Under the pieces are notes generated by a model. That model was not told the origin of the DNA. It made no database searches and worked only from the letters and a program-made list of their open reading frames with translations. Below, piece after piece: positions 1-64,000 of a stretch of DNA of 64,000 bases (position 1 is its first letter; the number at the start of each line of letters is the position of its first letter). The position numbers and the translations under genes were made by a program. The DNA is from Hydractinia symbiolongicarpus (Eukaryota > Cnidaria > Hydrozoa > Anthoathecata > Hydractiniidae): contig NC_079881.1 of the NCBI RefSeq assembly GCF_029227915.1, positions 20,685,501-20,749,500 of the forward strand, in the 5' to 3' direction.

Positions 1-300
1 CAACAACCTAATAGCTAGCTAGCTCGGACTTTATAAATATGTAGCCATGTTCTTTATACCTAGCTAAGTCTCCAGTTTATATTCAACTGACCAGCTATTA
101 GCTGCTGTAGCTAGCTTATGTTTGCTTCAGTTTTATGTTGCTTTTTACATGTAGCTAAGCCAGCTACCGTAGTGTTATCTTAGTGGTCTTTGCTAAGAAT
201 GTGACTGTAACTTATTTCATTTGACATTTTAAGCTTAAATTAACAAGCCACAACAACTTTTAAAAAAGTATTACATAATATTTAAGAAGAGTTTAAGGAC
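1..300. other. AT-rich noncoding start of window, GCTAGCTA-rich
   Basis: No coding signal is visible. The first 125 bases are rich in GCTAGCTA-type tetranucleotide runs, which recur across the window (for example near 18200, 25140-25410, 49080 and 61461). The rest is plain AT-rich sequence. Confidence 0.6.
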
Positions 301-3290
301 TGTTTTTAAGCAAATAATGTATTTTTCACATTTTGTGTATGCAAATAATGTATTTTTCACATTTTGTGTAACTAAACTTATATACATCGGTTACATGGAA
401 TATGACGAAACGATTTTTATTTAACATGTAGTAGTTCTTGCACCTTAAGTGTAGTGATTTTTGTTGTTCTAGATGTTCTGACTAAAATGTTTTTGTTTAT
501 GACATTTTGTCTTATTAAGAAAAGTTTTTTGAGGGAGTACAACACCGAAAAAACTTTTTTATATTTTGTATAAATTCTTACCGGGCAGGACTCTGTACAA
601 CATACCGAAATGACTGATCCCTCTCTATTTATAAATTTGATGCGTTCCAAATCGCACTCTTTTGAAATTTTGAGTAATATTTAATGAGTACAAGATACAA
701 ATACTGATTTTTGTTGAATCAGAAGTATTTCCTAGAACCATTCTTTTTTTACACTTTTGTGGGGAAAAAGTGTATGCAATATCATCAGAATAACTGATTC
801 TGTTGCAAAACTGTTTTTCTTTTTCACATTTTGGATTGAAATATTGTTATAAAGGGCATATATCAATAGACATATATATACCAAAATAATTAAATTCTGC
901 AAACTTTGATTTTGTCGTTCACCTCTCATCTTTTATATTTTGATTAAACTTTTGAGGAAAATCATAGGAATTATTTAGAATATGTATTTTGTGTTGGAAA
1001 TTTAGTGCAAAAATTGACGTAAAATGAACTGTTAAATTGATTGTTGTTGTTGTAACATGAATTATGACTCAAACTTTGTTTTAGCATTTTTAATTTGACT
1101 AATTAGCCTAAAAATTTGCCATTTGGTTTTACACTCTGTTCTTTTTTATATATATTTTATGTGAACATAGAAGTACACAAGTAAAGTTAGAAGCCACAAG
1201 AAGTTAATTCGAAAATGAAGAGTGGAGCTAGGAGTAGTAAAGAAAAGTTAGAAGTAGAAAATGAAAGCTTGGGTTTAAAGTAGATTTGGATTCACAAATA
1301 GTAAGAACTTTTTAGATATTTTTAGACGTTATGTTTTTATGTCGCTAGAGTTACGTGTCAGGCAGACTCGCATTTGCCAGGAAAAAGTCACTTAAGAGCT
1401 TCAAATTCTTTATATTTTACCGCGTTTTTTTTTACACTTTTTTGCATAATTAATGTTATCAAACAAATGTGCTAGCGAAACTTTTGGTTTGTTGAACTTA
1501 CTGCAAATGTCATAATTTTTATATTGCTATTGTTTCTCTTTATATGTGTTTTACTAAGCATAAATAGCTTGCTGGCGTCTTCCCAGTTTAACTATATTTA
1601 ACTGGGTATCTGTCTTATCTAATGTTACCTTCAAGCTCCATATCTAAACCTAGCTAGCTAACTGATGATTAATGTTGTTATTCCTCTTTTAGCTATTTAT
1701 ATCCACCTTAGTAGTCCAACTTAGGGATCTTATTTGAGCACGAATTATGATGTAACAAGCCACAAAATCTTTCAAAGACTTAATGAACTTTTAGGGTAGT
1801 GTGAGGAAAAATTTTACTTGAAGAGGAATGATTTTGTAAAACTAAAGTGTGTGCGTTAATTGGAGTAAGTTTTATTGTTTTGTTGTTGACATCCTGTTAA
1901 ACTTCTGTAAGCTCGCATGTAAATTACAAGGTTATATATTTTTACAAGGGTAGTGGTTGATATTTTTACAAAGTTTGTTGACATTTTTTGGGAAATTTAC
2001 CTGGGTTTTTTACATTTGTGGTTAAAATTTCTCAGCAGAGAATAGTATGGTTGCCGATTATATTGTTTGTGTTGCAAACTGCTGTTTTTTAAATGTTGTG
2101 TAAACTTTTGTGGAAAAAGACCACATGCAAAATACTGAAAGAACAAATTTTTGTACAATTAGACTGTGAGCTGAAGTTGGATTTTTTTTATATTTTGTTT
2201 TATAAACTTTTTTTAAGCTTTAAACTAACTGTAAGTAATGTAATTACGGGAATAAATATTTGGTGATGATAAAAAATTACTGAATGTTCAGACTGAAACT
2301 GTTTAACTTTTGTGAGGGAGGACCATATGCAAGTATATATACTAAAAATAATAATTTGATATTTTACACTTTCCAAGTTGTATTTTTGTATGCACTTAAA
2401 TGGCTGCTTTTTCTCAGTTGAATTTGATGGGTTTCATATCAATTTTGTGGAAGATTTTATGGGTAAAAACAATATAAAACATGCCAATTGAACTGATTTT
2501 TGTTCATATTTTGATTTGCTCCTCATAAACCTTGGTGTTCTACATTTATTGTAAACTTTTGTGAGGAAGGACCATATATATATATACAATGTTTTCAAAA
2601 TAATGATTTTTGTTGATTTGAAATTTACTCCTTGCTCATTGCTTTTTCGACATTTCAGTTTAAAATGTTTGGTAAAGTCAGTACGGATCATGAGACAAAA
2701 AAATTGTTTTGTTAACCGGTTAATTTTTACATTTTGTGCATATTTTTGCGGGAGAGGATGGTATGCAACCGAATAAATGATTTTTCAAAGTTTAACTTTT
2801 TGTTTTTTGGTGTTTTGGGTTTGTTTAAGTTTGGTTTTTTTATGTTGTTCAGGTTGTATTGTTGTATAAGCATTTAGGGAAAAGACAATGTTTAAAATGC
2901 ATAAAGAACTTATTTCATAGATCTGTGCTTACTGTTGCAAGCCTTTCTTTTTGACATTTCAGATTAAAATATTGAAGGTTTTCAACATAATCACATAATA
3001 AGATGTATACATATTTGAGATGTGTTATTTCTGACATTATTATTATTGTTGTCGTAACTGTCTGGGTTGTGACTGTCAATGTTGTAACTTTCTACTAACT
3101 AGATTTTACACCTTGCACGCCGTTGTTTTTCATATTTTGTCTGACGTTTTGTTGGGAGGATTTCATGCGATTTGATATTTTGTGTTAGATTTTAAGAACT
3201 TTTTTGTTAAATTATGACTTATATACTTTCTTTTTATGCATTTTCAGATTATTTTTTTTAGTAAAAGGCATATTCAATATACTGAAATAT
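300..3290. repeat. Old degenerate AT-rich repeat array (unit roughly 190-240 bp)
   Basis: Variants of one theme recur about every 190-240 bp: ATTTTGT, then AAACTTTTGTGAGG, then GGACCATATGCAA, then a block near ATACTGAAATAATTGATT, ending TTTTTGTTG. Clear instances start near 365, 555, 745, 945, 2100, 2310, 2555, 2735 and 3140. The short ORFs here are not conserved between units and look like chance. Copies are too diverged to set unit borders by eye. This is either an old satellite-like array or one large decayed element with internal repeats. Confidence 0.5.
311..371. repeat. Perfect short tandem duplication, 30 bp twice
   Basis: The block CAAATAATGTATTTTTCACA plus TTTTGTGTA occurs at 311-340 and again at 342-371, one base apart (period 31). 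It is a younger duplication inside the older degenerate array. Confidence 0.85.
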
Positions 3291-3376
3291 TTGCTGATGT
3301 CATCAAAATTCAAATGACAGAACTTTTCATTTGTTTTTCTGCCTAAGTGGATTTTTCCACGGGCCTAATCTACTAG
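3290..3376 (+). mobile_element. 3' end of a Helitron (fragment)
   Basis: The stretch ends with a hairpin (GTGGA, loop TTTT, TCCAC at 3347-3360), a short spacer and CTAG at 3373-3376 followed by T. That is the standard Helitron 3' terminus: a hairpin about 10-12 nt before CTRR-T. The same GCCTAAGTGGAT hairpin module closes the neighbouring element at 4040-4073, so the two belong to related families. Only the 3' end can be recognised; the upstream limit is a guess. Confidence 0.65.
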
Positions 3377-4073
3377 TCTATATAATAATACGCTAAGTGT
3401 GTCTGTCTGTGTGTCTGTGACAGGCAAAGTGTCTTCATTTTCCTTTGATGTTGCCGAAAAATGCATCTCTAATATGTCAAATTTTCTGACGTTACGGTGC
3501 GACGAAAATAACACTACTTTAACGTCAATATCCTATATTAAATTAATGAAACCATTACAGTGCACCCAAAACTTTGAGGCCAAATAACTTGGAAACGAGG
3601 TGGTGACGTCAATGATTTTTCACCGCGTGGGTAACTAGGGACCACCTAAGATCAATTTGGGTAATTTTCCCAGACCCGGATCCCCGAATCCGTTTCGGAA
3701 TGGACGGGTTGATGACGTCATCAAAAAACCTTTAAACCCTAATATTTCTGCAACCGTTTCTCAAAGGTACATCATCTTATACATTTTCTTGATTAGCGAT
3801 TCAAGATCTATTTAGGGTTTTGACGGTTCTTTGCTGACGTCAGCAAAATTTTTAATCCCTGATATCTCATTAGGCGTTCGTCAAGAACATATGATTCTGT
3901 ACGTTATTTTGACCAGTGTTTCAACCTCTACACATTACAGACAAAGAATAAACAAATTTCGCAATGTTTTTTTTATCTGCACTGCACTGCTGACGTCAGC
4001 AACACATCTAAAACAACTTTTTTTTTATTGACCTTTTGCCTAAGTGGATTTATCCACGGGGTTTATACACTAG
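3377..4073 (+). mobile_element. Nonautonomous Helitron, about 697 bp
   Basis: The 5' end reads TCTATATAATAATACG followed by GTCTGTCTGTGTGTCTGTG, a typical animal Helitron 5' terminus. The 3' end has a GTGGAT/ATCCAC hairpin (about 4045-4056), a spacer and CTAG at 4070-4073 followed by T. No Rep-helicase coding capacity is present, so it is nonautonomous. Internally it carries several palindromic TGACGTCA-type octamers (near 3715, 3837 and 3993) and a related TGACGTCAA near 3604. It abuts the preceding Helitron end without a spacer. The bases after it (TCCATATTAATAC) look like a decayed third Helitron 5' end. Confidence 0.75.
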
Positions 4074-4335
4074 TCCATATTAATACAGTGAGTTCTTATT
4101 CTATTGAATCTATCTGAACAAGTATAACGTATATGAAGCAACAAACTAACCACGTTTTTTTACCGTTCTGTTGTGCGGCGATAACCTTGACACAAGAAGG
4201 GCGCAAATATCGCCACTATACCATGGATTTCATGGCGGTAATTTTATGATTATCGCAAATTTTATCGAATTTTATCTTTTATGATAATCATAATATTTTT
4301 TGCGCGTATAGGTTGAAACTAAAGCAAGCAAGGAT

Positions 4336-4415
4336 CTGTGCGCAAGAACTTGTGAACCTGGCTGTAGCTTTACACGTGTTAAGGGCGCCCAACACTCAGC
4401 CTTACAGATCATGTG
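4336..4415 (-). mobile_element. Orphan fragment of USP-retrotransposon 3' UTR
   Basis: This 80-bp stretch matches the segment at 7695-7773 inside the 3' UTR of the full-length element: GCGC-AGAACTTGTGA, CTGGCTGTAGCTTT, CAACACTCAGCCTTACA. The surrounding DNA does not match, so it is an isolated scrap in the minus orientation. Its identity differs enough to suggest an older insertion or another subfamily. Confidence 0.6.
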
Positions 4416-4624
4416 AATATTACTATACAAATCGACGAGAAATTGGTAACCGATCAACATTCTATTGATGCGTTTTGTAGTTTTGTAGATTTTTTTCTAA
4501 TGTTGTAAATTCACTTAAAAAATCTGCTTTTGTGTTGACAAACTTCGTTTGGAAATATCATAAAGAAGTACCGAGTATACCTAACCCAAAATCTTGACTT
4601 AAACCAATCACCGTTAATGGAACA

Positions 4625-6133
4625 ATGAAACATCTACAATCATTAAAACGTAAAAGGTCTGTTGGGCTAGATGATCTACCATCCTGGTTACTCGAAGACT
4701 GCATGGAGGTAATCGCTTCACCACTAACATACATTATTAACATGTCTTTTGAAACTTTAACTTTTTCAAGTGACTGGAAACTCACCAAAGTGTTACCACT
4801 TTTTAAATCTAGAGCAAAGTCATCTGTTAATAACTATAGACCAATATCTGTTATTCCAGCTATATCCAAGGTGATTGAAAAAGTTGTGCATGAACAATTG
4901 ACTACATATCTGGAAAGTAAGAATTTCATAAAGAACAACCAGTTCGGTTCCAGGCCTCATCACTCAACTGAACTGGCTGCAACAATCTTTATTGACACTG
5001 TGAAATTGAAGGTTAACGATGGCAAAATGGTCGGTGCCGTATTTTTAGACCTCACAAAAGCATTCGACCCATTAAGTCATGGTAAACTACTGTCAAAATT
5101 AACCAGTTTTTGAATTGTTGCAGACGAACACGAGTGGTTCACAAACTATTTGTTTGGAAGATTTCAGCAAGTTCAATACAATTTGATGAACATCCAGTCA
5201 ATAGCGGAGTATCACAAGGGTCAATTTTGGACCTACTACTATTTATTATGTTTCTCAATGATCTTTGTACCGTAGTGAAACACTGTGAAGTAGTCAAACA
5301 TGCAGACGATACTGTTTTATTTGTTGCTGGTAAGGACTTAGAGATCATAGAAACCTGTCTTTCATCCGACATGAATTATGTACTTGCATGGTGTTTGGAA
5401 AATGAATTAATTTTAAATCTTGGAGCAGGAAAAATTGAATCAATGTTATTTGGTTCAAAAAATTACAGCTACCAAACTGTGAGGGTAACATCCACGTATA
5501 AATATCTTGGTGTACTTATCGAACCATCATTGAATTTGAGCAGCAACTTTGATTTAACGCATCAAAAAGCTTCCGGTAGATTACATTTACTATATCGCAT
5601 TCGACCGCTGATTACAGAAAAAGCTGCATTGGCAATATTTCAAACAATGATTCAACCAGTATTAACATGAAGCGGATTTTTTCACCTTAAGAATTCTCAG
5701 ACACAACTACTCAAACTCCAATCTTTGCATAGACGAGCAACTTCAATTATTGGAAATCAATTCTTGACACCACCTTAAGAATTCTAAGACACAACTACTC
5801 AAACTCCAATCTTTACATAGACGAGCAACTTTAATTATTGGAAATCAATTCTTGACACCTCCTGATACTGTCAATATGATATAAATGCGAGCTGGAAATT
5901 TCATTCGCCGCTGCTTGGACAACGATGTGTGTGAAAATTTTGAAAATTACTTCACAAAAACAAACAACACAAGAAGCACACGCAACAGAAATAGCTTTAA
6001 ATCACCTAATCTTCGTTTGGAATATTCTCGTGGAGCTTTCTGTTACACTGGAGCACATATTTACAATACACTCCCGTTGGACATTAGAAAATGTGAATCA
6101 TACAATACTTTTAAGTCGCAACTGAGAGAATAA
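4625..6133 (+). pseudogene. LINE reverse transcriptase (frameshifted)
   Basis: The first frame (4625-5113) carries the RT fingers and palm: SVGLDDLPSWLL, a NYRPISVIPAISKVIEK block and the catalytic FLDLTKAFD motif. A frameshift near 5110 moves the rest into another frame (5110-5670), where GVSQGSILDLLLF (motif B), HADDTVLF (motif C, usually YADD) and KYLGVLI (motif E) appear. A stop at 5670 and another shift separate the C-terminal part (5885-6133, ending YNTLPLDIRKC). Family knowledge makes this an APE-type LINE ORF2 of the CR1/L2/Jockey group. With two frameshifts and the Tyr-to-His change it cannot be active. Confidence 0.8.
5685..5858 (+). repeat. 88-bp tandem duplication inside the LINE
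   Basis: Two adjacent units (5685-5772 and 5773-5858), both starting CCTTAAGAATTCT, differ at a few bases. They lie between the RT core and the C-terminal region of the LINE. Because the unit is not a multiple of three, it contributes to the broken frame. Confidence 0.9.
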
Positions 6134-6399
6134 TATCTGCGTATTTAGTCTTTTTTATGGCTTTTTGTTTATTTTTTTGTTTTTCGTCTTGATCAACTCA
6201 TTTTTCAGCCTTTCGTCTGTGTGTTTTCTGCTGTTTATTTATTTATATCGACCGTTTTTATTTACATTTTCTTGTTTTATCATTAGTAAATATTTCTTAT
6301 CCTATTTATTTCAAGGACCCATTTTTATAACACACTTTATAATGTCTGAAATGGCCATCCTTGTAAAAGATTCGTCAAATAAATAAAAATATATAAATA

Positions 6400-6559
6400 A
6401 ATTTCCTCTTCGGTTAAGTTTCTTTCAGGATAAGGTTTAAATAACCAGGTTTTTAGGGGAGAAATATCATCTTCCAGGAAAAAAATTGGCAAATGATGGA
6501 ATTGCACGTGTCTAATTGCACGTGTTCAGGTATATTTAGTGTACTTATAATGAGGTGAG
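6400..6559. other. Short intergenic AT-rich segment
   Basis: No coding or repeat signal is recognisable between the LINE tail and the old USP-element terminus, apart from a doubled TTGCACGTGT near 6505 and 6519. Confidence 0.4.
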
Positions 6560-7368
6560 ACAACAGCAAGCTGTAATGATAATACTTGTCTAAGGACAGT
6601 TGGTTATGGCTACGTAGAGGTTGTACCCTTTAAGATTCCGAATAAATCCTAAATCTTCCTTGACAGAATATGCATTGACCACTTTGACTAACAAAAAAGT
6701 AATACAGTACACAAGAACAAAGAAGAACAAACTTCGAATACAAATACATTTCCACAGAAGACTTTGATCAAAAACAATGATAAACAACAGCTACAGTCAG
6801 AAACAATAAAAACAAGCAATTCAAACTGAATCAAGGAGTACATAAAATAATTAAAATTTATGAAAGTGAATATCCTTAAACGGATGAATTTTAAAGGAAT
6901 TCATAACGAATTCTTAGGTAAAAAAAACAGGCTTTCCATGTGTTACACGTGGGCTCAACACTCAGCCCTACACAGATAATTGCTATAATGGACTAGCCTA
7001 ACGACACGACCAGCAAGTCTTAATTGAGGTTTTTTGCTATCAACGTCGAAAAATTAGCACAAATGGGAAGAAACTTATAACCCTAATTGGCTCTTTTAAA
7101 AGTAGCTCAGGTCGGCAGGATCGTCAATCCTGAAGGCTAAGTGAGCGAACTTGGTCTCCCTACTGGCCTGGGGTAACAAGTGGGATGGTCAACCCCAAAG
7201 ACAAGACAAAATGTTAAGCCCCTTTGCTATGCTTCTAAATGGTCTCAAGAAAGAGAAGGGAGAGATCAAACTTCACTTTCACGGTGAGTTGACAAATCAA
7301 TGGTCAGCCAGGGTAAATTGCAACCGCTAGGAAAATTTCCTCCCCTGATTTACCTTGTTGCAGAAAAA
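6560..7368 (-). mobile_element. 3' UTR of an old, diverged USP retrotransposon
   Basis: Read on the minus strand, this parallels the 3' UTR of the full-length copy at lower identity. It holds the CCGCT...TTTCCTCCCC block that follows the ORF (7329-7350), the hairpin module near 7169-7200 (GGGGTAACAAGTGGGATGGT), the CAACACTCAGCCCTACACA block (6956-6974) and a terminus ACAGCAAGCTGTAATGATAA near 6565. In the intact copy the first block lies just after the stop codon, so the missing ORF end belongs where the 7370-13766 pair is inserted. The matching ORF end is found on the far side (13767-14330). About 200 bases in the middle (6600-6930) contain unrelated AT-rich sequence. Confidence 0.6.
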
Positions 7369-7369
7369 A

Positions 7370-8121
7370 ATGAAAAAGGTTTACAATACAGCAAGCTGCA
7401 CTGAAGTATCTTGTCTACAGGGACGGTGGATGTAAATAAAATTGGGATTAGGCTCCCAGAAGAAGGTGCTGAATACACTTTCTTGCTTATTACAAGCATG
7501 AGTACTGTCCAACTTGGACCTATAAATATTCACTGAGAAAATCTTAAAGAGAAAAAACAATCCTTCAATCACAAACAATACAACACAAGACAGATCTAAC
7601 AACATAAACGGACTGGTTACAGAACAAACACAAATGGAAAAAATGTATATGTCAAAAATATATAATATAAAAAAAGAATTATATAAAACCCTCCTGTGCG
7701 CCAGAACTTGTGACTCTGGCTGTAGCTTTCCACATGTGTTACAGGGCCCCAACACTCAGCCTTACACAGGAGGTTGTCATGACAGGACCAGCCTGTACAT
7801 ATTTTGACTAAGGACAGCAGGGTTGTCAAGCCTGAAGACCAAGTTAGTAAACTTGGGCACCTTACTGAACTGGGGTAAAAAGTGGGGTCGTTACACCCAA
7901 AGACAAGCTGAAAGCAAACCCCCTTGCTAAGCTTCTTTTAAGTTACCAGAGAAGAGTGAGCTGAACTCTTTACCCTCTGGGTATTGACGGCAAACTGGTT
8001 CGAATGAACTAGCTGGGGTAATATAAAACCGCTCGGATTTACATTTTCCTCCCCCATGACCCTGGAAGTACAGGTTTTATAAACGTAATGATAAATGTAT
8101 AAGAAAGAAAGAAAAAGCGGA
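7370..8121 (-). other. 3' UTR of the family-1 element
   Basis: Noncoding on the sense (minus) strand. In order from the stop codon it has a conserved CCTCCCCC/CCGCTCGG block (about 8025-8060), a hairpin GGGT-GTAACG-ACCC (7885-7898) followed by ACCCCAG, a GGCTTGACAACCC motif, a block with CTGGCGCACAGGAGG (7690-7715), an AT-rich stretch, and the terminus CAGCTTGCTGTATTGTAAAC. Short ORFs in this span on either strand repeat in other copies only because the DNA repeats, so they are not called as genes. Confidence 0.75.
7885..7898 (-). other. Conserved 3'-UTR hairpin, family-1 version
   Basis: On the sense strand GGGT and ACCC can pair around a GTAACG loop. The same place in family-2 and family-3 3' UTRs reads GAGT-GACG-ACTC. 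The A-T to G-C change on both sides of the stem keeps the pairing, which argues for a functional RNA structure. Related copies lie at 13252-13265 and 47724-47737. Confidence 0.55.
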
Positions 8122-11100
8122 TCAACAGCGAACGTAACAAAGAATATAACATGAATTGTTGTTGAGAATAGGTGGAGAGCATTTGCAAACCGCTCTATCA
8201 TTGCAGTGGTACCAAGAATTTGTGGCAGGATCCTTAACATAAGCCCAATAATGACCTGCGGTTAATGTACCGGAGTGATTAATTGTTGCTAACAATGAGT
8301 AGTTCTGATTAAACATTGTGTCCGTATCACTGACGAGAGGTAGTTGCAGGAGAGAGTCACGTAAAGAAACACATTCAACAACTCTGTTGTCTTTTACCAG
8401 ATGTTCACCATGTTTTAAAAACCTTTTAAGATGCAGGAATAAGATTTCACTACTCCTGCTGATTTGCGTTTCTCTAGTACTCTCTCTATGTGCAAAGCAT
8501 TGCGGACAAAACCACTTGTTTCCATCAGTTAGAATTTCCGGTTCTAAAAATTTGCTGACACAAGATTGGATTTTAGATGTCATTGGCAGTGTTAAAATGT
8601 CCTGCATTTCGACATTTACCGAGGTGCACAGGCAGGTGTTACAGCTTACGGACATTGAGATTTCAGTTGAGATTTTATCTGCAGCAATCGGGGAAAATCC
8701 CTTAAGGGCGTCCAAAACCACAAACAAAATCTCTGCTACATCTTGCTGAGTATTAAATTGGAAGTCCAGTTTCCCATCAGAGTGCATTTGACGTTCAAGG
8801 GCCCAGAGAAAATTCGAAGGGTCAACAGGTGACAATGATTGCTTCAGCTTCGCCATGTTAAGCGAAATAGACCTCGCAATAGGTGATAAATGAAAGGATT
8901 CTGACCCACTCTGGCACCAGAGTGTTGGAATGGTACTTAATACTTGCAAAATGGCGTTGGCGTAACAAGTGTTGCCTTTGTTTAAAAAACCGATGTTTTT
9001 ATAGACACTAATTGGTTGAGTGTCATTTTTATTTTGGCTAACCTTTTTAGATGGCCCCTTTCGGCGAGATGAAACACCCTTGGTCTCCACAATGGGCAAA
9101 GCCTGCTTGGATTTGGGTAATTGCATTAAGGAGTCAGTTGACCAAACATTGGATTCACGTGCCAGCCAGATACAAAAAGAAGACCTCATACTGATTTTAC
9201 CGAGATCATTTGCAGTGGAATAAGCAAGTTTGTTGGTGAAACCCATTCTTTTTAAACAGGCAGTGGTGGTTCTTGCACAATATCCTCTTGCTCCTACTTC
9301 CACTGCGAAGAAATCAACTTGCCAGCCATTAACCATAATCACATTCATTAAACAGGAATATTTGGCAACTTTTGTGGAGTGCCAAGCATTCATGTTTTCC
9401 TCACATGGGCAAGTGAGTTCTACAATAATAACGCGCTTAAGGTCATTTGAATATAACACAAGGTCCGGTTTAAGCTCAGAAATGGCAATATGGCTAGGAA
9501 ACACATAGTTCGAGTGTGTGTCAGCAACAATCTTCCAATCTTTGGTAAGGTGCAGTATACCTGACACTTTAGATTTTGTATGTGCCTTTGACCCGGCTCT
9601 CAGAAAGGTTATTTTTTGACAATTTTTAGGAGGTTCAGAAGGAAGCTCAAAAATGAACTTTTTCAAAGTTTCTACCAAATGGGTAAGTACAGAATCGTGT
9701 CTAAAGGTATATCTACCCTGGGAAAGAGCAGTTTTACAAGCACCAAGAATGTGAGCAGAAGTGCAAATTTCTTTGTGACATAGGAAACATGATGGTTCTG
9801 TATTTATTTTCCACCTCCTTAGGTTACTTGGTGATGGCAGAACATCGTAAGTGGATTGCAGGCAGAAAGATAAGAGATTAGGAGGAGTTGCTAGGATGTT
9901 CTTCCATGAAAGATCAAACTTTACGTAGTTCTCCCATCTTGTCCATTGGCCCTGCACCTGAAGTTGCAGTGCCTTAGATAGATCGCTTTCCTCGTCAATC
10001 TCAGCCGATGTTTTTGCGATTAACTTTCTGTACTTGTGAGTGGTTTTTGGTGGTATTACTTCCACTTTACAAATGCCAAGACCGGTTCGTCCACGCTGTA
10101 CAGGACCCCTTATGGTCTTGTACTTTAATTCACCCTCAGCTATGTTAACTGCATCGCTCACCTTCCAAGAACCTGCCTTTAAAGATGGATCGAGTGTTGA
10201 CAGAATCGGATCTTTGGAGTGACGCAAAAGTAGGTGGCCGCTAATCTTTGTGGATTTTAAAATAGAAGTGAGGCTCTTAATGGGCAGAGGGCAAGGAGAG
10301 GAGTCAGCATATAGGGAAATGTTTGTGATGGAACGGTGTAAGTTCAGCCATTTTCGTATGAACACTGAAACCTTTTGCTCTAGGCGCCCAGCAACAGACA
10401 TCGAGACCTCGTATATTAACAGTGGCCACTGAATTCGCGGGATCAAAAGATGTTGCAAGATCCAAAGTTTTTGCGCTCCAGTGTATAAGGACTTATTAAT
10501 GACACCAAGCCCTTCTATCAGCTTTTCCTCCAATTCGTTGATGGACTTCCTGTCTGAGATAGAACAATCAATAATCCGGCCTAAAAATCGCACTGGCGAG
10601 GCATGAATAGATGGGATATACTGTGAGAAATCAATGTCGTTTTCAGGGCTACTTACACTAAAAGGGGTGCTATTGATAGATCTTCCCTTGATGATCACAA
10701 AACTACGGGATTTTTCAGCGCGAAATGTCATATTGGCCCAACTTAGAGCTGTGGTGCACCTGTTAAGGAGTACTTGTGTTCCAGCAACAGAAGAAGACAT
10801 GATGTTTATGTCGTCCATAAAAGCCCTTATTAAAGGTAAGGATACTCTGTTAGAGGTGATGTAGCATGACACAGATGTTGCCAGCGTATACTCCAAAATA
10901 ACATTTATGCCTGATAAAAACAAGACGATAGACAGGGTGCAGCCAGCGAAGATGCCCCTGAAGTGCTGGTGCCAATTGCTTGGAGCAGATTTGGAGAATG
11001 ATTTGCTGTACAGCCCAGAATAGTAACCCTTTACAATGGCAATCCAACTAGGAGATATACCATACCTTTCCAAAGCAAAAAAGATTAATCTGTGCGGTAT

Positions 11101-12387
11101 TGAGGGATACGCACTTGCGATATCCAACCAAATGGTGGCAAGATCAGTTCTTGCAGAGCGTGCATCTTTTAAAGCTGCCCAGATTGACGACATGTGTTCC
11201 CAACAGCCAGGAACATTCGCCATGCACCCCTTTGGAACAGACGTGTTAATAAACTTATTGTTATGGATGACATGTGTTTCTAGTCGCCTTGAAAAAATAC
11301 TAAAAAATAATTTTCCTTCGACATTTAGGAGGGCTATAGGTCGAAAATCTTTTAGGTTAGATGGTACAGGAGTTTTGGATTTGGGAATGTAAATTTCTTT
11401 GGCATGACGCCATTGAAGAGGCACAACACAATTTTTTAAACAACACTTAAATACATTAAACAAGAAGGATGAAATTTTCGTACATTTTTTGTACACTTTG
11501 TAAGATATGCCATTTAGCCCAGGAGCTGAGGCGTTCCTACGCGTATATAAAACACTTGCGAAATCAGAAAATTTGAAAGATGTGGCTGAGAAAGCTTTCT
11601 TGATCTGCGGAGGTGGTGGAAGACCTGGAAGAAGGGGAAGAGAAGAGTCGTGAAAATTATCAGATAAGCTAGATAATTTATGGTTGTCCAGAACAGACTG
11701 TTCAACACAAAGACGAATATCTGATTTAGGGTTAAGCAGGTCCTTTCCTGCTTTGTAGGGATCATTCCTAAAAACCTTTTGGGCGTTCTTAAAGCTCCAC
11801 TTTCTTCTTCTTCGTTTCTCACCTCGACGCATCACCCTTATTTTTATTCGAACTTGTTGCAACAGTTCTTGCAAGGCAGTTAGTTCCTCCTTGATGGTTG
11901 ATGAGGCAATCTGCGCTAACAGAACATTTTTCTCCTTAACCAGATTAATGGAACGTATTGTACGCCTGTTAATACTGGCAATGTTTTTTGTTTTATTTGA
12001 GGAGCGGCAACCAAATATTTTTGAAGCCTCTTCGTAAATTAAAGTTTCGAGTGTTTTAACTTTCTCAGAAATGGATAGATTGGTACAAGCCTTTAGCTTG
12101 CTATGCACAGCACTTTCTAAGTCACTCCAACGCTTATCATTCATCTTACCCCATAGAATGGGGGCTTTCTCATCGAGGTTCTGAAGTTTGTTTTTTTCCG
12201 TGTGACACAATTTACTTTTGTGGGATGAAACCGAAGTAGAGATTGTGATCTTAAGCTTTTCAGCACCACTGAGAGAACAAACATCCTCCAAAACAACTTT
12301 ACAGCTTTTCATCAAGTGCTTTTGGAGTACTGTATCATTTTGTTTATTGCAATGATTCTTTTCGAAGTTGGGTATAAAAGAAGTCAT
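8122..12387 (-). CDS. RT - CCHC knuckle - RLE endonuclease - USP deubiquitinase polyprotein
   Basis: 1421 residues, uninterrupted. Residues 1-250 are basic and helical with no zinc finger or Myb visible. RT (about 270-640): APGLNGISYKVY; FRPIALLNVEGKLF; motif A LDIASAY (D422); motif B GCTLS; motif C FMDD (D525, D526); VRFLGR. CCHC knuckle C867-X2-C870-X8-H879-X4-C884. RLE-like endonuclease: KPDLVL (D975), VELT (E990), K1006/K1009, then AVEVGARGY. USP (about 1130-1421): NKGNTCYAN (C1141 nucleophile), QQDVAEIL, two Cys pairs of a zinc ribbon (SCNTC, WFCPQC), LHLKRF, GHYWAY (H1379), WYHCND (N1396/D1397). RT and RLE would act in target-primed insertion. The USP, by family knowledge, cleaves ubiquitin from proteins. 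No protease site between the parts is evident, so it may work as one polypeptide. Start chosen as the first ATG; it follows the 5' repeats. Confidence 0.92.
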   Translation of the reverse strand: MTSFIPNFEKNHCNKQNDTVLQKHLMKSCKVVLEDVCSLSGAEKLKITISTSVSSHKSKLCHTEKNKLQNLDEKAPILWGKMNDKRWSDLESAVHSKLKACTNLSISEKVKTLETLIYEEASKIFGCRSSNKTKNIASINRRTIRSINLVKEKNVLLAQIASSTIKEELTALQELLQQVRIKIRVMRRGEKRRRRKWSFKNAQKVFRNDPYKAGKDLLNPKSDIRLCVEQSVLDNHKLSSLSDNFHDSSLPLLPGLPPPPQIKKAFSATSFKFSDFASVLYTRRNASAPGLNGISYKVYKKCTKISSFLFNVFKCCLKNCVVPLQWRHAKEIYIPKSKTPVPSNLKDFRPIALLNVEGKLFFSIFSRRLETHVIHNNKFINTSVPKGCMANVPGCWEHMSSIWAALKDARSARTDLATIWLDIASAYPSIPHRLIFFALERYGISPSWIAIVKGYYSGLYSKSFSKSAPSNWHQHFRGIFAGCTLSIVLFLSGINVILEYTLATSVSCYITSNRVSLPLIRAFMDDINIMSSSVAGTQVLLNRCTTALSWANMTFRAEKSRSFVIIKGRSINSTPFSVSSPENDIDFSQYIPSIHASPVRFLGRIIDCSISDRKSINELEEKLIEGLGVINKSLYTGAQKLWILQHLLIPRIQWPLLIYEVSMSVAGRLEQKVSVFIRKWLNLHRSITNISLYADSSPCPLPIKSLTSILKSTKISGHLLLRHSKDPILSTLDPSLKAGSWKVSDAVNIAEGELKYKTIRGPVQRGRTGLGICKVEVIPPKTTHKYRKLIAKTSAEIDEESDLSKALQLQVQGQWTRWENYVKFDLSWKNILATPPNLLSFCLQSTYDVLPSPSNLRRWKINTEPSCFLCHKEICTSAHILGACKTALSQGRYTFRHDSVLTHLVETLKKFIFELPSEPPKNCQKITFLRAGSKAHTKSKVSGILHLTKDWKIVADTHSNYVFPSHIAISELKPDLVLYSNDLKRVIIVELTCPCEENMNAWHSTKVAKYSCLMNVIMVNGWQVDFFAVEVGARGYCARTTTACLKRMGFTNKLAYSTANDLGKISMRSSFCIWLARESNVWSTDSLMQLPKSKQALPIVETKGVSSRRKGPSKKVSQNKNDTQPISVYKNIGFLNKGNTCYANAILQVLSTIPTLWCQSGSESFHLSPIARSISLNMAKLKQSLSPVDPSNFLWALERQMHSDGKLDFQFNTQQDVAEILFVVLDALKGFSPIAADKISTEISMSVSCNTCLCTSVNVEMQDILTLPMTSKIQSCVSKFLEPEILTDGNKWFCPQCFAHRESTRETQISRSSEILFLHLKRFLKHGEHLVKDNRVVECVSLRDSLLQLPLVSDTDTMFNQNYSLLATINHSGTLTAGHYWAYVKDPATNSWYHCNDRAVCKCSPPILNNNSCYILCYVRC

Positions 12388-12737
12388 AACTATAGGGGTT
12401 GATTATGCACAGGATAGGATTGTCAGCCCTGCGTTGCCTGGCGCACAGGGTAAGGCTATAGTTTTCACAGCGGCACCAAGACTGTGAGGATTCGCTAGCG
12501 ACTAATTAACCCATTAGCCATTCATCCGTTGACGCGTACCGTGGATTAGGGTCCGGTTATAATAAAATCAAAATCAGTATACACAATCGAGTCCTTTAAA
12601 ACGGTCATGTCGATCCAGTTGCAAACAGTTTACCGGTCTTTCCCAGTGTCACTAGTCTCTCCCAGTGTCCCTAGTCTTTCCCAGTGTCACTAGTCTTTCC
12701 CAGTGTCAGGTTGAAACCATTGCGGTCAACAATAAGA
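12388..12737 (-). promoter_or_regulatory. 5' UTR / presumed internal promoter of the family-1 element
   Basis: About 350 bp between the upstream sister's 3' end and the ATG. It contains the 19-bp tandem repeats and a block near 12440-12545 that is also present in the plus-strand copy (near 46890-46935, GGCTAATGGGTTAATTAGTC). Conservation between independent copies shows this is element sequence, not flanking DNA. A promoter role is inferred from its position only. Confidence 0.5.
12632..12707 (-). repeat. Four 19-bp tandem repeats in the 5' UTR
   Basis: Plus-strand units at 12632-12650, 12651-12669, 12670-12688 and 12689-12707 follow ACTAGTCTTTCCCAGTGTC with one or two changes each. The plus-strand copy has two such units (about 46769-46806). 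A single unit abuts the 3' end of the copy at 29343. Tandem monomers in a LINE 5' UTR often act as promoter modules; that role is not shown here. Confidence 0.85.
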
Positions 12738-13766
12738 TGAAAAAGGTTTACAATACAGCAAGCTGCACTGAAGTATCTTGTCTACAGGGACGGTGGATGT
12801 AAATAAAATTGGGATTAGGCTCCCAGAAGAAGGTGCTGAATACACTTTCTTGCTTATTACAAGCATGAGTACTGTCCAACTTGGACCTATAACTATTCAC
12901 TGAGAAAATCTTAAAGAGAAAAAACAATCCTTCAATCACAAACAATACGACACAAGACAGATCTAACAACATAAACGGACTGGTTACAGAACAAACACAA
13001 ATGGAAAAAATGTATATGTCAAAAATATATAATATAAAAAAAGAATTATATAAAACCCTCCTGTGCGCCAGAACTTGTGACTCTGGCTGTAGCTTTCCAC
13101 ATGTGTTACAGGGCCCCAACACTCAGCCTTACACAGGAGGTTGTCATGACAGGACCAGCCTGTACATATTTTGACTAAGGACAGCAGGGTTGTCAAGCCT
13201 GAAGACCAAGTTAGTAAACTTGGGCACCTTACTGAACTGGGGTAAAAAGTGGGGTCGTTACACCCAAAGACAAGCTGAAAGCAAACCCCCTTGCTAAGCT
13301 TCTTTTAAGTTACCAGAGAAGAGTGAGCTGAACTCTTTACCCTCTGGGTATTGACGGCAAACTGGTTCGAATGAACTAGCTGGGGTAATATAAAACCGCT
13401 CGGATTTACATTTTCCTCCCCCATGACCCTGGAAGTACAGGTTTTATAAACGTAATGATAAATGTATAAGAAAGAAAGAAAAAGCGGATCAACAGCGAAC
13501 GTAACAAAGAATATAACATGAATTGTTGTTGAGAATAGGTGGAGAGCATTTGCAAACCGCTCTATCATTGCAGTGGTACCAAGAATTTGTGGCAGGATCC
13601 TTAACATAAGCCCAATAATGACCTGCGGTTAATGTACCGGAGTGATTAATTGTTGCTAACAATGAGTAGTTCTGATTAAACATTGTGTCCGTATCACTGA
13701 CGAGAGGTAGTTGCAGGAGAGAGTCACGTAAAGAAACACATTCAACAACTCTGTTGTCTTTTACCG
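12737..13766 (-). mobile_element. 5'-truncated sister copy, head-to-tail with the full-length element
   Basis: Nearly identical to 7370-8399. It contains the last 92 codons or so of the USP ORF and the whole 3' UTR. Its 3' end joins the 5' UTR of the full-length copy directly at 12737. At 13766 homology to the full-length ORF stops abruptly within a VKDN-type codon run, as expected from 5' truncation, and older USP-element sequence begins. No clear target duplication around the whole pair was found by eye. Confidence 0.85.
13489..13766 (-). pseudogene. C-terminal USP fragment of the sister copy
   Basis: Encodes the His box (GHYWAY), the WYHCND box and the same C-terminus CYILCYVRC as the full-length ORF. 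The Cys box and everything upstream are absent. It cannot be an active protease. Confidence 0.9.
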
Positions 13767-14330
13767 CTAATATCTACTAAAGAACGGTATATAAGCTGAG
13801 CGATTGTTAAGTTGCAACGAATCTACCAAAATAATGGCCTGCCCTTAGAGTGCCGGAGTCGTTGATGGTGCCAACTAAATTGAATAGGAAAATAATTTAC
13901 AAAGAGGTGGCAAGCCACCGCAATGATGAACTCAACCTGTTAGGTCTTTGGAAACAAGCTAGAGGTTGTACTCCTCTAGAGAATATGCCTCTAAATTATT
14001 GTAACACACATCCTCAGAGGGATGGGATGGTCTTTTCAAGACGTGATTTTTCTTTGGAAGGCACAAAACCAACCTGTTGTCTTTAAACGATGGCCTATTT
14101 AGAGATGTATACCTTAGCAATTGGACAACTAGAACACTTCCACAATTTGATATTTTCGTCTCAACTGTTGCTTCTTAATGTGACGAGCACTGGGAACAAT
14201 ACCACTTGTCGTCGCCTAAAAGTTGCTGAGGTTGGAAAATATAATTAAAGGAGTCTGATATTGACATAAACGTTGGCAAGATTAGGATGGGCTCCTTTTG
14301 GGCTCTGGAAGATGAATAAGAGGAGGAATA
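13767..14330 (-). pseudogene. USP domain remnant of the old split element
   Basis: On the minus strand, in order: a zinc-ribbon piece DDKWYCSQCSSH (14175-14220); a degenerate LVVQLLRY...FKDNRLV stretch (about 14000-14110), equivalent to LHLKRF...VKDNRVV; and a His box INDSGTLRAGHYFGRF (about 13815-13870). A 109-bp solo 3' end (13882-13990) interrupts it. The His box keeps GHY. The sequence is clearly diverged from family 1 yet aligned motif by motif, so it represents a separate USP-carrying family. Stops and the insertion make it dead. Its 3' UTR is probably the block at 6560-7368, on the other side of the inserted pair. Confidence 0.7.
13882..13990 (-). mobile_element. 109-bp solo 3' end of a family-2 element with target duplication
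   Basis: Carries the family-2 terminus GAAAATAATTTACAAAGAGG through CTCCTCTAGAGAA. It is flanked by CTAAATT at 13875-13881 and 13991-13997, a 7-bp target-site duplication. Such an extremely 5'-truncated insertion fits target-primed reverse transcription that stopped after about 100 nt. Confidence 0.75.
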
Positions 14331-14332
14331 AG

Positions 14333-14900
14333 AAAATAATTTACAAAGAGGTGGCAAGCCACCGCAATGATGAACTCAACCTGTTAGGTCTTTGGAAATA
14401 AGCAGGAGGTTGTATTCCTCTAGAGAACATGCCTCAAAAAGCACAATTCTCCCTTTTTACAAGGAATTAATTAAAAAAATAAAAAAAATAAAAAGATTTA
14501 CATTTGAAAAGATGAAAAGAACTTTAACCAAGGACAGGTAGGTTTCGACCCATATTTCTGAACCAAGTATCCTGGATGTCTAGCTGGGTCACCTCGAAGA
14601 GGTCCGCGGACGGTCATCAACAGAAACTAGACATTTCTATCTTCCTAAAGTAAACTTTGACCACTTTATGTTTAACTGTGCTATTCTTTGTTTTTAACTT
14701 ATTATTATCTTTTTTTTAATTGGGGTAATAAGTGGAGTCGTCACTCTCCAAAGACAAGACCTAGTATGATCAAACCCCCTTGCCAACTTAATTTTTATTT
14801 GATTTTGTTTTTATTTTTGACTAGGGTAATAAGTGGAGTCGTCACTCTCCAAAGACAAGACTGAATGTAGTCAAGCCCCCTTGCTGACTCATTCTGGTTA
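14333..14900 (-). mobile_element. Solo 3' UTR of a family-2 element, about 570 bp
   Basis: Minus-oriented copy of the family-2 3' UTR. It has the same terminus as 13889 and 23148, an A-rich stretch, the TGTCTAG/CTAGACA structure (14577-14633), and two tandem copies of the GGGGTAATAAGTGGAGTCGT module (near 14723 and 14825), each followed by CCCCCTTGC. It matches the plus-strand block 58546-59085. No ORF sequence is attached, so it is either strongly 5'-truncated or the tail of the neighbouring old element. Confidence 0.75.
14577..14633 (-). other. 57-nt structured element (TGTCTAG/CTAGACA), copy 1
   Basis: On the sense strand a 7-bp outer stem TGTCTAG/CTAGACA encloses two inner hairpins: GTCC-GC-GGAC, and ACCTC-TTC-GAGGT. 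The other copies are at 27421-27478, 44265-44322, 52543-52600 and 58769-58825. Confidence 0.6.
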
Positions 14901-15109
14901 AAATATTCTTACCTCAGCTCTTCTATAAAGAAAACATATTAGTGTCTGACAACTCCTAGCTTTCAAAGAAATTATCTAAGGAAGATTGTAACGTAGGGTG
15001 CAGAGAAAGTTAGATGCATGGTGCAATAACTTCTGAGGAGCTGATTGATGGTTGGTGTCTTGATGCAATTTCTTTTAATCTTCAATTGGAATGTTTTGAA
15101 AAATGCTTT

Positions 15110-15405
15110 GCAGAACGTTTATTAGCTCAAACGAGTTTTCCTAATCCGAACATTTTTTTTTCTTAATTCGAATGTTCTGTTTCATTCAAACTCTTAAGAC
15201 GTCTTAAGGCTTTAGACAAAATATAAAAACAAATTGATATTTTGTGGAGGCCTTAAAACAGTTAATTAAAGCTTACCACGATCATCTTAACACAAATTAA
15301 CATTCATACCCATTGACATATCATTTAAAATCTAACTTTTTTTAATATTCGTCTTAAGCCTTAAAACGGTCTTAAGGCTTAAAAGTGAGAACCAGCCTTT
15401 AGAAT
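15110..15405. repeat. Possible MITE or palindromic repeat
   Basis: AAGGCTGGTTCTCACTTTTA begins (on the minus strand) right after the RLE motif at 15405. TTAAGCC/GGCTTAA palindromes recur at 15190-15215 and 15355-15385. The element would interrupt the endonuclease domain of the old retrotransposon. The opposite terminus could not be fixed by eye, so the borders are tentative. Confidence 0.35.
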
Positions 15406-15880
15406 ATATCACAACATCAGGTCTTAAAAAGTCCCAGTAGCCGGCAAGGTGCATGAGACCTGTTTGTTTTGATCTCTTGCCAGATGTATAGGTAGATATA
15501 GATGTATACCTGCCTTGACAAAGTCACTGTTTAGTGGATGGTATCACTTTCGAATAGCACTTTTTGAGATGGAAAAGAAGCTCACAGGGGATAGAATCAT
15601 GCCTTAAAGTAAACCTGCCTTGCGACAGGGCAACCTTACAGGCTCATAAGGCATGTGCTGTTATGCACACCTTCTTTCTGCATAGAAAGCAAGAGGATTC
15701 TGACAAAATTTTCCAGCGTTTTAAATTACTAGGAGAAGGAAGGACGTCGTATGTAGAGGCAAGACAGAAAGACAAAAGATTTGGAGTCATAGCTAGAATG
15801 AATTTCAATGACAGGGCTAGTACACCACAATCATTATTGATGCCGTAACTTCTTGACGCGAAACAATAATCGCAACGCAA
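15406..15880 (-). pseudogene. CCHC knuckle and RLE remnant of the old USP retrotransposon
   Basis: The minus strand encodes TPNLLSFCLASTYDVLPSPS then CFLCRKKVCITAHAL (15644-15800), the same block that precedes and forms the CCHC knuckle in the full-length ORF. Beyond a stop it continues in another frame with ALSQGRFTLRHDS (about 15560-15610) and RPDVVIYS (about 15406-15430), the PD motif of the endonuclease. It has the right order and orientation to be the upstream part of the element whose USP remnant lies at 13767-14330. A possible MITE and a solo 3' end lie between. Frameshifts and the insertions inactivate it. Confidence 0.7.
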
Positions 15881-16080
15881 ATGGATGGCAAAATCAGACT
15901 AAAGAATCCCTCATAAGTGTGATACCTTGGACATTTGATGCGTATCTGCTTAGTGTCAATCGCACAAAGTGTATCAAAGTTCCAGACTTCTTTAAATCTT
16001 TATGTGATCTTTTCCATTCTTTTTCAGAGGATGGTGACAACAGGTTAGGAACTTTTAGAGATTCATAAATGGCAATACAT

Positions 16081-16822
16081 GCTTTAAAAGCGATTTTACA
16101 AACCTATTGCGTGAAAGGGAAAAAAATTGGAGAGCCGCTTGTTTAGACGTTTAGTTGTGTAACATATTGGCAATGGATTAAAATTTGCATCAGTTTTTTA
16201 TTAACTATACTTAAAAAAAGCAACTGGATAAACCCTTTTCCTTTACGCGTCAATTACGTCAGTTCAATATATGATAATAAAAATAACAAAAACATTGAAA
16301 TCATTCATCCATTGATTCCCCTGTTACTATTCTATTGTTTATTTGCTTACCAGACTACGTTTTTTAAGAAAGAGCAACTGTTGCATAAGAGATGTTGCAC
16401 AATATTAACGGTTTATCAAACTTTACTTTATACATTATAAGATAACTTGAAGAAACACTTGCTTAGTAATCACTTGTGGCGCTTTTTGCATTTACAGCAT
16501 GGTCTCCTTCTTATTCCAGGTGAAAAATAACGTAGCAGACCAGCGCTGCACTAACAACATCCACGCCTGGTTTAATGCATCACATCTCACAAAAGCCAGA
16601 ACTGAGTAAATCGAAAAAAGTCTTTGTATAAAGGAAACAGTTTTCTGGTCCTAAAATCAGAAAAACACTAATGACAAATTGGTAGAAGTAAAATGAAGTG
16701 GTCACGTAGAGGTCTTCTTTTTAAATATTTATCCTTCACGTTTAGTAGAAGCCACTAACCTTATGCAAGTAAACCACCTTCTTCATCTTTTGCATCAAAA
16801 AAAATAATAAAATAAATAAAAA
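16081..16822. other. AT-rich intergenic DNA
   Basis: No recognised coding or repeat feature between the old USP element and the transposase scrap. Confidence 0.4.
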
Positions 16823-17074
16823 ATGTTTACAACATCGTCGCTATTGCAGATGGAGGCCCTGACTGGTCAAAAACAACAGTTGCTAATCCTGATGTCGTTG
16901 GGTCATTTGTGGTTGAGCTTACGTTTGAATTGTTTCATTGCTCAATGTTACGCTCCAGAGCACTCCTGTTTTAATCCCATGGAAAGATGGCCTTTCGTCA
17001 CCAAACAGCTGGTAGGAGTAATGCTACCCGTTCAGGTGGATGGAGATATACCAAATTTAAATGATTCCAAATAA
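16823..17074 (+). pseudogene. DDE-type transposase scrap
   Basis: Two frames carry pieces of one domain. One reads ADGGPDWS (about 16845-16870), resembling the DGGPD catalytic-Asp segment found in animal DDE transposases. The other reads CYAPEHSCFNPMERW (about 16945-16990), resembling the APGxSxxNxxER segment with the catalytic Glu. They are 80-100 bp apart and shifted by a frame, so this is a broken fragment. No terminal repeats were found and the superfamily is not certain. Confidence 0.5.
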
Positions 17075-18339
17075 TGGTTAAAAGTCCTTGATTCATACAA
17101 AGTTTTGGAACGATAAAAACTAAGATGGTTATCCAATCAAAGAACAAATCTTCCTTTTTACAAATCCGTTACTGAAGGATATCAAGTGCAGCCACAATGT
17201 TATTAAAAGATTTTGTGTTGCATCCAGAAAAGCTAAAAATCATACGGGGAATTTACAGAGGCATAACAAAAATACCGCCTTTTCGTGAAGCATTGTACAA
17301 GGAAAACATATCAATTTGAGTTTGTTCATTGCTTTCGTACAGAATGTTACCATGGCTCACTTTGCCAACTCGGAAGAACCAGTTTTTGAATATGATAAAA
17401 CAATTTAGAAGTATGTGTCCAACACTAAGACATGGTAATTTTTTTGCAGGAACTATGAAACACACTTGGAGATGATTTAATCGCAACTATACAGAAATAA
17501 TTCTAGTGCATCATTCCCTGCCTCACAACAAAATATATATTTTTAGAAGCATGCAAAACCCGACACAAGGTTAATGGACCATTGACATTTTCTATATGTT
17601 AATTATACTGTTTTAAATTTCGCAAGTGTTTGTTTTATAAGAACCCAAGCCCCGGATTTTGAAAAAAAAGAACAAAATAAGAACAACCTGAAGCCAAAAT
17701 AATTAATTTTAAAACAAAGAATCACCCGACGAAGACTTTTCCCATACAATGACAACAATTCAGAATATCAACTCTCTTACAACGTTTTAGCTCCCTTTTA
17801 AGCTACCAACAATTGGTTCTTTTCTTACCTACAACTGCGTTTGTAGAACAAACTTCATGAAAAATTGCAGAAATTAAGGGAAGAAAAATGGTCATTCCTA
17901 AATTTTAGTGGGAAATAACATTGCCGGTTAATTTCAGCTGAAAATCATTAAAGTTTCTTCCTTTAAAGTTGTTTCCCACATCCCCACGTATTCATGATCA
18001 CGATTATAAATAAATATGAATCAGCAACAAAAACAGTCATTTTCTTATATGGAAAGATAAATTTCATATAACTTTGAGTAGCAAACTGTATAACCAGATA
18101 AATACTTTTTGAAAAGGTTCTTTATTAATAACATTTTATTTCGGATACGTTGTTAGAACATTTGTTGTTTTTAATTGTTGTGGAAGATATATGAAAACTA
18201 GCTATAGCTAGCTACACCTCTTATTTTACGTAGTACTGGTAGAAAAAAAGTAAGTAACATTCGAATATTATTTTACGCGAGACAGTCCATCTTCCAAAAA
18301 TACTTATTTACGTACAGTGTATACAAATACTTATCTACA
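17075..18339. other. AT-rich intergenic DNA
   Basis: No supported gene. A minus-strand frame at 17253-17486 has no recognisable motif and no conservation signal I can see. Confidence 0.4.
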
Positions 18340-18990
18340 TCTCTTTAGATGGGGTACAAAGTTAAGACTTTAGTTCCAACGTTAGATCTGGAAACTAGGC
18401 ATTTGCTGTATGGTTTAGTCATAGACAGGAGTAAAGAGATAGTAAAGGTTACTTGGAAGGGTTATGCAAAAACATAAGAATGTTTGCTTGACTGTAATAA
18501 TGTGAGGGTACCCATGCTAAAACGCTCGTTGGTGTCAAGAAATGCAATCAATCCAAAAAACTTCCCCTTATGCACACACCCTAAGCATTTACAAATGAGG
18601 GATTTTTTTAATAGAGTTCAAAAAACAAAGTACATTGTTATTGTAAATGACAAATCTAACGTGAAGGTAAATAAACTTGATTTTTGTCGTATTGAGAAAA
18701 AGTTTATGCAAATGGTTCTTTTTTCTATGTTATCTTTTTCACGTTCAAATTCCAGAGTAACTACATCACAATGCAGATATAAGTAGCCTTTTAAGACAAG
18801 GGATGTTAATGAAAATAAGGAGGTTCTCTCCAAAGAATAAGAAGCCACTGGAAAACTTCTGTATTCTCCTTTACAGGGATGATCGAAAAGCTAATGGATT
18901 TCGGCTATACTGAAACAAACACCTATGAATGTGGAAACATGAGGATTGGTGAAATTCACTCATGCTTGGGATCTGGTGCGGGCCTCCTGC
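18340..18990 (+). other. Unidentified coding-like stretch
   Basis: After a splice-acceptor-like TCTTTAG at about 18350, an open frame starts MGYKVKTLVPTLDLETRHLL. It passes one TAA and continues as the 100-residue frame 18484-18786 (lysine-rich, no known motif). A second open stretch starts at 18878 (MIEKLMDFGYTETNTYEC). Composition and length suggest a decayed gene or transposon ORF. I do not recognise the family. Confidence 0.3.
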
Positions 18991-19137
18991 AAGACACCAG
19001 TCACATTCATTGACACCACCCGCCAAAACCAATAACTTTTGTTAAACGTTGGAAAAAGAAGAGTCGACAACTACAATTCGTTTTATATTACAAGTCTAGA
19101 ATTAATAAGAAATAAATATTTTAGTTAAGTTTGTTCT

Positions 19138-19458
19138 TTGTGTACCATACTTTTTATTAGGACAATAAGCCAACATTTGCTGAAAAATAAGAACAATTCT
19201 ATACTGACTGATTATCTTTTTGTAAAGGTTACATGTTGTGACAACTCCGTCAGGTATGGATACATTGAGAAAACTACTGAAGATGAGGTCACAGGTATTG
19301 ATGTTGCAGATTATAGTGTAGCGGAATCAAGTAAAGGAATTACGGAGGAGACCCTCTTCTCAAGTGACGAACTCAAGGCCCTGGACATCGCATTTACGTC
19401 CAAAACAGTGAAAAGCTTTTTACCATGTGAAACCTTACCTGACCGTTCCCCCATGTAA
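19138..19458 (+). other. Unidentified 106-residue ORF
   Basis: The reading frame contains VTCCDNSVRYGYIEKTTEDE, then an acidic region. No domain, signal peptide or membrane segment is evident. It follows the unidentified stretch at 18340-18990 and precedes the BEL/Pao relic, so it may be part of a retroelement, but nothing proves it. Confidence 0.25.
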
Positions 19459-19559
19459 AACTTTGCCTGGCCATTTACCATGTAAAACCTGAGCATAATA
19501 ATCTAGTCTCCACGGAGGAGAGTGAGGCTGCTAACCAACTTTTAATGGAGCAAAAATAA

Positions 19560-20850
19560 AAATTGACTAAATAAACTCTGTTTGTGAGAAGAAATATTTT
19601 AAACATTCTAACGCTGATGCTAATTTAGAAATTGATAATGCCATAAGTCAGGACTCACGTCACCGCTAGTTCTCGCATCGGCCACCTTCAAATCACTCTA
19701 GATCTTCCAGATATTCCAAACTTGCGGAGGAAAAGCTTAAAGGGAATTAAATTTGTTAAAACAAAAGAGGGAGATAGAGCTTGAAATATTGGAAGAAAAA
19801 GAAAATGTTAGAGAGAGATGATAAAGCTGAAATCGCCAGATTAAGAGAGATTATAATAGAAGAACATGTTGCTTCAAAAGATATGTCCGTTAGATCTCAA
19901 ATTTCACAGTCTTATTAGAAAGAATGAAAACTACAAAGTGCACGCACAATGATAAACTCGACCAGTTAAGTCTTAAAATTTGTACCAACCGCCAAAAACC
20001 TTTGAATATTAGACAGCAGAATTGAATGAGAAGAGAGAAATAATTTCATCCCAGATAGACTCATCTCCACAATATCCCTAGTGACTTTAACAAACATCTT
20101 CCTAAACCACATTTTTCCTCTTCAATAAGGAATCTACTAGAAAGCCATTAATTTTTCAACAGCGATGATGTACTGTCTGATACAACTTCGTCAGTCAATT
20201 AATATCCATATAAAAATCAGACTAAAGCTAGAGTACTTCGCTGGGAGTATGAATTAAGGAATCTACTAGTTATTGATCTATTTAGGTTCATTGGTTCGCC
20301 TAATAAATGGCCACAGTTTATTGAAAATTTTAATTCTAGAGTACACTTGAAGGTTTCCTTTGACGATAGCACAAGGATGGCGAAATTGATTAGTGTATGA
20401 CACGGTGAGGCAAAGAAGACGATGTTATCGACTGGTGCAAGTGACATATTTAACGCATCTGCATCATTGAAACGTGACCCCACAACATGTACTGACATGC
20501 CAAAAATTGATATCCGAGGCAATATCGGAACTGTTGATGATGATTTTCGTTCGTGGCTACGTGATAATACTATTTTAGATATATGATAGGATTTTATCAT
20601 ATGTTTTGGAATGTATATCTAGATTATCAGTGTAATACTCTACTGCTCATACGCATATATATATAACGTGACTTCGGCAATCCTGTTGATGTATCTTACT
20701 TTACATTAAAAAGCGTTCTTAACCTTCCTCCAATACCAACTCGCGACAGAAAATATCTCCATCGATATCAGCATGTTCTTAATTCTAATAATGCTTTGCT
20801 AATCTCTATGGGCTACAGATCTGCTATTAAAGGGGCTGTACGGTGAAAAA
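19560..20850 (+). pseudogene. BEL/Pao-type gag (DUF1759-like) relic
   Basis: Pieces of a BEL/Pao gag-like domain remain in several frames: RIGHLQITLDLPDIPNLRRK (19675-19735); a lysine/glutamate-rich coiled stretch (19740-19910); FIGSPNKWPQFIENFNSR (about 20285-20345), the F-G-S-xxW-xxF-xxF signature; DDSTRMAKLIS; a GEAKKTML block; and RDFGNPVDVSYFTLKSVLN (about 20670-20725). The stops, the frameshifts and a roughly 65-bp solo retrotransposon end (19920-19985) show it is long dead. No LTRs, protease, RT or integrase were found nearby. A minus-strand frame at 20217-20600 is a shadow. Confidence 0.6.
19920..19985 (-). mobile_element. Very short solo 3' end, family 3 (about 65 bp)
   Basis: Starts GAATGAAAACTACAAAGTGC then ACGCACAATGATAAACTCG, the family-3 terminus also seen at 27236, 33821, 44565 and 52840. 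It is embedded in the gag relic, so it is one of the shortest insertions of the family in the window. Confidence 0.65.
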
Positions 20851-21440
20851 AAATATACCTTATATCAGTTCTTCTCCATTTGTTATTAACGAAAATTACC
20901 TTCATTCACTTCGTATTTTATTATTATAGAAGCATAACCTTTTTTCTTCATTTACTTTCTTCGTGAAGCATGGTCTTTGCTCACCATCATGGCAGGAATA
21001 AGTCTGCATTGAAAGTTAGGCTGGATAAATATGTTTGCGTATGACGTAGAGCAATTCAGAACAAATCATAACAAACTCGTTGTATGGAATGTGAGGCAAT
21101 AAGTTAATGCTGTATTTATTTAAATTCGTGTATATATTAGACAGTTCGTAGCTAACTTACCCATGTATCATATATATCACATGAATTACTCATATATATA
21201 TATATAAATAATTAACGTTTTTGCACGAGGTACACCGTTTATTCCAAAATGAAAGGCTAGCGATGAAAATTATCAACTTAGGTCCTAGGATTTTTTTTTT
21301 ATAACTTTGTTGACGGAATAAAAGAATGGGAATTCGGGACTAAATGATAAATAGCCACAACGTGTTTTCAGCATGAGAATAACTTTTAAGAAAACACGCA
21401 TGAAAGGATATAGCAAGTTAGTGGGTTCGAAAGTTCTTCA
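20851..21440. other. AT-rich intergenic DNA with a short TA run
   Basis: No gene signal. A (TA)n run of about 16 bases lies near 21195, and an ATATATCACATGAATTACTC segment precedes it. Confidence 0.4.
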
Positions 21441-21454
21441 TATTTTTACAAACA

Positions 21455-22800
21455 TGTGTTGTGTTGCTTATGGCTGTGATAACAAAAAATAAAAAATAAA
21501 GACAAAACTTTTTCAGCTTGCCTAAGGATCCCCTAGTAAAAAAAGCTTGGATTGCTGCAATAGGGACTAAAGATCTCCTCATTCAAATTTTTAGTTTGCT
21601 CGGATCATTTCAACAAAAGTTGTTATGATCCAAGTTGGGACCGTCAGGTCAAACAGTTTTATAGCGATCGTTCTTGTGAACGAAGACTTTTGCCAAAATC
21701 AATACCCACTATATTCGCTCTCAAGTGTCCTTTTAAGGAACGCGCGACTTCAAAATCGAGAGGTGAAAAAAAAAAAAAAAAACAAGAGGTAAGCCCAATA
21801 TATATTGAAACATGTTTTTTCATCGCTGCTTTGCTCATAATTCCCTTTACTTTACATGTGAAATACGTAGCAAATTTACCTCATTCCCAGTGCTCTTGTA
21901 TTCAATTGCAAGATTACTGCACCTATTAATTTTTATTTTTGTAGTTAGTGGAAACAGCGTTGGCTGAGGAGCTTCCGCAATCCTCCTCCAAATCTTTCAA
22001 CAACCTTGAGTCATATCCAGACTGTGAATTTGAAGTTGTGAGAAACTTGTTGATTGGTATACAAGCTGTACCTAAAACAGATACAAGATGGACGCAGTAT
22101 AAAGATGCAACCTTCAGGAAAGCATCGACACAAAGATCTAGCTGTATAGCCGATGCACAAACACAAACGGTGGTCGCTGTTCCAGTAGCAATAGATGCAT
22201 CCTACCAAAGAGTCAGAAATTTGTTCGGAAATTTGTTTTCTACTTGGATATGGAGAATATTTTTTATTTGGGTATACATAATGACATGAATTATTCTATT
22301 TTTTTAAGATTCTGATTGTACGGATGAAATACTGGATACCGATTTGCAGGATGAGCTAATTGGAGACATAGCACCTGCAGTTTTAAATAGTACATTCAAC
22401 ATGTTACATAAAGGTACTTTGCGTAAGACTATTTTTGCAACAAATAATCCCTAATGAATACGAAAAAGTATAGGCACATTCTCTAAAGTTAGGTGACATT
22501 GGCAATACACTCGAGCTCCTTAGGCTATGTATCTTAGTTGACACAAATATATCAGAAGTTCAAATGCAGGTGTAAACGAGGAATAACATGTAGAAGAATA
22601 TTGTATTTCCGACAAGGAAAGTGATGATGAATTGGTCAGAAAAACTGTGAAGAGGTAATAATCTTAATTTGTCAATGATCACCTTTGGGATAGACTAGAA
22701 AATGCTAACGATTGTGAATTTACCTTTGTTTTCCAGAACTGATAAAAGCGACCCTAAGTACTCTCCATGCATGATACAGAAGAAGAGGATGAAGAAGATA
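21455..22800 (+). CDS. THAP-domain gene, multi-exon, exon 1 damaged
   Basis: The N-terminus fits a C2CH THAP zinc finger: MCCVAYGCDN (about 21454-21485), LPKDPLVKKAWIAAIGTKD (about 21516-21575), then VCSDHF (about 21597), with RRLLPKSIPTIFALKCPF following. Between the first two blocks an A-rich indel breaks the frame, and another shift lies before CSDHF. Splice-like signals follow: donor GAG/GTAAGC near 21788; acceptor TTTTTGTAG near 21943; a second exon (about 21945-22220); an acceptor TTTTTTAAG near 22308 with an exon encoding DEILDTDLQDELIGDIAP; a donor GTAATAATC near 22656; and an acceptor TTTTCCAG near 22737. THAP fingers bind DNA. This may be a host gene or part of a P-like transposon. 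No transposase domain was found. Confidence 0.5.
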
Positions 22801-23146
22801 AATTAGAAAGTAATGAATATAAAAACAGGGCAGCCAGTTGGTGTTTTCCTCGTGTAAATGCTTGGATAAATAACTCAATCATGGGATAATCAATTGTGAC
22901 TAAAGCTTACCAAAACATTAAGTACGATTGGACAAAAAACCGCTGAATATTATAAGTCAAAAAACAAGAGATTAAACCATACAATTTTTTTATTATTTTC
23001 AGTTTTAGCGAAATATTCGCGCAGCCGCAGACCAAATTTACCGTCTGGAATAGCCTTAAGATATGTTTATGCATATGGCTCTAAAGCCTTTTTAGGTTAT
23101 ATCCGCATGCATCAATTTTTGTTCATCATTTACTAGTTGAAGAAGA
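22801..23146. other. Intergenic DNA
   Basis: No supported feature. It may contain the end of the THAP gene's last exon or 3' UTR. Confidence 0.35.
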
Positions 23147-23147
23147 A

Positions 23148-23232
23148 AATAATTTACAAAGAGGTGGCTAGCCACCGCAATGATGAACTGAACCTGTTAG
23201 GCCTTTGGGAATAAGCTAGAGGTTGTTCTCCA
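23148..23232 (-). mobile_element. Short solo 3' end, family 2 (about 85 bp)
   Basis: Matches the family-2 terminus at 13889 and 14333 (GAAAATAATTTACAAAGAGG, GCCACCGCAATGATGAACT, CCTGTTAGGCCTTTGGGAAT) and stops after AGAGGTTGTTCTCC. It lies directly before a LINE relic. Confidence 0.75.
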
Positions 23233-24390
23233 GTAATCAAAAATTATACAATCCGTTAAAGATAAAAAATTAGACTGCTGTGTATTTCTAGATTTTTCAA
23301 AAGCTTTTGGTACTGTAAACCATGAAATGTTATTAAAAAATCTAGATTAATATGGAAATGGAGGTAGGAGTTTAGAAAGGTTAACAAGTTATTTAAATGA
23401 AAGCCCACAAAGAACCAAAATAGGTAATGTTCTATCAGAAATAAACAAAAGAAATGTGGAATACCACAAGGAAGTGTTTTAGGACCATTACTATTTTTAT
23501 ACATAAATGATATTTACACAACATCTACTATTATCAGCTTTCATCTATTTGCTGACGACACTAGTTTATTATTTTCTTACAAAAACCCACAATTTCTTGA
23601 GACAACTATCAACACAGAATTAAAACATGTCTCTGAATGGTTAAAGGCCAATAAACTAACTTTAAACATTTCAAAGTCTAAGTTTCACCCTCCTCAGAAA
23701 AAAACTGATAATATTGCTCTTACTATAAATAATATTCCAATAGAACAAAAATCATACTGTAAATATTTTGGAGTAAATATTCCAATAGAACAAAAATCAT
23801 ACTGTAAATATTTAGGAGCACTTTTAGATGAGAACATATCTTGGAAAGAGCATATACAAAACTTCACGAGGAATTGGTATTATTGCAAAACTGAGACACC
23901 TATTACCAAGGGACTTACTACGTATGATTTACTTTTCAATCACATATTACTTACAGCATTGAAAACTGAGGAAATGCTCAGCCAACGAAGCTGAAACCAA
24001 TCAAAGTAATTAGGAGAAAAGTTGTTTGTTTAATGACATCTAGTGATTGTACAGCACCCTCTGATCCTTTATTCTCACAATTTAATATACTCAATTTCGA
24101 TAACCTTACTGAAGCCAAACTCACATATAAAAATAATTTACTTCCATCGTGTATTAACCATATATTCCTTAGAAATGATAACCCTTCTAAACGTTTAATT
24201 ATTCCCAGTTGCAGAGCTATCACACTCGGCAGAACACATTACAAAACAAATTTCATTTCTGCTAGGTTTAATACCTTGTGGCATAATCTACCAAAATTTA
24301 TACAAAAGAAGAATTCTTAAGTACATTTCAAAAGATGTTTATGTAAATATTTCTTCGATAGAACTTTCTATAAAGATTATATATAAAAAG
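23233..24390 (+). pseudogene. LINE reverse transcriptase relic (CR1/L2-like)
   Basis: RT motifs occur in successive frames: CCVFLDFSKAFGTVNHE (about 23275-23325, motif A); GIPQGSVLGPLLFLYINDI (about 23458-23515, motif B); FADDTSLLF (about 23550, motif C); WLKANKLTLNISKSKF (motif D); KYLGALLDENISWKEHI (motif E); and a C-terminal frame 24033-24320 ending FNTLWHNLPKFIQK. Frameshifts and a local duplication (NIPIEQKSYCKYFG/LG near 23735-23815) break it. The fingers and the endonuclease are missing. The sequence is more AT-rich than the LINE at 4.6 kb and belongs to another family. Confidence 0.75.
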
Positions 24391-24436
24391 AATAAAAATT
24401 ACAAAGTGCACGCAATAATAAACTCGACCATTAAGA
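24391..24436 (-). mobile_element. About 45-bp solo 3' end, family 3
   Basis: GAATAAAAATTACAAAGTGC then ACGCAATAATAAACTCGACC is the family-3 terminus, ending after about 45 bp within the LINE 3' UTR. It is the shortest solo end noticed. Confidence 0.55.
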
Positions 24437-26850
24437 AGTTTATTTTTTCTCTTCTTTTTTGTTTACCACCTTATAACTTTGTTTATATGGATATATAGAT
24501 TAGGTGCATCTTGTGTATATATAGTTTATGCGCATCTTTTTATCTATCCTACAATTTTAAATAACAGATTCTTTTATAGTTTTTTTTGTTAGTTTTTTTT
24601 TTCGAAGTTCATTACATATATATGTCATGTGCTCTTTTTTATTCTCTTTTCTTACATTTTTCTTCCATTAATTTGTTTCGGCATTTTTTTTAATTTTTAA
24701 ATTTATATTCTTTGCAACACAGTTGTTTTTTGAAAATACCCCACCTCTATCACCCATATTTTATACTATAAACTAACCTACGTCAATCCTGCCACCCATC
24801 ATCCAACTACCCGCAGGGTTACTTAGACTCAATAGCCCAATGGGTTTTTTTCATTGTAATCTCAGCTGTAACAACTGTCTTGTGATATTCAATTTTAAGA
24901 CCACAGTACGTGCTTTATTGCGGAGCGTAGCGGAGCCCAATTTCCTCATTATATAAGCCAAAAATGAGGCTGTATAGGATTTCCGCGTCTCGCCCCAATA
25001 CATTAAAAATATTGAGCACCCTCCCCGACTACGAAATTTAGACAAATTAGACTGTGTTTCCCAGTAACTTTGCCTGGTAATTTTTCCCGTAAGTTCCGAG
25101 TATTTGGAGTTTTTGTTGTTTTTTAAAGATGGTGCTAAGCGTAGCTAGCTAGAAACGATAGGAAAATTTCAAGAAAGAAGTGGAGGTTTGTACCAAATAT
25201 ATCACACTATTTTTAAATGTTATGAACTCCTTATTTAGCCTTACTTACTATTTTACGAATTAGCTAGATAGCATAAAAAAGAACACACCGTGCCATATAG
25301 CTAGCATCAAACTAGCTACAAGGCTAGCATAAAATTATCTGCTTAGCCTGGAATATGGGTCTATATCTATGGGTCAGATTTTCTGCCTACCCCCTATGCT
25401 AGCTAGCTATACACACTACATAGTGAGTGGGCTAATATCCCATCACATAGCTTGCTCTAACTACAATCACCACAAAATGTGTTGCCTCTGCCAATTTTAT
25501 ACTACAAACTAAGTACCAAAATTTTAGCAAAGTCAGGAAAAGAACATAACCAGCCTGGTATTTTTCAGATAGTACTTTCCGTTCTTACTCATGATCAATG
25601 TTTATAAAGGCATGTCACGTGTAATCGGTTATGTTGCTTATCCGCAAAGATCAGTTTTTAACATTGAGGGGGAATGGAGAGCCATCTTTTTTGTAGCGAT
25701 TGTAGCTATATATATTGTACACACGTTGGGAAATACACTTTTTTAACCTTGCTACTGAACATACACCTCTCATTTCTTATTACTGAGGCGTTTTATATTC
25801 TGACAAGCGACTCTCATGCAATCGTCAACATCCATTAAAAATCTTTAAATATAATCATTATTTCTTATTTAATTTCCGAAGATGTACAAATAATGTCCCT
25901 AATTTCTGTTTCTGTAACTTGACCTGATCTTTACACCAATGTGGCTCTAGCAACGTTTTTGTTCAGTTTAGATTAACAGATTTTTAGGCTACCGTTATGA
26001 AAACGTGTTGCAAAATGAACATACACTTGCTTGATTTTTAGCTGAACAGGGGCTTGTGTTTTTTTAAACTGACGTCACAATAATGGTTTTTCGGAAACTG
26101 TGTTACGCCTATGAGATGTCACGATTGATCTTCCACAGAAACTTTTTTCAATACAATATTGCAGGGTTTTTTTTGCTTACAGAAGGTAAAAACAGGTTAA
26201 ACTGTATTCTGACTTTTAAATGAAAATTTTCTACAAAGTAAAATTGTTTTTCGCTGCGTAAGTTAACAACAGGTTGTTCACTGTTTGTTTGTTTGTCTGT
26301 TGTATAGTTTTTTAGAATTGGTGTTTTGCCGAAACGTATGTGCGAAACAGTATACCTGTACAAATCACTCAACCCAGTGTTAACAACAAGCTGTTACCTG
26401 TTTCTACTTAACAGAATTTGCGCTAATCTTTTATTTGAAATGGTATTAAACCTATATGGATGTGCAACATTGTTTACTGTACTAAGCACTCACCCTGGGT
26501 TGAAATTCACTTTTTAAGTTTTGCCAGAAACATTTCGAAAAAATCCGCTAAGATGGACACAACATATAAACTCTATTTTTGCAGAAAAGTTATTATTTGA
26601 AAAATATATTATACTTGAAATATCTTGTGTGTGCTTCACATAATTTATGATATATTGCATACTTGTACTATGAATGTGTGACACAGTTTACAAAACGTAT
26701 AAATCACACCAGACGTTTAACGCCAGGTGTTATAGTTACTTGTGACTAAACCAGACATTTCAACGCCAGGTCCCTCTACCTAGTTAGTAAAAAGGCTATG
26801 TGAGCATATACAAGATGTACATGTAAAGTTCTTCATATATACATATTCAT
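24437..26850. other. AT-rich intergenic DNA, LINE 3' UTR at left, GCTAGCTA tracts
   Basis: The left part to about 24860 is pyrimidine-rich, with AGACTCAATAGCCCAATGGG, reminiscent of CR1-like 3' UTRs. The stretch 25140-25420 is rich in GCTAGCTA. From 26300 to 26800, phrases like AACCCAGTGTTAACAACAAG and CCAGACGTTTAACGCCAGGT recur loosely and resemble 48300-48560. No gene was recognised. Confidence 0.4.
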
Positions 26851-26918
26851 GCCCTGTTGTCTAATGGCTATGAGACTCATACAGATGACAGATCCAGGTT
26901 CAAATCCTGGACAGGGCT
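26851..26918 (+). tRNA. tRNA-like sequence, shortened (probably pseudogene or SINE head)
   Basis: The outer 7-bp acceptor stem GCCCTGT/ACAGGGC is perfect. A D-arm GTCT...AGAC and a perfect T-arm CCAGG-TTCAAAT-CCTGG follow, with a good B box GGTTCAAATCC and an A-box-like TGTCTAATGGC. The total is only about 67 nt. The anticodon arm (TCATACAGATGACAGA) does not form a standard 5-bp stem with a 7-nt loop, and there is almost no variable loop, so no anticodon can be assigned. It may be a decayed tRNA or the head of a tRNA-derived SINE. Confidence 0.5.
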
Positions 26919-27235
26919 AGGAAAAACATAATTATCTTGCGCCTACAACAACCAGGTAAATGTTTTCCCTTCTTCGTTGACTTCTCTGATTTTTTCTATA
27001 TCTTGACTTTTTAATGTTGTTGTCATTGGAGCCAAGTTAACTTTTAATCTCATATTTATCAAAAAATAACAGTTTTTTGGCATTATGACAGATTGTTTAA
27101 ATACTTGCATTGGAACATAATTCTGTTAACATGATTCATTGTATATTTATTGACCTGATATAAATTGCTATTGAGATTGAAATATTTGCACCTCAATATG
27201 TTCTATACTCCTGCCATAACATGATAAATATCTTA

Positions 27236-27835
27236 GAAGAATGAAAATTTTAAAGTGCACACACAATGAACATGCTTATATAAAGGAACACAGTTCTTCC
27301 TTTTTCCAAGGAGATAATTGGCACAAAAATTGAACAAACAAACAGACAGAGAGAGCAGAACAGGACTTCTGTAAAGGGTAAAGGGTGTCGACTCATATTC
27401 CTCAACCAAGGTACCTAAAATGTCTAGCTGAGTCACCTCAAAAGATGTCTGCGAACATTCTTCAGCAGGAATTAGACATTTCCTTCATCCATAACTTTTC
27501 ATCTGTCCTACCCTGTACAACCTTGTGTGACTAGGGTAAGAAGTGGAGTCGTCACTCTCCAAGGATAAGACCAGTGCAGTCAAACACCCTTGCTGGAATA
27601 ATTTTTATTTTGTTTCTTGTTTCTCTGTTTTGTTTTTTGTTATTTCCTTTTTGGCTGGGGTAATAATTGGAGTCGTCACTCTCCAAAGATAGGACCTGGT
27701 AAGTCAACCCTCCCTTGCTGGGGTAATAAGTGGAGTCGTCACTCTCCATAGAAAAGACTACAAAAAAAAACTAAAAAAGAAACTAAATAAAAAAAAACTA
27801 AGAATAGTCACCCCCCCTTGCTGACATAAACCGGA
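27236..27835 (-). mobile_element. Family-3 3' UTR attached to its USP ORF
   Basis: The minus strand reads from the ORF end into three tandem GGGGTAATAAGTGGAGTCGT modules (27538, 27657 and 27718), then the TGTCTAG-type structure (27421-27478), then the terminus with TTTTCATTCTTC near 27236. It matches the solo ends at 33821, 43966 and 52215. Unlike those, it is continuous with USP coding sequence, which ties the family-3 terminus to a USP-carrying element. Confidence 0.75.
27421..27478 (-). other. Structured 3'-UTR element, copy 2
   Basis: A TGTCTA/TAGACA outer stem with an inner CTTTTGAGGTG hairpin region. One stem position has decayed (ACATC instead of ACCTC). Confidence 0.55.
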
Positions 27836-27849
27836 AGTTGTGGTGCTTA

Positions 27850-28510
27850 CTGCAATTTACTTAAGCTCTTCAAGGAAAAAGATGTAAGATTGTACACGAT
27901 TAAGCAAGCTTTGTTACAAGGGACAACTGCTCGTCCGTTGCAATGAAACCTATTACCATGCACTTGGTTATAAGCAACAGTAGCGTAATGGCCATTGTTC
28001 AAATTTCCAGAGTGGTTAATTACAGCCCCTAAGTTGTAGTGCTTGTTACAAGAGGACTTTACCGTCTACGGTGATAGGTATAGAAACGGTGCTCGGATAA
28101 GATGCGACAGGAGAACAAACCTTAGACACAAGACCTTTGTTATAGGCAAAGCGCTTTAATTGCAGAACCAAAATTGAACTCTGCGACCTCTTTTTCAACT
28201 GTTGCAGTTTGGTAACTATTGCAGTAGTGACAGTAGTACGAGTTGACAATTCTTCGCTCTCCAAAAAGTTATCTATTGAAGATTGTACAGTCGATGTCAA
28301 GGGCAGTTGAAGAAATGGACTTACTTGCTCAGAGGTGGTAATATTATTGCAAGCTCTACAAGTAGTGCAGATTTTCACACGAGTGTTGAATAATCTACCA
28401 TAGAAAGGAAAGCCTTAGGAGAACTCTGGTATGAGTAACTCAAGAATCTCTACGGCATCTTGCTGTGAAAACGGATTAAAAGCAGCGCCCCTTGCATTAG
28501 AAACATGGCT
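27850..28510 (-). pseudogene. Family-3 USP domain (frameshifted)
   Basis: Minus-strand order: a QQDAVEIL segment (about 28440-28470); a stop; a frame 28046-28378 with zinc-ribbon-like CTTCRAC, LQLPLTSTVQSSIDNFLE and VLQLKRFAYNKG; then a shift into VINHSGNLNNGHYATVAYNQ (about 27960-28025), FHCNGRAVV (about 27925-27950) and CLIVYN. The His box keeps GHY. In the third box the conserved residue is the Asn (CNG versus CND in family 1), supporting Asn as the third catalytic residue. Identity to family 1 is low outside the motifs, so the USP has been inherited for a long time. The Cys box was not found upstream. Confidence 0.75.
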
Positions 28511-29050
28511 TTTTAATGCATTTAGAAATGAATAAGGGTTCCCTGGAACCTTGGAGGAGGATAATTTGCGTAGAATACAAAACTTTTACCTATCACCATA
28601 TTGAAATCATTTGCAGAGATGGTTGTGGCAACTGCGATCCTAACAAGTTGTGGAAAACAGTATTGTTGAGAGCGCCCCAAGCTCCTGTGTCAGCAAATTT
28701 TAGCCATGAAATTTGTTGTTTTCTCTCTATTTTTTTGAGCTTTTCAATATCTGCTGGTTGCTAAGAAAGAACACTGTGGGTTTTATCCAGGTTAGCTTTC
28801 AGCAGCTTAGACTCTTCAGTGGAACCGGCAGCAAAAACGTCTAGCAAAAAAACTTCCAATTTTTCGGGAAGTTTCATTTGAAGACGCAATTTCAATGGTG
28901 ATTGGTGGTGAAGAGGGACAAATTATATTAAAATCGATATCCGAAGGGGTAGTCCTAATACGGTCTGTGTCAATAACATTTTGAAAATCATGGTTAAAAA
29001 GATTTGGATCTTTTGTAGACCAAAATGAATCCCACCGGCGACCTAAGCTT
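28511..29050 (-). pseudogene. Degenerate coding remnant upstream of the family-3 USP
   Basis: Open minus-strand fragments such as FADTGAWGALNNTVFHNL (about 28640-28700) and KLKKIERKQQISW (about 28700-28740) have coding-like composition but no motif I can name. Position suggests the linker or RLE end of the family-3 ORF or an unrelated nested relic. It is poorly supported. Confidence 0.25.
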
Positions 29051-29342
29051 GGTGGGTGTGACAGATAACAATTGGGTTGAGGCTGCCAACTTTATTGCGG
29101 GCTCAGCAGGCATGTTTTGAATGCCATCCCACAACTCAACCTATTGACCCCTTGCGCGTAAGTACTACCTGTCTATTGCTGAATACTTCACTTATAACTG
29201 GTAACTGACAATGGGGAGTGATGTTTAAAGTAACACAAATGCATGCGAGAGAAAACAGCACAAACATACACACGCACAAACGTACACACACAAAAAAACA
29301 AACAAACAAACAAAAACCAAAAAGGAACTAGTCTTACCCAGT
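29051..29342. other. Flank with an AC/AAAC-rich stretch
   Basis: Includes a simple-sequence stretch of ACACAC and repeated AAAC near 29265-29315. The last bases, CTAGTCTTACCCAGTGT, match one 19-bp unit of the family-1 5' UTR. Confidence 0.5.
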
Positions 29343-31133
29343 GTGAAAAAGGTTTACAATACAGCAAGTATCTTGTCTACAGGGACGGTGGTTGTCAAAT
29401 CTGGGGTCAGGCGAAGGTGCCAAATACACTTTCTTGCTTCTCACAAGCATAAGTACTGTCCAACTTGGACCTAAAACTATTCTTCAAGAAAATCGTAAAG
29501 AGAAAAAACAATCCTTCTATCACAAACAATACGACACAAGACAGAGCTAACAACACCCTCCTGTGCGCCAGAACTTGTGACTCTGGCTGTAGCTTTCCAC
29601 ATGTGTTACAGGGCCCCAACACTCCGCCTTACACAGGAAGTTGTCACGACAGGACCAGCCTGTCGATATTTTGACTAAGGACAGCAGGGTGGTCAAGCCT
29701 GAAGAACAAGTTAGTAAACTTGGGCACCTTACTGAACTGGGGTAAAAAGTGGGGTCGTTACACCCAAAGCTTCTTATAAGTTACCAGAGAAGAATGAGCT
29801 GAACTCTTTACCCTCAGGGTATTAACGGTAAACTGGCTTGTATGAACCAGCTGGGGTAATACAAAACCGCTCAGATTTACATTTTCCTCCCCATGACCCT
29901 GGTAGTACAGGTTTAAAGCAACAGCGAAGGTATTTTATAAAGAGGGAAAAAAAAGAAAAAGAAACCAACAAAAAAAAACTAGCAGCGGGCATAAAAGTAA
30001 GCATATTATGTAGTGCTGTTCAGCGTTCTTGGATCAACTTTGCTTATTGCCTTATCATTGCAGAGGTACTAAAAGTTTGTGGTCCGATCTTTGATATGGG
30101 CCCAATAGTTGCCTGCATTCAATGTTCCAGAGTGATTTATCACAGCTACCAAAGCATACTTTTGGATAAAAGGTGTGTCCGAGTCACTAGATATCGGGAT
30201 ATTGAGATAAGGATTACAAGAGGAAAAACTTTTAACAAATTTATTATCCTTAACCAGATGTTCTCCATTTCTTGCAAACCTTTTCAGGTGCAAGGTTAAA
30301 ATTTCGCTATTCCTTGTAATCCTTGTTTCCCTTGTGCTTTCTTGGTGCAGGGAACATTGTGGGCAAAACCATTTAATTTCATTCTTCAGATTTTCAGAAG
30401 CTAAAAATATATTAACTGACACTCTGGAAGGCGGCGACAGTGTTAGGATGTCCTGATTTTCAACAGTAACTGAAGAACAGAGACATGTCTTACAGGTAAC
30501 TGACACCAAAACTTCTGTCCATTACCGAGAACCCTTTCAATTTATGAAAAACAAGAAGTAACATCTCTGCCACATATTGCTGAGAATTGCATTGGAAGGT
30601 TGTATTTCCAGAAGAATGTATCTTACGTTCTAGGTCCTTGAGAAAGTTTGAAGGATCAACGGGGGTCAAAGAACGGTTTAACATGGTCATGTTAAGAGCA
30701 ATCACTCTCATAATTGGCGACAAACGGGATGAGTCCGAAGCACTCTGGGACCATAAGGATGTAATAGTACTTAGTGCTTGCAAAATAACATTGGCATAGC
30801 ACGTATTGCCTTTGTTTACAAAACCTGCATTTATAAAAATTGTCTTTGTTTTGGCATTAGTTTTGTTATGGTTGATTTTTAGAGAGACCAGAGGGCGTGG
30901 ACCTGATAAACAACCCTTGGGCATTTCTTTTACGGAAGCTGGATTACTATTACGAGATGCAACAGACTTGGGCGGAAGAGTCTTTCTCGTTCCGAGTGCC
31001 TTAAATAAGGAGTCTTGAGACCAGTCTCCTGATCCTCGAGCAATCCATACACAGAAAAAAGCTGTCATACTGATTTTACCAAGGTTTTTGGCGGTGGAAT
31101 ATGCCATTTTGTTGGAAAAACCCGGCCTTCTAT
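29343..31133 (-). mobile_element. 5'-truncated family-1 copy, about 1.8 kb
   Basis: Contains the end of the RLE region, the USP and the 3' UTR of family 1 in the minus orientation. Homology starts at about 31133 (GFSNKMAYSTAK, equivalent to GFTNKLAYSTAN of the full-length ORF) and ends with the terminus GGTTTACAATACAGCAAG at 29348. The 3' UTR lacks about 120 bp of the AT-rich block present in the full-length copy. Protein divergence from the full copy is clear but motifs align throughout, so it is an older or separate lineage. Confidence 0.85.
30069..31107 (-). pseudogene. Family-1 USP with a mutated catalytic His
   Basis: The first frame (30490-31107) starts MAYSTAKNLGKIS and includes a complete Cys box NKGNTCYAN (about 30790-30820) and QQYVAEML. 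A frameshift near 30500 moves to a second frame (30069-30509) with the zinc ribbon (TCKTCLC, WFCPQC), LHLKRF, VKDNKF and INHSGTLNAGNYWAHI. The catalytic His of GHY is Asn here (GNY), and the following Trp codon of the WY box is a stop (TAG) although YLCND follows. The protease would be inactive even if the frame were restored. Confidence 0.85.
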
Positions 31134-31590
31134 CTGTCGGCTTCCATGCTTAGCTATCGTTGAGGTCGGACGTATCTAAAACGCTCCGGTCTTGGCGCGC
31201 TAAGTCGAAGAAAGAAAAAAGAAGACTAAAGCTTGAAGAGCTCCTGCTTTGACAGCTAAGTCCTTTTTGATTAATTATATATTGTACTGCCTTCTTTACT
31301 TCATTTGTATCTATATATATATTTCTTTAAATTGTTGTTTTGTAAGTTTTTAAATTATTGTTTTTGTTAATAAATTGTTTTTATCCCAGTCAGTTTTTTA
31401 TCCATCTATCATCTAATATGGTAGCTTTGCTGTGTTGTGGGTTCCTGCTGCTCCTTCTGTGTAACATCGTAAGGAAATGGGCTTGCCTCAGATCCTTCAT
31501 AGTTTTGGAAGAGCACATAAACGTAGAATGATCTCTCTACGACTTAAAAATAACTTTACTCAGGTAGGAAACCCACATTTACGCTAAAAC
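31134..31590. other. AT-rich intergenic DNA
   Basis: No gene. The sequence is T-rich (31270-31380), then leads into the LINE at about 31590. Confidence 0.4.
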
Positions 31591-31598
31591 TGATTTTT

Positions 31599-32030
31599 GT
31601 GTTCGTTGTATTTTTGAGCAATACAAAACCTTCGTTCAAAAGTAGCTCACCCAACAACAACGAAATGAGTCGACTAGATAGGAGTTTCCTTTCTATCTCT
31701 TCACTTGATGCCTGCAATAGAGTTTCTGAAAGCCAGCTCACTCTCCAATTAAAATTAATGGCTTTATTAAAACTTAAGCCAAGCAGGCACAAGTATTTCT
31801 ATTTTTTAATCCTCTTGTCAGGGGACATCTGCCTCAACCCAGGTCCTGTTAAGTATCCCTGTTCTTCATGCTTAAAACCTGTGGCAAAAACACACAAAGC
31901 ACTTTCTTGTGACAAGTGTGGATTATGGGCTCATAAAAAATGTGAGCGTATTTCTGATAAAAAATATCAACAATTTATGAAGACTCCTGAAGATAAACTG
32001 TTTTTTGCTTGCAGTCCGTCTTTCTCGTAA
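31599..32030 (+). CDS. LINE N-terminal region: 2A-like motif plus PHD-type finger
   Basis: 143 residues. After a leader of about 65 residues rich in Leu and Ser comes LLSGDICLNPGP (about 31815-31850), close to the D-V/I-E-x-N-P-G-P ribosome-skipping consensus but with Cys where Glu is usual. Directly after it is a Cys/His array CSSC, CDKCGLWAHKKC, typical of the PHD-like fingers at the start of many CR1-like ORF2 proteins. The frame ends close to the APE domain, which continues in another frame from 32005. In intact relatives this would be one ORF. Confidence 0.65.
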   Translation: MFVVFLSNTKPSFKSSSPNNNEMSRLDRSFLSISSLDACNRVSESQLTLQLKLMALLKLKPSRHKYFYFLILLSGDICLNPGPVKYPCSSCLKPVAKTHKALSCDKCGLWAHKKCERISDKKYQQFMKTPEDKLFFACSPSFS

Positions 32031-33582
32031 TTTGCCCTTTGCTAATGAGGAGTCATTTGGTGACGAAATTCCAGACAACATCAATATCACTATTGATGAA
32101 AACTTTGATTTTGAGGCAATCAGAAATGGGAAGGGCTTAAAAATGGCCCATCTCAACATTAATGGTTTGTCATCCAAACTAGACTATGTTAAACTTCTGC
32201 TACATCAAACAAAACTTGATGCATTCTCCATCTGTGAAACCAAAATGAATGACACCATCACTGACAATGACGTTAAAATTGATGGCTATGTTTGTTACAG
32301 GAATGATCGGAATAGACGAGGTGGGGGTGTTCTAATTTTTGTTAATAAAAACTTGGATAGCCACCTTTTAAAACACCTTTACTTCGAAAATGTTGAATCA
32401 CTATGGGTGAAAGTGTGCCTGAAAAAAACTGAACCTATTTACGTGTGTGGGGTTTACAGGCCACCTGGAGGTAGTGATTTGCAGAGTACCGAAAACCTGT
32501 GTACTCATTTTAAACAGTGTTTTAACAAGCTAGCAAACTAGCCTCTAAATTTTCTTCTGACACTACTAATGTTAATCCACCTGTTAGCGGACACGATTTT
32601 CGGTGGGCTCGTATTAAAGTGTCGAAAAAATAATTAGTTCACTAAAACTTAATAAAGCTACAGGCTTGGACGGAATTGGTTCACGACTGCTAAAAGCAGG
32701 TTCGTCAGTTTTAAGTATTTATTTATCAAGTCTTTTCAACAAATCTTTATTTACTGGTTATGTACCTAAATGTTGGAAGACTACAAGGGTCTCGCCTATT
32801 TTTAAAAGTGGCGATAAAACAGATCCTACTAATTATCAGCCTATCTCCATTTTGCCAATTCCTATGAAAATTTTTGAAAAGTTAGTGCATGAGCAAATGT
32901 CTCATTTTATTTCTGAGCACAACTTCCTGAATGACAGACAGTCCGGATTTCGAAAACTCTTTTCCACAGAAACTGCAGTAGTCAATGTCTCTGATTTTAT
33001 TCTTACTGAGCTTGACCAACATAACTTTGTTTGTGCTGTGCTCATTGACCTTAAAAAAGCTTTTGACACTGTTGATCATAAAATTTTGGCATCAGAGATG
33101 CTGCCTTTGACTGGTTTGAGTCCTACTTAATGGGCCGAATGCAGCTGACTCTTGTAAACGACACAGGATCAGATCTGCTTCATGAAGACGCTTTTGGGGT
33201 GCCGCAGGGATCTGTGTTGGGGCCCCTGCTCTTTCTTTTGTATATTGATGAGTTAAAATCTGTCATCAATTCAAACTACCACCATCTATATGCAGATGAT
33301 ACAATAATTATTTCGTCTCATAAAAACTTGGATACCCTTGTCTCCCACGTCGAGTTAGAACTTTCGCAAGTCGACCTCTGGCTGAATAATAACAAAATGA
33401 CTATAAATACGGACAAAACTGAAACAATCTTTTTCGGCAACCACAGCCAGTTAAAAAAAGTTGACAACAAAACTATCAACTATATGGGTATTCCTTTTGT
33501 GATGGAAGTCTGCTTTCGTTTAAGACTTCCATCTCTAATGTATTTGGCAAATTCTAATGGAGATCACTTTTTAACTTTTTAA
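32005..33582 (+). pseudogene. LINE endonuclease and reverse transcriptase (broken)
   Basis: The APE endonuclease is present at 32140-32510: MAHLNINGLSSK, ICETKMND (catalytic Glu region) and a RRGGGVLIF loop, ending at GVYRPPGG; the His-containing C-terminal half is deleted. The RT starts at 32666 (LDGIGSRLLK), with NYQPISILPIPMKIFEKL, LIDLKKAFDTVDH (motif A), GVPQGSVLGPLLFLLYIDEL (motif B), YADDTIII (motif C) and MTINTDKTETIFFG. A frameshift near 33100-33130 splits the RT. After motif E a deletion brings in the extreme C-terminus (LRLPSLMYLANS). Confidence 0.8.
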
Positions 33583-33820
33583 TTTTTGTTTTTTATTCTT
33601 TTTCTTTTCAATTTTCACAGATTATAAATGTTTCTATGTTTGATTGAGCTGAGGCAGTCTAAGGTTTATCATTTTTTGTTCTAGTGGCCCCCAGTGGAAA
33701 CAATCCACTAACTATAGGTTTTTGTGATTTTCTGGGCTAGCCACTTTAAATATTTATTATTTTTATTATTATTGTCTTTCTAGATTGTCATTTGCCTTCC
33801 TTTCAAAAGGCTAGCATAAG

Positions 33821-34030
33821 AATGAAAATTACAAAGTGCACGCACAATCATAAACTCAACCAGATAAGTCTTAAAATTTAAATTCTACAGGTTTTTGCTC
33901 CTCCAAAGAATATGCTCATATAAAGGAACACAATTCTTCCTTTTTGCGAGGAGATAATTGGCACAAAAATTGAACAAACAAACAGACAGAGAGAGCAGGA
34001 CAGGACTTCTGTAAAGGGTACAAGGACAAT
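33821..34030 (-). mobile_element. Solo 3' end of a family-3 element, about 205 bp
   Basis: Begins with GAATGAAAATTACAAAGTGC and continues GCTCATATAAAGGAACACA, ACAAACAAACAGACAGAGAG and GGACTTCTGTAAAGGGTA. It ends before the TGTCTAG structure. It sits right at the end of the LINE 3' UTR, suggesting insertion next to the tail. Confidence 0.75.
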
Positions 34031-34596
34031 CTTTGAGTTGTAGGGGGCAGATTTTCTATTAAGAAGCATGCCCCTGCCTTGCCGTTCCCTTGCATTGCCA
34101 GTACTGACCGTGCCTCTGCCTACCCTTTCTATGCCTTTTCTGATGCCTTGCCTTTTCCTTGCCGTGCTTAATGCTTTTAGCTTGGCAACCTCTCCACAAC
34201 ACTTTCTATATTGATTTTTCATTCGATCTACTGTATATATCCTAGTTACTTAGCTGGAAATATATTTAATTTATTCATTCACTACTACTAAATACTACAT
34301 ACAAAATAAGGCGCTTCTAACGACGCGCGGCTAAACACTGGTTATGTTAAAATACATAAAAGAAATCGTGTAGCAAAACTGCAGGAATTGTCAAACGGCA
34401 ATATCAGACAAATTTGCCTGTATGTGGCAATCAGTATAAAAAGTGTTGCGGAGCGTGGGACAGGGTACTGCAGTTTTTAGCGAATGTTGAAAGATGCGTG
34501 GAAACATAGAAAGACGAACAAATATAACTACCTTTTCTAAACATGGCATTTTTGTGATATAAATGAAAGTGGTTGTTGTGGGTGCAAGATAATAAT
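34031..34596. other. Intergenic DNA with a TGCCTTGCC-rich imperfect repeat
   Basis: Between 34070 and 34165, CCTTGCC- and CCTTTTC-like words recur about eight times (imperfect short tandem repeat). The rest is AT-rich with (TAA)n near 34590. Confidence 0.45.
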
Positions 34597-35060
34597 AATA
34601 ATTATTATAAAAATAATAATTAATATTTAATTTAAAGTGGCTAGCCCAGAAAATCACAAAAACCTATAGTTAGTGAATTGTTTCCACTAGGGGGGGGGGG
34701 GGCACTAGAACAAAAACAAAACAAAAAATGATAAACCTTACAATGCCTCAGCTCAATCAAACACAGTAACATCACGAAACAAAAAATGATAAACCTTACA
34801 ATGCCTCAGCTCAATCAAACACAGCAACATCTTTGAAAATTGAAAAGAAAAAAAAGAAAAAACAAAAATTTAAAAGTCAAAAAGTGTGCCTTCCTTTAGA
34901 ATTTGCCAAATACATTAGAGATGGAAGTCTTAAAGAAAACAGACTTCCATCACAGGCCACTTGGTCTGGAAGATTATTCCACACTTGCAGCTCTAAATGG
35001 GAAGGCTTTTTTGCCAAAGTCCGTGTTGACCAAGGGAAGTGCGAACCTGTTTTTTGAAGC
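34597..35060 (-). mobile_element. 5'-truncated LINE 3' end, inverted relative to the LINE at 31.6-33.8 kb
   Basis: The minus strand encodes FGKKAFPFRAASVWNNLPDQ and LRLPSLMYLANS, the LINE C-terminus, followed by the same 3' UTR (TGAGCTGAGGCA, CTAGTG...CCCCCC, CTATAGGTTTTTGTGATTTT) as 33503-33800. A poly-G/C tract (34691-34702) replaces GGCCCCC. A 50-bp block (AAAATGATAAACCTTACAAT and flank) is duplicated at 34725-34770 and 34783-34822. It forms an inverted repeat with the LINE end 1 kb upstream. Confidence 0.75.
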
Positions 35061-35600
35061 TCCTCTTGGTTAATGATTATGTCAGTTTTTTGTCAAAAGG
35101 AATTTTGAGCGCATGTAATCGGGAGCATTGTGATTCATGGCTTTGGAAACTAATATGGCATCGTTTTTGATGAGTAAGTTATTCATTAAATATTCCCTCA
35201 CTTTCCCAAGAAAGGTACGGACACATTTTAATTGTTTTTCTAGTTTTCCCATTCTTTGTATAGACTAGTTTCTTATAAATTAAACTGTATATACAAGGTC
35301 AAGTTTCAAGCAATTTCTGCCATATTTCTGTGTAGTTTGCAAAGAAAATTATACGTTAAGAAACAGAAATTGAAGTAAACTTTTTTTGAGATTACACCAG
35401 CTCGCAGCATTGGCATTAAGTCACTCTGTGCCTGTTTCATGCAGGTAGCTTAACTTGTGAACTGCCTTTTCAAAGCATTTAAGTTCTAACATGTTTACTT
35501 TCTGTTCCACATTCTTTAAAGTGATTTCGCCATTTGCTAACTTTGTAGAATGCTAATTCATCACTTTGTGGCTGGTTCAGCCCCTTCCACAACAACATCC
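35061..35600. other. Intergenic DNA, possible decayed recombinase C-terminus
   Basis: Minus-strand words such as CFEKAVHKLSYLHETGTE (about 35420-35490) look coding, but stops intervene and I recognise no domain. Confidence 0.3.
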
Positions 35601-35629
35601 TTCAAATCGCTATTACTTTTAAACATATT

Positions 35630-36641
35630 ATAAATGTCTTCTAAAGCTTAAACATCATCGCCTTTTGTCAATTATAGTATTTCCCAGCTCTATCAATAAA
35701 GTGAAGAAATTTATCAGCGATTGGCCTGGTTATATCTTCACTATGCTTGTGGACATTTTTGCGAATTAAAGTGTTGTTCATCTTCTCAGTTTTCCCATTA
35801 AAGCACTTGCCCCAGAGCTTTGTCATGTCCCTGACACCTTTTTATTTGAAATCATTGGGTTTCCAGTATGTGCAACAAATATGCCGCTGTCACTTTTTGT
35901 AGGAAGACCATAAAAATTTCCCTTTATATTATCTGCAAACATTCTAAACCAATTAAATAAAGCAGAGCTAAAACATGTCTAAATATCGGAATCACAACAA
36001 AGTCCTCCCCGCCTTCCCTGGTTTTTGATTTAGCTTTCCTAAATGTCTCAAAGTTAAATCTATAAAGAGGCCTGGTTGACCACTATTTTCCATGGACAAA
36101 CTCCATAGCGAAAAATCTCTTGTCAACGTATACTGAGCTTGCGATGGACATGGTTTGGGTTTAACATTAGAGAATTGTTGCAAAATAGAAATGGCCTCGC
36201 AAAAACGCTGAGATGATTCGAATTTAGTAACCTTCTCAGGATCAAAGATATGCTCCATGTCCTTTTCATATTTGTAACAGCGTTTTTTATTTATTTAAAC
36301 CCTTAGCCCAGGTACATGATGCGTTTGCATCACCCTTAAATCTTCTATAGGCCACATTATAATTCTGGATCCATAAAATTTCTAAGCGTGTTGCAATAAG
36401 ATCTTATTGTCCGTGGTTTCCGCTTGCTATTTTTAAAAGAAGGTACCCAGCATTCACGGACTACATTTTGGTCCATCAACAATTTTGTATCCAAATTCTT
36501 TGCGTCAATTGTTGATATTATAGTACGAACTTTACGTACATTCTGCAGTGCAGCATCTCGTTTTCGCTCTTCGCCATCCACACCTTGTAGCTGGTTCAAA
36601 AACTCCTTCAACATAAACTTGATGTCTTCGTTTTCTGACAA
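35630..36641 (-). pseudogene. Crypton-like tyrosine recombinase relic
   Basis: Minus-strand order fits a eukaryotic tyrosine recombinase. An N-terminal core-binding segment (36357-36641) has RKVRTIISTID and KRKPRTIRSYCNTLRNFM. A middle segment (35992-36258) has LTRDFSLWSLSMENSGQPG, resembling the RDxLL...NxxRPG motif with the first catalytic Arg region. Then (about 35640-35850) come FVAHTGNPMISNK, NTLIRKNVHKHS (Arg and His of the active site) and ADKFLHFIDRAGKYYN (His...Tyr end). Stops and shifts separate the blocks, so it is a relic. Crypton elements have no terminal repeats, so borders cannot be given. Confidence 0.55.
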
Positions 36642-39600
36642 TCCATGCTCATATTGATGACTTTCTTCATCCCTTTACCGTAGAAGGAGAAGTGAAATTT
36701 CGTTAAAAATTTCAATTACTATTATCAACCATTGCGGTGACTTTATTAATGGTCACTACACAACCACAACCTTTTTTTCTGGATTTTATCCTTGAAAATT
36801 GTTTCAAAACAAATGTGTCAGGGATATTTTTTGCTTTTTCTTACAAAAGTGGCACATCATGTTGCTCAAATCACGTTTCAATTCCGGTACATCACTATAA
36901 ACAGTTGACACTTATTTTATTTATTTTATTTATCATCAATATTTACCCAGGATATACATTTCAGAATAAATTTCTGCTTTTCAAATGTGTCCTGCTAAAA
37001 TTAAAACAAATACTCTACATTATATACAATTAAATATAAAATCGTCGATGTTCTAAAATCCAATAAAATGAAAAGGAATAGGCAAAACAAAAAGAAAAAC
37101 GCTAAGCACATAGATGAAATGGTGAAAATACACTAAAGATAAGATTATAGGTGTCCATGAGTTAAGCGCTCAAATGGGAGATAATTGGTATAAATGGGTG
37201 AGGCAACAAAGCTAGTATAATATATGAAATATTAAAAATGCTATACTAAGAAACGAAAGATGAAACATGCCATATCACAAATGCTTCCTTCTGCAAATGT
37301 CGAATGAATAATCGGCAAAAAACATTTTAATTCAAAGCCGCGTATGTCACTAAGGGTTTTCAAAAAGAGTAGCAGTTATCTTTTGTGTTTTACGTGTAAT
37401 TAAATTATGATTAGTCGCTTTGTAAAATAACAAACCAAACTGGTCAACAACCATCGCCGAAGACATTTTACTGCCTGTCTAACAAAAGCTGGGTCTTTTT
37501 GATCGAATACAACCCAAGGAAGTTTGTTTCGCATACGTTGCACGTAGTTATTGCATTCTTCAAACAATAAACTGCTGAACGCAATCATTGCAGGGTCAGA
37601 TGTTGCTGCAGTTTTTGTAGTCTAAAATGCCTACTGAATAAATCTCATTGTCTGAATTATGGCCGCTTCCGAATTCTTTCAGCGTCATATTTCGACGCAT
37701 TTCACAAAACAATGGAAGATATAATATAACCGTGTGCGCACGTAAACTGTTTGACTGAAGTGCCATTAAATTGAACAGTGCTGTGCTCCATCAACAATTT
37801 TCGAATGGTCAAACATGCATTTCCTGTGCTGCGAGTAGGTTTCTTTAATCCTCAACACCTTTCTCGAACTTTCTGATTTTGATTTTCCTTTGGTAAGAAG
37901 AGTCCCAATTTTTAATTATAGTTACCATTTATTTGATAGCACTCATTTGCGGTATTTTAAATCTCTGGTGGAGAATCGCACAATACAAAAAATGTAGTCC
38001 ATATATATCAACATTAACACCAAAACAACATTAAGAAACATAAATACATATAACAGAAATAAAAACCTTCCCTTTCATTTCCTGATTCAGCGGAATTATC
38101 GCCTTCCAGACCTGAGGGATTCCACTGGCACCTGGAGTAGATAACAAAGTTCAAACTACAATTTTGTGTATTATCTAATAACCTATTTTTAAATGTTATA
38201 GAATTTTAAAGAAGGAGAATTATAAGCATAGAAATTCAAGATTTTAACACACTTCTGACTTTAAAATTGTGTTTGTGGAAGTGATCCCAATTTTTCCTTT
38301 CGTATGAAGCTACTAACGTAAAAACGGATTTAAAAACTTCGGTAGAAACTCCATCTACATATGAAAAATACTTATCCTACGAAATGATACAGAGAGAGAG
38401 TTAAATATTAGGATGTTTGTTCTTTCAAAATGAATGACTTTATAATCCAATTAGATTTAATGTATGGCTTTTATTCAACTTGCTTCTTGAATAAGTTTTT
38501 ATACAGAACTTTTTTACAGGCCTGTTTTAAATTAGGTTTACTGCAGAAAAATCTGACAAATTCACGGGTTAAATGTAATTTTAAATCTTTGGAGATAGAT
38601 TTTCAAAGTACTTTGTCAATACATGGTATCTTGTAACACAATTCAATATTTAATGAAATTTTAAATATAAATCCTACTGTCAACTTCAGCATTAACAATA
38701 ATACCGCTTGGTTTTTTAAAGTTTGCTTCTTTTCTTGTATTAATAAAGCAAAGGCATTTAATACAAATTAATGCACAATTTTAAAAAAAAAAACTCTTAT
38801 CTAATTATTTTTGACATTTTAAATATTATGACGTTATGTATTAAATATGGTGTTATAAATTTTTGATATGTCAAAGTTTCATTGCAATGTTAAAAAGACA
38901 TTCTAATCTAAATCTTACATTCTACTTCAGTCTTATCAGTAACAATGTTTCTTGGTTCACCTAAACTTTGCTTTCCTTGTGGCATGGCTAAGCAAAAACA
39001 TTTATTTAATTTACGATTGGTAAACAAGTGAAGCAATTCTGAAAATACATTTTATTTAAACCATACGAAAATCAGCTGCGAATATATACACAAACAAAAA
39101 TCGTTGGCTATCGTTACCACATTTTTAATTGACCATACACAAGAATGTCTCACGGTTTATCAGTTTTATATTTATTCCTATGTTGTACATTCCAAGACAA
39201 CATTCACACATAATGTGAAAAGTAGTACAATGTTTTCATTGGATATACAAAATTCACGAAAAAAAACGTTATGAAGAAACATCTACTATTTCTTCGCCTC
39301 TATAAAATATTTTTCTTGTTATATATATTAGTTATACGAAATACATAATCGAAAAACTAGTTGTGTGTGGGTGTAAAACGACTTCTGGTATGAAGCGATT
39401 TAATGACAAAAAGCCTCTAGCCCACTTACCATTTAGTCAAAAATTAGTAACCGTGAAACCGTGAAATTTGGTGGAGAACCTATTACGTTTTCCGAAAAGA
39501 ATTGAACATGGTAAAACAAAGATTTAGAATTGTTACAAGTCCCATAGCCAAATAAATAAGAAAGTACATGTTAAAAAATAATGAGACTAAGGAAAATTTT

Positions 39601-39755
39601 ATAAAATCAAAAATTTTATGGTTTCAAAGAGTAATTTTATTTAGTTAGTACCATTTTAAATAAGTCAAGTTTTCAAAGGTAGACTGATTACAAGCAGCTA
39701 TTTATCGACCTTCACGAAAAGCTGACCTTGCTTACCTGGATCGTGGTCATCCACC
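36642..39755. other. AT-rich intergenic DNA
   Basis: About 3 kb without a recognised gene. A minus-strand frame at 37400-37588 (NNYVQRMRNKLPWVVFDQKD) has protein-like composition but no known motif. The remainder is A/T-rich with no repeat borders found. Confidence 0.4.
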
Positions 39756-39811
39756 CAGGGGCGGATATAGAATTTATTTTATGTCAGTCACAAATTTTGC
39801 GAAGCAAAAAA

Positions 39812-39842
39812 GCGCAGCCGTTTGCGTAGCAAACCGCTGCGC
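39812..39842. other. Subterminal hairpin of the hAT element
   Basis: GCGCAGCCGTTTGC pairs with GCAAACCGCTGCGC across a GTA loop (13 of 14 pairs). Subterminal repeats and hairpins are common transposase-binding or epigenetic signals in hAT ends. Confidence 0.7.
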
Positions 39843-39948
39843 GCCAAAACAGCTGGGCGATTTGGGGGGGGGGGCGCTGTAAGCCCCCCCCTAATAGGGT
39901 ACAGGGCGAAGCCCCGGAAGTTTTTGCTTTTTACGGCATTCTAAAGCG

Positions 39949-42659
39949 TTAACAGGCTAAATTAAAGTCCAATCTCCTCTTACTCTTTAACGTGTAAAAC
40001 CACTCTTTTGCGTAAATTTTGGAAAAATGTATTTGTTGTATAAATTTTCCCACAGATAAATTTAGACGGTGGCTGTTACAGTGAACATAGATGGCCTTTC
40101 TGTTAAGACTAAGAATGCGTGCAGAGAGACCATTTTTATAACCAGCCACAGCACCTGCACCGTCATATGCTTGACCCCTACAATCTTTTATGTCCAACTT
40201 CAAATGTTCTAAACACTTGCATAAAACAGACTGCAAGTCTTTACCAGAAAGTCCTTCATCACAATGGATAAACTGGATGAATTCCTCTCTAATGTTAAAT
40301 GAATCATCCACAAAACGCAGGACTAAAGACATTTGCTCTTTGTGAGATGAATCAGAGGCTTCATCAGCAAGAATAGAATAAAACACATTGTTTTTTATCT
40401 CAGAAACTAATTTATCCAAAATAAATTCACCACAACAACTTATTAACTCATTTTGTGTTGTTTTGGAGATATAGGTTGCATTTTTAGGGCTGTTTTTCAA
40501 ATGCTCAGCAAGAATAGTGTCTCCACCTTGCACCCTAAAATTCAACAATTCCACAAAATTTCCCACCCTTCCACAAGAAAACTCCCCTACTTCACCATGA
40601 TACTGGGAGTCATCTCGTTGACCTCTTAATGCGTGGCCCTGCCTACCAGAATAGATTATTGCTTGAACAATAGGGACAAGCTTTTTTCTATTTTCAGCAA
40701 TTTTTTTCTCATGTTACTATCAACAAGAATGTCAATTGGTTGGGACTTACCAAAATAATTTCTTATAAAGCTAGTGAATACAGCTGATGTATCAGCATGA
40801 AGTTCAGTGCTAGAATTATGCTTGAGGAATTGAGCATTGGCATCTGGCCAATATCTAAATGACTCAGAAAACAGTTTTTTAATTTTGTTGGTTTTGGTTG
40901 GAAATTTCTCTCCAAATAAAACACACGGAAGACAATATGCACCATCAACTGCTGGTGAATAACACAACTAAGGAAATTTGTTTAACCATTCAAAACGAAA
41001 GCATCTTTTAGTTTTTGGGAACACATAATTGTTATTTGGTTTAAAAACGTTTTTAATGAGGTCTTGAATTGCTGAAGTGTCATTTTTCAAAGTTCTCATT
41101 TTTTCAAGGTACAATGACACATCAAATCTATTCACAGGTAATAAACTGTCTGGCATGTTACTACAAGGTGATGGTGTAGGAAAGGGCATTTTTGTAACTG
41201 CACAAGCTTCTGAAATTACAGTTGATTGTGAAATCCGTTGTGTGACAATGCTTGTTGTTGCAACATGGGACAGGTGGATGACAAATTGTATGTGAGGATT
41301 CAAAAATGAGACTATTGCTGTCTAAACTTGGTGTGATGGTTAAAGGATTTGACACAACAGGTTTATGAACATTTATTAATGGCATAACTTTTGGAAAAAT
41401 TAAAGTGTCACTACATTTATCAGCTCAAAAACTGAGCTTTGACTGAACTGAAATTTTTTGGTAGGCACACAAGACATTTTTTCTTTTTTTGTGATGTGCG
41501 GTAACTTTCGCTTTGTACCTTTAGGCACAAAAATTATGGGAACAAAATTATTAGGCTTAAAGGTGAACATTAAAACTTTGTAAACAAAATAGAAATTTCA
41601 ATGTCCTTAAAGAAGGAGTGGGATTTCTTGGACTGATTATACAATTAAATAAAATTTTATCCCTTGAGTCACCACAATCCGGAAAATATGTATTAATATT
41701 GGCCAATGATACTGACGACAAAGCAAATATGCAAAGTAAGCTACACCACTTTTGATTTTTACAGTTACCAATGGCTTCATTTTTTACCAACTTATTAGAG
41801 CACGAAGAACCTAAAGCATCAAGAGCTTCAAAAGATGTTACCATTCGCAAAATGCTATCAACAGATTTAAATACCTTACCTTTGTGTTCTTCAAATAACG
41901 ACAACAAAACAGGGTGCCTACTGTAATATTCAGAACACAGAAACAACTCCAATGACGTTAAAATTCTGAGATCCTCAACCAACGAATTGTCACCAACAAG
42001 CAGAATGGAAGCAGAACTGTACAAGCAATTTCCAGTACTTTCAGAGCTAAATAAAAACAAAGTCTTGATCAAGAGCTTTGTCAAAGCTATAGCTATATAG
42101 CTCCCATCTTTAAACTTTTATTTAACAAATCAAAGGCTAGCAAGCACTGTGATGGAGAGCGACTGAAGTTTGTTTACATTTGAGTTTGGTTTAATTTAGC
42201 AAATCTCCTTATCAAAATATTAGCTGACAAGACCTATTGTATAAATTTAATGATCTTTTATTGTTCTCCCATAATCACTGTGTGACGTGCAGACAGCTGC
42301 TAGCTACTTTAAATAAAAGAGCAATGGAGCCAGCTGAATAATTAAATGATTAAAAAAATATCCATGGTTACCTAATAGAGCTAGCTATGACACAAAAAAC
42401 AAGTAAAAACTTAACACCCTTACCACAAGGCTACTGCACACTTGTTAAGGTCTTTTCGTAAAATCTTTGGAAGATAAACTTTAGCATTAAAATTTCTCAA
42501 TATGTTGTTGTTATTGATTGAGTTCAATATATCTTCGTTTGAGAACGAAGGAAGATTCCTTATTTTATTACAATATTTCAAATATATATCTTGTATATAA
42601 CACAAATCATTCTTTTGCATAGCTGGACGGACCAGCTCAAACATGCTCTCGGCAGCCAT
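39949..42659 (-). pseudogene. hAT transposase, ZMYM1/DUF4371 type, C-terminally truncated
   Basis: Fragments on the minus strand. N-terminal frames 42420-42659 (MAAESMFELVRP) and 41557-42084 show no known domain; 40968-41303 ends FRFEWLNKFP. A TTF-type zinc finger region (40656-40967) has YCLPCVLFG and HNSSTELHADT. The DUF4371 core (39949-40566) contains ILADEASDSSHKEQMSLVLR (DDE first Asp region), CRGQAYDGAGAVAGYKNG and YVHCNSHRLNLSVG. The frame ends after this, with no hATC dimerisation region. A stop lies between the TTF and DUF4371 parts. It would normally cut and paste the element. Confidence 0.75.
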
Positions 42660-43132
42660 GTTTGAACAAAAAGAATAAAATCAAGGGCGAACATATAACC
42701 TTAATCAAGGGTGGGAGAGTTCTTGGCCACTGACGGGTTCGCAAGATAACACAACCGGTATCGGTTCTTCTATGTTTACACAATTTTATACTCGCGCAGA
42801 AGTAATACTGCTTTCGGCTGACCTTGAAATTAGGAATGTCAGTCAAAACCCAACAACCAATCAGAACAGCCAAATCAACCGTCCCAGTCGCTTTTTGACT
42901 TACATCGGCAGAAACGGCGAAAGGCAGAAGACAAATACGCCATCCACAACCTAGTACACAGACCACGTAAATTCGAACGCCACACGCGCGTCAGGTCCGG
43001 GGCCGAACAAAATGCCGTAATATCGGTTGCTGGTTGACCGGCGTTTTGTTTATTTTTCACTTATCTACATTTCTAAGGTTTGAAAAGATGTCAGTCGCTT
43101 GCCGGTTCTGACGTACGCTAAATCCGCCCCTG

Positions 43133-43574
43133 CCACCACATCGTCCGACTTATTGTTTTGCAATTTTTTTCTATAGTCCACTGTTGTAAGGACCTTAGCA
43201 ACTGTAGTGAGTCAAGTCTATAGTCGAGTCTGCCTTTAAATACCAGGTGTAATGAACTTTCTTTGTATGACCAAAATGTTGCGTCATTTTCTCTCCATCA
43301 TTCATGTCAATCAACTGAAGCATGGTCGCTAATTATTTTCTGGTTCTAGTGGGGGTTATTAACTTCGGTTGTTTTGACATTTTGATCTGTCTGGTGATAA
43401 TGTATCCTTGCAACGTATCCGAGCCGCTATAGAAAATATATCTATTCGCCTGAGAGAGGCTTGTAGTCAGCCTGTTTTTTAGGAGAAGATAAATTGCTAT
43501 CACAACCTTGTCCGTAAAAATATTAGGCACGAGGGCTCCGCCTTTTTTGTTTTTTCCTTCAATATAACAAAGAG
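43133..43574. other. Intergenic DNA
   Basis: No gene recognised. It connects the hAT element with the Harbinger relic. Confidence 0.35.
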
Positions 43575-43965
43575 ATCGCCTTGACGCTAATTTTTCTCAA
43601 TGGGGTGTTCTAAAGCAGCTAAATCCTTACCCCCCCCCCCCCCCCATCTTTCACTGGTTGCAAAAACGCTGCCGTCACTCAACCTATCATAATCTCCTAC
43701 GTCAACCATAGTAAATTGATAGGAAGCATTCACCACGGCCATTAACACAATACTATGAATTTTTTTGTAGTTAAAAAACATTGATCGACCTCGTGGAGGA
43801 CATTGAATGATTACATGCTTGCCATCCAAGACACCTAAGCAATTAGGAAAGTCCCAGTAATGTTCAAAACAGGCTGCAACATCTTTCCACTCTCCTTCTG
43901 TGCTCTGACAAGGCAGGTAGCCTTTCTTGAGTAGCTTTTCCCAAATTACCCGACATGTGGGGGGT
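43575..43965 (-). pseudogene. Harbinger (HARBI1-like) transposase fragment
   Basis: The minus strand carries EKLLKKGYLPCQSTEGEWK, FEHYWDFPNCLGVLDGKHV, then a DGKHVIIQCPPRG block with the first catalytic Asp, and YKKIHSIVLMAVVNASYQFT followed by VDVGDYDRLSDGSVF with the second Asp. This is the DDE_Tnp_4 domain of Harbinger elements. A run of 16 C (43629-43645) disrupts the sequence after the second Asp, and the catalytic Glu region is not seen. The 5' side is cut by the solo retrotransposon end at 43966. Confidence 0.8.
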
Positions 43966-44565
43966 GACTATTCTTAGTTTTTTTTATTTAGTTTCTTTTT
44001 TAGTTTTTTTTGTAGTCTTGTCTTTGGAGAGTGACGACTCCACTTATTACCCCAGCAAGGGAGGGTTGACTTACCAGGTCCTATCTTTGGAGAGTGATTA
44101 CTTCACTTATTACCCCAGTCCAGAAGGAAAAAACTGAAAAAAAAAATCTGCAAGGGGGTTTGACTGCACTGGTCTTATCTTTGGAGAGTGACGACTCCAC
44201 CTCTTACCCCTGTCACACAGGATTGTACAGAGTAGGACAGATGAAAAGTTATGGATGAAAAAAATGTCTAGTTCCTGCTGAAGAATGTTCGTAGACCTCT
44301 TTTGAGGTGACTCAGCTAGACATTTTGGGTACCTTGGTTGAGGAATATGATTCGACACCCTTTACCCTTTACAGAAGTCCTGTCCTACTCTCGCTGTCTG
44401 TTTGTTTGTTCAATTTTTGTGCCAATTATCTTCTTGGAAAAAGGAAGAATTGTGTTCCTTTATATGAGCATATTCTTTAAAGGAGCAAAACCTCTAGAAT
44501 TTAAATTTTAAGACTTAGCTGGTCGACATTGTCATTGTGCGTGCACTTTGTAATTTTCATTCTTT
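43966..44565 (+). mobile_element. Solo family-3 3' end, about 600 bp, in the Harbinger relic
   Basis: Plus-oriented: GGGGGGTGACTATTCTTAG, T-rich spacers, three GAGAGTGACGACTCC-type modules (about 44025, 44090 and 44185; the middle one reads GATTACTTC), the TGTCTAG/CTAGACA structure (44265-44322), AACAAACAAACAGACAGCGA (complement orientation) and the terminus GTGCACTTTGTAATTTTCAT. No ORF part is attached. Confidence 0.8.
44265..44322 (+). other. Structured 3'-UTR element, copy 3
   Basis: TGTCTAG and CTAGACA pair (7 bp). The inner ACCTC-TTTT-GAGGT hairpin is intact. Confidence 0.6.
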
Positions 44566-45600
44566 TGAATATTTTGTCAGTAATTTTAATGTGGTATAGA
44601 GAGCTAATACACTACCAAAAACAACTTATTTTAAATATTAGTTTAAAAAGGTATAAGGCCTGGCAATTATTGTCATATTATTTACATGAAATAATTAGCT
44701 GGATGCATATAATCATTTTAGAAGCAATTTCCCCAACATTTAAAAAAACAATAATCCTTTTGCTACACGATATTGTTTGTTATTTCAAAAGTTCAGTAGG
44801 CCCAAAATTTCCTTTGACCTACAACTATACACAAATATATTGAGAAAAGTTAATTGTTAATATTGTTTATGTTAAAAGGCACGCATTGTATACCAGGGCC
44901 TGTACAACACCAATGATCGGGTGGAAAAAAATACAATGTCAGCAACATGGCATGTTTCCGATTTTTTAAGCAAATACCTGCAGGCGAGCAAAAAATCGTT
45001 CTGTGTGGTAAATGTTTTGTACGCCTTATGGGAGAATTATAAGTGTTTTTAACTTAAGCATATAGTCAGGTGTAACGTGTGAAGCACTTCTGTTTCTACT
45101 TTTATTTGTCTAATTTGTTTTGTGTGAGCCATCCTACACTGACAAGAAGTTCTAAAAATCAGTCGTAACTAAACCCACGTCCATAAACATAATATATGAA
45201 CAAAACCCATCATATAAACAAAACCTATCGTACAAACAAAACCTATCGTACACCTAATATATAAGGCAGTGACTTAAACTGGACTAAAAGAGACCACAAC
45301 TGTTTTCGATGGTATTAATGGTGTACAGCAGAGAGTAAAGGCAATTCTTTTAATGATTTGATATCTCGCACACAACATCAACCTTTTATTTTATTCCCCA
45401 CAGTATAATCCAGTTTATTTCTGCTGCCTTTTAATATTTCGTTAAAACGTTTTCCCTTAGCTTACATGAGCAACAAAAACTATAGATCCACATGGTGTAA
45501 TGCCAAATGTGACAAGTAAGTCTGCGGATTTATTGAAAAACTGTTTATCACTGCAATTTTTATGTCAGTAGTAGTTTACAGAACAAAAAATCAAAGACTG
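44566..45600. other. AT-rich intergenic DNA
   Basis: No supported gene. Small tandem echoes of ACAAAACCTATCGTA occur near 45200-45250. Confidence 0.4.
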
Positions 45601-45790
45601 GCCCCGCAGCCTAGTAGTTGTAACTCTCGCACTTCAATATGTGTGAGTGAATGTTACCATAGCCTGGGTTACGTCAAGCCACGTGAGGGAAAATGGGAAA
45701 ATGGCACACTGTGTGGACCGTTGGTGTTGTAGTGAATTGTCTGGCAGAGCGCTGAACCTAATTGAGTCTGCGTAGTTCTTATTGAACATT
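45601..45790 (+). repeat. Possible tRNA-derived SINE
   Basis: GCCTAGTAGTTGTAACTCTC resembles a Pol III A-box region, and CCTGGGTTACGTCAAGCC about 40 nt later resembles a loose B box. GGCAGAGCGCTGAACC follows in the body. No second copy was noticed in this window and no A-rich or simple tail is clear. Confidence 0.3.
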
Positions 45791-46138
45791 AAATATTCCA
45801 GGACTCCCAATCAAAGCCATGGCTTCTCCTGAAAATAATAGATAGGGTATCCCTCAATATTTGTGAGAGTAGACATGTAAAATATGCGCATCTCTAAGGC
45901 TCAAAATATCCATAGCTAAATGGGCAAGCTAACAGATTAATACGTTCATTGTTTACAAGCCTAGCTATGTTTAAGTCATTACTTTACTAAACTCTGTAGG
46001 TATTAATAGCTGGCTGAAAATACATTTCATTCATTTCTATCTAGCTTTCCTAGCTACATGACTAAATTTAAATTAGTTACAACACCGTATATATTCAGAT
46101 TCCATTTGTTAACCAGTGAGAACGAAAATACAAGGAAT
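45791..46138. other. Intergenic DNA
   Basis: Nothing recognised. Confidence 0.35.
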
Positions 46139-46142
46139 AATA

Positions 46143-46176
<34 letters not shown>

Positions 46177-46206
46177 TATATGTATATATTTATGTATATA
46201 TATATG

Positions 46207-46237
<31 letters not shown>

Positions 46238-46262
46238 GTATATGTATATATATATTTATGTA
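46139..46262. repeat. TA/TATG microsatellite
   Basis: About 124 bp of (TA)n interrupted by TATG and TTTA units. The Ile/Tyr-rich reading frames here are products of the repeat. Confidence 0.95.
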
Positions 46263-46500
46263 GCTAGTTATCTCCTAACCTCCTTACCTTACCGTCTGCT
46301 TCCCTAACATAATTTTGTCCATACTCGAAGCTACCATCATCAAAAACACAAATTAGATTTCAGAAACACTAAATTGAAAATAGGGACCACGTAGTGGACT
46401 TAGGGAGTAAAAAATGGGTATGAACATAGGCAGCATAATCCCTAATTCCAATTGTACGCATAAAAAAGGAATCATAAATGGAATTTAGGGAGCACAAAAT
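46263..46500. other. Spacer before the plus-strand family-1 copy
   Basis: No gene. AATGGAATTTAGGGAGCAC and GTGGACTTAGGGAGTA are loosely similar to each other. Confidence 0.35.
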
Positions 46501-46976
46501 ATACGTTTATGTTGTTAGCTCTGTCTTGTGTCGTATTGTTTGTGATAGAAGGATTGTTTTTTCTCTTTACGATTCTCTTAAAGAATAGTTTTAGGTCCAA
46601 GTTGTACAGTACTCATGCTTGTAAGAAGCAAGAAAGTGTATTCAGCACCTTCTTCTGGGAGCCTAATCCCAGTTTTGACAACCACCCTCCCTGTAGACAA
46701 GATACTTCAGTGCAGCTTGCTGTATTGTAAACTTTTTTCATCTCTTTGTTGACAGCAATGGTTTAAACTGACACTGGGAAAGACTGGAGACACTGGGAAA
46801 GACCAGACCACTGTTCGCATTTAGACTGATTGACCGTTTTAAGGATTGGCTTTGATATACCGATTTTGTTTTTGATTTTAACTGGAGCCTAATCCACGGT
46901 ATGCGCCAATGGATAAATGGCTAATGGGTTAATTAGTCGGAAGTTGGAACAATAAACCCCAATCCTTTGGGGTAAG

Positions 46977-47561
46977 ATGAATGACACACGTTGGAGCAAA
47001 TTTGACAGTGCTGTGCATAGCAAGTTAAGTACTTGTAAGCATCTATCTATTAATGAGAAAGTAAAAACACTTGAAACCTTGATTTATGAAGAAGGTTCGA
47101 AAATATTTGGTTGTCAATCTTCAAAACAAACTAAAAACCTCTCTAATATTAACAGGCGTACAAATCGTTCTAAAAATTTAGTGAAGGAGAACAATATTAT
47201 TTTAGCACAGATTTCTTCATCATCGATCGAGGGAGAACTATCTGCTTTTCGACAACTTTTGCATCAAGTTAGAATAAAAATTAGGGTAATGCGTCGAGAT
47301 GACAAACGAAGGAGAAGAAAGTGTAGTTTTAAAAATGCCCAAAAATTATTCAGGAAGGATCCCTACCACGCAGGAAAAGACCTACTTAACCCTAAATCTT
47401 ATGTTCATTTTTGTGTCGAACAGTCTATTTTGGACAAGCACAAATTATGCAGTTTGAGTGACGACCTTAACGACTCTTCTCTGCCGGTTCTGCCAGGTCT
47501 TCCACCACCTCTGCAAATCAGAAAACGTTTCTCATTTTTAACTTTCAAATTTTCTGACCAG
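46977..47561 (+). pseudogene. N-terminal remnant of the RT-RLE-USP ORF
   Basis: Starts MNDTRWSKFDSAVHSKL, equivalent to residue 82 onward of the full-length protein, and runs through KVKTLETLIYEE, the basic RVMRRDDKRRRRK segment, DPYHAGKDLLNPKS and LPGLPPPLQIRKR to FKFSD. There the coding sequence is fused to 3' UTR, adding about 25 meaningless residues. The basic pre-RT region is well conserved between this copy and the full-length one, which argues that it matters to the protein. Confidence 0.85.
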
Positions 47562-47723
47562 GGTCATGGGGGAGGAAAATGTAAATCCGAGCGGTTTTGT
47601 ATTACCCCAGCTGGTTCATACAAGCCAGTTTACCGTTAATACCCAGAGGGTAAAGAGTTCAGCTCACTCTTCTCTGGTAACTTATAAGAAGCTTAGCAAG
47701 GGGGTTTGCTTTTAGCTTGTCTT

Positions 47724-47737
47724 TGGGTGTAACGACC
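47724..47737 (+). other. Conserved 3'-UTR hairpin in the plus-strand copy
   Basis: GGGT-GTAACG-ACCC, the same as in the full-length copy. Confidence 0.5.
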
Positions 47738-48140
47738 CCACTTTTTACCCCAGTTCAATAAGGCGCCCAAGTTTACTAACTTGGTCTTCAGGCTTGACAA
47801 CCCTGCTGTCCTTAGTCAAAATATCGACGGGCTGGTCCTGTCGTGACAACCCCCTGTGTCCGGCTGAGTGGTGGGGCCCTGTAACACATGTGGAAAGCCA
47901 CAGCCAGAGTCACAAGTTCTGGCGCACAGGATGGTCTTATTTAATTCTTTTTTATATTAATATACTTTTACATTTTTCTATTTGTGTTTGATCTGTAACC
48001 AGACCGTTTATGTTGTTAGCTGTCTTGTGTCGTATTGTTTGTGATAGAAGGATTGTTTTTTTTTCTTTACGATTTTCTTAAAGAATAGTTTCAGGTCCAA
48101 GTTGGACAGTACTCATGCTTGTAAGAAGCAAGAAAATGTA

Positions 48141-50820
48141 TCCTTCAGGTTTAAAAACAAAAAAAGAAATAAAAGTAGGCGAAAGAAATAAAAGTAGGCG
48201 AAAAAAAAAAAAGTTAAATTACCAATAGACTAAATCCAAAATGAGACTCAGTGGTATTAATATTTAGACTAGCCGGGGAACCCGGGGTCGAAACGCTGGG
48301 TTCAGCCACAAGTAACTGTGTTACCTGGTGTTGAATTCCTGAAAGAGCGATTAATAAGAACTGTAAACTGTACCACACATTCAGGTGAAGCGCTTCATAG
48401 TATCTCATAAATTTAGTAAGGCGCAGAACATTATGGTGTTTCCAGTGTAATATATTTGTAACACAGTTTACAACTCGTTGTTCCTGTTAAACAGTTAGCC
48501 ATCTTTTTTTATTTTCAGAGAACGTTCCCGTTAAAAGTTCAAAAATAAATATTACTCCGGGCTGAGGGATTAGTACAGGCAAACAAAAACACATATTAGT
48601 ACAAACAATGACACATATCCATATAGGCATAATACCCTTTTTTGAAAAGAAACTTTATTGTAACTTTGGATAAACACAAACTCAGGAAACAGCCATCATT
48701 AACATGGAACTGAGCGCTTAGTACAGGTAAACTGTGTCGTCAATGCGTTTAGGCATAATACCCTTTTCAAAAAAACTTTATTGCAACTTCGGTTTAAATA
48801 AGAACACAGGAAAAACAACCTGTTGTTACCCTGTCCAGTTAAAAAAATCATAATCAATTCTATTTTGCAGAGTAAGTTTTCGTGACAGTAATAAAAGGTG
48901 TCGCTACCTACTAACTGCACTTAGCATAAATATTGATTAAGAATTTTGTTGTAGCTAGCCAAACTGCATTTGGCTACTCTTACTCTTCTTCCAGAAGTAA
49001 CTGAAGGGCTAGCTAGAAGAGAGGCACAACCCCAACATGACAATAAATAATAATAAATATACCAAAGTTTAAAATAATAAGAATAAATAAGGCTAGCTAC
49101 AGCTAGCTGGATCAGTAGGATGCTGCATTGAAATCTGTTAGCTAGGTAAAATGTTGAAATCGGTTTGTTTCAGATTTACACATGGCTAGAAAACTTGATG
49201 ATATTTGCATCTTAATATACGAAAACATAGACACAATGAAGAGAATATCTTAAACATTGATAGAACTGGAATTTGGGCAGTTAAATAATTATACTAACCC
49301 AACTAAACATTCCTCTCTCTTCAAAAAAGATTTGATTTGCAGCTTGGTGGAGACTCTAGAGTATAACAAATATAGTCTCCTTGAACCCTGTATCTCGAAA
49401 GAAACGACTCGTACCTTAACTCCTAGAACTCGGTTTAGTTGAACAAAATCCGCCTGGTTAAAAACATAACTGGAAACGAAAAGAAAGAAACGAAAGGAGT
49501 ATCTAGCATAGCTCATTATAATATTAAAATAACAGTTGATAAGAATATTTGTGATCAAATTCTTTTGCCAATTTAACGAATATCAAGATACGCAGACAGC
49601 TGGAGTAGCGGTCAAGTCGTTCTTCAAAAGTCGTGACGTTACGGCAATCGGTTAAAAAATCGGTGGAAGAAGAAGAAAAAGACCGCCGGTTTTAATACAG
49701 TTGTCTAAAATATATGCAGGTACATCAAGGCAAGGCATTATTTCTTGCAAATAACTAAAAAAATTTTGATTTTTAACAAAAGAATTAAGCAGCTTAGGAT
49801 TCTCTGTTTATTAAAAATCGACAAGCGACAGATATCGAAGTTGCTGTTTCATTAAACATATTACAAATGAAACCGAGCATGAATTTGACGTCCTCTTGAG
49901 GAATTTAAGTGCCAATAACTTTAATATTCACACAAGAAATAAATAAAACCGCGGTTTCAGCATACACATACAGAGGCACATCATAAAAAAACCTTGTTTC
50001 TGCCTTTATAAAATTTCAGGAGCTGAATTAAGAACCACGGGTATGGTATTTTTTTTAAATATTGGAAGACTAAACACTATGAGTAATGGCGTGGTGTAAG
50101 TTTTACCAATTTGCACATAAAGCAATATACAGTATAGAGGTATATAAAAAAGACGATAGGCCAAATCAATATTTTAATTATAAAACATTCTTTCTGAAAT
50201 TATAAACAATTTCTAAAAGACAAACACTTGTAACCTGCAATTGAGAAATCTTCAATGGGTATTTGCATTCTCTAATCCATGGTGATAACTAGCCAACACT
50301 GGAAGAAATATTGAAATAAAAGTAATAAAATATTATATACACAATATTTCTTAAAGCACTATAAATTATTTTCTACATACCAATATCTCTTGCCACCATG
50401 ATTAAAGAAATATAGGAAGGACCCTTCATTTAATTTTCCATACGTTGCTTCTCGCATTATTCTTTCATCTCTCTTATACTGCAGAACCAACGCACCTCCT
50501 TGGATGGTCTGTCAAAACTCCGCAGTCTACAATAGCATAAATTGTATGTCACCATAGTATGCCAATTGAGGAAAAAACATGCTTGAATAAGCAGTTATCT
50601 TGCAAAAAAGACATATTTCGTTCTGAAATGATCAAAACACATTGTTGTACACCTTAGAAGTCACAATATTCTGTTCTAAATTGACCAAAACACATTTGAC
50701 AGGAACCAAAACTATGTATGTGTATCTTGTATAAAAAGTTATTAAGTAATTCAGTTATATACGTAGTCCTGTAAATGTTGGCACAAAAAATACAGGAATT
50801 AATAAACCCTCAATTTTCAA
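48141..50820. other. AT-rich intergenic DNA
   Basis: About 2.7 kb with no gene I can support. An ORF at 49257-49442 (plus) and its minus shadow show no motif. GCTAGCTA words occur near 48950-49105. Confidence 0.4.
48625..48830. repeat. Degenerate tandem pair, period 126 bp
   Basis: AGGCATAATACCCTTTT followed by AACTTTATTG.AACTT.GG occurs at 48625 and again at 48751, with TACAGG-AAAC words before each. Confidence 0.65.
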
Positions 50821-51234
50821 CTCAAGTCACCTTCTCTAATGTCAACTTTGTCAAAACAGTCCTGCTCACCGGAATATTCACAATTATGAAATCCATGAGA
50901 TAGGTGGAAATATACTTGAGAAATTATTTTAATGCTCATTCATTCAGTTATTTATTTTTAGAAAAGCTACAAGAAAGTGTTAACCCACTGATTGTTATTT
51001 TAAAGTATATATATACCAATTTTGTCATTTATTTTGATTTTACTGAATTTTGGTTTGTCATTTGTTGTATATATTTTAAACAATCTATCTCAAAACTGCA
51101 TTTCTTTTTTGGCATTGCCTAGTTAATTTTGGTTTATTGATGTTCTAAACACAAATAGAAACGTCCTAGATCATTGCACAACTATATACAGTATCAGATG
51201 TTGAGCACACCTTAAAGCAGCAAACCTTAAACAA
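50821..51234. other. Intergenic DNA
   Basis: An ORF at 50904-51122 is Phe/Ile/Tyr-rich and looks like chance translation of AT-rich DNA. Confidence 0.35.
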
Positions 51235-52214
51235 TCAAAGAAGGATGGATAATATACATACTTCTTTACAACATAAACTTTTTACTTTTCCAGATTCATT
51301 GGGACATTGTGACTTGAACTCTTCTCTAAATGTATATTTTTTAAAAAAGGAACTATAGAAACCAAAAATTTCATTGTCAATAACGTCATGCACGTTTCTT
51401 GCAACAACAAAAGTTGGATTGGTACATTGACATGAATGAACAAGCAAATACATGAATTTAGTCTTCCCAAGATAGTCTACAAAAAGTTGACCCTATAAAG
51501 TATAGGATATACTTGGTACAGTGGTTGAATTATTATTATTACCAATGATAGGTTGTATCTGTGCATGACTCCGTTCGACAACTGCAACCACCTAAAACAA
51601 GCTTTCATTAAATTCATAATGTACATACATGTGAAAAGAGGCCCTACCCAACCTTATTGCATAAAACCAAAGCAATGAAAGTATAAACAAGAATGCAAGA
51701 TTCAATGGTTGAAAGATAGGGGTAAAATAAATTCTCAAAAAAAAAAATAGCAAGATACTCACACTATCCAAATCAGGCCTTTTTTCAGAAACTTCATTCC
51801 ATCCAGCTTTAGGATAATTCAATAACACATCCATTTTCTTCCCAGGGTACAAAACCATTTTAGCATCAAGGGATGGTCTGTGACCATCTACGATCGCTTG
51901 GAATAAACCATATTATTCAACGTTGGCAACACATCTAACCAAGGAGATGATAATTTTGAAAAAATCTCATATGTTGAAATTGCCCAGGTGAAAGTGTCAG
52001 TTTTTAAGCTAGAAAGTTTTTCTGCAAATGAATTATTTCTGGCGCAGTGTAGCCTTTTACTCCCAGTGATGATATAGTTGCCTTTATAGTTTCCGTAATA
52101 ATCAACATGTCATCAAAATTTGGCAGTTCAGTTTTTGCTATGTTGTGCCTTTGCAAGTAAACTAGTCCATTCTTAGCCTGAATTACATAATGGTGTACAA
52201 CCTAACATCCTTTT

Positions 52215-52840
52215 CCTTGAAGAGCTTAGATAAATTGCAGTCAGCACCACATCTGCCGGCTTATGTCAGCAAGGGGGGTTGACTATTCTTATTTTTTATT
52301 TTTTTTTTTATTATTTTTTTTTTTATTTTTTTTTTTATTTTTTTTTTTTGTAGTCTTGTCTTTGGAGAGTGACGACTCCACTTATTACCCCAGTAAAAAA
52401 GAAAACAAAAAAAAAAAAAATTATGTCAGCAAGGGGGTTTGACTGCACTGGTCTTATCTTTAGAGAGTGACGACTCAACTTCTTACCCCAGTCACACAAG
52501 ATTGTACAGAGTAGGACAGATTAAAGTTATGGATGAAAGAAATGTCTAGTTCCTGCTGAAGACTGTTCGCAGACCTCTTTTGAGGTGACTCAGCTAGACA
52601 TTTTGGGTATCTTGGTTCAGGAATATGAGCCAAAACCCTTGTACCCTTTACAGCAGTCCTGTCCTATTCTCTCTGTCAGTTTGTTCAATTTTTGTGCCAA
52701 TTGTCTCCATGGAAAAAGGAAGAATTGTGTTCCTTTATATGAGCATATTCTATAGAGAAGCAAAACCTTTAGAATTTAAATTTTAAGACTTAACTGGTCG
52801 AGTTTATCATTGTGCGTGCACTTTGTAATTTTCATTCTTA
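52215..52840 (+). mobile_element. Family-3 3' end including the last ORF codons
   Basis: Plus-oriented. It starts in the end of a USP ORF (complement of 27840-27870: CTTGAAGAGCTTAG, GCAGTCAGCACCACATCTGC). Two GAGTGACGACTC modules (about 52363 and 52467), the TGTCTAG structure (52543-52600), the ACAGACAG/AACAAACTG region and the terminus CACTTTGTAATTTTCATTC at 52840 follow. It splits the unidentified coding region at 52850. Confidence 0.8.
52543..52600 (+). other. Structured 3'-UTR element, copy 4
   Basis: TGTCTAG/CTAGACA stem with CTG-TTCG-CAG and ACCTC-TTTT-GAGGT inner hairpins. Confidence 0.6.
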
Positions 52841-53087
52841 AACATTGTTTAAAAAAAAAGTACCCATTGTCATTAAAAATTGATATCCGTTGAGATAAGT
52901 TATAAGGTAACTCTCCGTTCACATCAACGTCACAGTACTTAAATAATGAAGCCAATGATTTTGTGCTATATCCTCGAAAAAGAACCACATTTTCGTTTTT
53001 GAGCTTTCTCAGTTTAATAGACAAATCCAAAACCTTTTTGGACAGTTGTTTTTTCAATGCTTTGACACAAGCAGGCTTTCCACGCAA

Positions 53088-54650
53088 GATGTTTGTAAAC
53101 TTTGGCAGATGTTCCTTCTCCTATTACATCAGTTGGATTTAAAGGAAGGTTACATACTTCTAAAAAGCTGAATTGATCCTCCAACAACATGAGACTTTGC
53201 AGAACGTTTAGCTGACATTACTGTACAATTACAATCCTAGATGTATTGATATACATGTATTGATAGGAGAGAAGCAGCAATGAAACACAAAACACAGGAA
53301 TGAAAAAAAATTAAAAAATTCAGCTAAATTTCCTATAATTGCAAGGATTTAGGAAATATGTAAAAAAAGGTACAATGACCAATTAGACTAAAACACAAAG
53401 AATGCAGTATACATCAGAACAAAAAAGAAGAAATATATATAAACATACTCAACAGATACAAGCACAAACAAAACAGTTCAGCAATTCATACTGAATTAAG
53501 TAGATACACATAAAATAAAATTGTCATAAGAGGAATATCCTCTAACAGAGAAGTTATAAAAAGATCCTTGTCAAATTAAAAATGTATATAAATATCGAGT
53601 TTGTCTGTTTCTCCCAGTTCTGTGGTCCGCGGATCGAATCCCACTTACTGCCGGGCGGGATGTTAGCATTCAAAAAGTAACTCCACTTCAATTTGACAAG
53701 TTTAACGCCACAAAAAATCCGTTTGTGATGTATACCTACTACAATCTGTTGGAGAAAACAAAAAAAGACTTGGAGCTGGAGGATAAACCACACCTCATAT
53801 ATATGGAATTGTGACGAGTCCAGTTTGCCACACGAACCCAAGCACTGAAAAATTGATTTGCGGACCCGAGTTGCCCAAAACACCTACACTTGTATCAGAC
53901 ACACTATCCAATGCTGATAACAGTGACGGCAACACATGTTTGTATAACGGTAGCAAAGGGAGAATCGTCTCTTATTTCATTCCAGACAATGAACCAGACA
54001 ACTCGATTTGCATGCCAGCCACGCCCTTCAAGTTCAAACACGATACATGACTGGAAAGCCGACAATTTTAGGAGAGACTCCATCACATTTTAGCGTTACA
54101 TGAAGAATTCGTTGGGCCATTACATTATGCTTTCCTGTTTGGTTTTTTTTTGCAGACTAATTTCTGTGAACCCTAACATAACGCGCAAAATTATTTATTG
54201 TGGTAAAGAGCAAAGTTAAGAAAAGACAAAAAGTTTATTAGGAATTAATTTTATTTTTATCCAAAAGCGTGACTAATAAATAAACCCTTGCGACTAAAGA
54301 CGTTACTGAGTAGACTAGAAACAAGGATTTACATAGAATCTTAAAAATTGGAAACTAAAAGCGAAGCAGCCATCAAATTCGTAAGAATAGTTCGTGTCTT
54401 ATATTTTTGATCGGAATTTTGTTTAGTTAAACGTAATTTGAAGCCCCCCCCCCCCCTTATTTTACCGTACTATATACTCAGAACCATATTTTTATACAAA
54501 ATTCATTAGCAATCTTGTTAATTTTAGTACAGTTTCTTATATAAAACAACTACGTGTAATCAATCCTCGTAAAAACTTAACCACGCAAATAAGTAAAAAT
54601 AAAAACTTTAAAATAAAATAAGTTCTTGCTATAAACTTTTTTTTTTCTCT
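53088..54650. other. AT-rich intergenic DNA with a diverged LINE-like tail
   Basis: The stretch 53390-53560 resembles 6720-6890 (ACAAGCA, AATTCAAACTGAAT, ACATAAAATAA, GAATATCC), suggesting a shared repeat. The frames at 53554-54093 overlap each other on both strands and show no known domain. Confidence 0.35.
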
Positions 54651-54658
54651 TCGACTGA

Positions 54659-55056
54659 TTACCTGATCTGCTTAACACGCGCTTGAGCATGTTTTAAAAC
54701 ATCAGCTATTTCTTTTCGAACCTTTTCCCGAGACGAATCCTTTATCACTGCCATAACACCACATAAAACACGTATTGTTACATAACACACTGCCTTTTTG
54801 TGATCAAAGAATAGAAAACATTGCGGAAAAAAAACATTTTCAACCAAAAATAGGTTTCAAACTGTCACAACAACTAATGAATGAACTCATGTTGAAGAAA
54901 TAAAAAGCTTAACAGATTTTCGAATTCAGTCTTGCCTTCTTTGACTTTTATTTCCAGAGTTTCAAATTCCTCCCCTGACAAGCACTTTTCAACAAAATCG
55001 TCATGGCTGGTACCTGTTGTTCTGTTGTTTCTCAGGAGATTTTTCGGAAATCGCAA
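54659..55056 (-). pseudogene. Possible CACTA accessory-protein remnant (DUF4806-like)
   Basis: FPKNLLRNNRTTGTSHDDFV then EEFETLEIKVKEGKTEFENL (54874-55056) resembles the DUF4806-type protein often next to animal CACTA transposases. A second frame (54659-54847) is helical and basic. The assignment rests on weak similarity and on proximity to the transposase at 56505-58260. Confidence 0.3.
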
Positions 55057-55700
55057 GTAAAACCTTTCGTTGCAACTGTAATGTGATAAAAATTAAAAGT
55101 AAATTCACTCACAAATCCTAGATGACGCAGTGTTAACAGTTAACTTTAACTCTTATGGCTATAATGGACAAAAAGGCTTATGCAGGAAAGGATCACTGTG
55201 AAATATAAGGACATACTACGCATGCAGCAAATACGTTACCTCCTTCAGGTAAAGGATATTTATCCTTATTATAAGCTGCTCCATTGCTCTTGCTGGGTTT
55301 CTTTGAGGTGGAAGAACTAGAACTTTCCCTTAAATTTCATATTCTTGGAGAGCGCCTTGGAGAAACATAAAAGCTGGAACAAGGCTTAGCAGCAAGTGGT
55401 GATCGTTGTGTATTTGGTTTTGATGGTTATTATTATTATTATTAGTAGTAGTAGTATTAAACGATATTTATACAGGATTTTTTACACTTCAGTAAAATGA
55501 GATACTGCTATCATCGTGTATCCTGTCAGTAAAAGTATGTAAAAGAAAGAAAAATATAAGCAAAAACTATTATCTACTAATTACCCACTCATGAGTTAGC
55601 TAACAAATGAATATAAAACGCATGTACATACCTAGAAAAAAGAAAAAGAGAAAAAAGAAAAATGTGAAACTAGAATGCGCAAAAGTCAGAAACAGAAGCT
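55057..55700. other. Intergenic DNA with a short ATT/AGT microsatellite
   Basis: (TTA)n/(TAG)n of about 35 bases lies near 55428-55458. No gene recognised. Confidence 0.4.
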
Positions 55701-55719
55701 ACTTAAGTTAATACTAAAA

Positions 55720-56016
55720 ACATATAAAACATATTTTAAAAGCCAATATTTACATAAAATGTTCATAAACTAATTTTTTGAACTTAAATAAGTTATTGCA
55801 ACAACGTATATTTAATGGTAGGTCATTGTATAATGCTGCACCAAGATATTTGAAGGATCTTTTCCCGAACTTCAATATTATGCATGGTAATTTCACTAAC
55901 ACACTTTGATTCCGTATGTTAATTGAATGCTTGTTAATAACAAAATAATTATTGAAATTTTCACAGGCAGTGCTCATCAGACAGCTTTTTACCAAAATGC
56001 ATGCCCGTCCTTTCAC
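55720..56016 (-). mobile_element. LINE C-terminal fragment (5'-truncated)
   Basis: The frame 55750-56016 reads NFNNYFVINKHSINIRNQ and YLGAALYNDLPLNIR, matching the conserved C-terminus of CR1/L2-like ORF2 proteins (compare AHIYNTLPLDIR at 6060). It is an inserted, strongly truncated LINE copy. The 3' UTR probably lies to the left. Confidence 0.6.
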
Positions 56017-56239
56017 CTTTCCTTCAATACTCCCAACCGTATTTTTTCCTCCGACTATTTGTCCGGCTCAATTTTCTATTGATTGTAACTTTTTTTGTTG
56101 GGTCATCGTTAGTTTTAAATTTAAAAGAAAACTATGTGACAACATTGGTGAATCTTCCACATACTTACTTCGTTTACGTATTACAGGTGAAACATATTTT
56201 AATACAAAATACAAATGATCATTAAGTGTTGGCTTTTTA

Positions 56240-58260
56240 TCTCTTAAAATTCCTTTGTAAATTTTTATTAAAGTCTTGATTACCTGTCAAAGATTTTTCT
56301 CCACTAAAATACTCAGATGCCTTCTTTTTATTAGAAACGGTAAACCGGATTGGTGGTGTTGGTAACTATTTTGCTAAATTAAATTGTGCTGACTTAGTTG
56401 CTGGTCAAGAAAAGCAGTAAAGAAAATTACAAAGCTTTGTACAATAAACAAAATGTCAATCTTGTTTATTGTACAAAGCCAGGGTCTATAACCGAAAGTT
56501 TTAATTATTCATAGTTCACATGATGAAGAAGAAGTGTCACCAAAACAATACCATTGTGAACCAGTATACAAGCTAATTTCCTTTCAAAGTCACTAGAATG
56601 AATTATTTTCCATTTACCATTTTGATTTCGTGAGCGGACAAAAAAGAGGTTAACTAACTGAGAACAACAAGGCTCTGTAAAATAACTTTCAGTAAATTTG
56701 GATTTAATTATCGTACACATATATATCTTCCTCCATCAAGGATCTCGCAAACATTGGCAGTGTCACCATTTTTTAGTATAAACCATGAATTCTTTTTTCA
56801 AGAAGAAATACATGTAACCATTGATTTCTGTCCTTTTCTAGCACCTGCTTGTGGACTCTCATAGGCTCTTTTAACAACTTCTGCTAAAGGGTTGCTTGCT
56901 TTCTGACTTGTTTTTTAATGATTTGCAGAAAATTTTCAAAGGGGAAACAAGATATGTCATCCAAAAACGTAGTTAAGTTTCGAACATTTTCATTAAGGTG
57001 GATTAAGCTGTGCACATTATATGTCGTAAACGTAGGACCATATATAGTTGATGACTGCTTCACAAAATATCGCATCAAGTTACTAGCATACTCTAGATTA
57101 TGTTTACGGTAATTATCATCAGCATCTAGAAAGATTCTCATGGCATAACACTAAACAATGTTGATATACCCAGTTCTGTAGCTTTCCACCGTTTTAATTC
57201 ATCTAGCCTTCTGGGCTGTCTTGCCATTTCCTCTGGCATAGTAACATTTAGTTGGTGAAGATGATCAGAGATTTGACCAATTTGTCCTGATGAAAGCTTA
57301 CATATACGAGGACCGTTTTTTAAATAAAACAACAATCGCCTAACTACTCCTAAACGAATTAAATGCATGCAGTCTAATGCAAAAGCCCTGATACATAGGA
57401 TACTGCTATCTGTAAATGGGTTTTCAGATGTTTGATGTTCCTTGTATTCGTACTCTTTAAATGCATCATTTAGCCTTAGTTTACTCTCTTTATCCTAAAA
57501 AATCATCCAATGGATAACAATCTCACTCTTAACTTGGCATCTTTCACAGTCATAGTACCCGTTGTGACTTTTAAAAAACTGGCGAGCTGGAGCATCACGA
57601 AGAAAGGCCTTTTTTACTGGGATTTTCTTACCATCAAATTCAATCCCACTTATTTCTAATTGACTGTACTCATTAATAAAATCCTTCATAAATTTGATAT
57701 TGTTACTGGGTTTACATTTACCACTAAAACAAGATACAAGAAATGTTTGTAATCCAGATATAGCTGCTAAAACAGGCCACAACCGCACATTGGAAGACTT
57801 AAGTAACGGAATCTCATCTACATTAACTATTAATAATGTTTCATTTAGTTTAATTTTTGTCTGATACCTTTCTCTATACCAAGATAGACATAATTCTCAC
57901 GACATTTTGCTACAGCATTAACAATCTGAGGAGTTTCAATGTTCTACTATCAATGGGCAGATCGATATGTCCATTGCTATGTAGTAGTTGAACAAGTTCA
58001 TTTGAGGCAGTTCTTTTTAATTTCATTTTTTCAAGCCCAGCTTGCTGATTTCCCAGGAAATTCATCAACCTCATCTGATGTTACTTAAACTGGTTGCCAA
58101 TGATTCTCTATCACTTTCAGTGACCAATTCAGTATCCACTGCTTATTGTCCTAAGATCACACTCATTTTCAAATTCATTTTCACTATTTTGTATTTGTTC
58201 TTCTTCACTAACATCTCAAATGTTCTGTACCAGCCCCTCTCTCCTTGCTTCATGACCTTG
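56240..58260 (-). pseudogene. CACTA (EnSpm) transposase relic
   Basis: Minus-strand blocks follow the order of animal CACTA transposases. NVRLWPVLAAISGLQTFLVS, FSGKCKPSN, KFMKDFINEYSQLEISGIEF, FLRDAPARQF and SHNGYYDCERCQVKSE occur at 57495-57788. LNVTMPEEMARQPRRLDEL and RWKATE occur at 57138-57368. YASNLMRYFVKQSSTIYGPT, YNVHSLIHLNENVRN and CFPFENFLQIIKK occur at 56884-57141, followed by a C-terminal frame (56505-56720). A weaker stretch, EVDEFPGKSAS, lies near 58060-58080. Stops split the gene. It would cut and paste with CACTR termini, which I did not find. The left part is disturbed by a LINE insertion and the right end meets the USP element at 58320. Confidence 0.75.
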
Positions 58261-58326
58261 CGTTTATCATTTCTGATTCCTTTCACCGAGCGTTACCTCT
58301 CTGCTGGAAATGGTTAAGTCAAAGCT

Positions 58327-58545
58327 GTGATCCTTACGTCGAGGAGAAAAGAACAGGAAAAACGATGGAAAAAGCGTAAGGCTTACCGTGTGTTTCTCAG
58401 AGATCCTTATCAGGCTGGCAAAAATTTACTAGACCCTGGGAGATTTGTCAAATTGGAAGTACCAAAAGAGTCTATGGACGGCCACAAAAAGAAATCAATG
58501 CAAGATCCAATGCGTGATGTAGCATTGCCCTTATTGGAAGGTTAA
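58327..58545 (+). pseudogene. Family-2 ORF piece: basic pre-RT region
   Basis: RRKEQEKRWKKRKAYRVFLR, DPYQAGKNLLDPGRFVKLEV and DPMRDVALPLLEG align with the pre-RT region of the full-length protein (RRGEKRRRRK, DPYKAGKDLLNPKS, SSLPLLPGLP). It stops at GGTTAATAAAAATTAAG, where 3'-UTR-like sequence begins. Confidence 0.8.
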
Positions 58546-59085
58546 TAAAAATTAAGTTAGCAAGGGGGTTTGATCATACTAGGTCCTGTCTTTGGAGAGT
58601 GACGACTCCACTTATTACCCCAGTTAAAAAAAAAGCACTAGCAGGGGAGTTTGATCACACATGATCTTGTCTTTGGAGAGTAACGACTCCACTTATTACC
58701 TGAGTTAAAAACAAAAAATAGCACAGTTGAACAGAAAATGGTCAAAGTTTACTTTAGGAAGATAGGGATGTCTAGTTTCTGCTGATGACCGTCCGCGGAC
58801 CTCTTCGAGGTGACCCAGCTAGACATCCAGGGTATTTAGGTTTATAAATATGGGTCGAAACCTACCTGCCCTTGGTTTAAGTTCTGTTCATCTTTTCAAA
58901 TGTGTTTTGCCCTCTTTATTTTTTTAGATTTTTTTAAATTAATTCCTTGTAAAAAGGGAGAATTGTGCTTTTAGAGGCATTTTCTCTAGAGGAGTACAAC
59001 CTCTAGCTTATTTCCAAAGACCTAACAGGTTGAGTTTATCATTACGGTGGCTTGCCACCTCTCTGTAAATTATTTTCTGTCTTTT
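58546..59085 (+). mobile_element. Family-2 3' UTR nested in the ORF (solo end or intron)
   Basis: Plus-oriented equivalent of 14333-14900: two GGAGAGT.ACGACTCC modules (near 58597 and 58675), the TGTCTAG structure (58769-58825), CCTCTAGCTTATTTCCAAAG, and a terminus CTCTGTAAATTATTTTC. The joins read like splice sites: GAAG/GTTAATAA at the left, and TTTTCTGTCTTTTACATTTC then AAG at the right. It could have been inserted into, or be removed as, an intron. Confidence 0.75.
58769..58825 (+). other. Structured 3'-UTR element, copy 5
   Basis: TGTCTAG/CTAGACA stem with inner GTCC-GC-GGAC and ACCTC-TTC-GAGGT hairpins. It is the clearest copy. Confidence 0.65.
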
Positions 59086-59089
59086 ACAT

Positions 59090-59500
59090 TTCAAGAATTT
59101 CAACGAGTTCTTCAGTCTCGTTGCAATGGCTCTGCGCCAGGTATCAATATAATACCATATAAGGTTTACAAATATTGCCAAAAAACTGCTTCTTTCTTAT
59201 TTAATACATTAAAATCAAGTCTTAAACGTGTTGTATTTGAGGTTTTTATTTCCAAACGCCAACCTCCCAAACCACCCTGCATAAAGGATTATAGACCAAT
59301 AGCTTTATTGAAAGTGGAAGGTAAACTATTCTGTAGCCTAATCTCGAAACGTTTAGAGACTCACATCGTAAAAAATAATAATTCTGTCAACAAAAGTATT
59401 AAGAAAGATTGTATGGAAAAGGTTCCTTGTTTGTTGGGAGCATATGTCCCTAGTTTGGTCGGCATTAAAATCTGCCAAGACTGACAAAGCTTTCCGTTTC
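59090..59500 (+). pseudogene. Family-2 RT fingers
   Basis: FQEFQRVLQSRCNGSAPGIN, IPYKVYKYCQKTASFLFNTL, CIKDYRPIALLKVEGKLFC and SKRLETHIVKNNNSVNKSI align with residues about 270-400 of the full-length protein. A frameshift follows CMEKVPCLLG, and the frame is cut by the hAT element in the IWLD codons of motif A. Confidence 0.8.
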
Positions 59501-60261
59501 AGCTATATGGCTCAGGGGCGGATCTAGGATTTCTGATGTACCCCGTCATAAAATGTACTTATATTAGTGACAGGCGAGGGCCCACCATGGTTGGGCCTGA
59601 GGAGCCAGAAAGTTTTTAAACATTGGAGGATCCTAGATTGTCTGAAAACAACATTCACGCATCTAAATTGTAAATTATTTGGAAAATAAAAAGGCTATTT
59701 GTCATTCATACAGCATAAAACGAAAATCGTTGCCGTGTCATCTTTTCAACAATGTTGTTTGGTTGCTTGTCTTACTTGCTGAGTTTCTATTGTTATATAT
59801 GAAGCCTATGAACTAAGTAAACAAGATTATCTGATATAATTTATAAATGTTAATAGGCCGTTTCGCTCAATATCAGAGCTCATCAGCATGCCTAGGATCA
59901 TTTGTACCTATTCAATTCATTTTGAATTGCTTTAATATTTATTGTTTAGTGTTGTGTTCTGTCGCTGTTGTATTTTTCTGCCTTTTACGGTCAATGTTTT
60001 TAGGAAATCCTTGCAAAAAGGGGGATTTTGCTTTTTTGTTGCAACCTCTTACTATAGTAGAACCAGCTGTCATTAGACAAGAAATATCATTACAGCTAGC
60101 TGTTTTGTCACCTCATCATCATCAACAAAAAATGTCATCCAGACATGGACAGCCAAATAAAAAAGAAGTAAAGAATTAAGATAACAAGATACAATGATGA
60201 GGAAAAAATAGAGAAAAATTTAGCTGTCATTGGCATATTTATATTTAAAAAATAATAAAAA

Positions 60262-60590
60262 TACAGGATAACTTGACAACTGCAACTATGTTCTACTATT
60301 TCTTGACAGTTGTCAATTAAATTATAATGAATATTGGAATGAAATGGTTTTATATAAATTAAAATGAATGCAGGATAAAATGACAACTGAGTAACCCCAT
60401 AGTCCCTGCAACTATGTTCTACTATTTCTTGACAGTTGCCAATTAAATGATAATGAATATTGGAATGAAATGGTTTGATATGAATAAAAGTGAATGCAGG
60501 ATAAAATGACAACTGAGTAACCCCATAGTCCCTGCAACTATGTTCTATTATTTCTTGACAGTTGTCAATTAAATGAAAATGAACTATGGA
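60262..60590. repeat. 126-bp minisatellite inside the hAT element
   Basis: Three units mark CTATGTTCTA at 60286, 60412 and 60538, with TTTCTTGACAGTTG, AATTAAATGATAATGAA and CAGGATAAAATGACAACTGA in each. Units differ at a few bases. Confidence 0.9.
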
Positions 60591-60759
60591 CTAAAAAAAT
60601 GGAAATGGAACACGAAATATGTTAACAATCAAAGTGATAAAGTAGTATTAACATAAGTGTTTTAATAATTTTGATAAACATATTTTCTATTAAATTAATT
60701 TTTTAAGAATACCAATAGTATAATATAATACCAACCTTTGCAACAAATATACATAACAA

Positions 60760-61020
60760 TTAAAATTCAAGCCTACGATTTAAAAGAGCGTATCTATCAA
60801 TAACTTTATCTTTGTCAGGGATAATTTCTTGATAGATATATAACAATGCTAACCCATTTAAACGATCATTGGTCATGGTACTCCGTGCGTATTCTTTTAA
60901 CCTTCTTAATGCAGAGAAACTCCTTTCACTCTCACAGAAAGTAACAGGAAGAGTCCCAAGAATACGTAGGGCTATTTTTATATTTTCAAAACCAGGGAAA
61001 GAAACTGCTTTTAATGCCAA
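60760..61020 (-). pseudogene. hAT transposase C-terminus (hATC dimerisation)
   Basis: LRILGTLPVTFCESERSFSA then LRRLKEYARSTMTNDRLNGL, ending ALLYIYQEI, is the typical hATC dimerisation domain of ZMYM1-like transposases. This is the very part missing in copy 1. The DUF4371 core is deleted here. Confidence 0.85.
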
Positions 61021-61576
61021 GGATATGCTATCAGGGAGAGTATCAGTATATTCTTCCCAATATTTTTCCCAGAGCGACAGTTCAGATTGAAGGGCATTAA
61101 CACTAAGAAAATCAGACGTATAAAATTGACATATATGACGTATAAATTGACAAAAAGTTCAATTCAAGCAAGTAGCCTTAACTGTTGCGTCAAACTATTA
61201 TCACCTACCAGACATAAGGATATGGAGCTAAACAAGCAATTTCCAGATGATTCGGACCTAAACAGTGAAAAATAAATAAATATTTCTTAGAGAAATTAAA
61301 GAGAATTCACTCCTCAGAGCAAAGATACTAAGTTTTAACATTTTGAGAAGAATCAAAACCATTATTAATTCCACACACACATGCCAGCTAGCTACCATGG
61401 ATACGGTTGCTAGCTCTCTTTTCGAAGAGTAATAATCAAAACAAAAACCACGAATACATGTAGCTAGCTAGCTAGCCATAAGTAGTTCATGGTGATGACA
61501 TAGTGATGTACACTTAATTACTATGGTAACAAATGGTCAGCAATAATCAGAAATGGAAATTACAGAAAATAAAATC

Positions 61577-61900
61577 TTACCTCAATGCAACACAATTCTT
61601 GGAAGAAACTGATGCAGGAAGATATTTCAAAGCATCTTCATTTACACCAATTTCTCCACAAGAAAGTACAGCATAAAGCTGTTCTGTGTTTAAAAACACA
61701 TTTTTATTTGAATTTATCCATTTCTCAGAATAAGTATTAAATATTTCAATCAATTTCTGCAAATCTTCGTCTTGAAATAATTTCAAAACATCTTCTCTCA
61801 CTGAACTAAACGCCATGTTGAGCAATGATGTTGAGGAAGATATAAAGATGAAGACTAGCGTGAGCATTTTGGCTTTTGCAGGGTATTGATTTTTAGCCAA
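61577..61900 (-). pseudogene. hAT transposase N-terminal fragment
   Basis: 107 residues beginning MAKNQYPAKAKML. The middle (MAFSSVREDVLKLFQDEDL, then QKLIEIFNTYSEKW) has the same position and flavour as the N-terminal frames in hAT copy 1 (MAAESMFELVRPAMQKNDL). No domain is known. The region 61190-61265 matches 41985-42060 (AACAAGCAATTTCCAG), joining this fragment to the C-terminus after an internal deletion. Confidence 0.45.
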
Positions 61901-62340
61901 TCACAACTTAAGAAAACTTCTGTAATGACCAATCAAATCCTGCCGGTGTTCTTCTCCTGCAAACCCGGCACTCTACACCAATAAGAGTTAAGAATAACCT
62001 CATTGCTCCGTCAAAAACCTGCAGAACAAAGTCTATATTTTTCTATCCACCATTAAAGATTAGGTCTAGCCATCTTTGCGCCCTGTCTTTGCAACGAAAA
62101 TGAAGCTGATGCCATCACGCGCGCCACCGCCACCACCGCGCGACCATACACACGGCAGCAGCAGCGGCGGCAATATTATTAATTTTTATATTGATGAGCG
62201 CTCAAATGAATACATTATTACACGCCCCAAATATTACTGGTTAGTACTAAATATTTGAAAATTAGATAAACTATATACTTGTTATTTTTAAACCCCGTCC
62301 TTTCACCCATTTGACGGGGTTTGGATCCGCCCCTGTGGCT

Positions 62341-63020
62341 GGATGTAAGCTAATGCATACCCTTCAGTTTCGCACAAACTTATCTTCTTTGCTTTAGAAC
62401 GTTATGGTGTATCGCCTCCCTGGATAGAGCTTATTAAGACTTATTATGGTGGTTTATGGAGTAAATCCTTTTCACTCTCTTTTCCATCAGGGTGGCACTT
62501 GCATGAAGATGGTATTTATATTGGTTGCACCCTCACGATTATTCTTTTCTTGGTAGCCATCAATATTATCATCAAATTTGTTTGTGTGACGGCAAATGAT
62601 CCCGCCCAATCACCAATTAAAGCATTTATGGGCGACATATTTCTAATGTCTCCCTCAGCACATGATTGTCAGAAGTTGCTTTACCGCTATGTTGCTGGTT
62701 TTAACTGAGCAGGCATGTCGTTTCGCGCAACAAAGTCCCGCACCATTGTCATTGATAATGGAGTGTGTAAGAATACAAAATGCCCTTCACAGCTTACGGC
62801 GAATCCATTCCTTCGATTCACGTAACCCTGTTAGGTTTCTTGGTCGCACCATTACTCATTCCCCTTCTGATCATGCCGCTGTTGACAAATTTATCTCAGA
62901 AACTGAACGCGCTCTTTAATTAATTAACTCCTCGTCATTTAAAGGCACTCATAAACTTTGGTTTCTGTGACACTTAGTAATTTCAAGGGCTTTGGTGGCC
63001 AATATTGATATATGAAGTTT
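62341..63020 (+). pseudogene. Family-2 RT palm and thumb with altered FMDD motif
   Basis: After the hAT element the RT continues: LLCF...RYGVSPPWIEL-like codons with indels, YYGGLWSKSFSLSFPSGWHL, GCTLTIILFLVAINIIIKF (motif B) and IKAFMGDIFLMS (motif C, 62620-62655), where the first catalytic Asp of FMDD is Gly. FRATKSRTIVIDNG and NPVRFLGRTITHS (62835-62865) are motifs D and E. Several frameshifts separate the blocks. The copy is inactive. Confidence 0.8.
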
Positions 63021-63227
63021 CTTTGTTTCTGTCATCAAACTAAAACGAAAGATTTCCGTCCTGATCAGGAAATGGTTACGGCTCCATCATTCAATCACCA
63101 ACATCTGTTTATATTCAGCTAGCTCACCTTGTCATCTACCCTTTAAAAGTATGACTTGCGGACATTTATTACTTAGAGATTCTGCTGATCGTGGTTCATC
63201 CTTTTTGCCTACTTTAAAATCAGGTTT

Positions 63228-63885
63228 GTGGAATGTAAGCAATGCTGTTGGCTTCAATATACAAAGGTAGCTGGGTATCATCAAATAGGGAAAGCTGGTT
63301 TTGGTTTGATTAGGCAGAAGCCTATACCTAATAAAGGATGCCGAAAATACTGCAAAACCATAGTTTATGAACACGAAGAGGAGATTTTACTTTCTCATAT
63401 GACAAAGGTAGTGATAGTTATAGAGTTGACATGTTGGGATAAATACAAAATATTGAGATAAATACTCTCTGTTATTGCGGACAATACAAATTAATGGATG
63501 GGCAGTTCACTTCTTCGCAGTTGAGGTTGGCACTCGTGGGTACTGTTCAGATTCTGTGCGAACTTGTTGTCTAGGTTTTCCACCTAAATTAATTCTTTGC
63601 ACTCTAAAATTGCTTGGTTCTAATGCAATAAAATGTTCCTTCCATATTTGGTTGGCCAGAGATTCAAAACCCGGGGAAACGCTTACTACAACAACAGGCA
63701 GTTTCCCTGTAAGCAAGTCACCTTTCAAATTTGCCAAAAGCAAATCACCTGTCCACGTAACTGACAGGAAAGTGATATCCTCAGAGTCAACTTACAAACA
63801 GTGGAATACAAAATAAGGGTAACATTTGCTATGTAAATTCTATTGTACAATGTTTAAACTCCCTACCGCAATTCCATGTAGCCCT
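63228..63885 (+). pseudogene. Family-2 RLE and USP Cys-box remnant
   Basis: KVVIVIELTC (about 63400-63430) corresponds to RVIIVELTC of the RLE. INGWAVHFFAVEVGTRGYC (63485-63545) and FHIWLARDSKP (63640-63670) follow. After a short linker the frame at about 63808-63880 reads NKGNICYVNSIVQCLNSLPQ, a USP Cys box with the catalytic Cys kept and Thr before it changed to Ile. The copy is then cut off. This shows that the RLE-USP order is shared by family 2. The CCHC knuckle and PD motif are missing through a deletion near 63330-63400. Confidence 0.8.
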
Positions 63886-63975
63886 CTTAGCAGGAAATCC
63901 TTGACAGTAACTTTGGAGGAACAAAACCTCTATGATTTAGCCCTAAAACTTAACAGGTTGAGTATTTCATTGTGC
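63886..63975 (+). mobile_element. Short solo 3' end at the window edge
   Basis: AGGAACAAAACCTCTATGAT, TAACAGGTTGAGTATTTCAT and GTGCCTTGC resemble the terminal 80-100 bp of the family-2/3 elements (compare AACAGGTTGAGTTTATCATT at 59028). It truncates the USP codons just upstream. Confidence 0.6.
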
Positions 63976-64000
63976 CTTGCTGCAATGTTCAAAATTTTCT

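Follow-up and report, generated by a model that had tools for sequence, protein, structure and literature searches.

Proteins encoded by LINEs are targets of host quality control, and to our knowledge few LINEs encode an answer of their own. A stretch of 64 kb from the genome of Hydractinia symbiolongicarpus, referred to here as the window, contains a long frame in which a first-pass annotation had recognised a reverse transcriptase (RT), a restriction-like endonuclease (RLE) and a ubiquitin-specific protease (USP). Is this frame the protein of a mobile element, and what would such an element do with a deubiquitinase?

A single frame joins RT, a probable RLE and a USP

The claimed uninterrupted frame is borne out: positions 8122-12387 are open for 1421 codons without a stop. 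Its strand, which the first-pass annotation did not state, is minus (12387 down to 8122); the first frame of the plus strand over the same interval contains many stops. No other frame in the whole window reaches 300 aa, the next-longest being 220 aa (with a start codon) and 254 aa (stop to stop). The residue numbers given for the motifs were also right (D422, D525-D526, C867/C870/H879/C884, P974-D975, E990, K1006/K1009, C1141, H1379 and N1396). All features of the locus, together with further copies in the window, are listed in Table 1.

Table 1. Features of the element and of related copies in the 64-kb window.
Feature	Positions	Strand	Evidence or remark
Full element unit, 5367 bp	7364..12730	-	fixed 3' end ...GTAAACCTTTTTCAT
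Single ORF, 1421 aa: N-terminal region, RT, CCHC knuckle, RLE, linker, USP	8122..12387	-	
5' leader with 19-bp minisatellite	12388..12730	-	minisatellite copy number differs between copies
RT (RVT_1), residues 334-604 (D422; F-M-D-D with D525, D526)	10576..11388	-	Pfam PF00078, E=9.8e-16
CCHC zinc knuckle, residues 867-884, CX2CX8HX4C	9736..9789	-	motif spacing
Probable RLE core, P974-D975...E990...K1006/K1009	9361..9468	-	motifs; collinear with R2 proteins, E=0.27, not significant
USP (peptidase C19), residues 1132-1418	8134..8994	-	UCH PF00443, E=5.1e-32, profile 1-254/254
USP Cys box, N1136-K-G-N-T-C1141	8947..8982	-	
USP zinc ribbon, C1249, C1252, C1294, C1297	8497..8643	-	
USP His box H1379 and Asn box N1396 (D1397)	8200..8253	-	
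3'UTR	7369..8121	-	
Partial upstream unit (last ORF part and 3'UTR)	12731..13765	-	99.6% identical to 7364-8398; head to tail with full unit
Left flank: decayed related (B-like) element, RLE and USP remains	13766..15814	-	insertion site of present copy
Right flank: 3'UTR of the older B-like element seen in left flank	6930..7340	-	
Remnant of the USP from a more distant, C-like copy	27892..28579	-	
Older A'-like copy: RLE tail, linker, USP, 3'UTR	29344..31149	-	
Older A'-like copy	46504..48141	+	internal deletion from N-terminal region to 3'UTR
Dispersed fragments of a further divergent copy (N-terminal region, RT, RLE tail, USP Cys box)	58336..63868	+	

In a PDB sequence search, residues 284-717 match R2 retrotransposon proteins (E about 1e-18); the zf-RVT profile stayed below its own cut-off in the Pfam scan of the protein. 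The zinc knuckle fits the spacing CX2-3CX7-8HX4C that PMC5678591 gives for RLE LINEs between RT and endonuclease.

For the endonuclease, the annotated motif positions stand, and homology by profile is not significant. PD-(D/E)XK-like motifs with the Lys displaced downstream are present, and they are retained in the fetched copies of lineages A and B (see below), with P974T in three of the four A' array units. The region has no Pfam match; when the family profile was compared with the PDB, its two best matches were R2 proteins, collinear and not significant (E=0.27 and 0.43, with no single stretch significant). Taking motif order and this non-significant match together, the endonuclease is probably an R2-like RLE. 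The N-terminal 330 residues of the frames P0001, L009, L011 and L013 contain no C2H2 pattern, and the Pfam scan of the 1421-aa protein, the sole method used for Myb, found no such domain. AlphaFold models built, with alignment rows from the window only, for residues 820-1421 and for the isolated USP have a mean pLDDT of 38 and 39, respectively, too low for the models to be of use.

The C-terminus had been predicted to belong to peptidase family C19, and the UCH profile places it there, matching over its entire length; Cys box, zinc ribbon, His box and Asn box are as claimed, with catalytic and zinc residues present. The best PDB matches of this part in the sequence search are USP8, USP15 and USP2. 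Like the cellular USPs (USP8, USP2, USP15, USP36), it has the Cys, His and Asn boxes, the zinc ribbon and a QQD motif; it differs from them in its compact size, about 290 aa, and in following an RLE within the same protein. On sequence grounds, it is likely a catalytically active deubiquitinase. Self-processing of a polyprotein at a ubiquitin domain was rejected, as no such domain passes the cut-off in the Pfam scan of the protein. A weak match to APG12 (ubiquitin-like) at residues 671-725, inside the RT region, lies below the cut-off (E=0.036) and is taken for chance.

Copies and ends indicate a recently active LINE

A search of the organism's own genome (480.9 Mb) listed 40 matches, the window included; 26 of them cover everything from the RLE as far as the His box of the USP, and 16 extend from D422 of the RT to H1379. 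Full-length copies number at least nine and share about 99-100% identity; seven of these nine lack an internal stop. Judged by these copies, the element is mobile and recently active. A chance ORF was rejected, because the fused layout recurs at many unlinked places in this genome and in diverged lineages. Searches of viral contigs gave no match, and the two stretches in prokaryote contigs that matched a pattern are not relatives.

As is typical of LINEs, the 5' ends of the copies vary and the 3' end is fixed: in 14 of 16 rows the element continues to ...TTTTTCA(T), and 0-9 further bases separate this end from the flank. No poly-A tail was seen at the 3' ends of the copies. Target site duplications are common in LINEs and not required; none was found at the junctions of nine copies (stray matches of 6-7 bases only), and none in 12 copies. 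Site-specific insertion is general, not universal, among RLE-type non-LTR retrotransposons; here the flanks of the displayed copies are unrelated, judged by eye. Part of the 3'UTR (7808-7936) has 75.6% identity to 7106-7236, a stretch of the right-flank 3'UTR that belongs to the B-like element. No Rfam family or ribozyme was found at gathering score in the window, or at E<=1 within 7000-8200.

Head-to-tail units, consisting of a partial upstream unit and a full one, occur in lineages A and A' and in one B copy. The joint is identical in 10 distinct A joints from fetched loci except for the number of 19-bp repeats, whose stretch measures 95 in L028, 133 in L004 and 114 in the other eight. Because the joint is the same in all 10, the sequences favour its inheritance through multi-unit templates and speak against template jumping with variable joints; a precise template jump may also be the source.

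The USP has been kept together with the RT

The order RT-RLE-USP is common to lineages A, A', B and C, and the UCH profile is matched along its whole length in A (E=5e-32) and in L009, an intact B copy (E=4e-31), and over profile positions 13-253 in a piece of C (E=2e-24). Identity to A falls from A' to B to C for RT and USP alike, as expected if both were inherited together. The ratio dN/dS for the USP is 0.17 and 0.10 (A versus two units of the C13 array) and 0.12 (A versus the copy at 29-31 kb of the window), close to the 0.11/0.10 of the RT, and for the RLE region it is 0.07; by this measure RT, RLE region and USP are under purifying selection. Since the layout has been kept in several old branches, the element itself probably makes use of the USP part. 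Profiles, genome-wide copies, catalytic residues and purifying selection thus support the original proposal of an RLE-type LINE with a fused C19 USP, a protease of another clan than Ulp1.

Relationship to known elements

In the best reading, the RLE-type LINE is of a kind already known, and the C-terminal USP is what is new. Features shared with R2-type (RLE) LINEs are a single ORF, a related RT, the CCHC spacing, a probable RLE after the knuckle, 5' truncations and no visible poly-A. In contrast to R2-type LINEs, the element has a C-terminal USP and a head-to-tail partial unit, no N-terminal C2H2 zinc finger was found, and insertion is dispersed rather than at a fixed rDNA target. With NeSL/Utopia it shares the combination of an RLE-type LINE and a cysteine protease of the ubiquitin/SUMO world; there the protease is Ulp1-like and N-terminal, according to PMC4640811, whereas here it is a C-terminal USP (UCH profile), a contrast that the first-pass annotation had drawn correctly. 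The Pfam scan gave no Ulp1 (C48) profile at E<=1. Dualen/RandI LINEs, which encode an OTU-type cysteine protease, likewise carry a domain of a deubiquitinase superfamily, and they probably differ in protease family and endonuclease set. Penelope-like elements have a pLTR arrangement, which the head-to-tail units with a 5'-truncated upstream unit resemble; the present element departs from them in an RT that matches R2 proteins and in an RLE-like endonuclease, and the Pfam scan of the protein found no GIY-YIG profile. Limited literature and protein searches returned no description of a USP-bearing LINE. We lean towards an undescribed RLE clade in which an active USP has long been maintained as an integral part of the integration machine, and in which multi-unit RNA templates leave Penelope-like head-to-tail copies.

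What the USP may act on

Our main reading, to which we give a probability of roughly 0.6 on the sequences at hand, is a recently active RLE-type (R2-like, early-branching) LINE that gained a C-terminal USP, an active deubiquitinase working in cis on the protein or RNP of the element. The conserved 3'UTR would be where the protein binds the RNA that encodes it, the RLE would nick the DNA and the RT would prime at the nick from the 3' end of the RNA; templates exceeding one unit would give rise to a partial upstream copy. We infer that the cis substrate is the element's own protein or RNP, from which, as well as from host proteins reaching it, the USP would strip ubiquitin, so that the RNP would be spared degradation before or during integration.

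Besides protection of the RNP, the first-pass annotation had proposed that ubiquitin may be stripped from histones or repair factors at the target site. It seems unlikely that the substrates are instead host proteins present where the element inserts, such as ubiquitinated histones, PCNA or FANCD2-like repair factors, and that the USP thereby aids target-primed synthesis or second-strand completion. Such a role would suit a USP tethered to enzymes acting on target DNA; host USPs with histone, PCNA or repair-factor substrates exist, and the PDB matches of the protein include USP1, USP36 and 3mhh, the last taken here for yeast Ubp8. However, the best of these matches are the three USPs named above, USP1 scores 49 bits against 87 for the best and is not among the 60 matches listed for the family profile, and the sequence reveals no substrate. 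Still less likely is an arms-race module countering ubiquitin-based host restriction, with an E3 ligase aimed at the RNP. The USP diverges more quickly than RT and RLE, as a host-pressed interaction surface might: between A and B, where synonymous changes approach saturation (pS 0.68-0.82, depending on the region), pN is 0.38 for the USP against 0.20 for the RT and 0.27 for the RLE. Yet dN/dS is well under 1, and we know of no host E3 ligase aimed at the element's RNP; the idea also overlaps with a deubiquitinase acting in cis.

We think it very improbable that the USP is a passenger, whether captured and retained through recent ancestry alone or serving as a structural, non-catalytic part. 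Single copies have indeed lost the Cys box or changed near it: the C copy L013, whose alignment shows a gap of 45 residues, lacks N1136 and C1141, and the B copy L010 carries the equivalents of T1140I and G1378D; in addition, the A copy L019 lacks the zinc ligand C1294. Against this, catalytic and zinc residues persist in most A and B copies, none of the 22 key residues having been lost from 10 A copies (L001-L008, L020, L021) or four B copies (L009-L012), the Cys box is retained in A', B and C copies, and dN/dS is low. A chance fusion of a host USP gene to a retrotransposon fragment, or an assembly artefact, for which nothing was found in favour, is rejected, as the same layout stands at many unlinked places, in several lineages and in one uninterrupted frame.

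In a LINE with a built-in deubiquitinase, ubiquitin control of retrotransposon proteins would become directly testable through one point mutation (C1141A). LINEs would have taken up, besides Ulp1 in NeSL/Utopia and OTU in Dualen, one more protease family of the ubiquitin/SUMO system; this suggests that target-primed retrotransposition repeatedly calls for de-modification. Protein stability also counts in RNA-templated gene insertion, for which RLE proteins are in use.

A continuous frame ending in a deubiquitinase-family domain

The frame that the first-pass annotation described as uninterrupted is open for all 1421 codons on the minus strand, while the plus strand is closed when read from 8122. 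All residue positions proposed there for the reverse transcriptase (RT), the CCHC knuckle, the restriction-like endonuclease (RLE) and the C-terminal family C19 deubiquitinase (USP) were located as described. In the Pfam scan, residues 334-604 match RVT_1 (E=9.8e-16), and the claimed USP is borne out by a match to the whole UCH profile at residues 1132-1418 (E=5.1e-32); a zf-RVT match at residues 824-887 falls under the Pfam cut-off. Sequence matches in the PDB include USP8, USP15, USP2 and USP36 together with R2 retrotransposon proteins.

The endonuclease region gave no match in the Pfam scan. When a family profile of the knuckle and RLE (three rows) was compared with the PDB, the best two matches were R2 proteins (E=0.27 and 0.43, no single stretch being significant), collinear through the knuckle, PD, VELT against VDVT, K..KY and GARG. 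Because Pfam is empty here and the R2 matches are non-significant, the RLE identity of this region is likely but not proven. The knuckle spacing, CX2CX8HX4C, falls within the range of CX2-3CX7-8HX4C given for RLE LINEs in PMC5678591.

Coordinates of features in the window
Feature	Position	Strand	Basis or remark
ORF	8122-12387	-	
Full unit	7364-12730		5367 bp
Partial unit	12731-13765		
19-bp minisatellite	12636-12707		5' leader
Lineage A 3'UTR part	7808-7936		
B-like copy, 3'UTR	7106-7236		right flank
Stem-like module, tandem	14686-14887		
Copy with internal deletion	46504-48141	+	joint near 47557/47558
Short repeat	13882-13995, 14326-14439, 23137-23231, 58912-59078		92-95% alike
Other LINE remains, PHD-like finger and RT	31554-33582	+	Pfam PHD, RVT_1
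RT remains of another LINE	4598-5670	+	Pfam
RT remains of another LINE	23428-24320	+	by eye
DNA transposon remains (DUF4371, DDE_Tnp_4, hAT dimerisation domains)	39949-40713, 43587-43967, 60760-61158	-	Pfam

Copies, lineages and tandem units

Matches to the element's protein (P0001) were sought in its own genome (480.9 Mb, 76 contigs), where 33 of 3430 candidates were scored, so that all counts are lower bounds. At least 40 matches were found, the window included. Residues 1-1421 are covered by at least nine copies at about 99-100%, seven of nine without an internal stop; of the 40 listed matches, again counting the window, 26 extend from the RLE as far as the USP His box and 16 from RT D422 to H1379, the remaining matches being partial. 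We distinguish four lineages. A is the window copy, and A' consists of an array on contig C13 plus two window copies, one at 29-31 kb and one at 46.5-48.1 kb. B comprises L009-L012 and L014 (55-58% identical), and C comprises L013 with fragments in L010 and L031 (45-47% identical overall, 31% within the USP). In the 46.5-48.1 kb copy an internal deletion has brought the sequence encoding the N-terminal region up against the 3'UTR, and the frame continues for ~26 codons past the joint.

A comparison of 28 loci with the window element showed that A copies have variable 5' ends and a fixed 3' end. Fourteen of 16 aligned 3' ends reach ...TTTTTCA(T) plus 0-9 extra bases (two of the 16 being units of one tandem insertion), followed by flanks that, judged by eye, are seemingly unrelated; of the two exceptions, L016 is an internal tandem joint and L025 a match that stops ~90 bp earlier. 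No target site duplications were found at junctions of nine copies in one check and 12 in another. The window copy itself is inserted in an older, decayed related element, with a USP end on its left flank and the 3'UTR of a B-like copy on its right. The ORF belongs to a mobile element.

The partial unit that precedes the full unit is 99.6% identical to 7364-8398. All ten distinct unit-to-unit joints in the fetched A copies are identical except for the number of 19-bp repeats, upstream partial units start from ~116 bp (L019), and on contig C11 a 761-bp partial unit is followed by two full units spaced at 5367 bp. In B, a direct repeat of 1456 bp with a spacing of 5465 bp is present at locus L011; no such repeat occurs inside the 10 kb fetched for L009 and L010, and L012 and L014 have repeats of other kinds. 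The A' array (C13, 23678000-23702499; L015, L027, L029) comprises at least four units of ~5.3 kb, 98-99% alike, with broken frames. None of the fetched A copies reaching the unit start begins exactly there. The head-to-tail arrangement suggests RNA templates exceeding one unit in length and resembles that of Penelope-like elements, where a comparable arrangement is found. The 19-bp minisatellite occupies the same place in L002-L008, L019 and L028, and its repeat number varies among otherwise near-identical copies.

A short repeat of ~95-167 bp, one copy of which lies within the USP remnant at 13.9 kb, resembles a small non-autonomous element. The hAT, DDE_Tnp_4 and PHD-finger LINE remains are of kinds common in animal genomes.

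Selection on the USP

Between A and B, silent sites are near saturation (pS 0.68-0.82 by region) and pN is 0.20 in the RT, 0.27 in knuckle-RLE and 0.38 in the USP. When A is compared with two units of the A' array, dN/dS is 0.11 and 0.10 in the RT, 0.07 and 0.07 in the RLE, 0.17 and 0.10 in the USP, and 0.25 in the N-terminal region, and the 29-31 kb copy gives 0.12 in the USP; these are upper estimates because the A' copies are broken, and rough ones, with dS of RT, RLE and USP at least 1.5.

All 22 key residues, among them C1141, the zinc-ribbon cysteines, H1379 and N1396, are present in A copies L001-L008, L020 and L021 and B copies L009, L010, L011 and L012, and the shorter or split L014, L022-L025 and L028 retain every one they cover. 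L019 lacks C1294, the L010 B copy has the equivalents of T1140I and G1378D, and P974T occurs in three of four A' array units. In the C-type L013 (L013:5482-6465, +), N1136 and C1141 are missing: compared with the C piece in L010, which carries GLKNLGNTCYANSILQ, it has lost 45 residues in frame, the USP Cys box among them; a C-like piece in L031 carries GLLNLGNTCYINSILQ. UCH matches extend to the intact B frame of L009 (1422 codons; E=3.8e-31) and to the C piece (E=2e-24). Identity to A decreases from A' to B to C in RT and USP alike, as would follow if the lineages had inherited the fusion from a common ancestor. Judged from these sequences, the USP is under selection.

Relation to known elements

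Dualen elements carry an OTU protease. As the first-pass annotation stated for some NeSL/Utopia elements, a Ulp1-like protease is found in NeSL and one Utopia element, where it is N-terminal (PMC4640811). A limited search of openly available papers yielded no description of a USP-bearing non-LTR retrotransposon. The word "ubiquitin" is absent from the main texts of three papers (PMC4640811, PMC5718144, PMC5035012), and no USP was seen in passages of two others (PMC5348765, PMC5678591). By its RT, knuckle and probable RLE, the element would be an RLE-type LINE. It departs from that type by carrying a USP, by having no C2H2 finger at the N-terminus, by inserting at dispersed sites and by its tandem units.

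Proposed mechanism and role of the USP

A stretch of the A 3'UTR shares 75.6% identity across 131 bp with the 3'UTR of the right-flank B-like copy; the latter 3'UTR in turn shares 76% identity with that of L009 across 241 bp. Since this similarity persists while ORF silent sites are near saturation, the 3'UTR RNA is probably recognised by the element's protein; it matches no Rfam family. A stem-like module of ~101 bp (AGCAAGGGGG...GTAACGACCCC...TTACCCCAG), tandem in the window and seen by eye in related A and B 3'UTRs, may be an RNA site bound by the protein. We propose that one protein would be translated from the element and bind its own 3'UTR, that the RLE would nick the target, and that target-primed reverse transcription would begin at the 3' end and often stay incomplete.

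With its boxes complete and under selection, the USP is expected to be catalytically active. It might act on chromatin or repair factors, or it might counter host restriction. Self-processing of a polyprotein is unlikely, as no ubiquitin domain passes the Pfam cut-off; the sole weak ubiquitin-like match (APG12, residues 671-725, E=0.036) is taken for chance. Our first choice is protection in cis, because a domain fused to RT-RLE would act first on the nearest things, its own chain and RNP.
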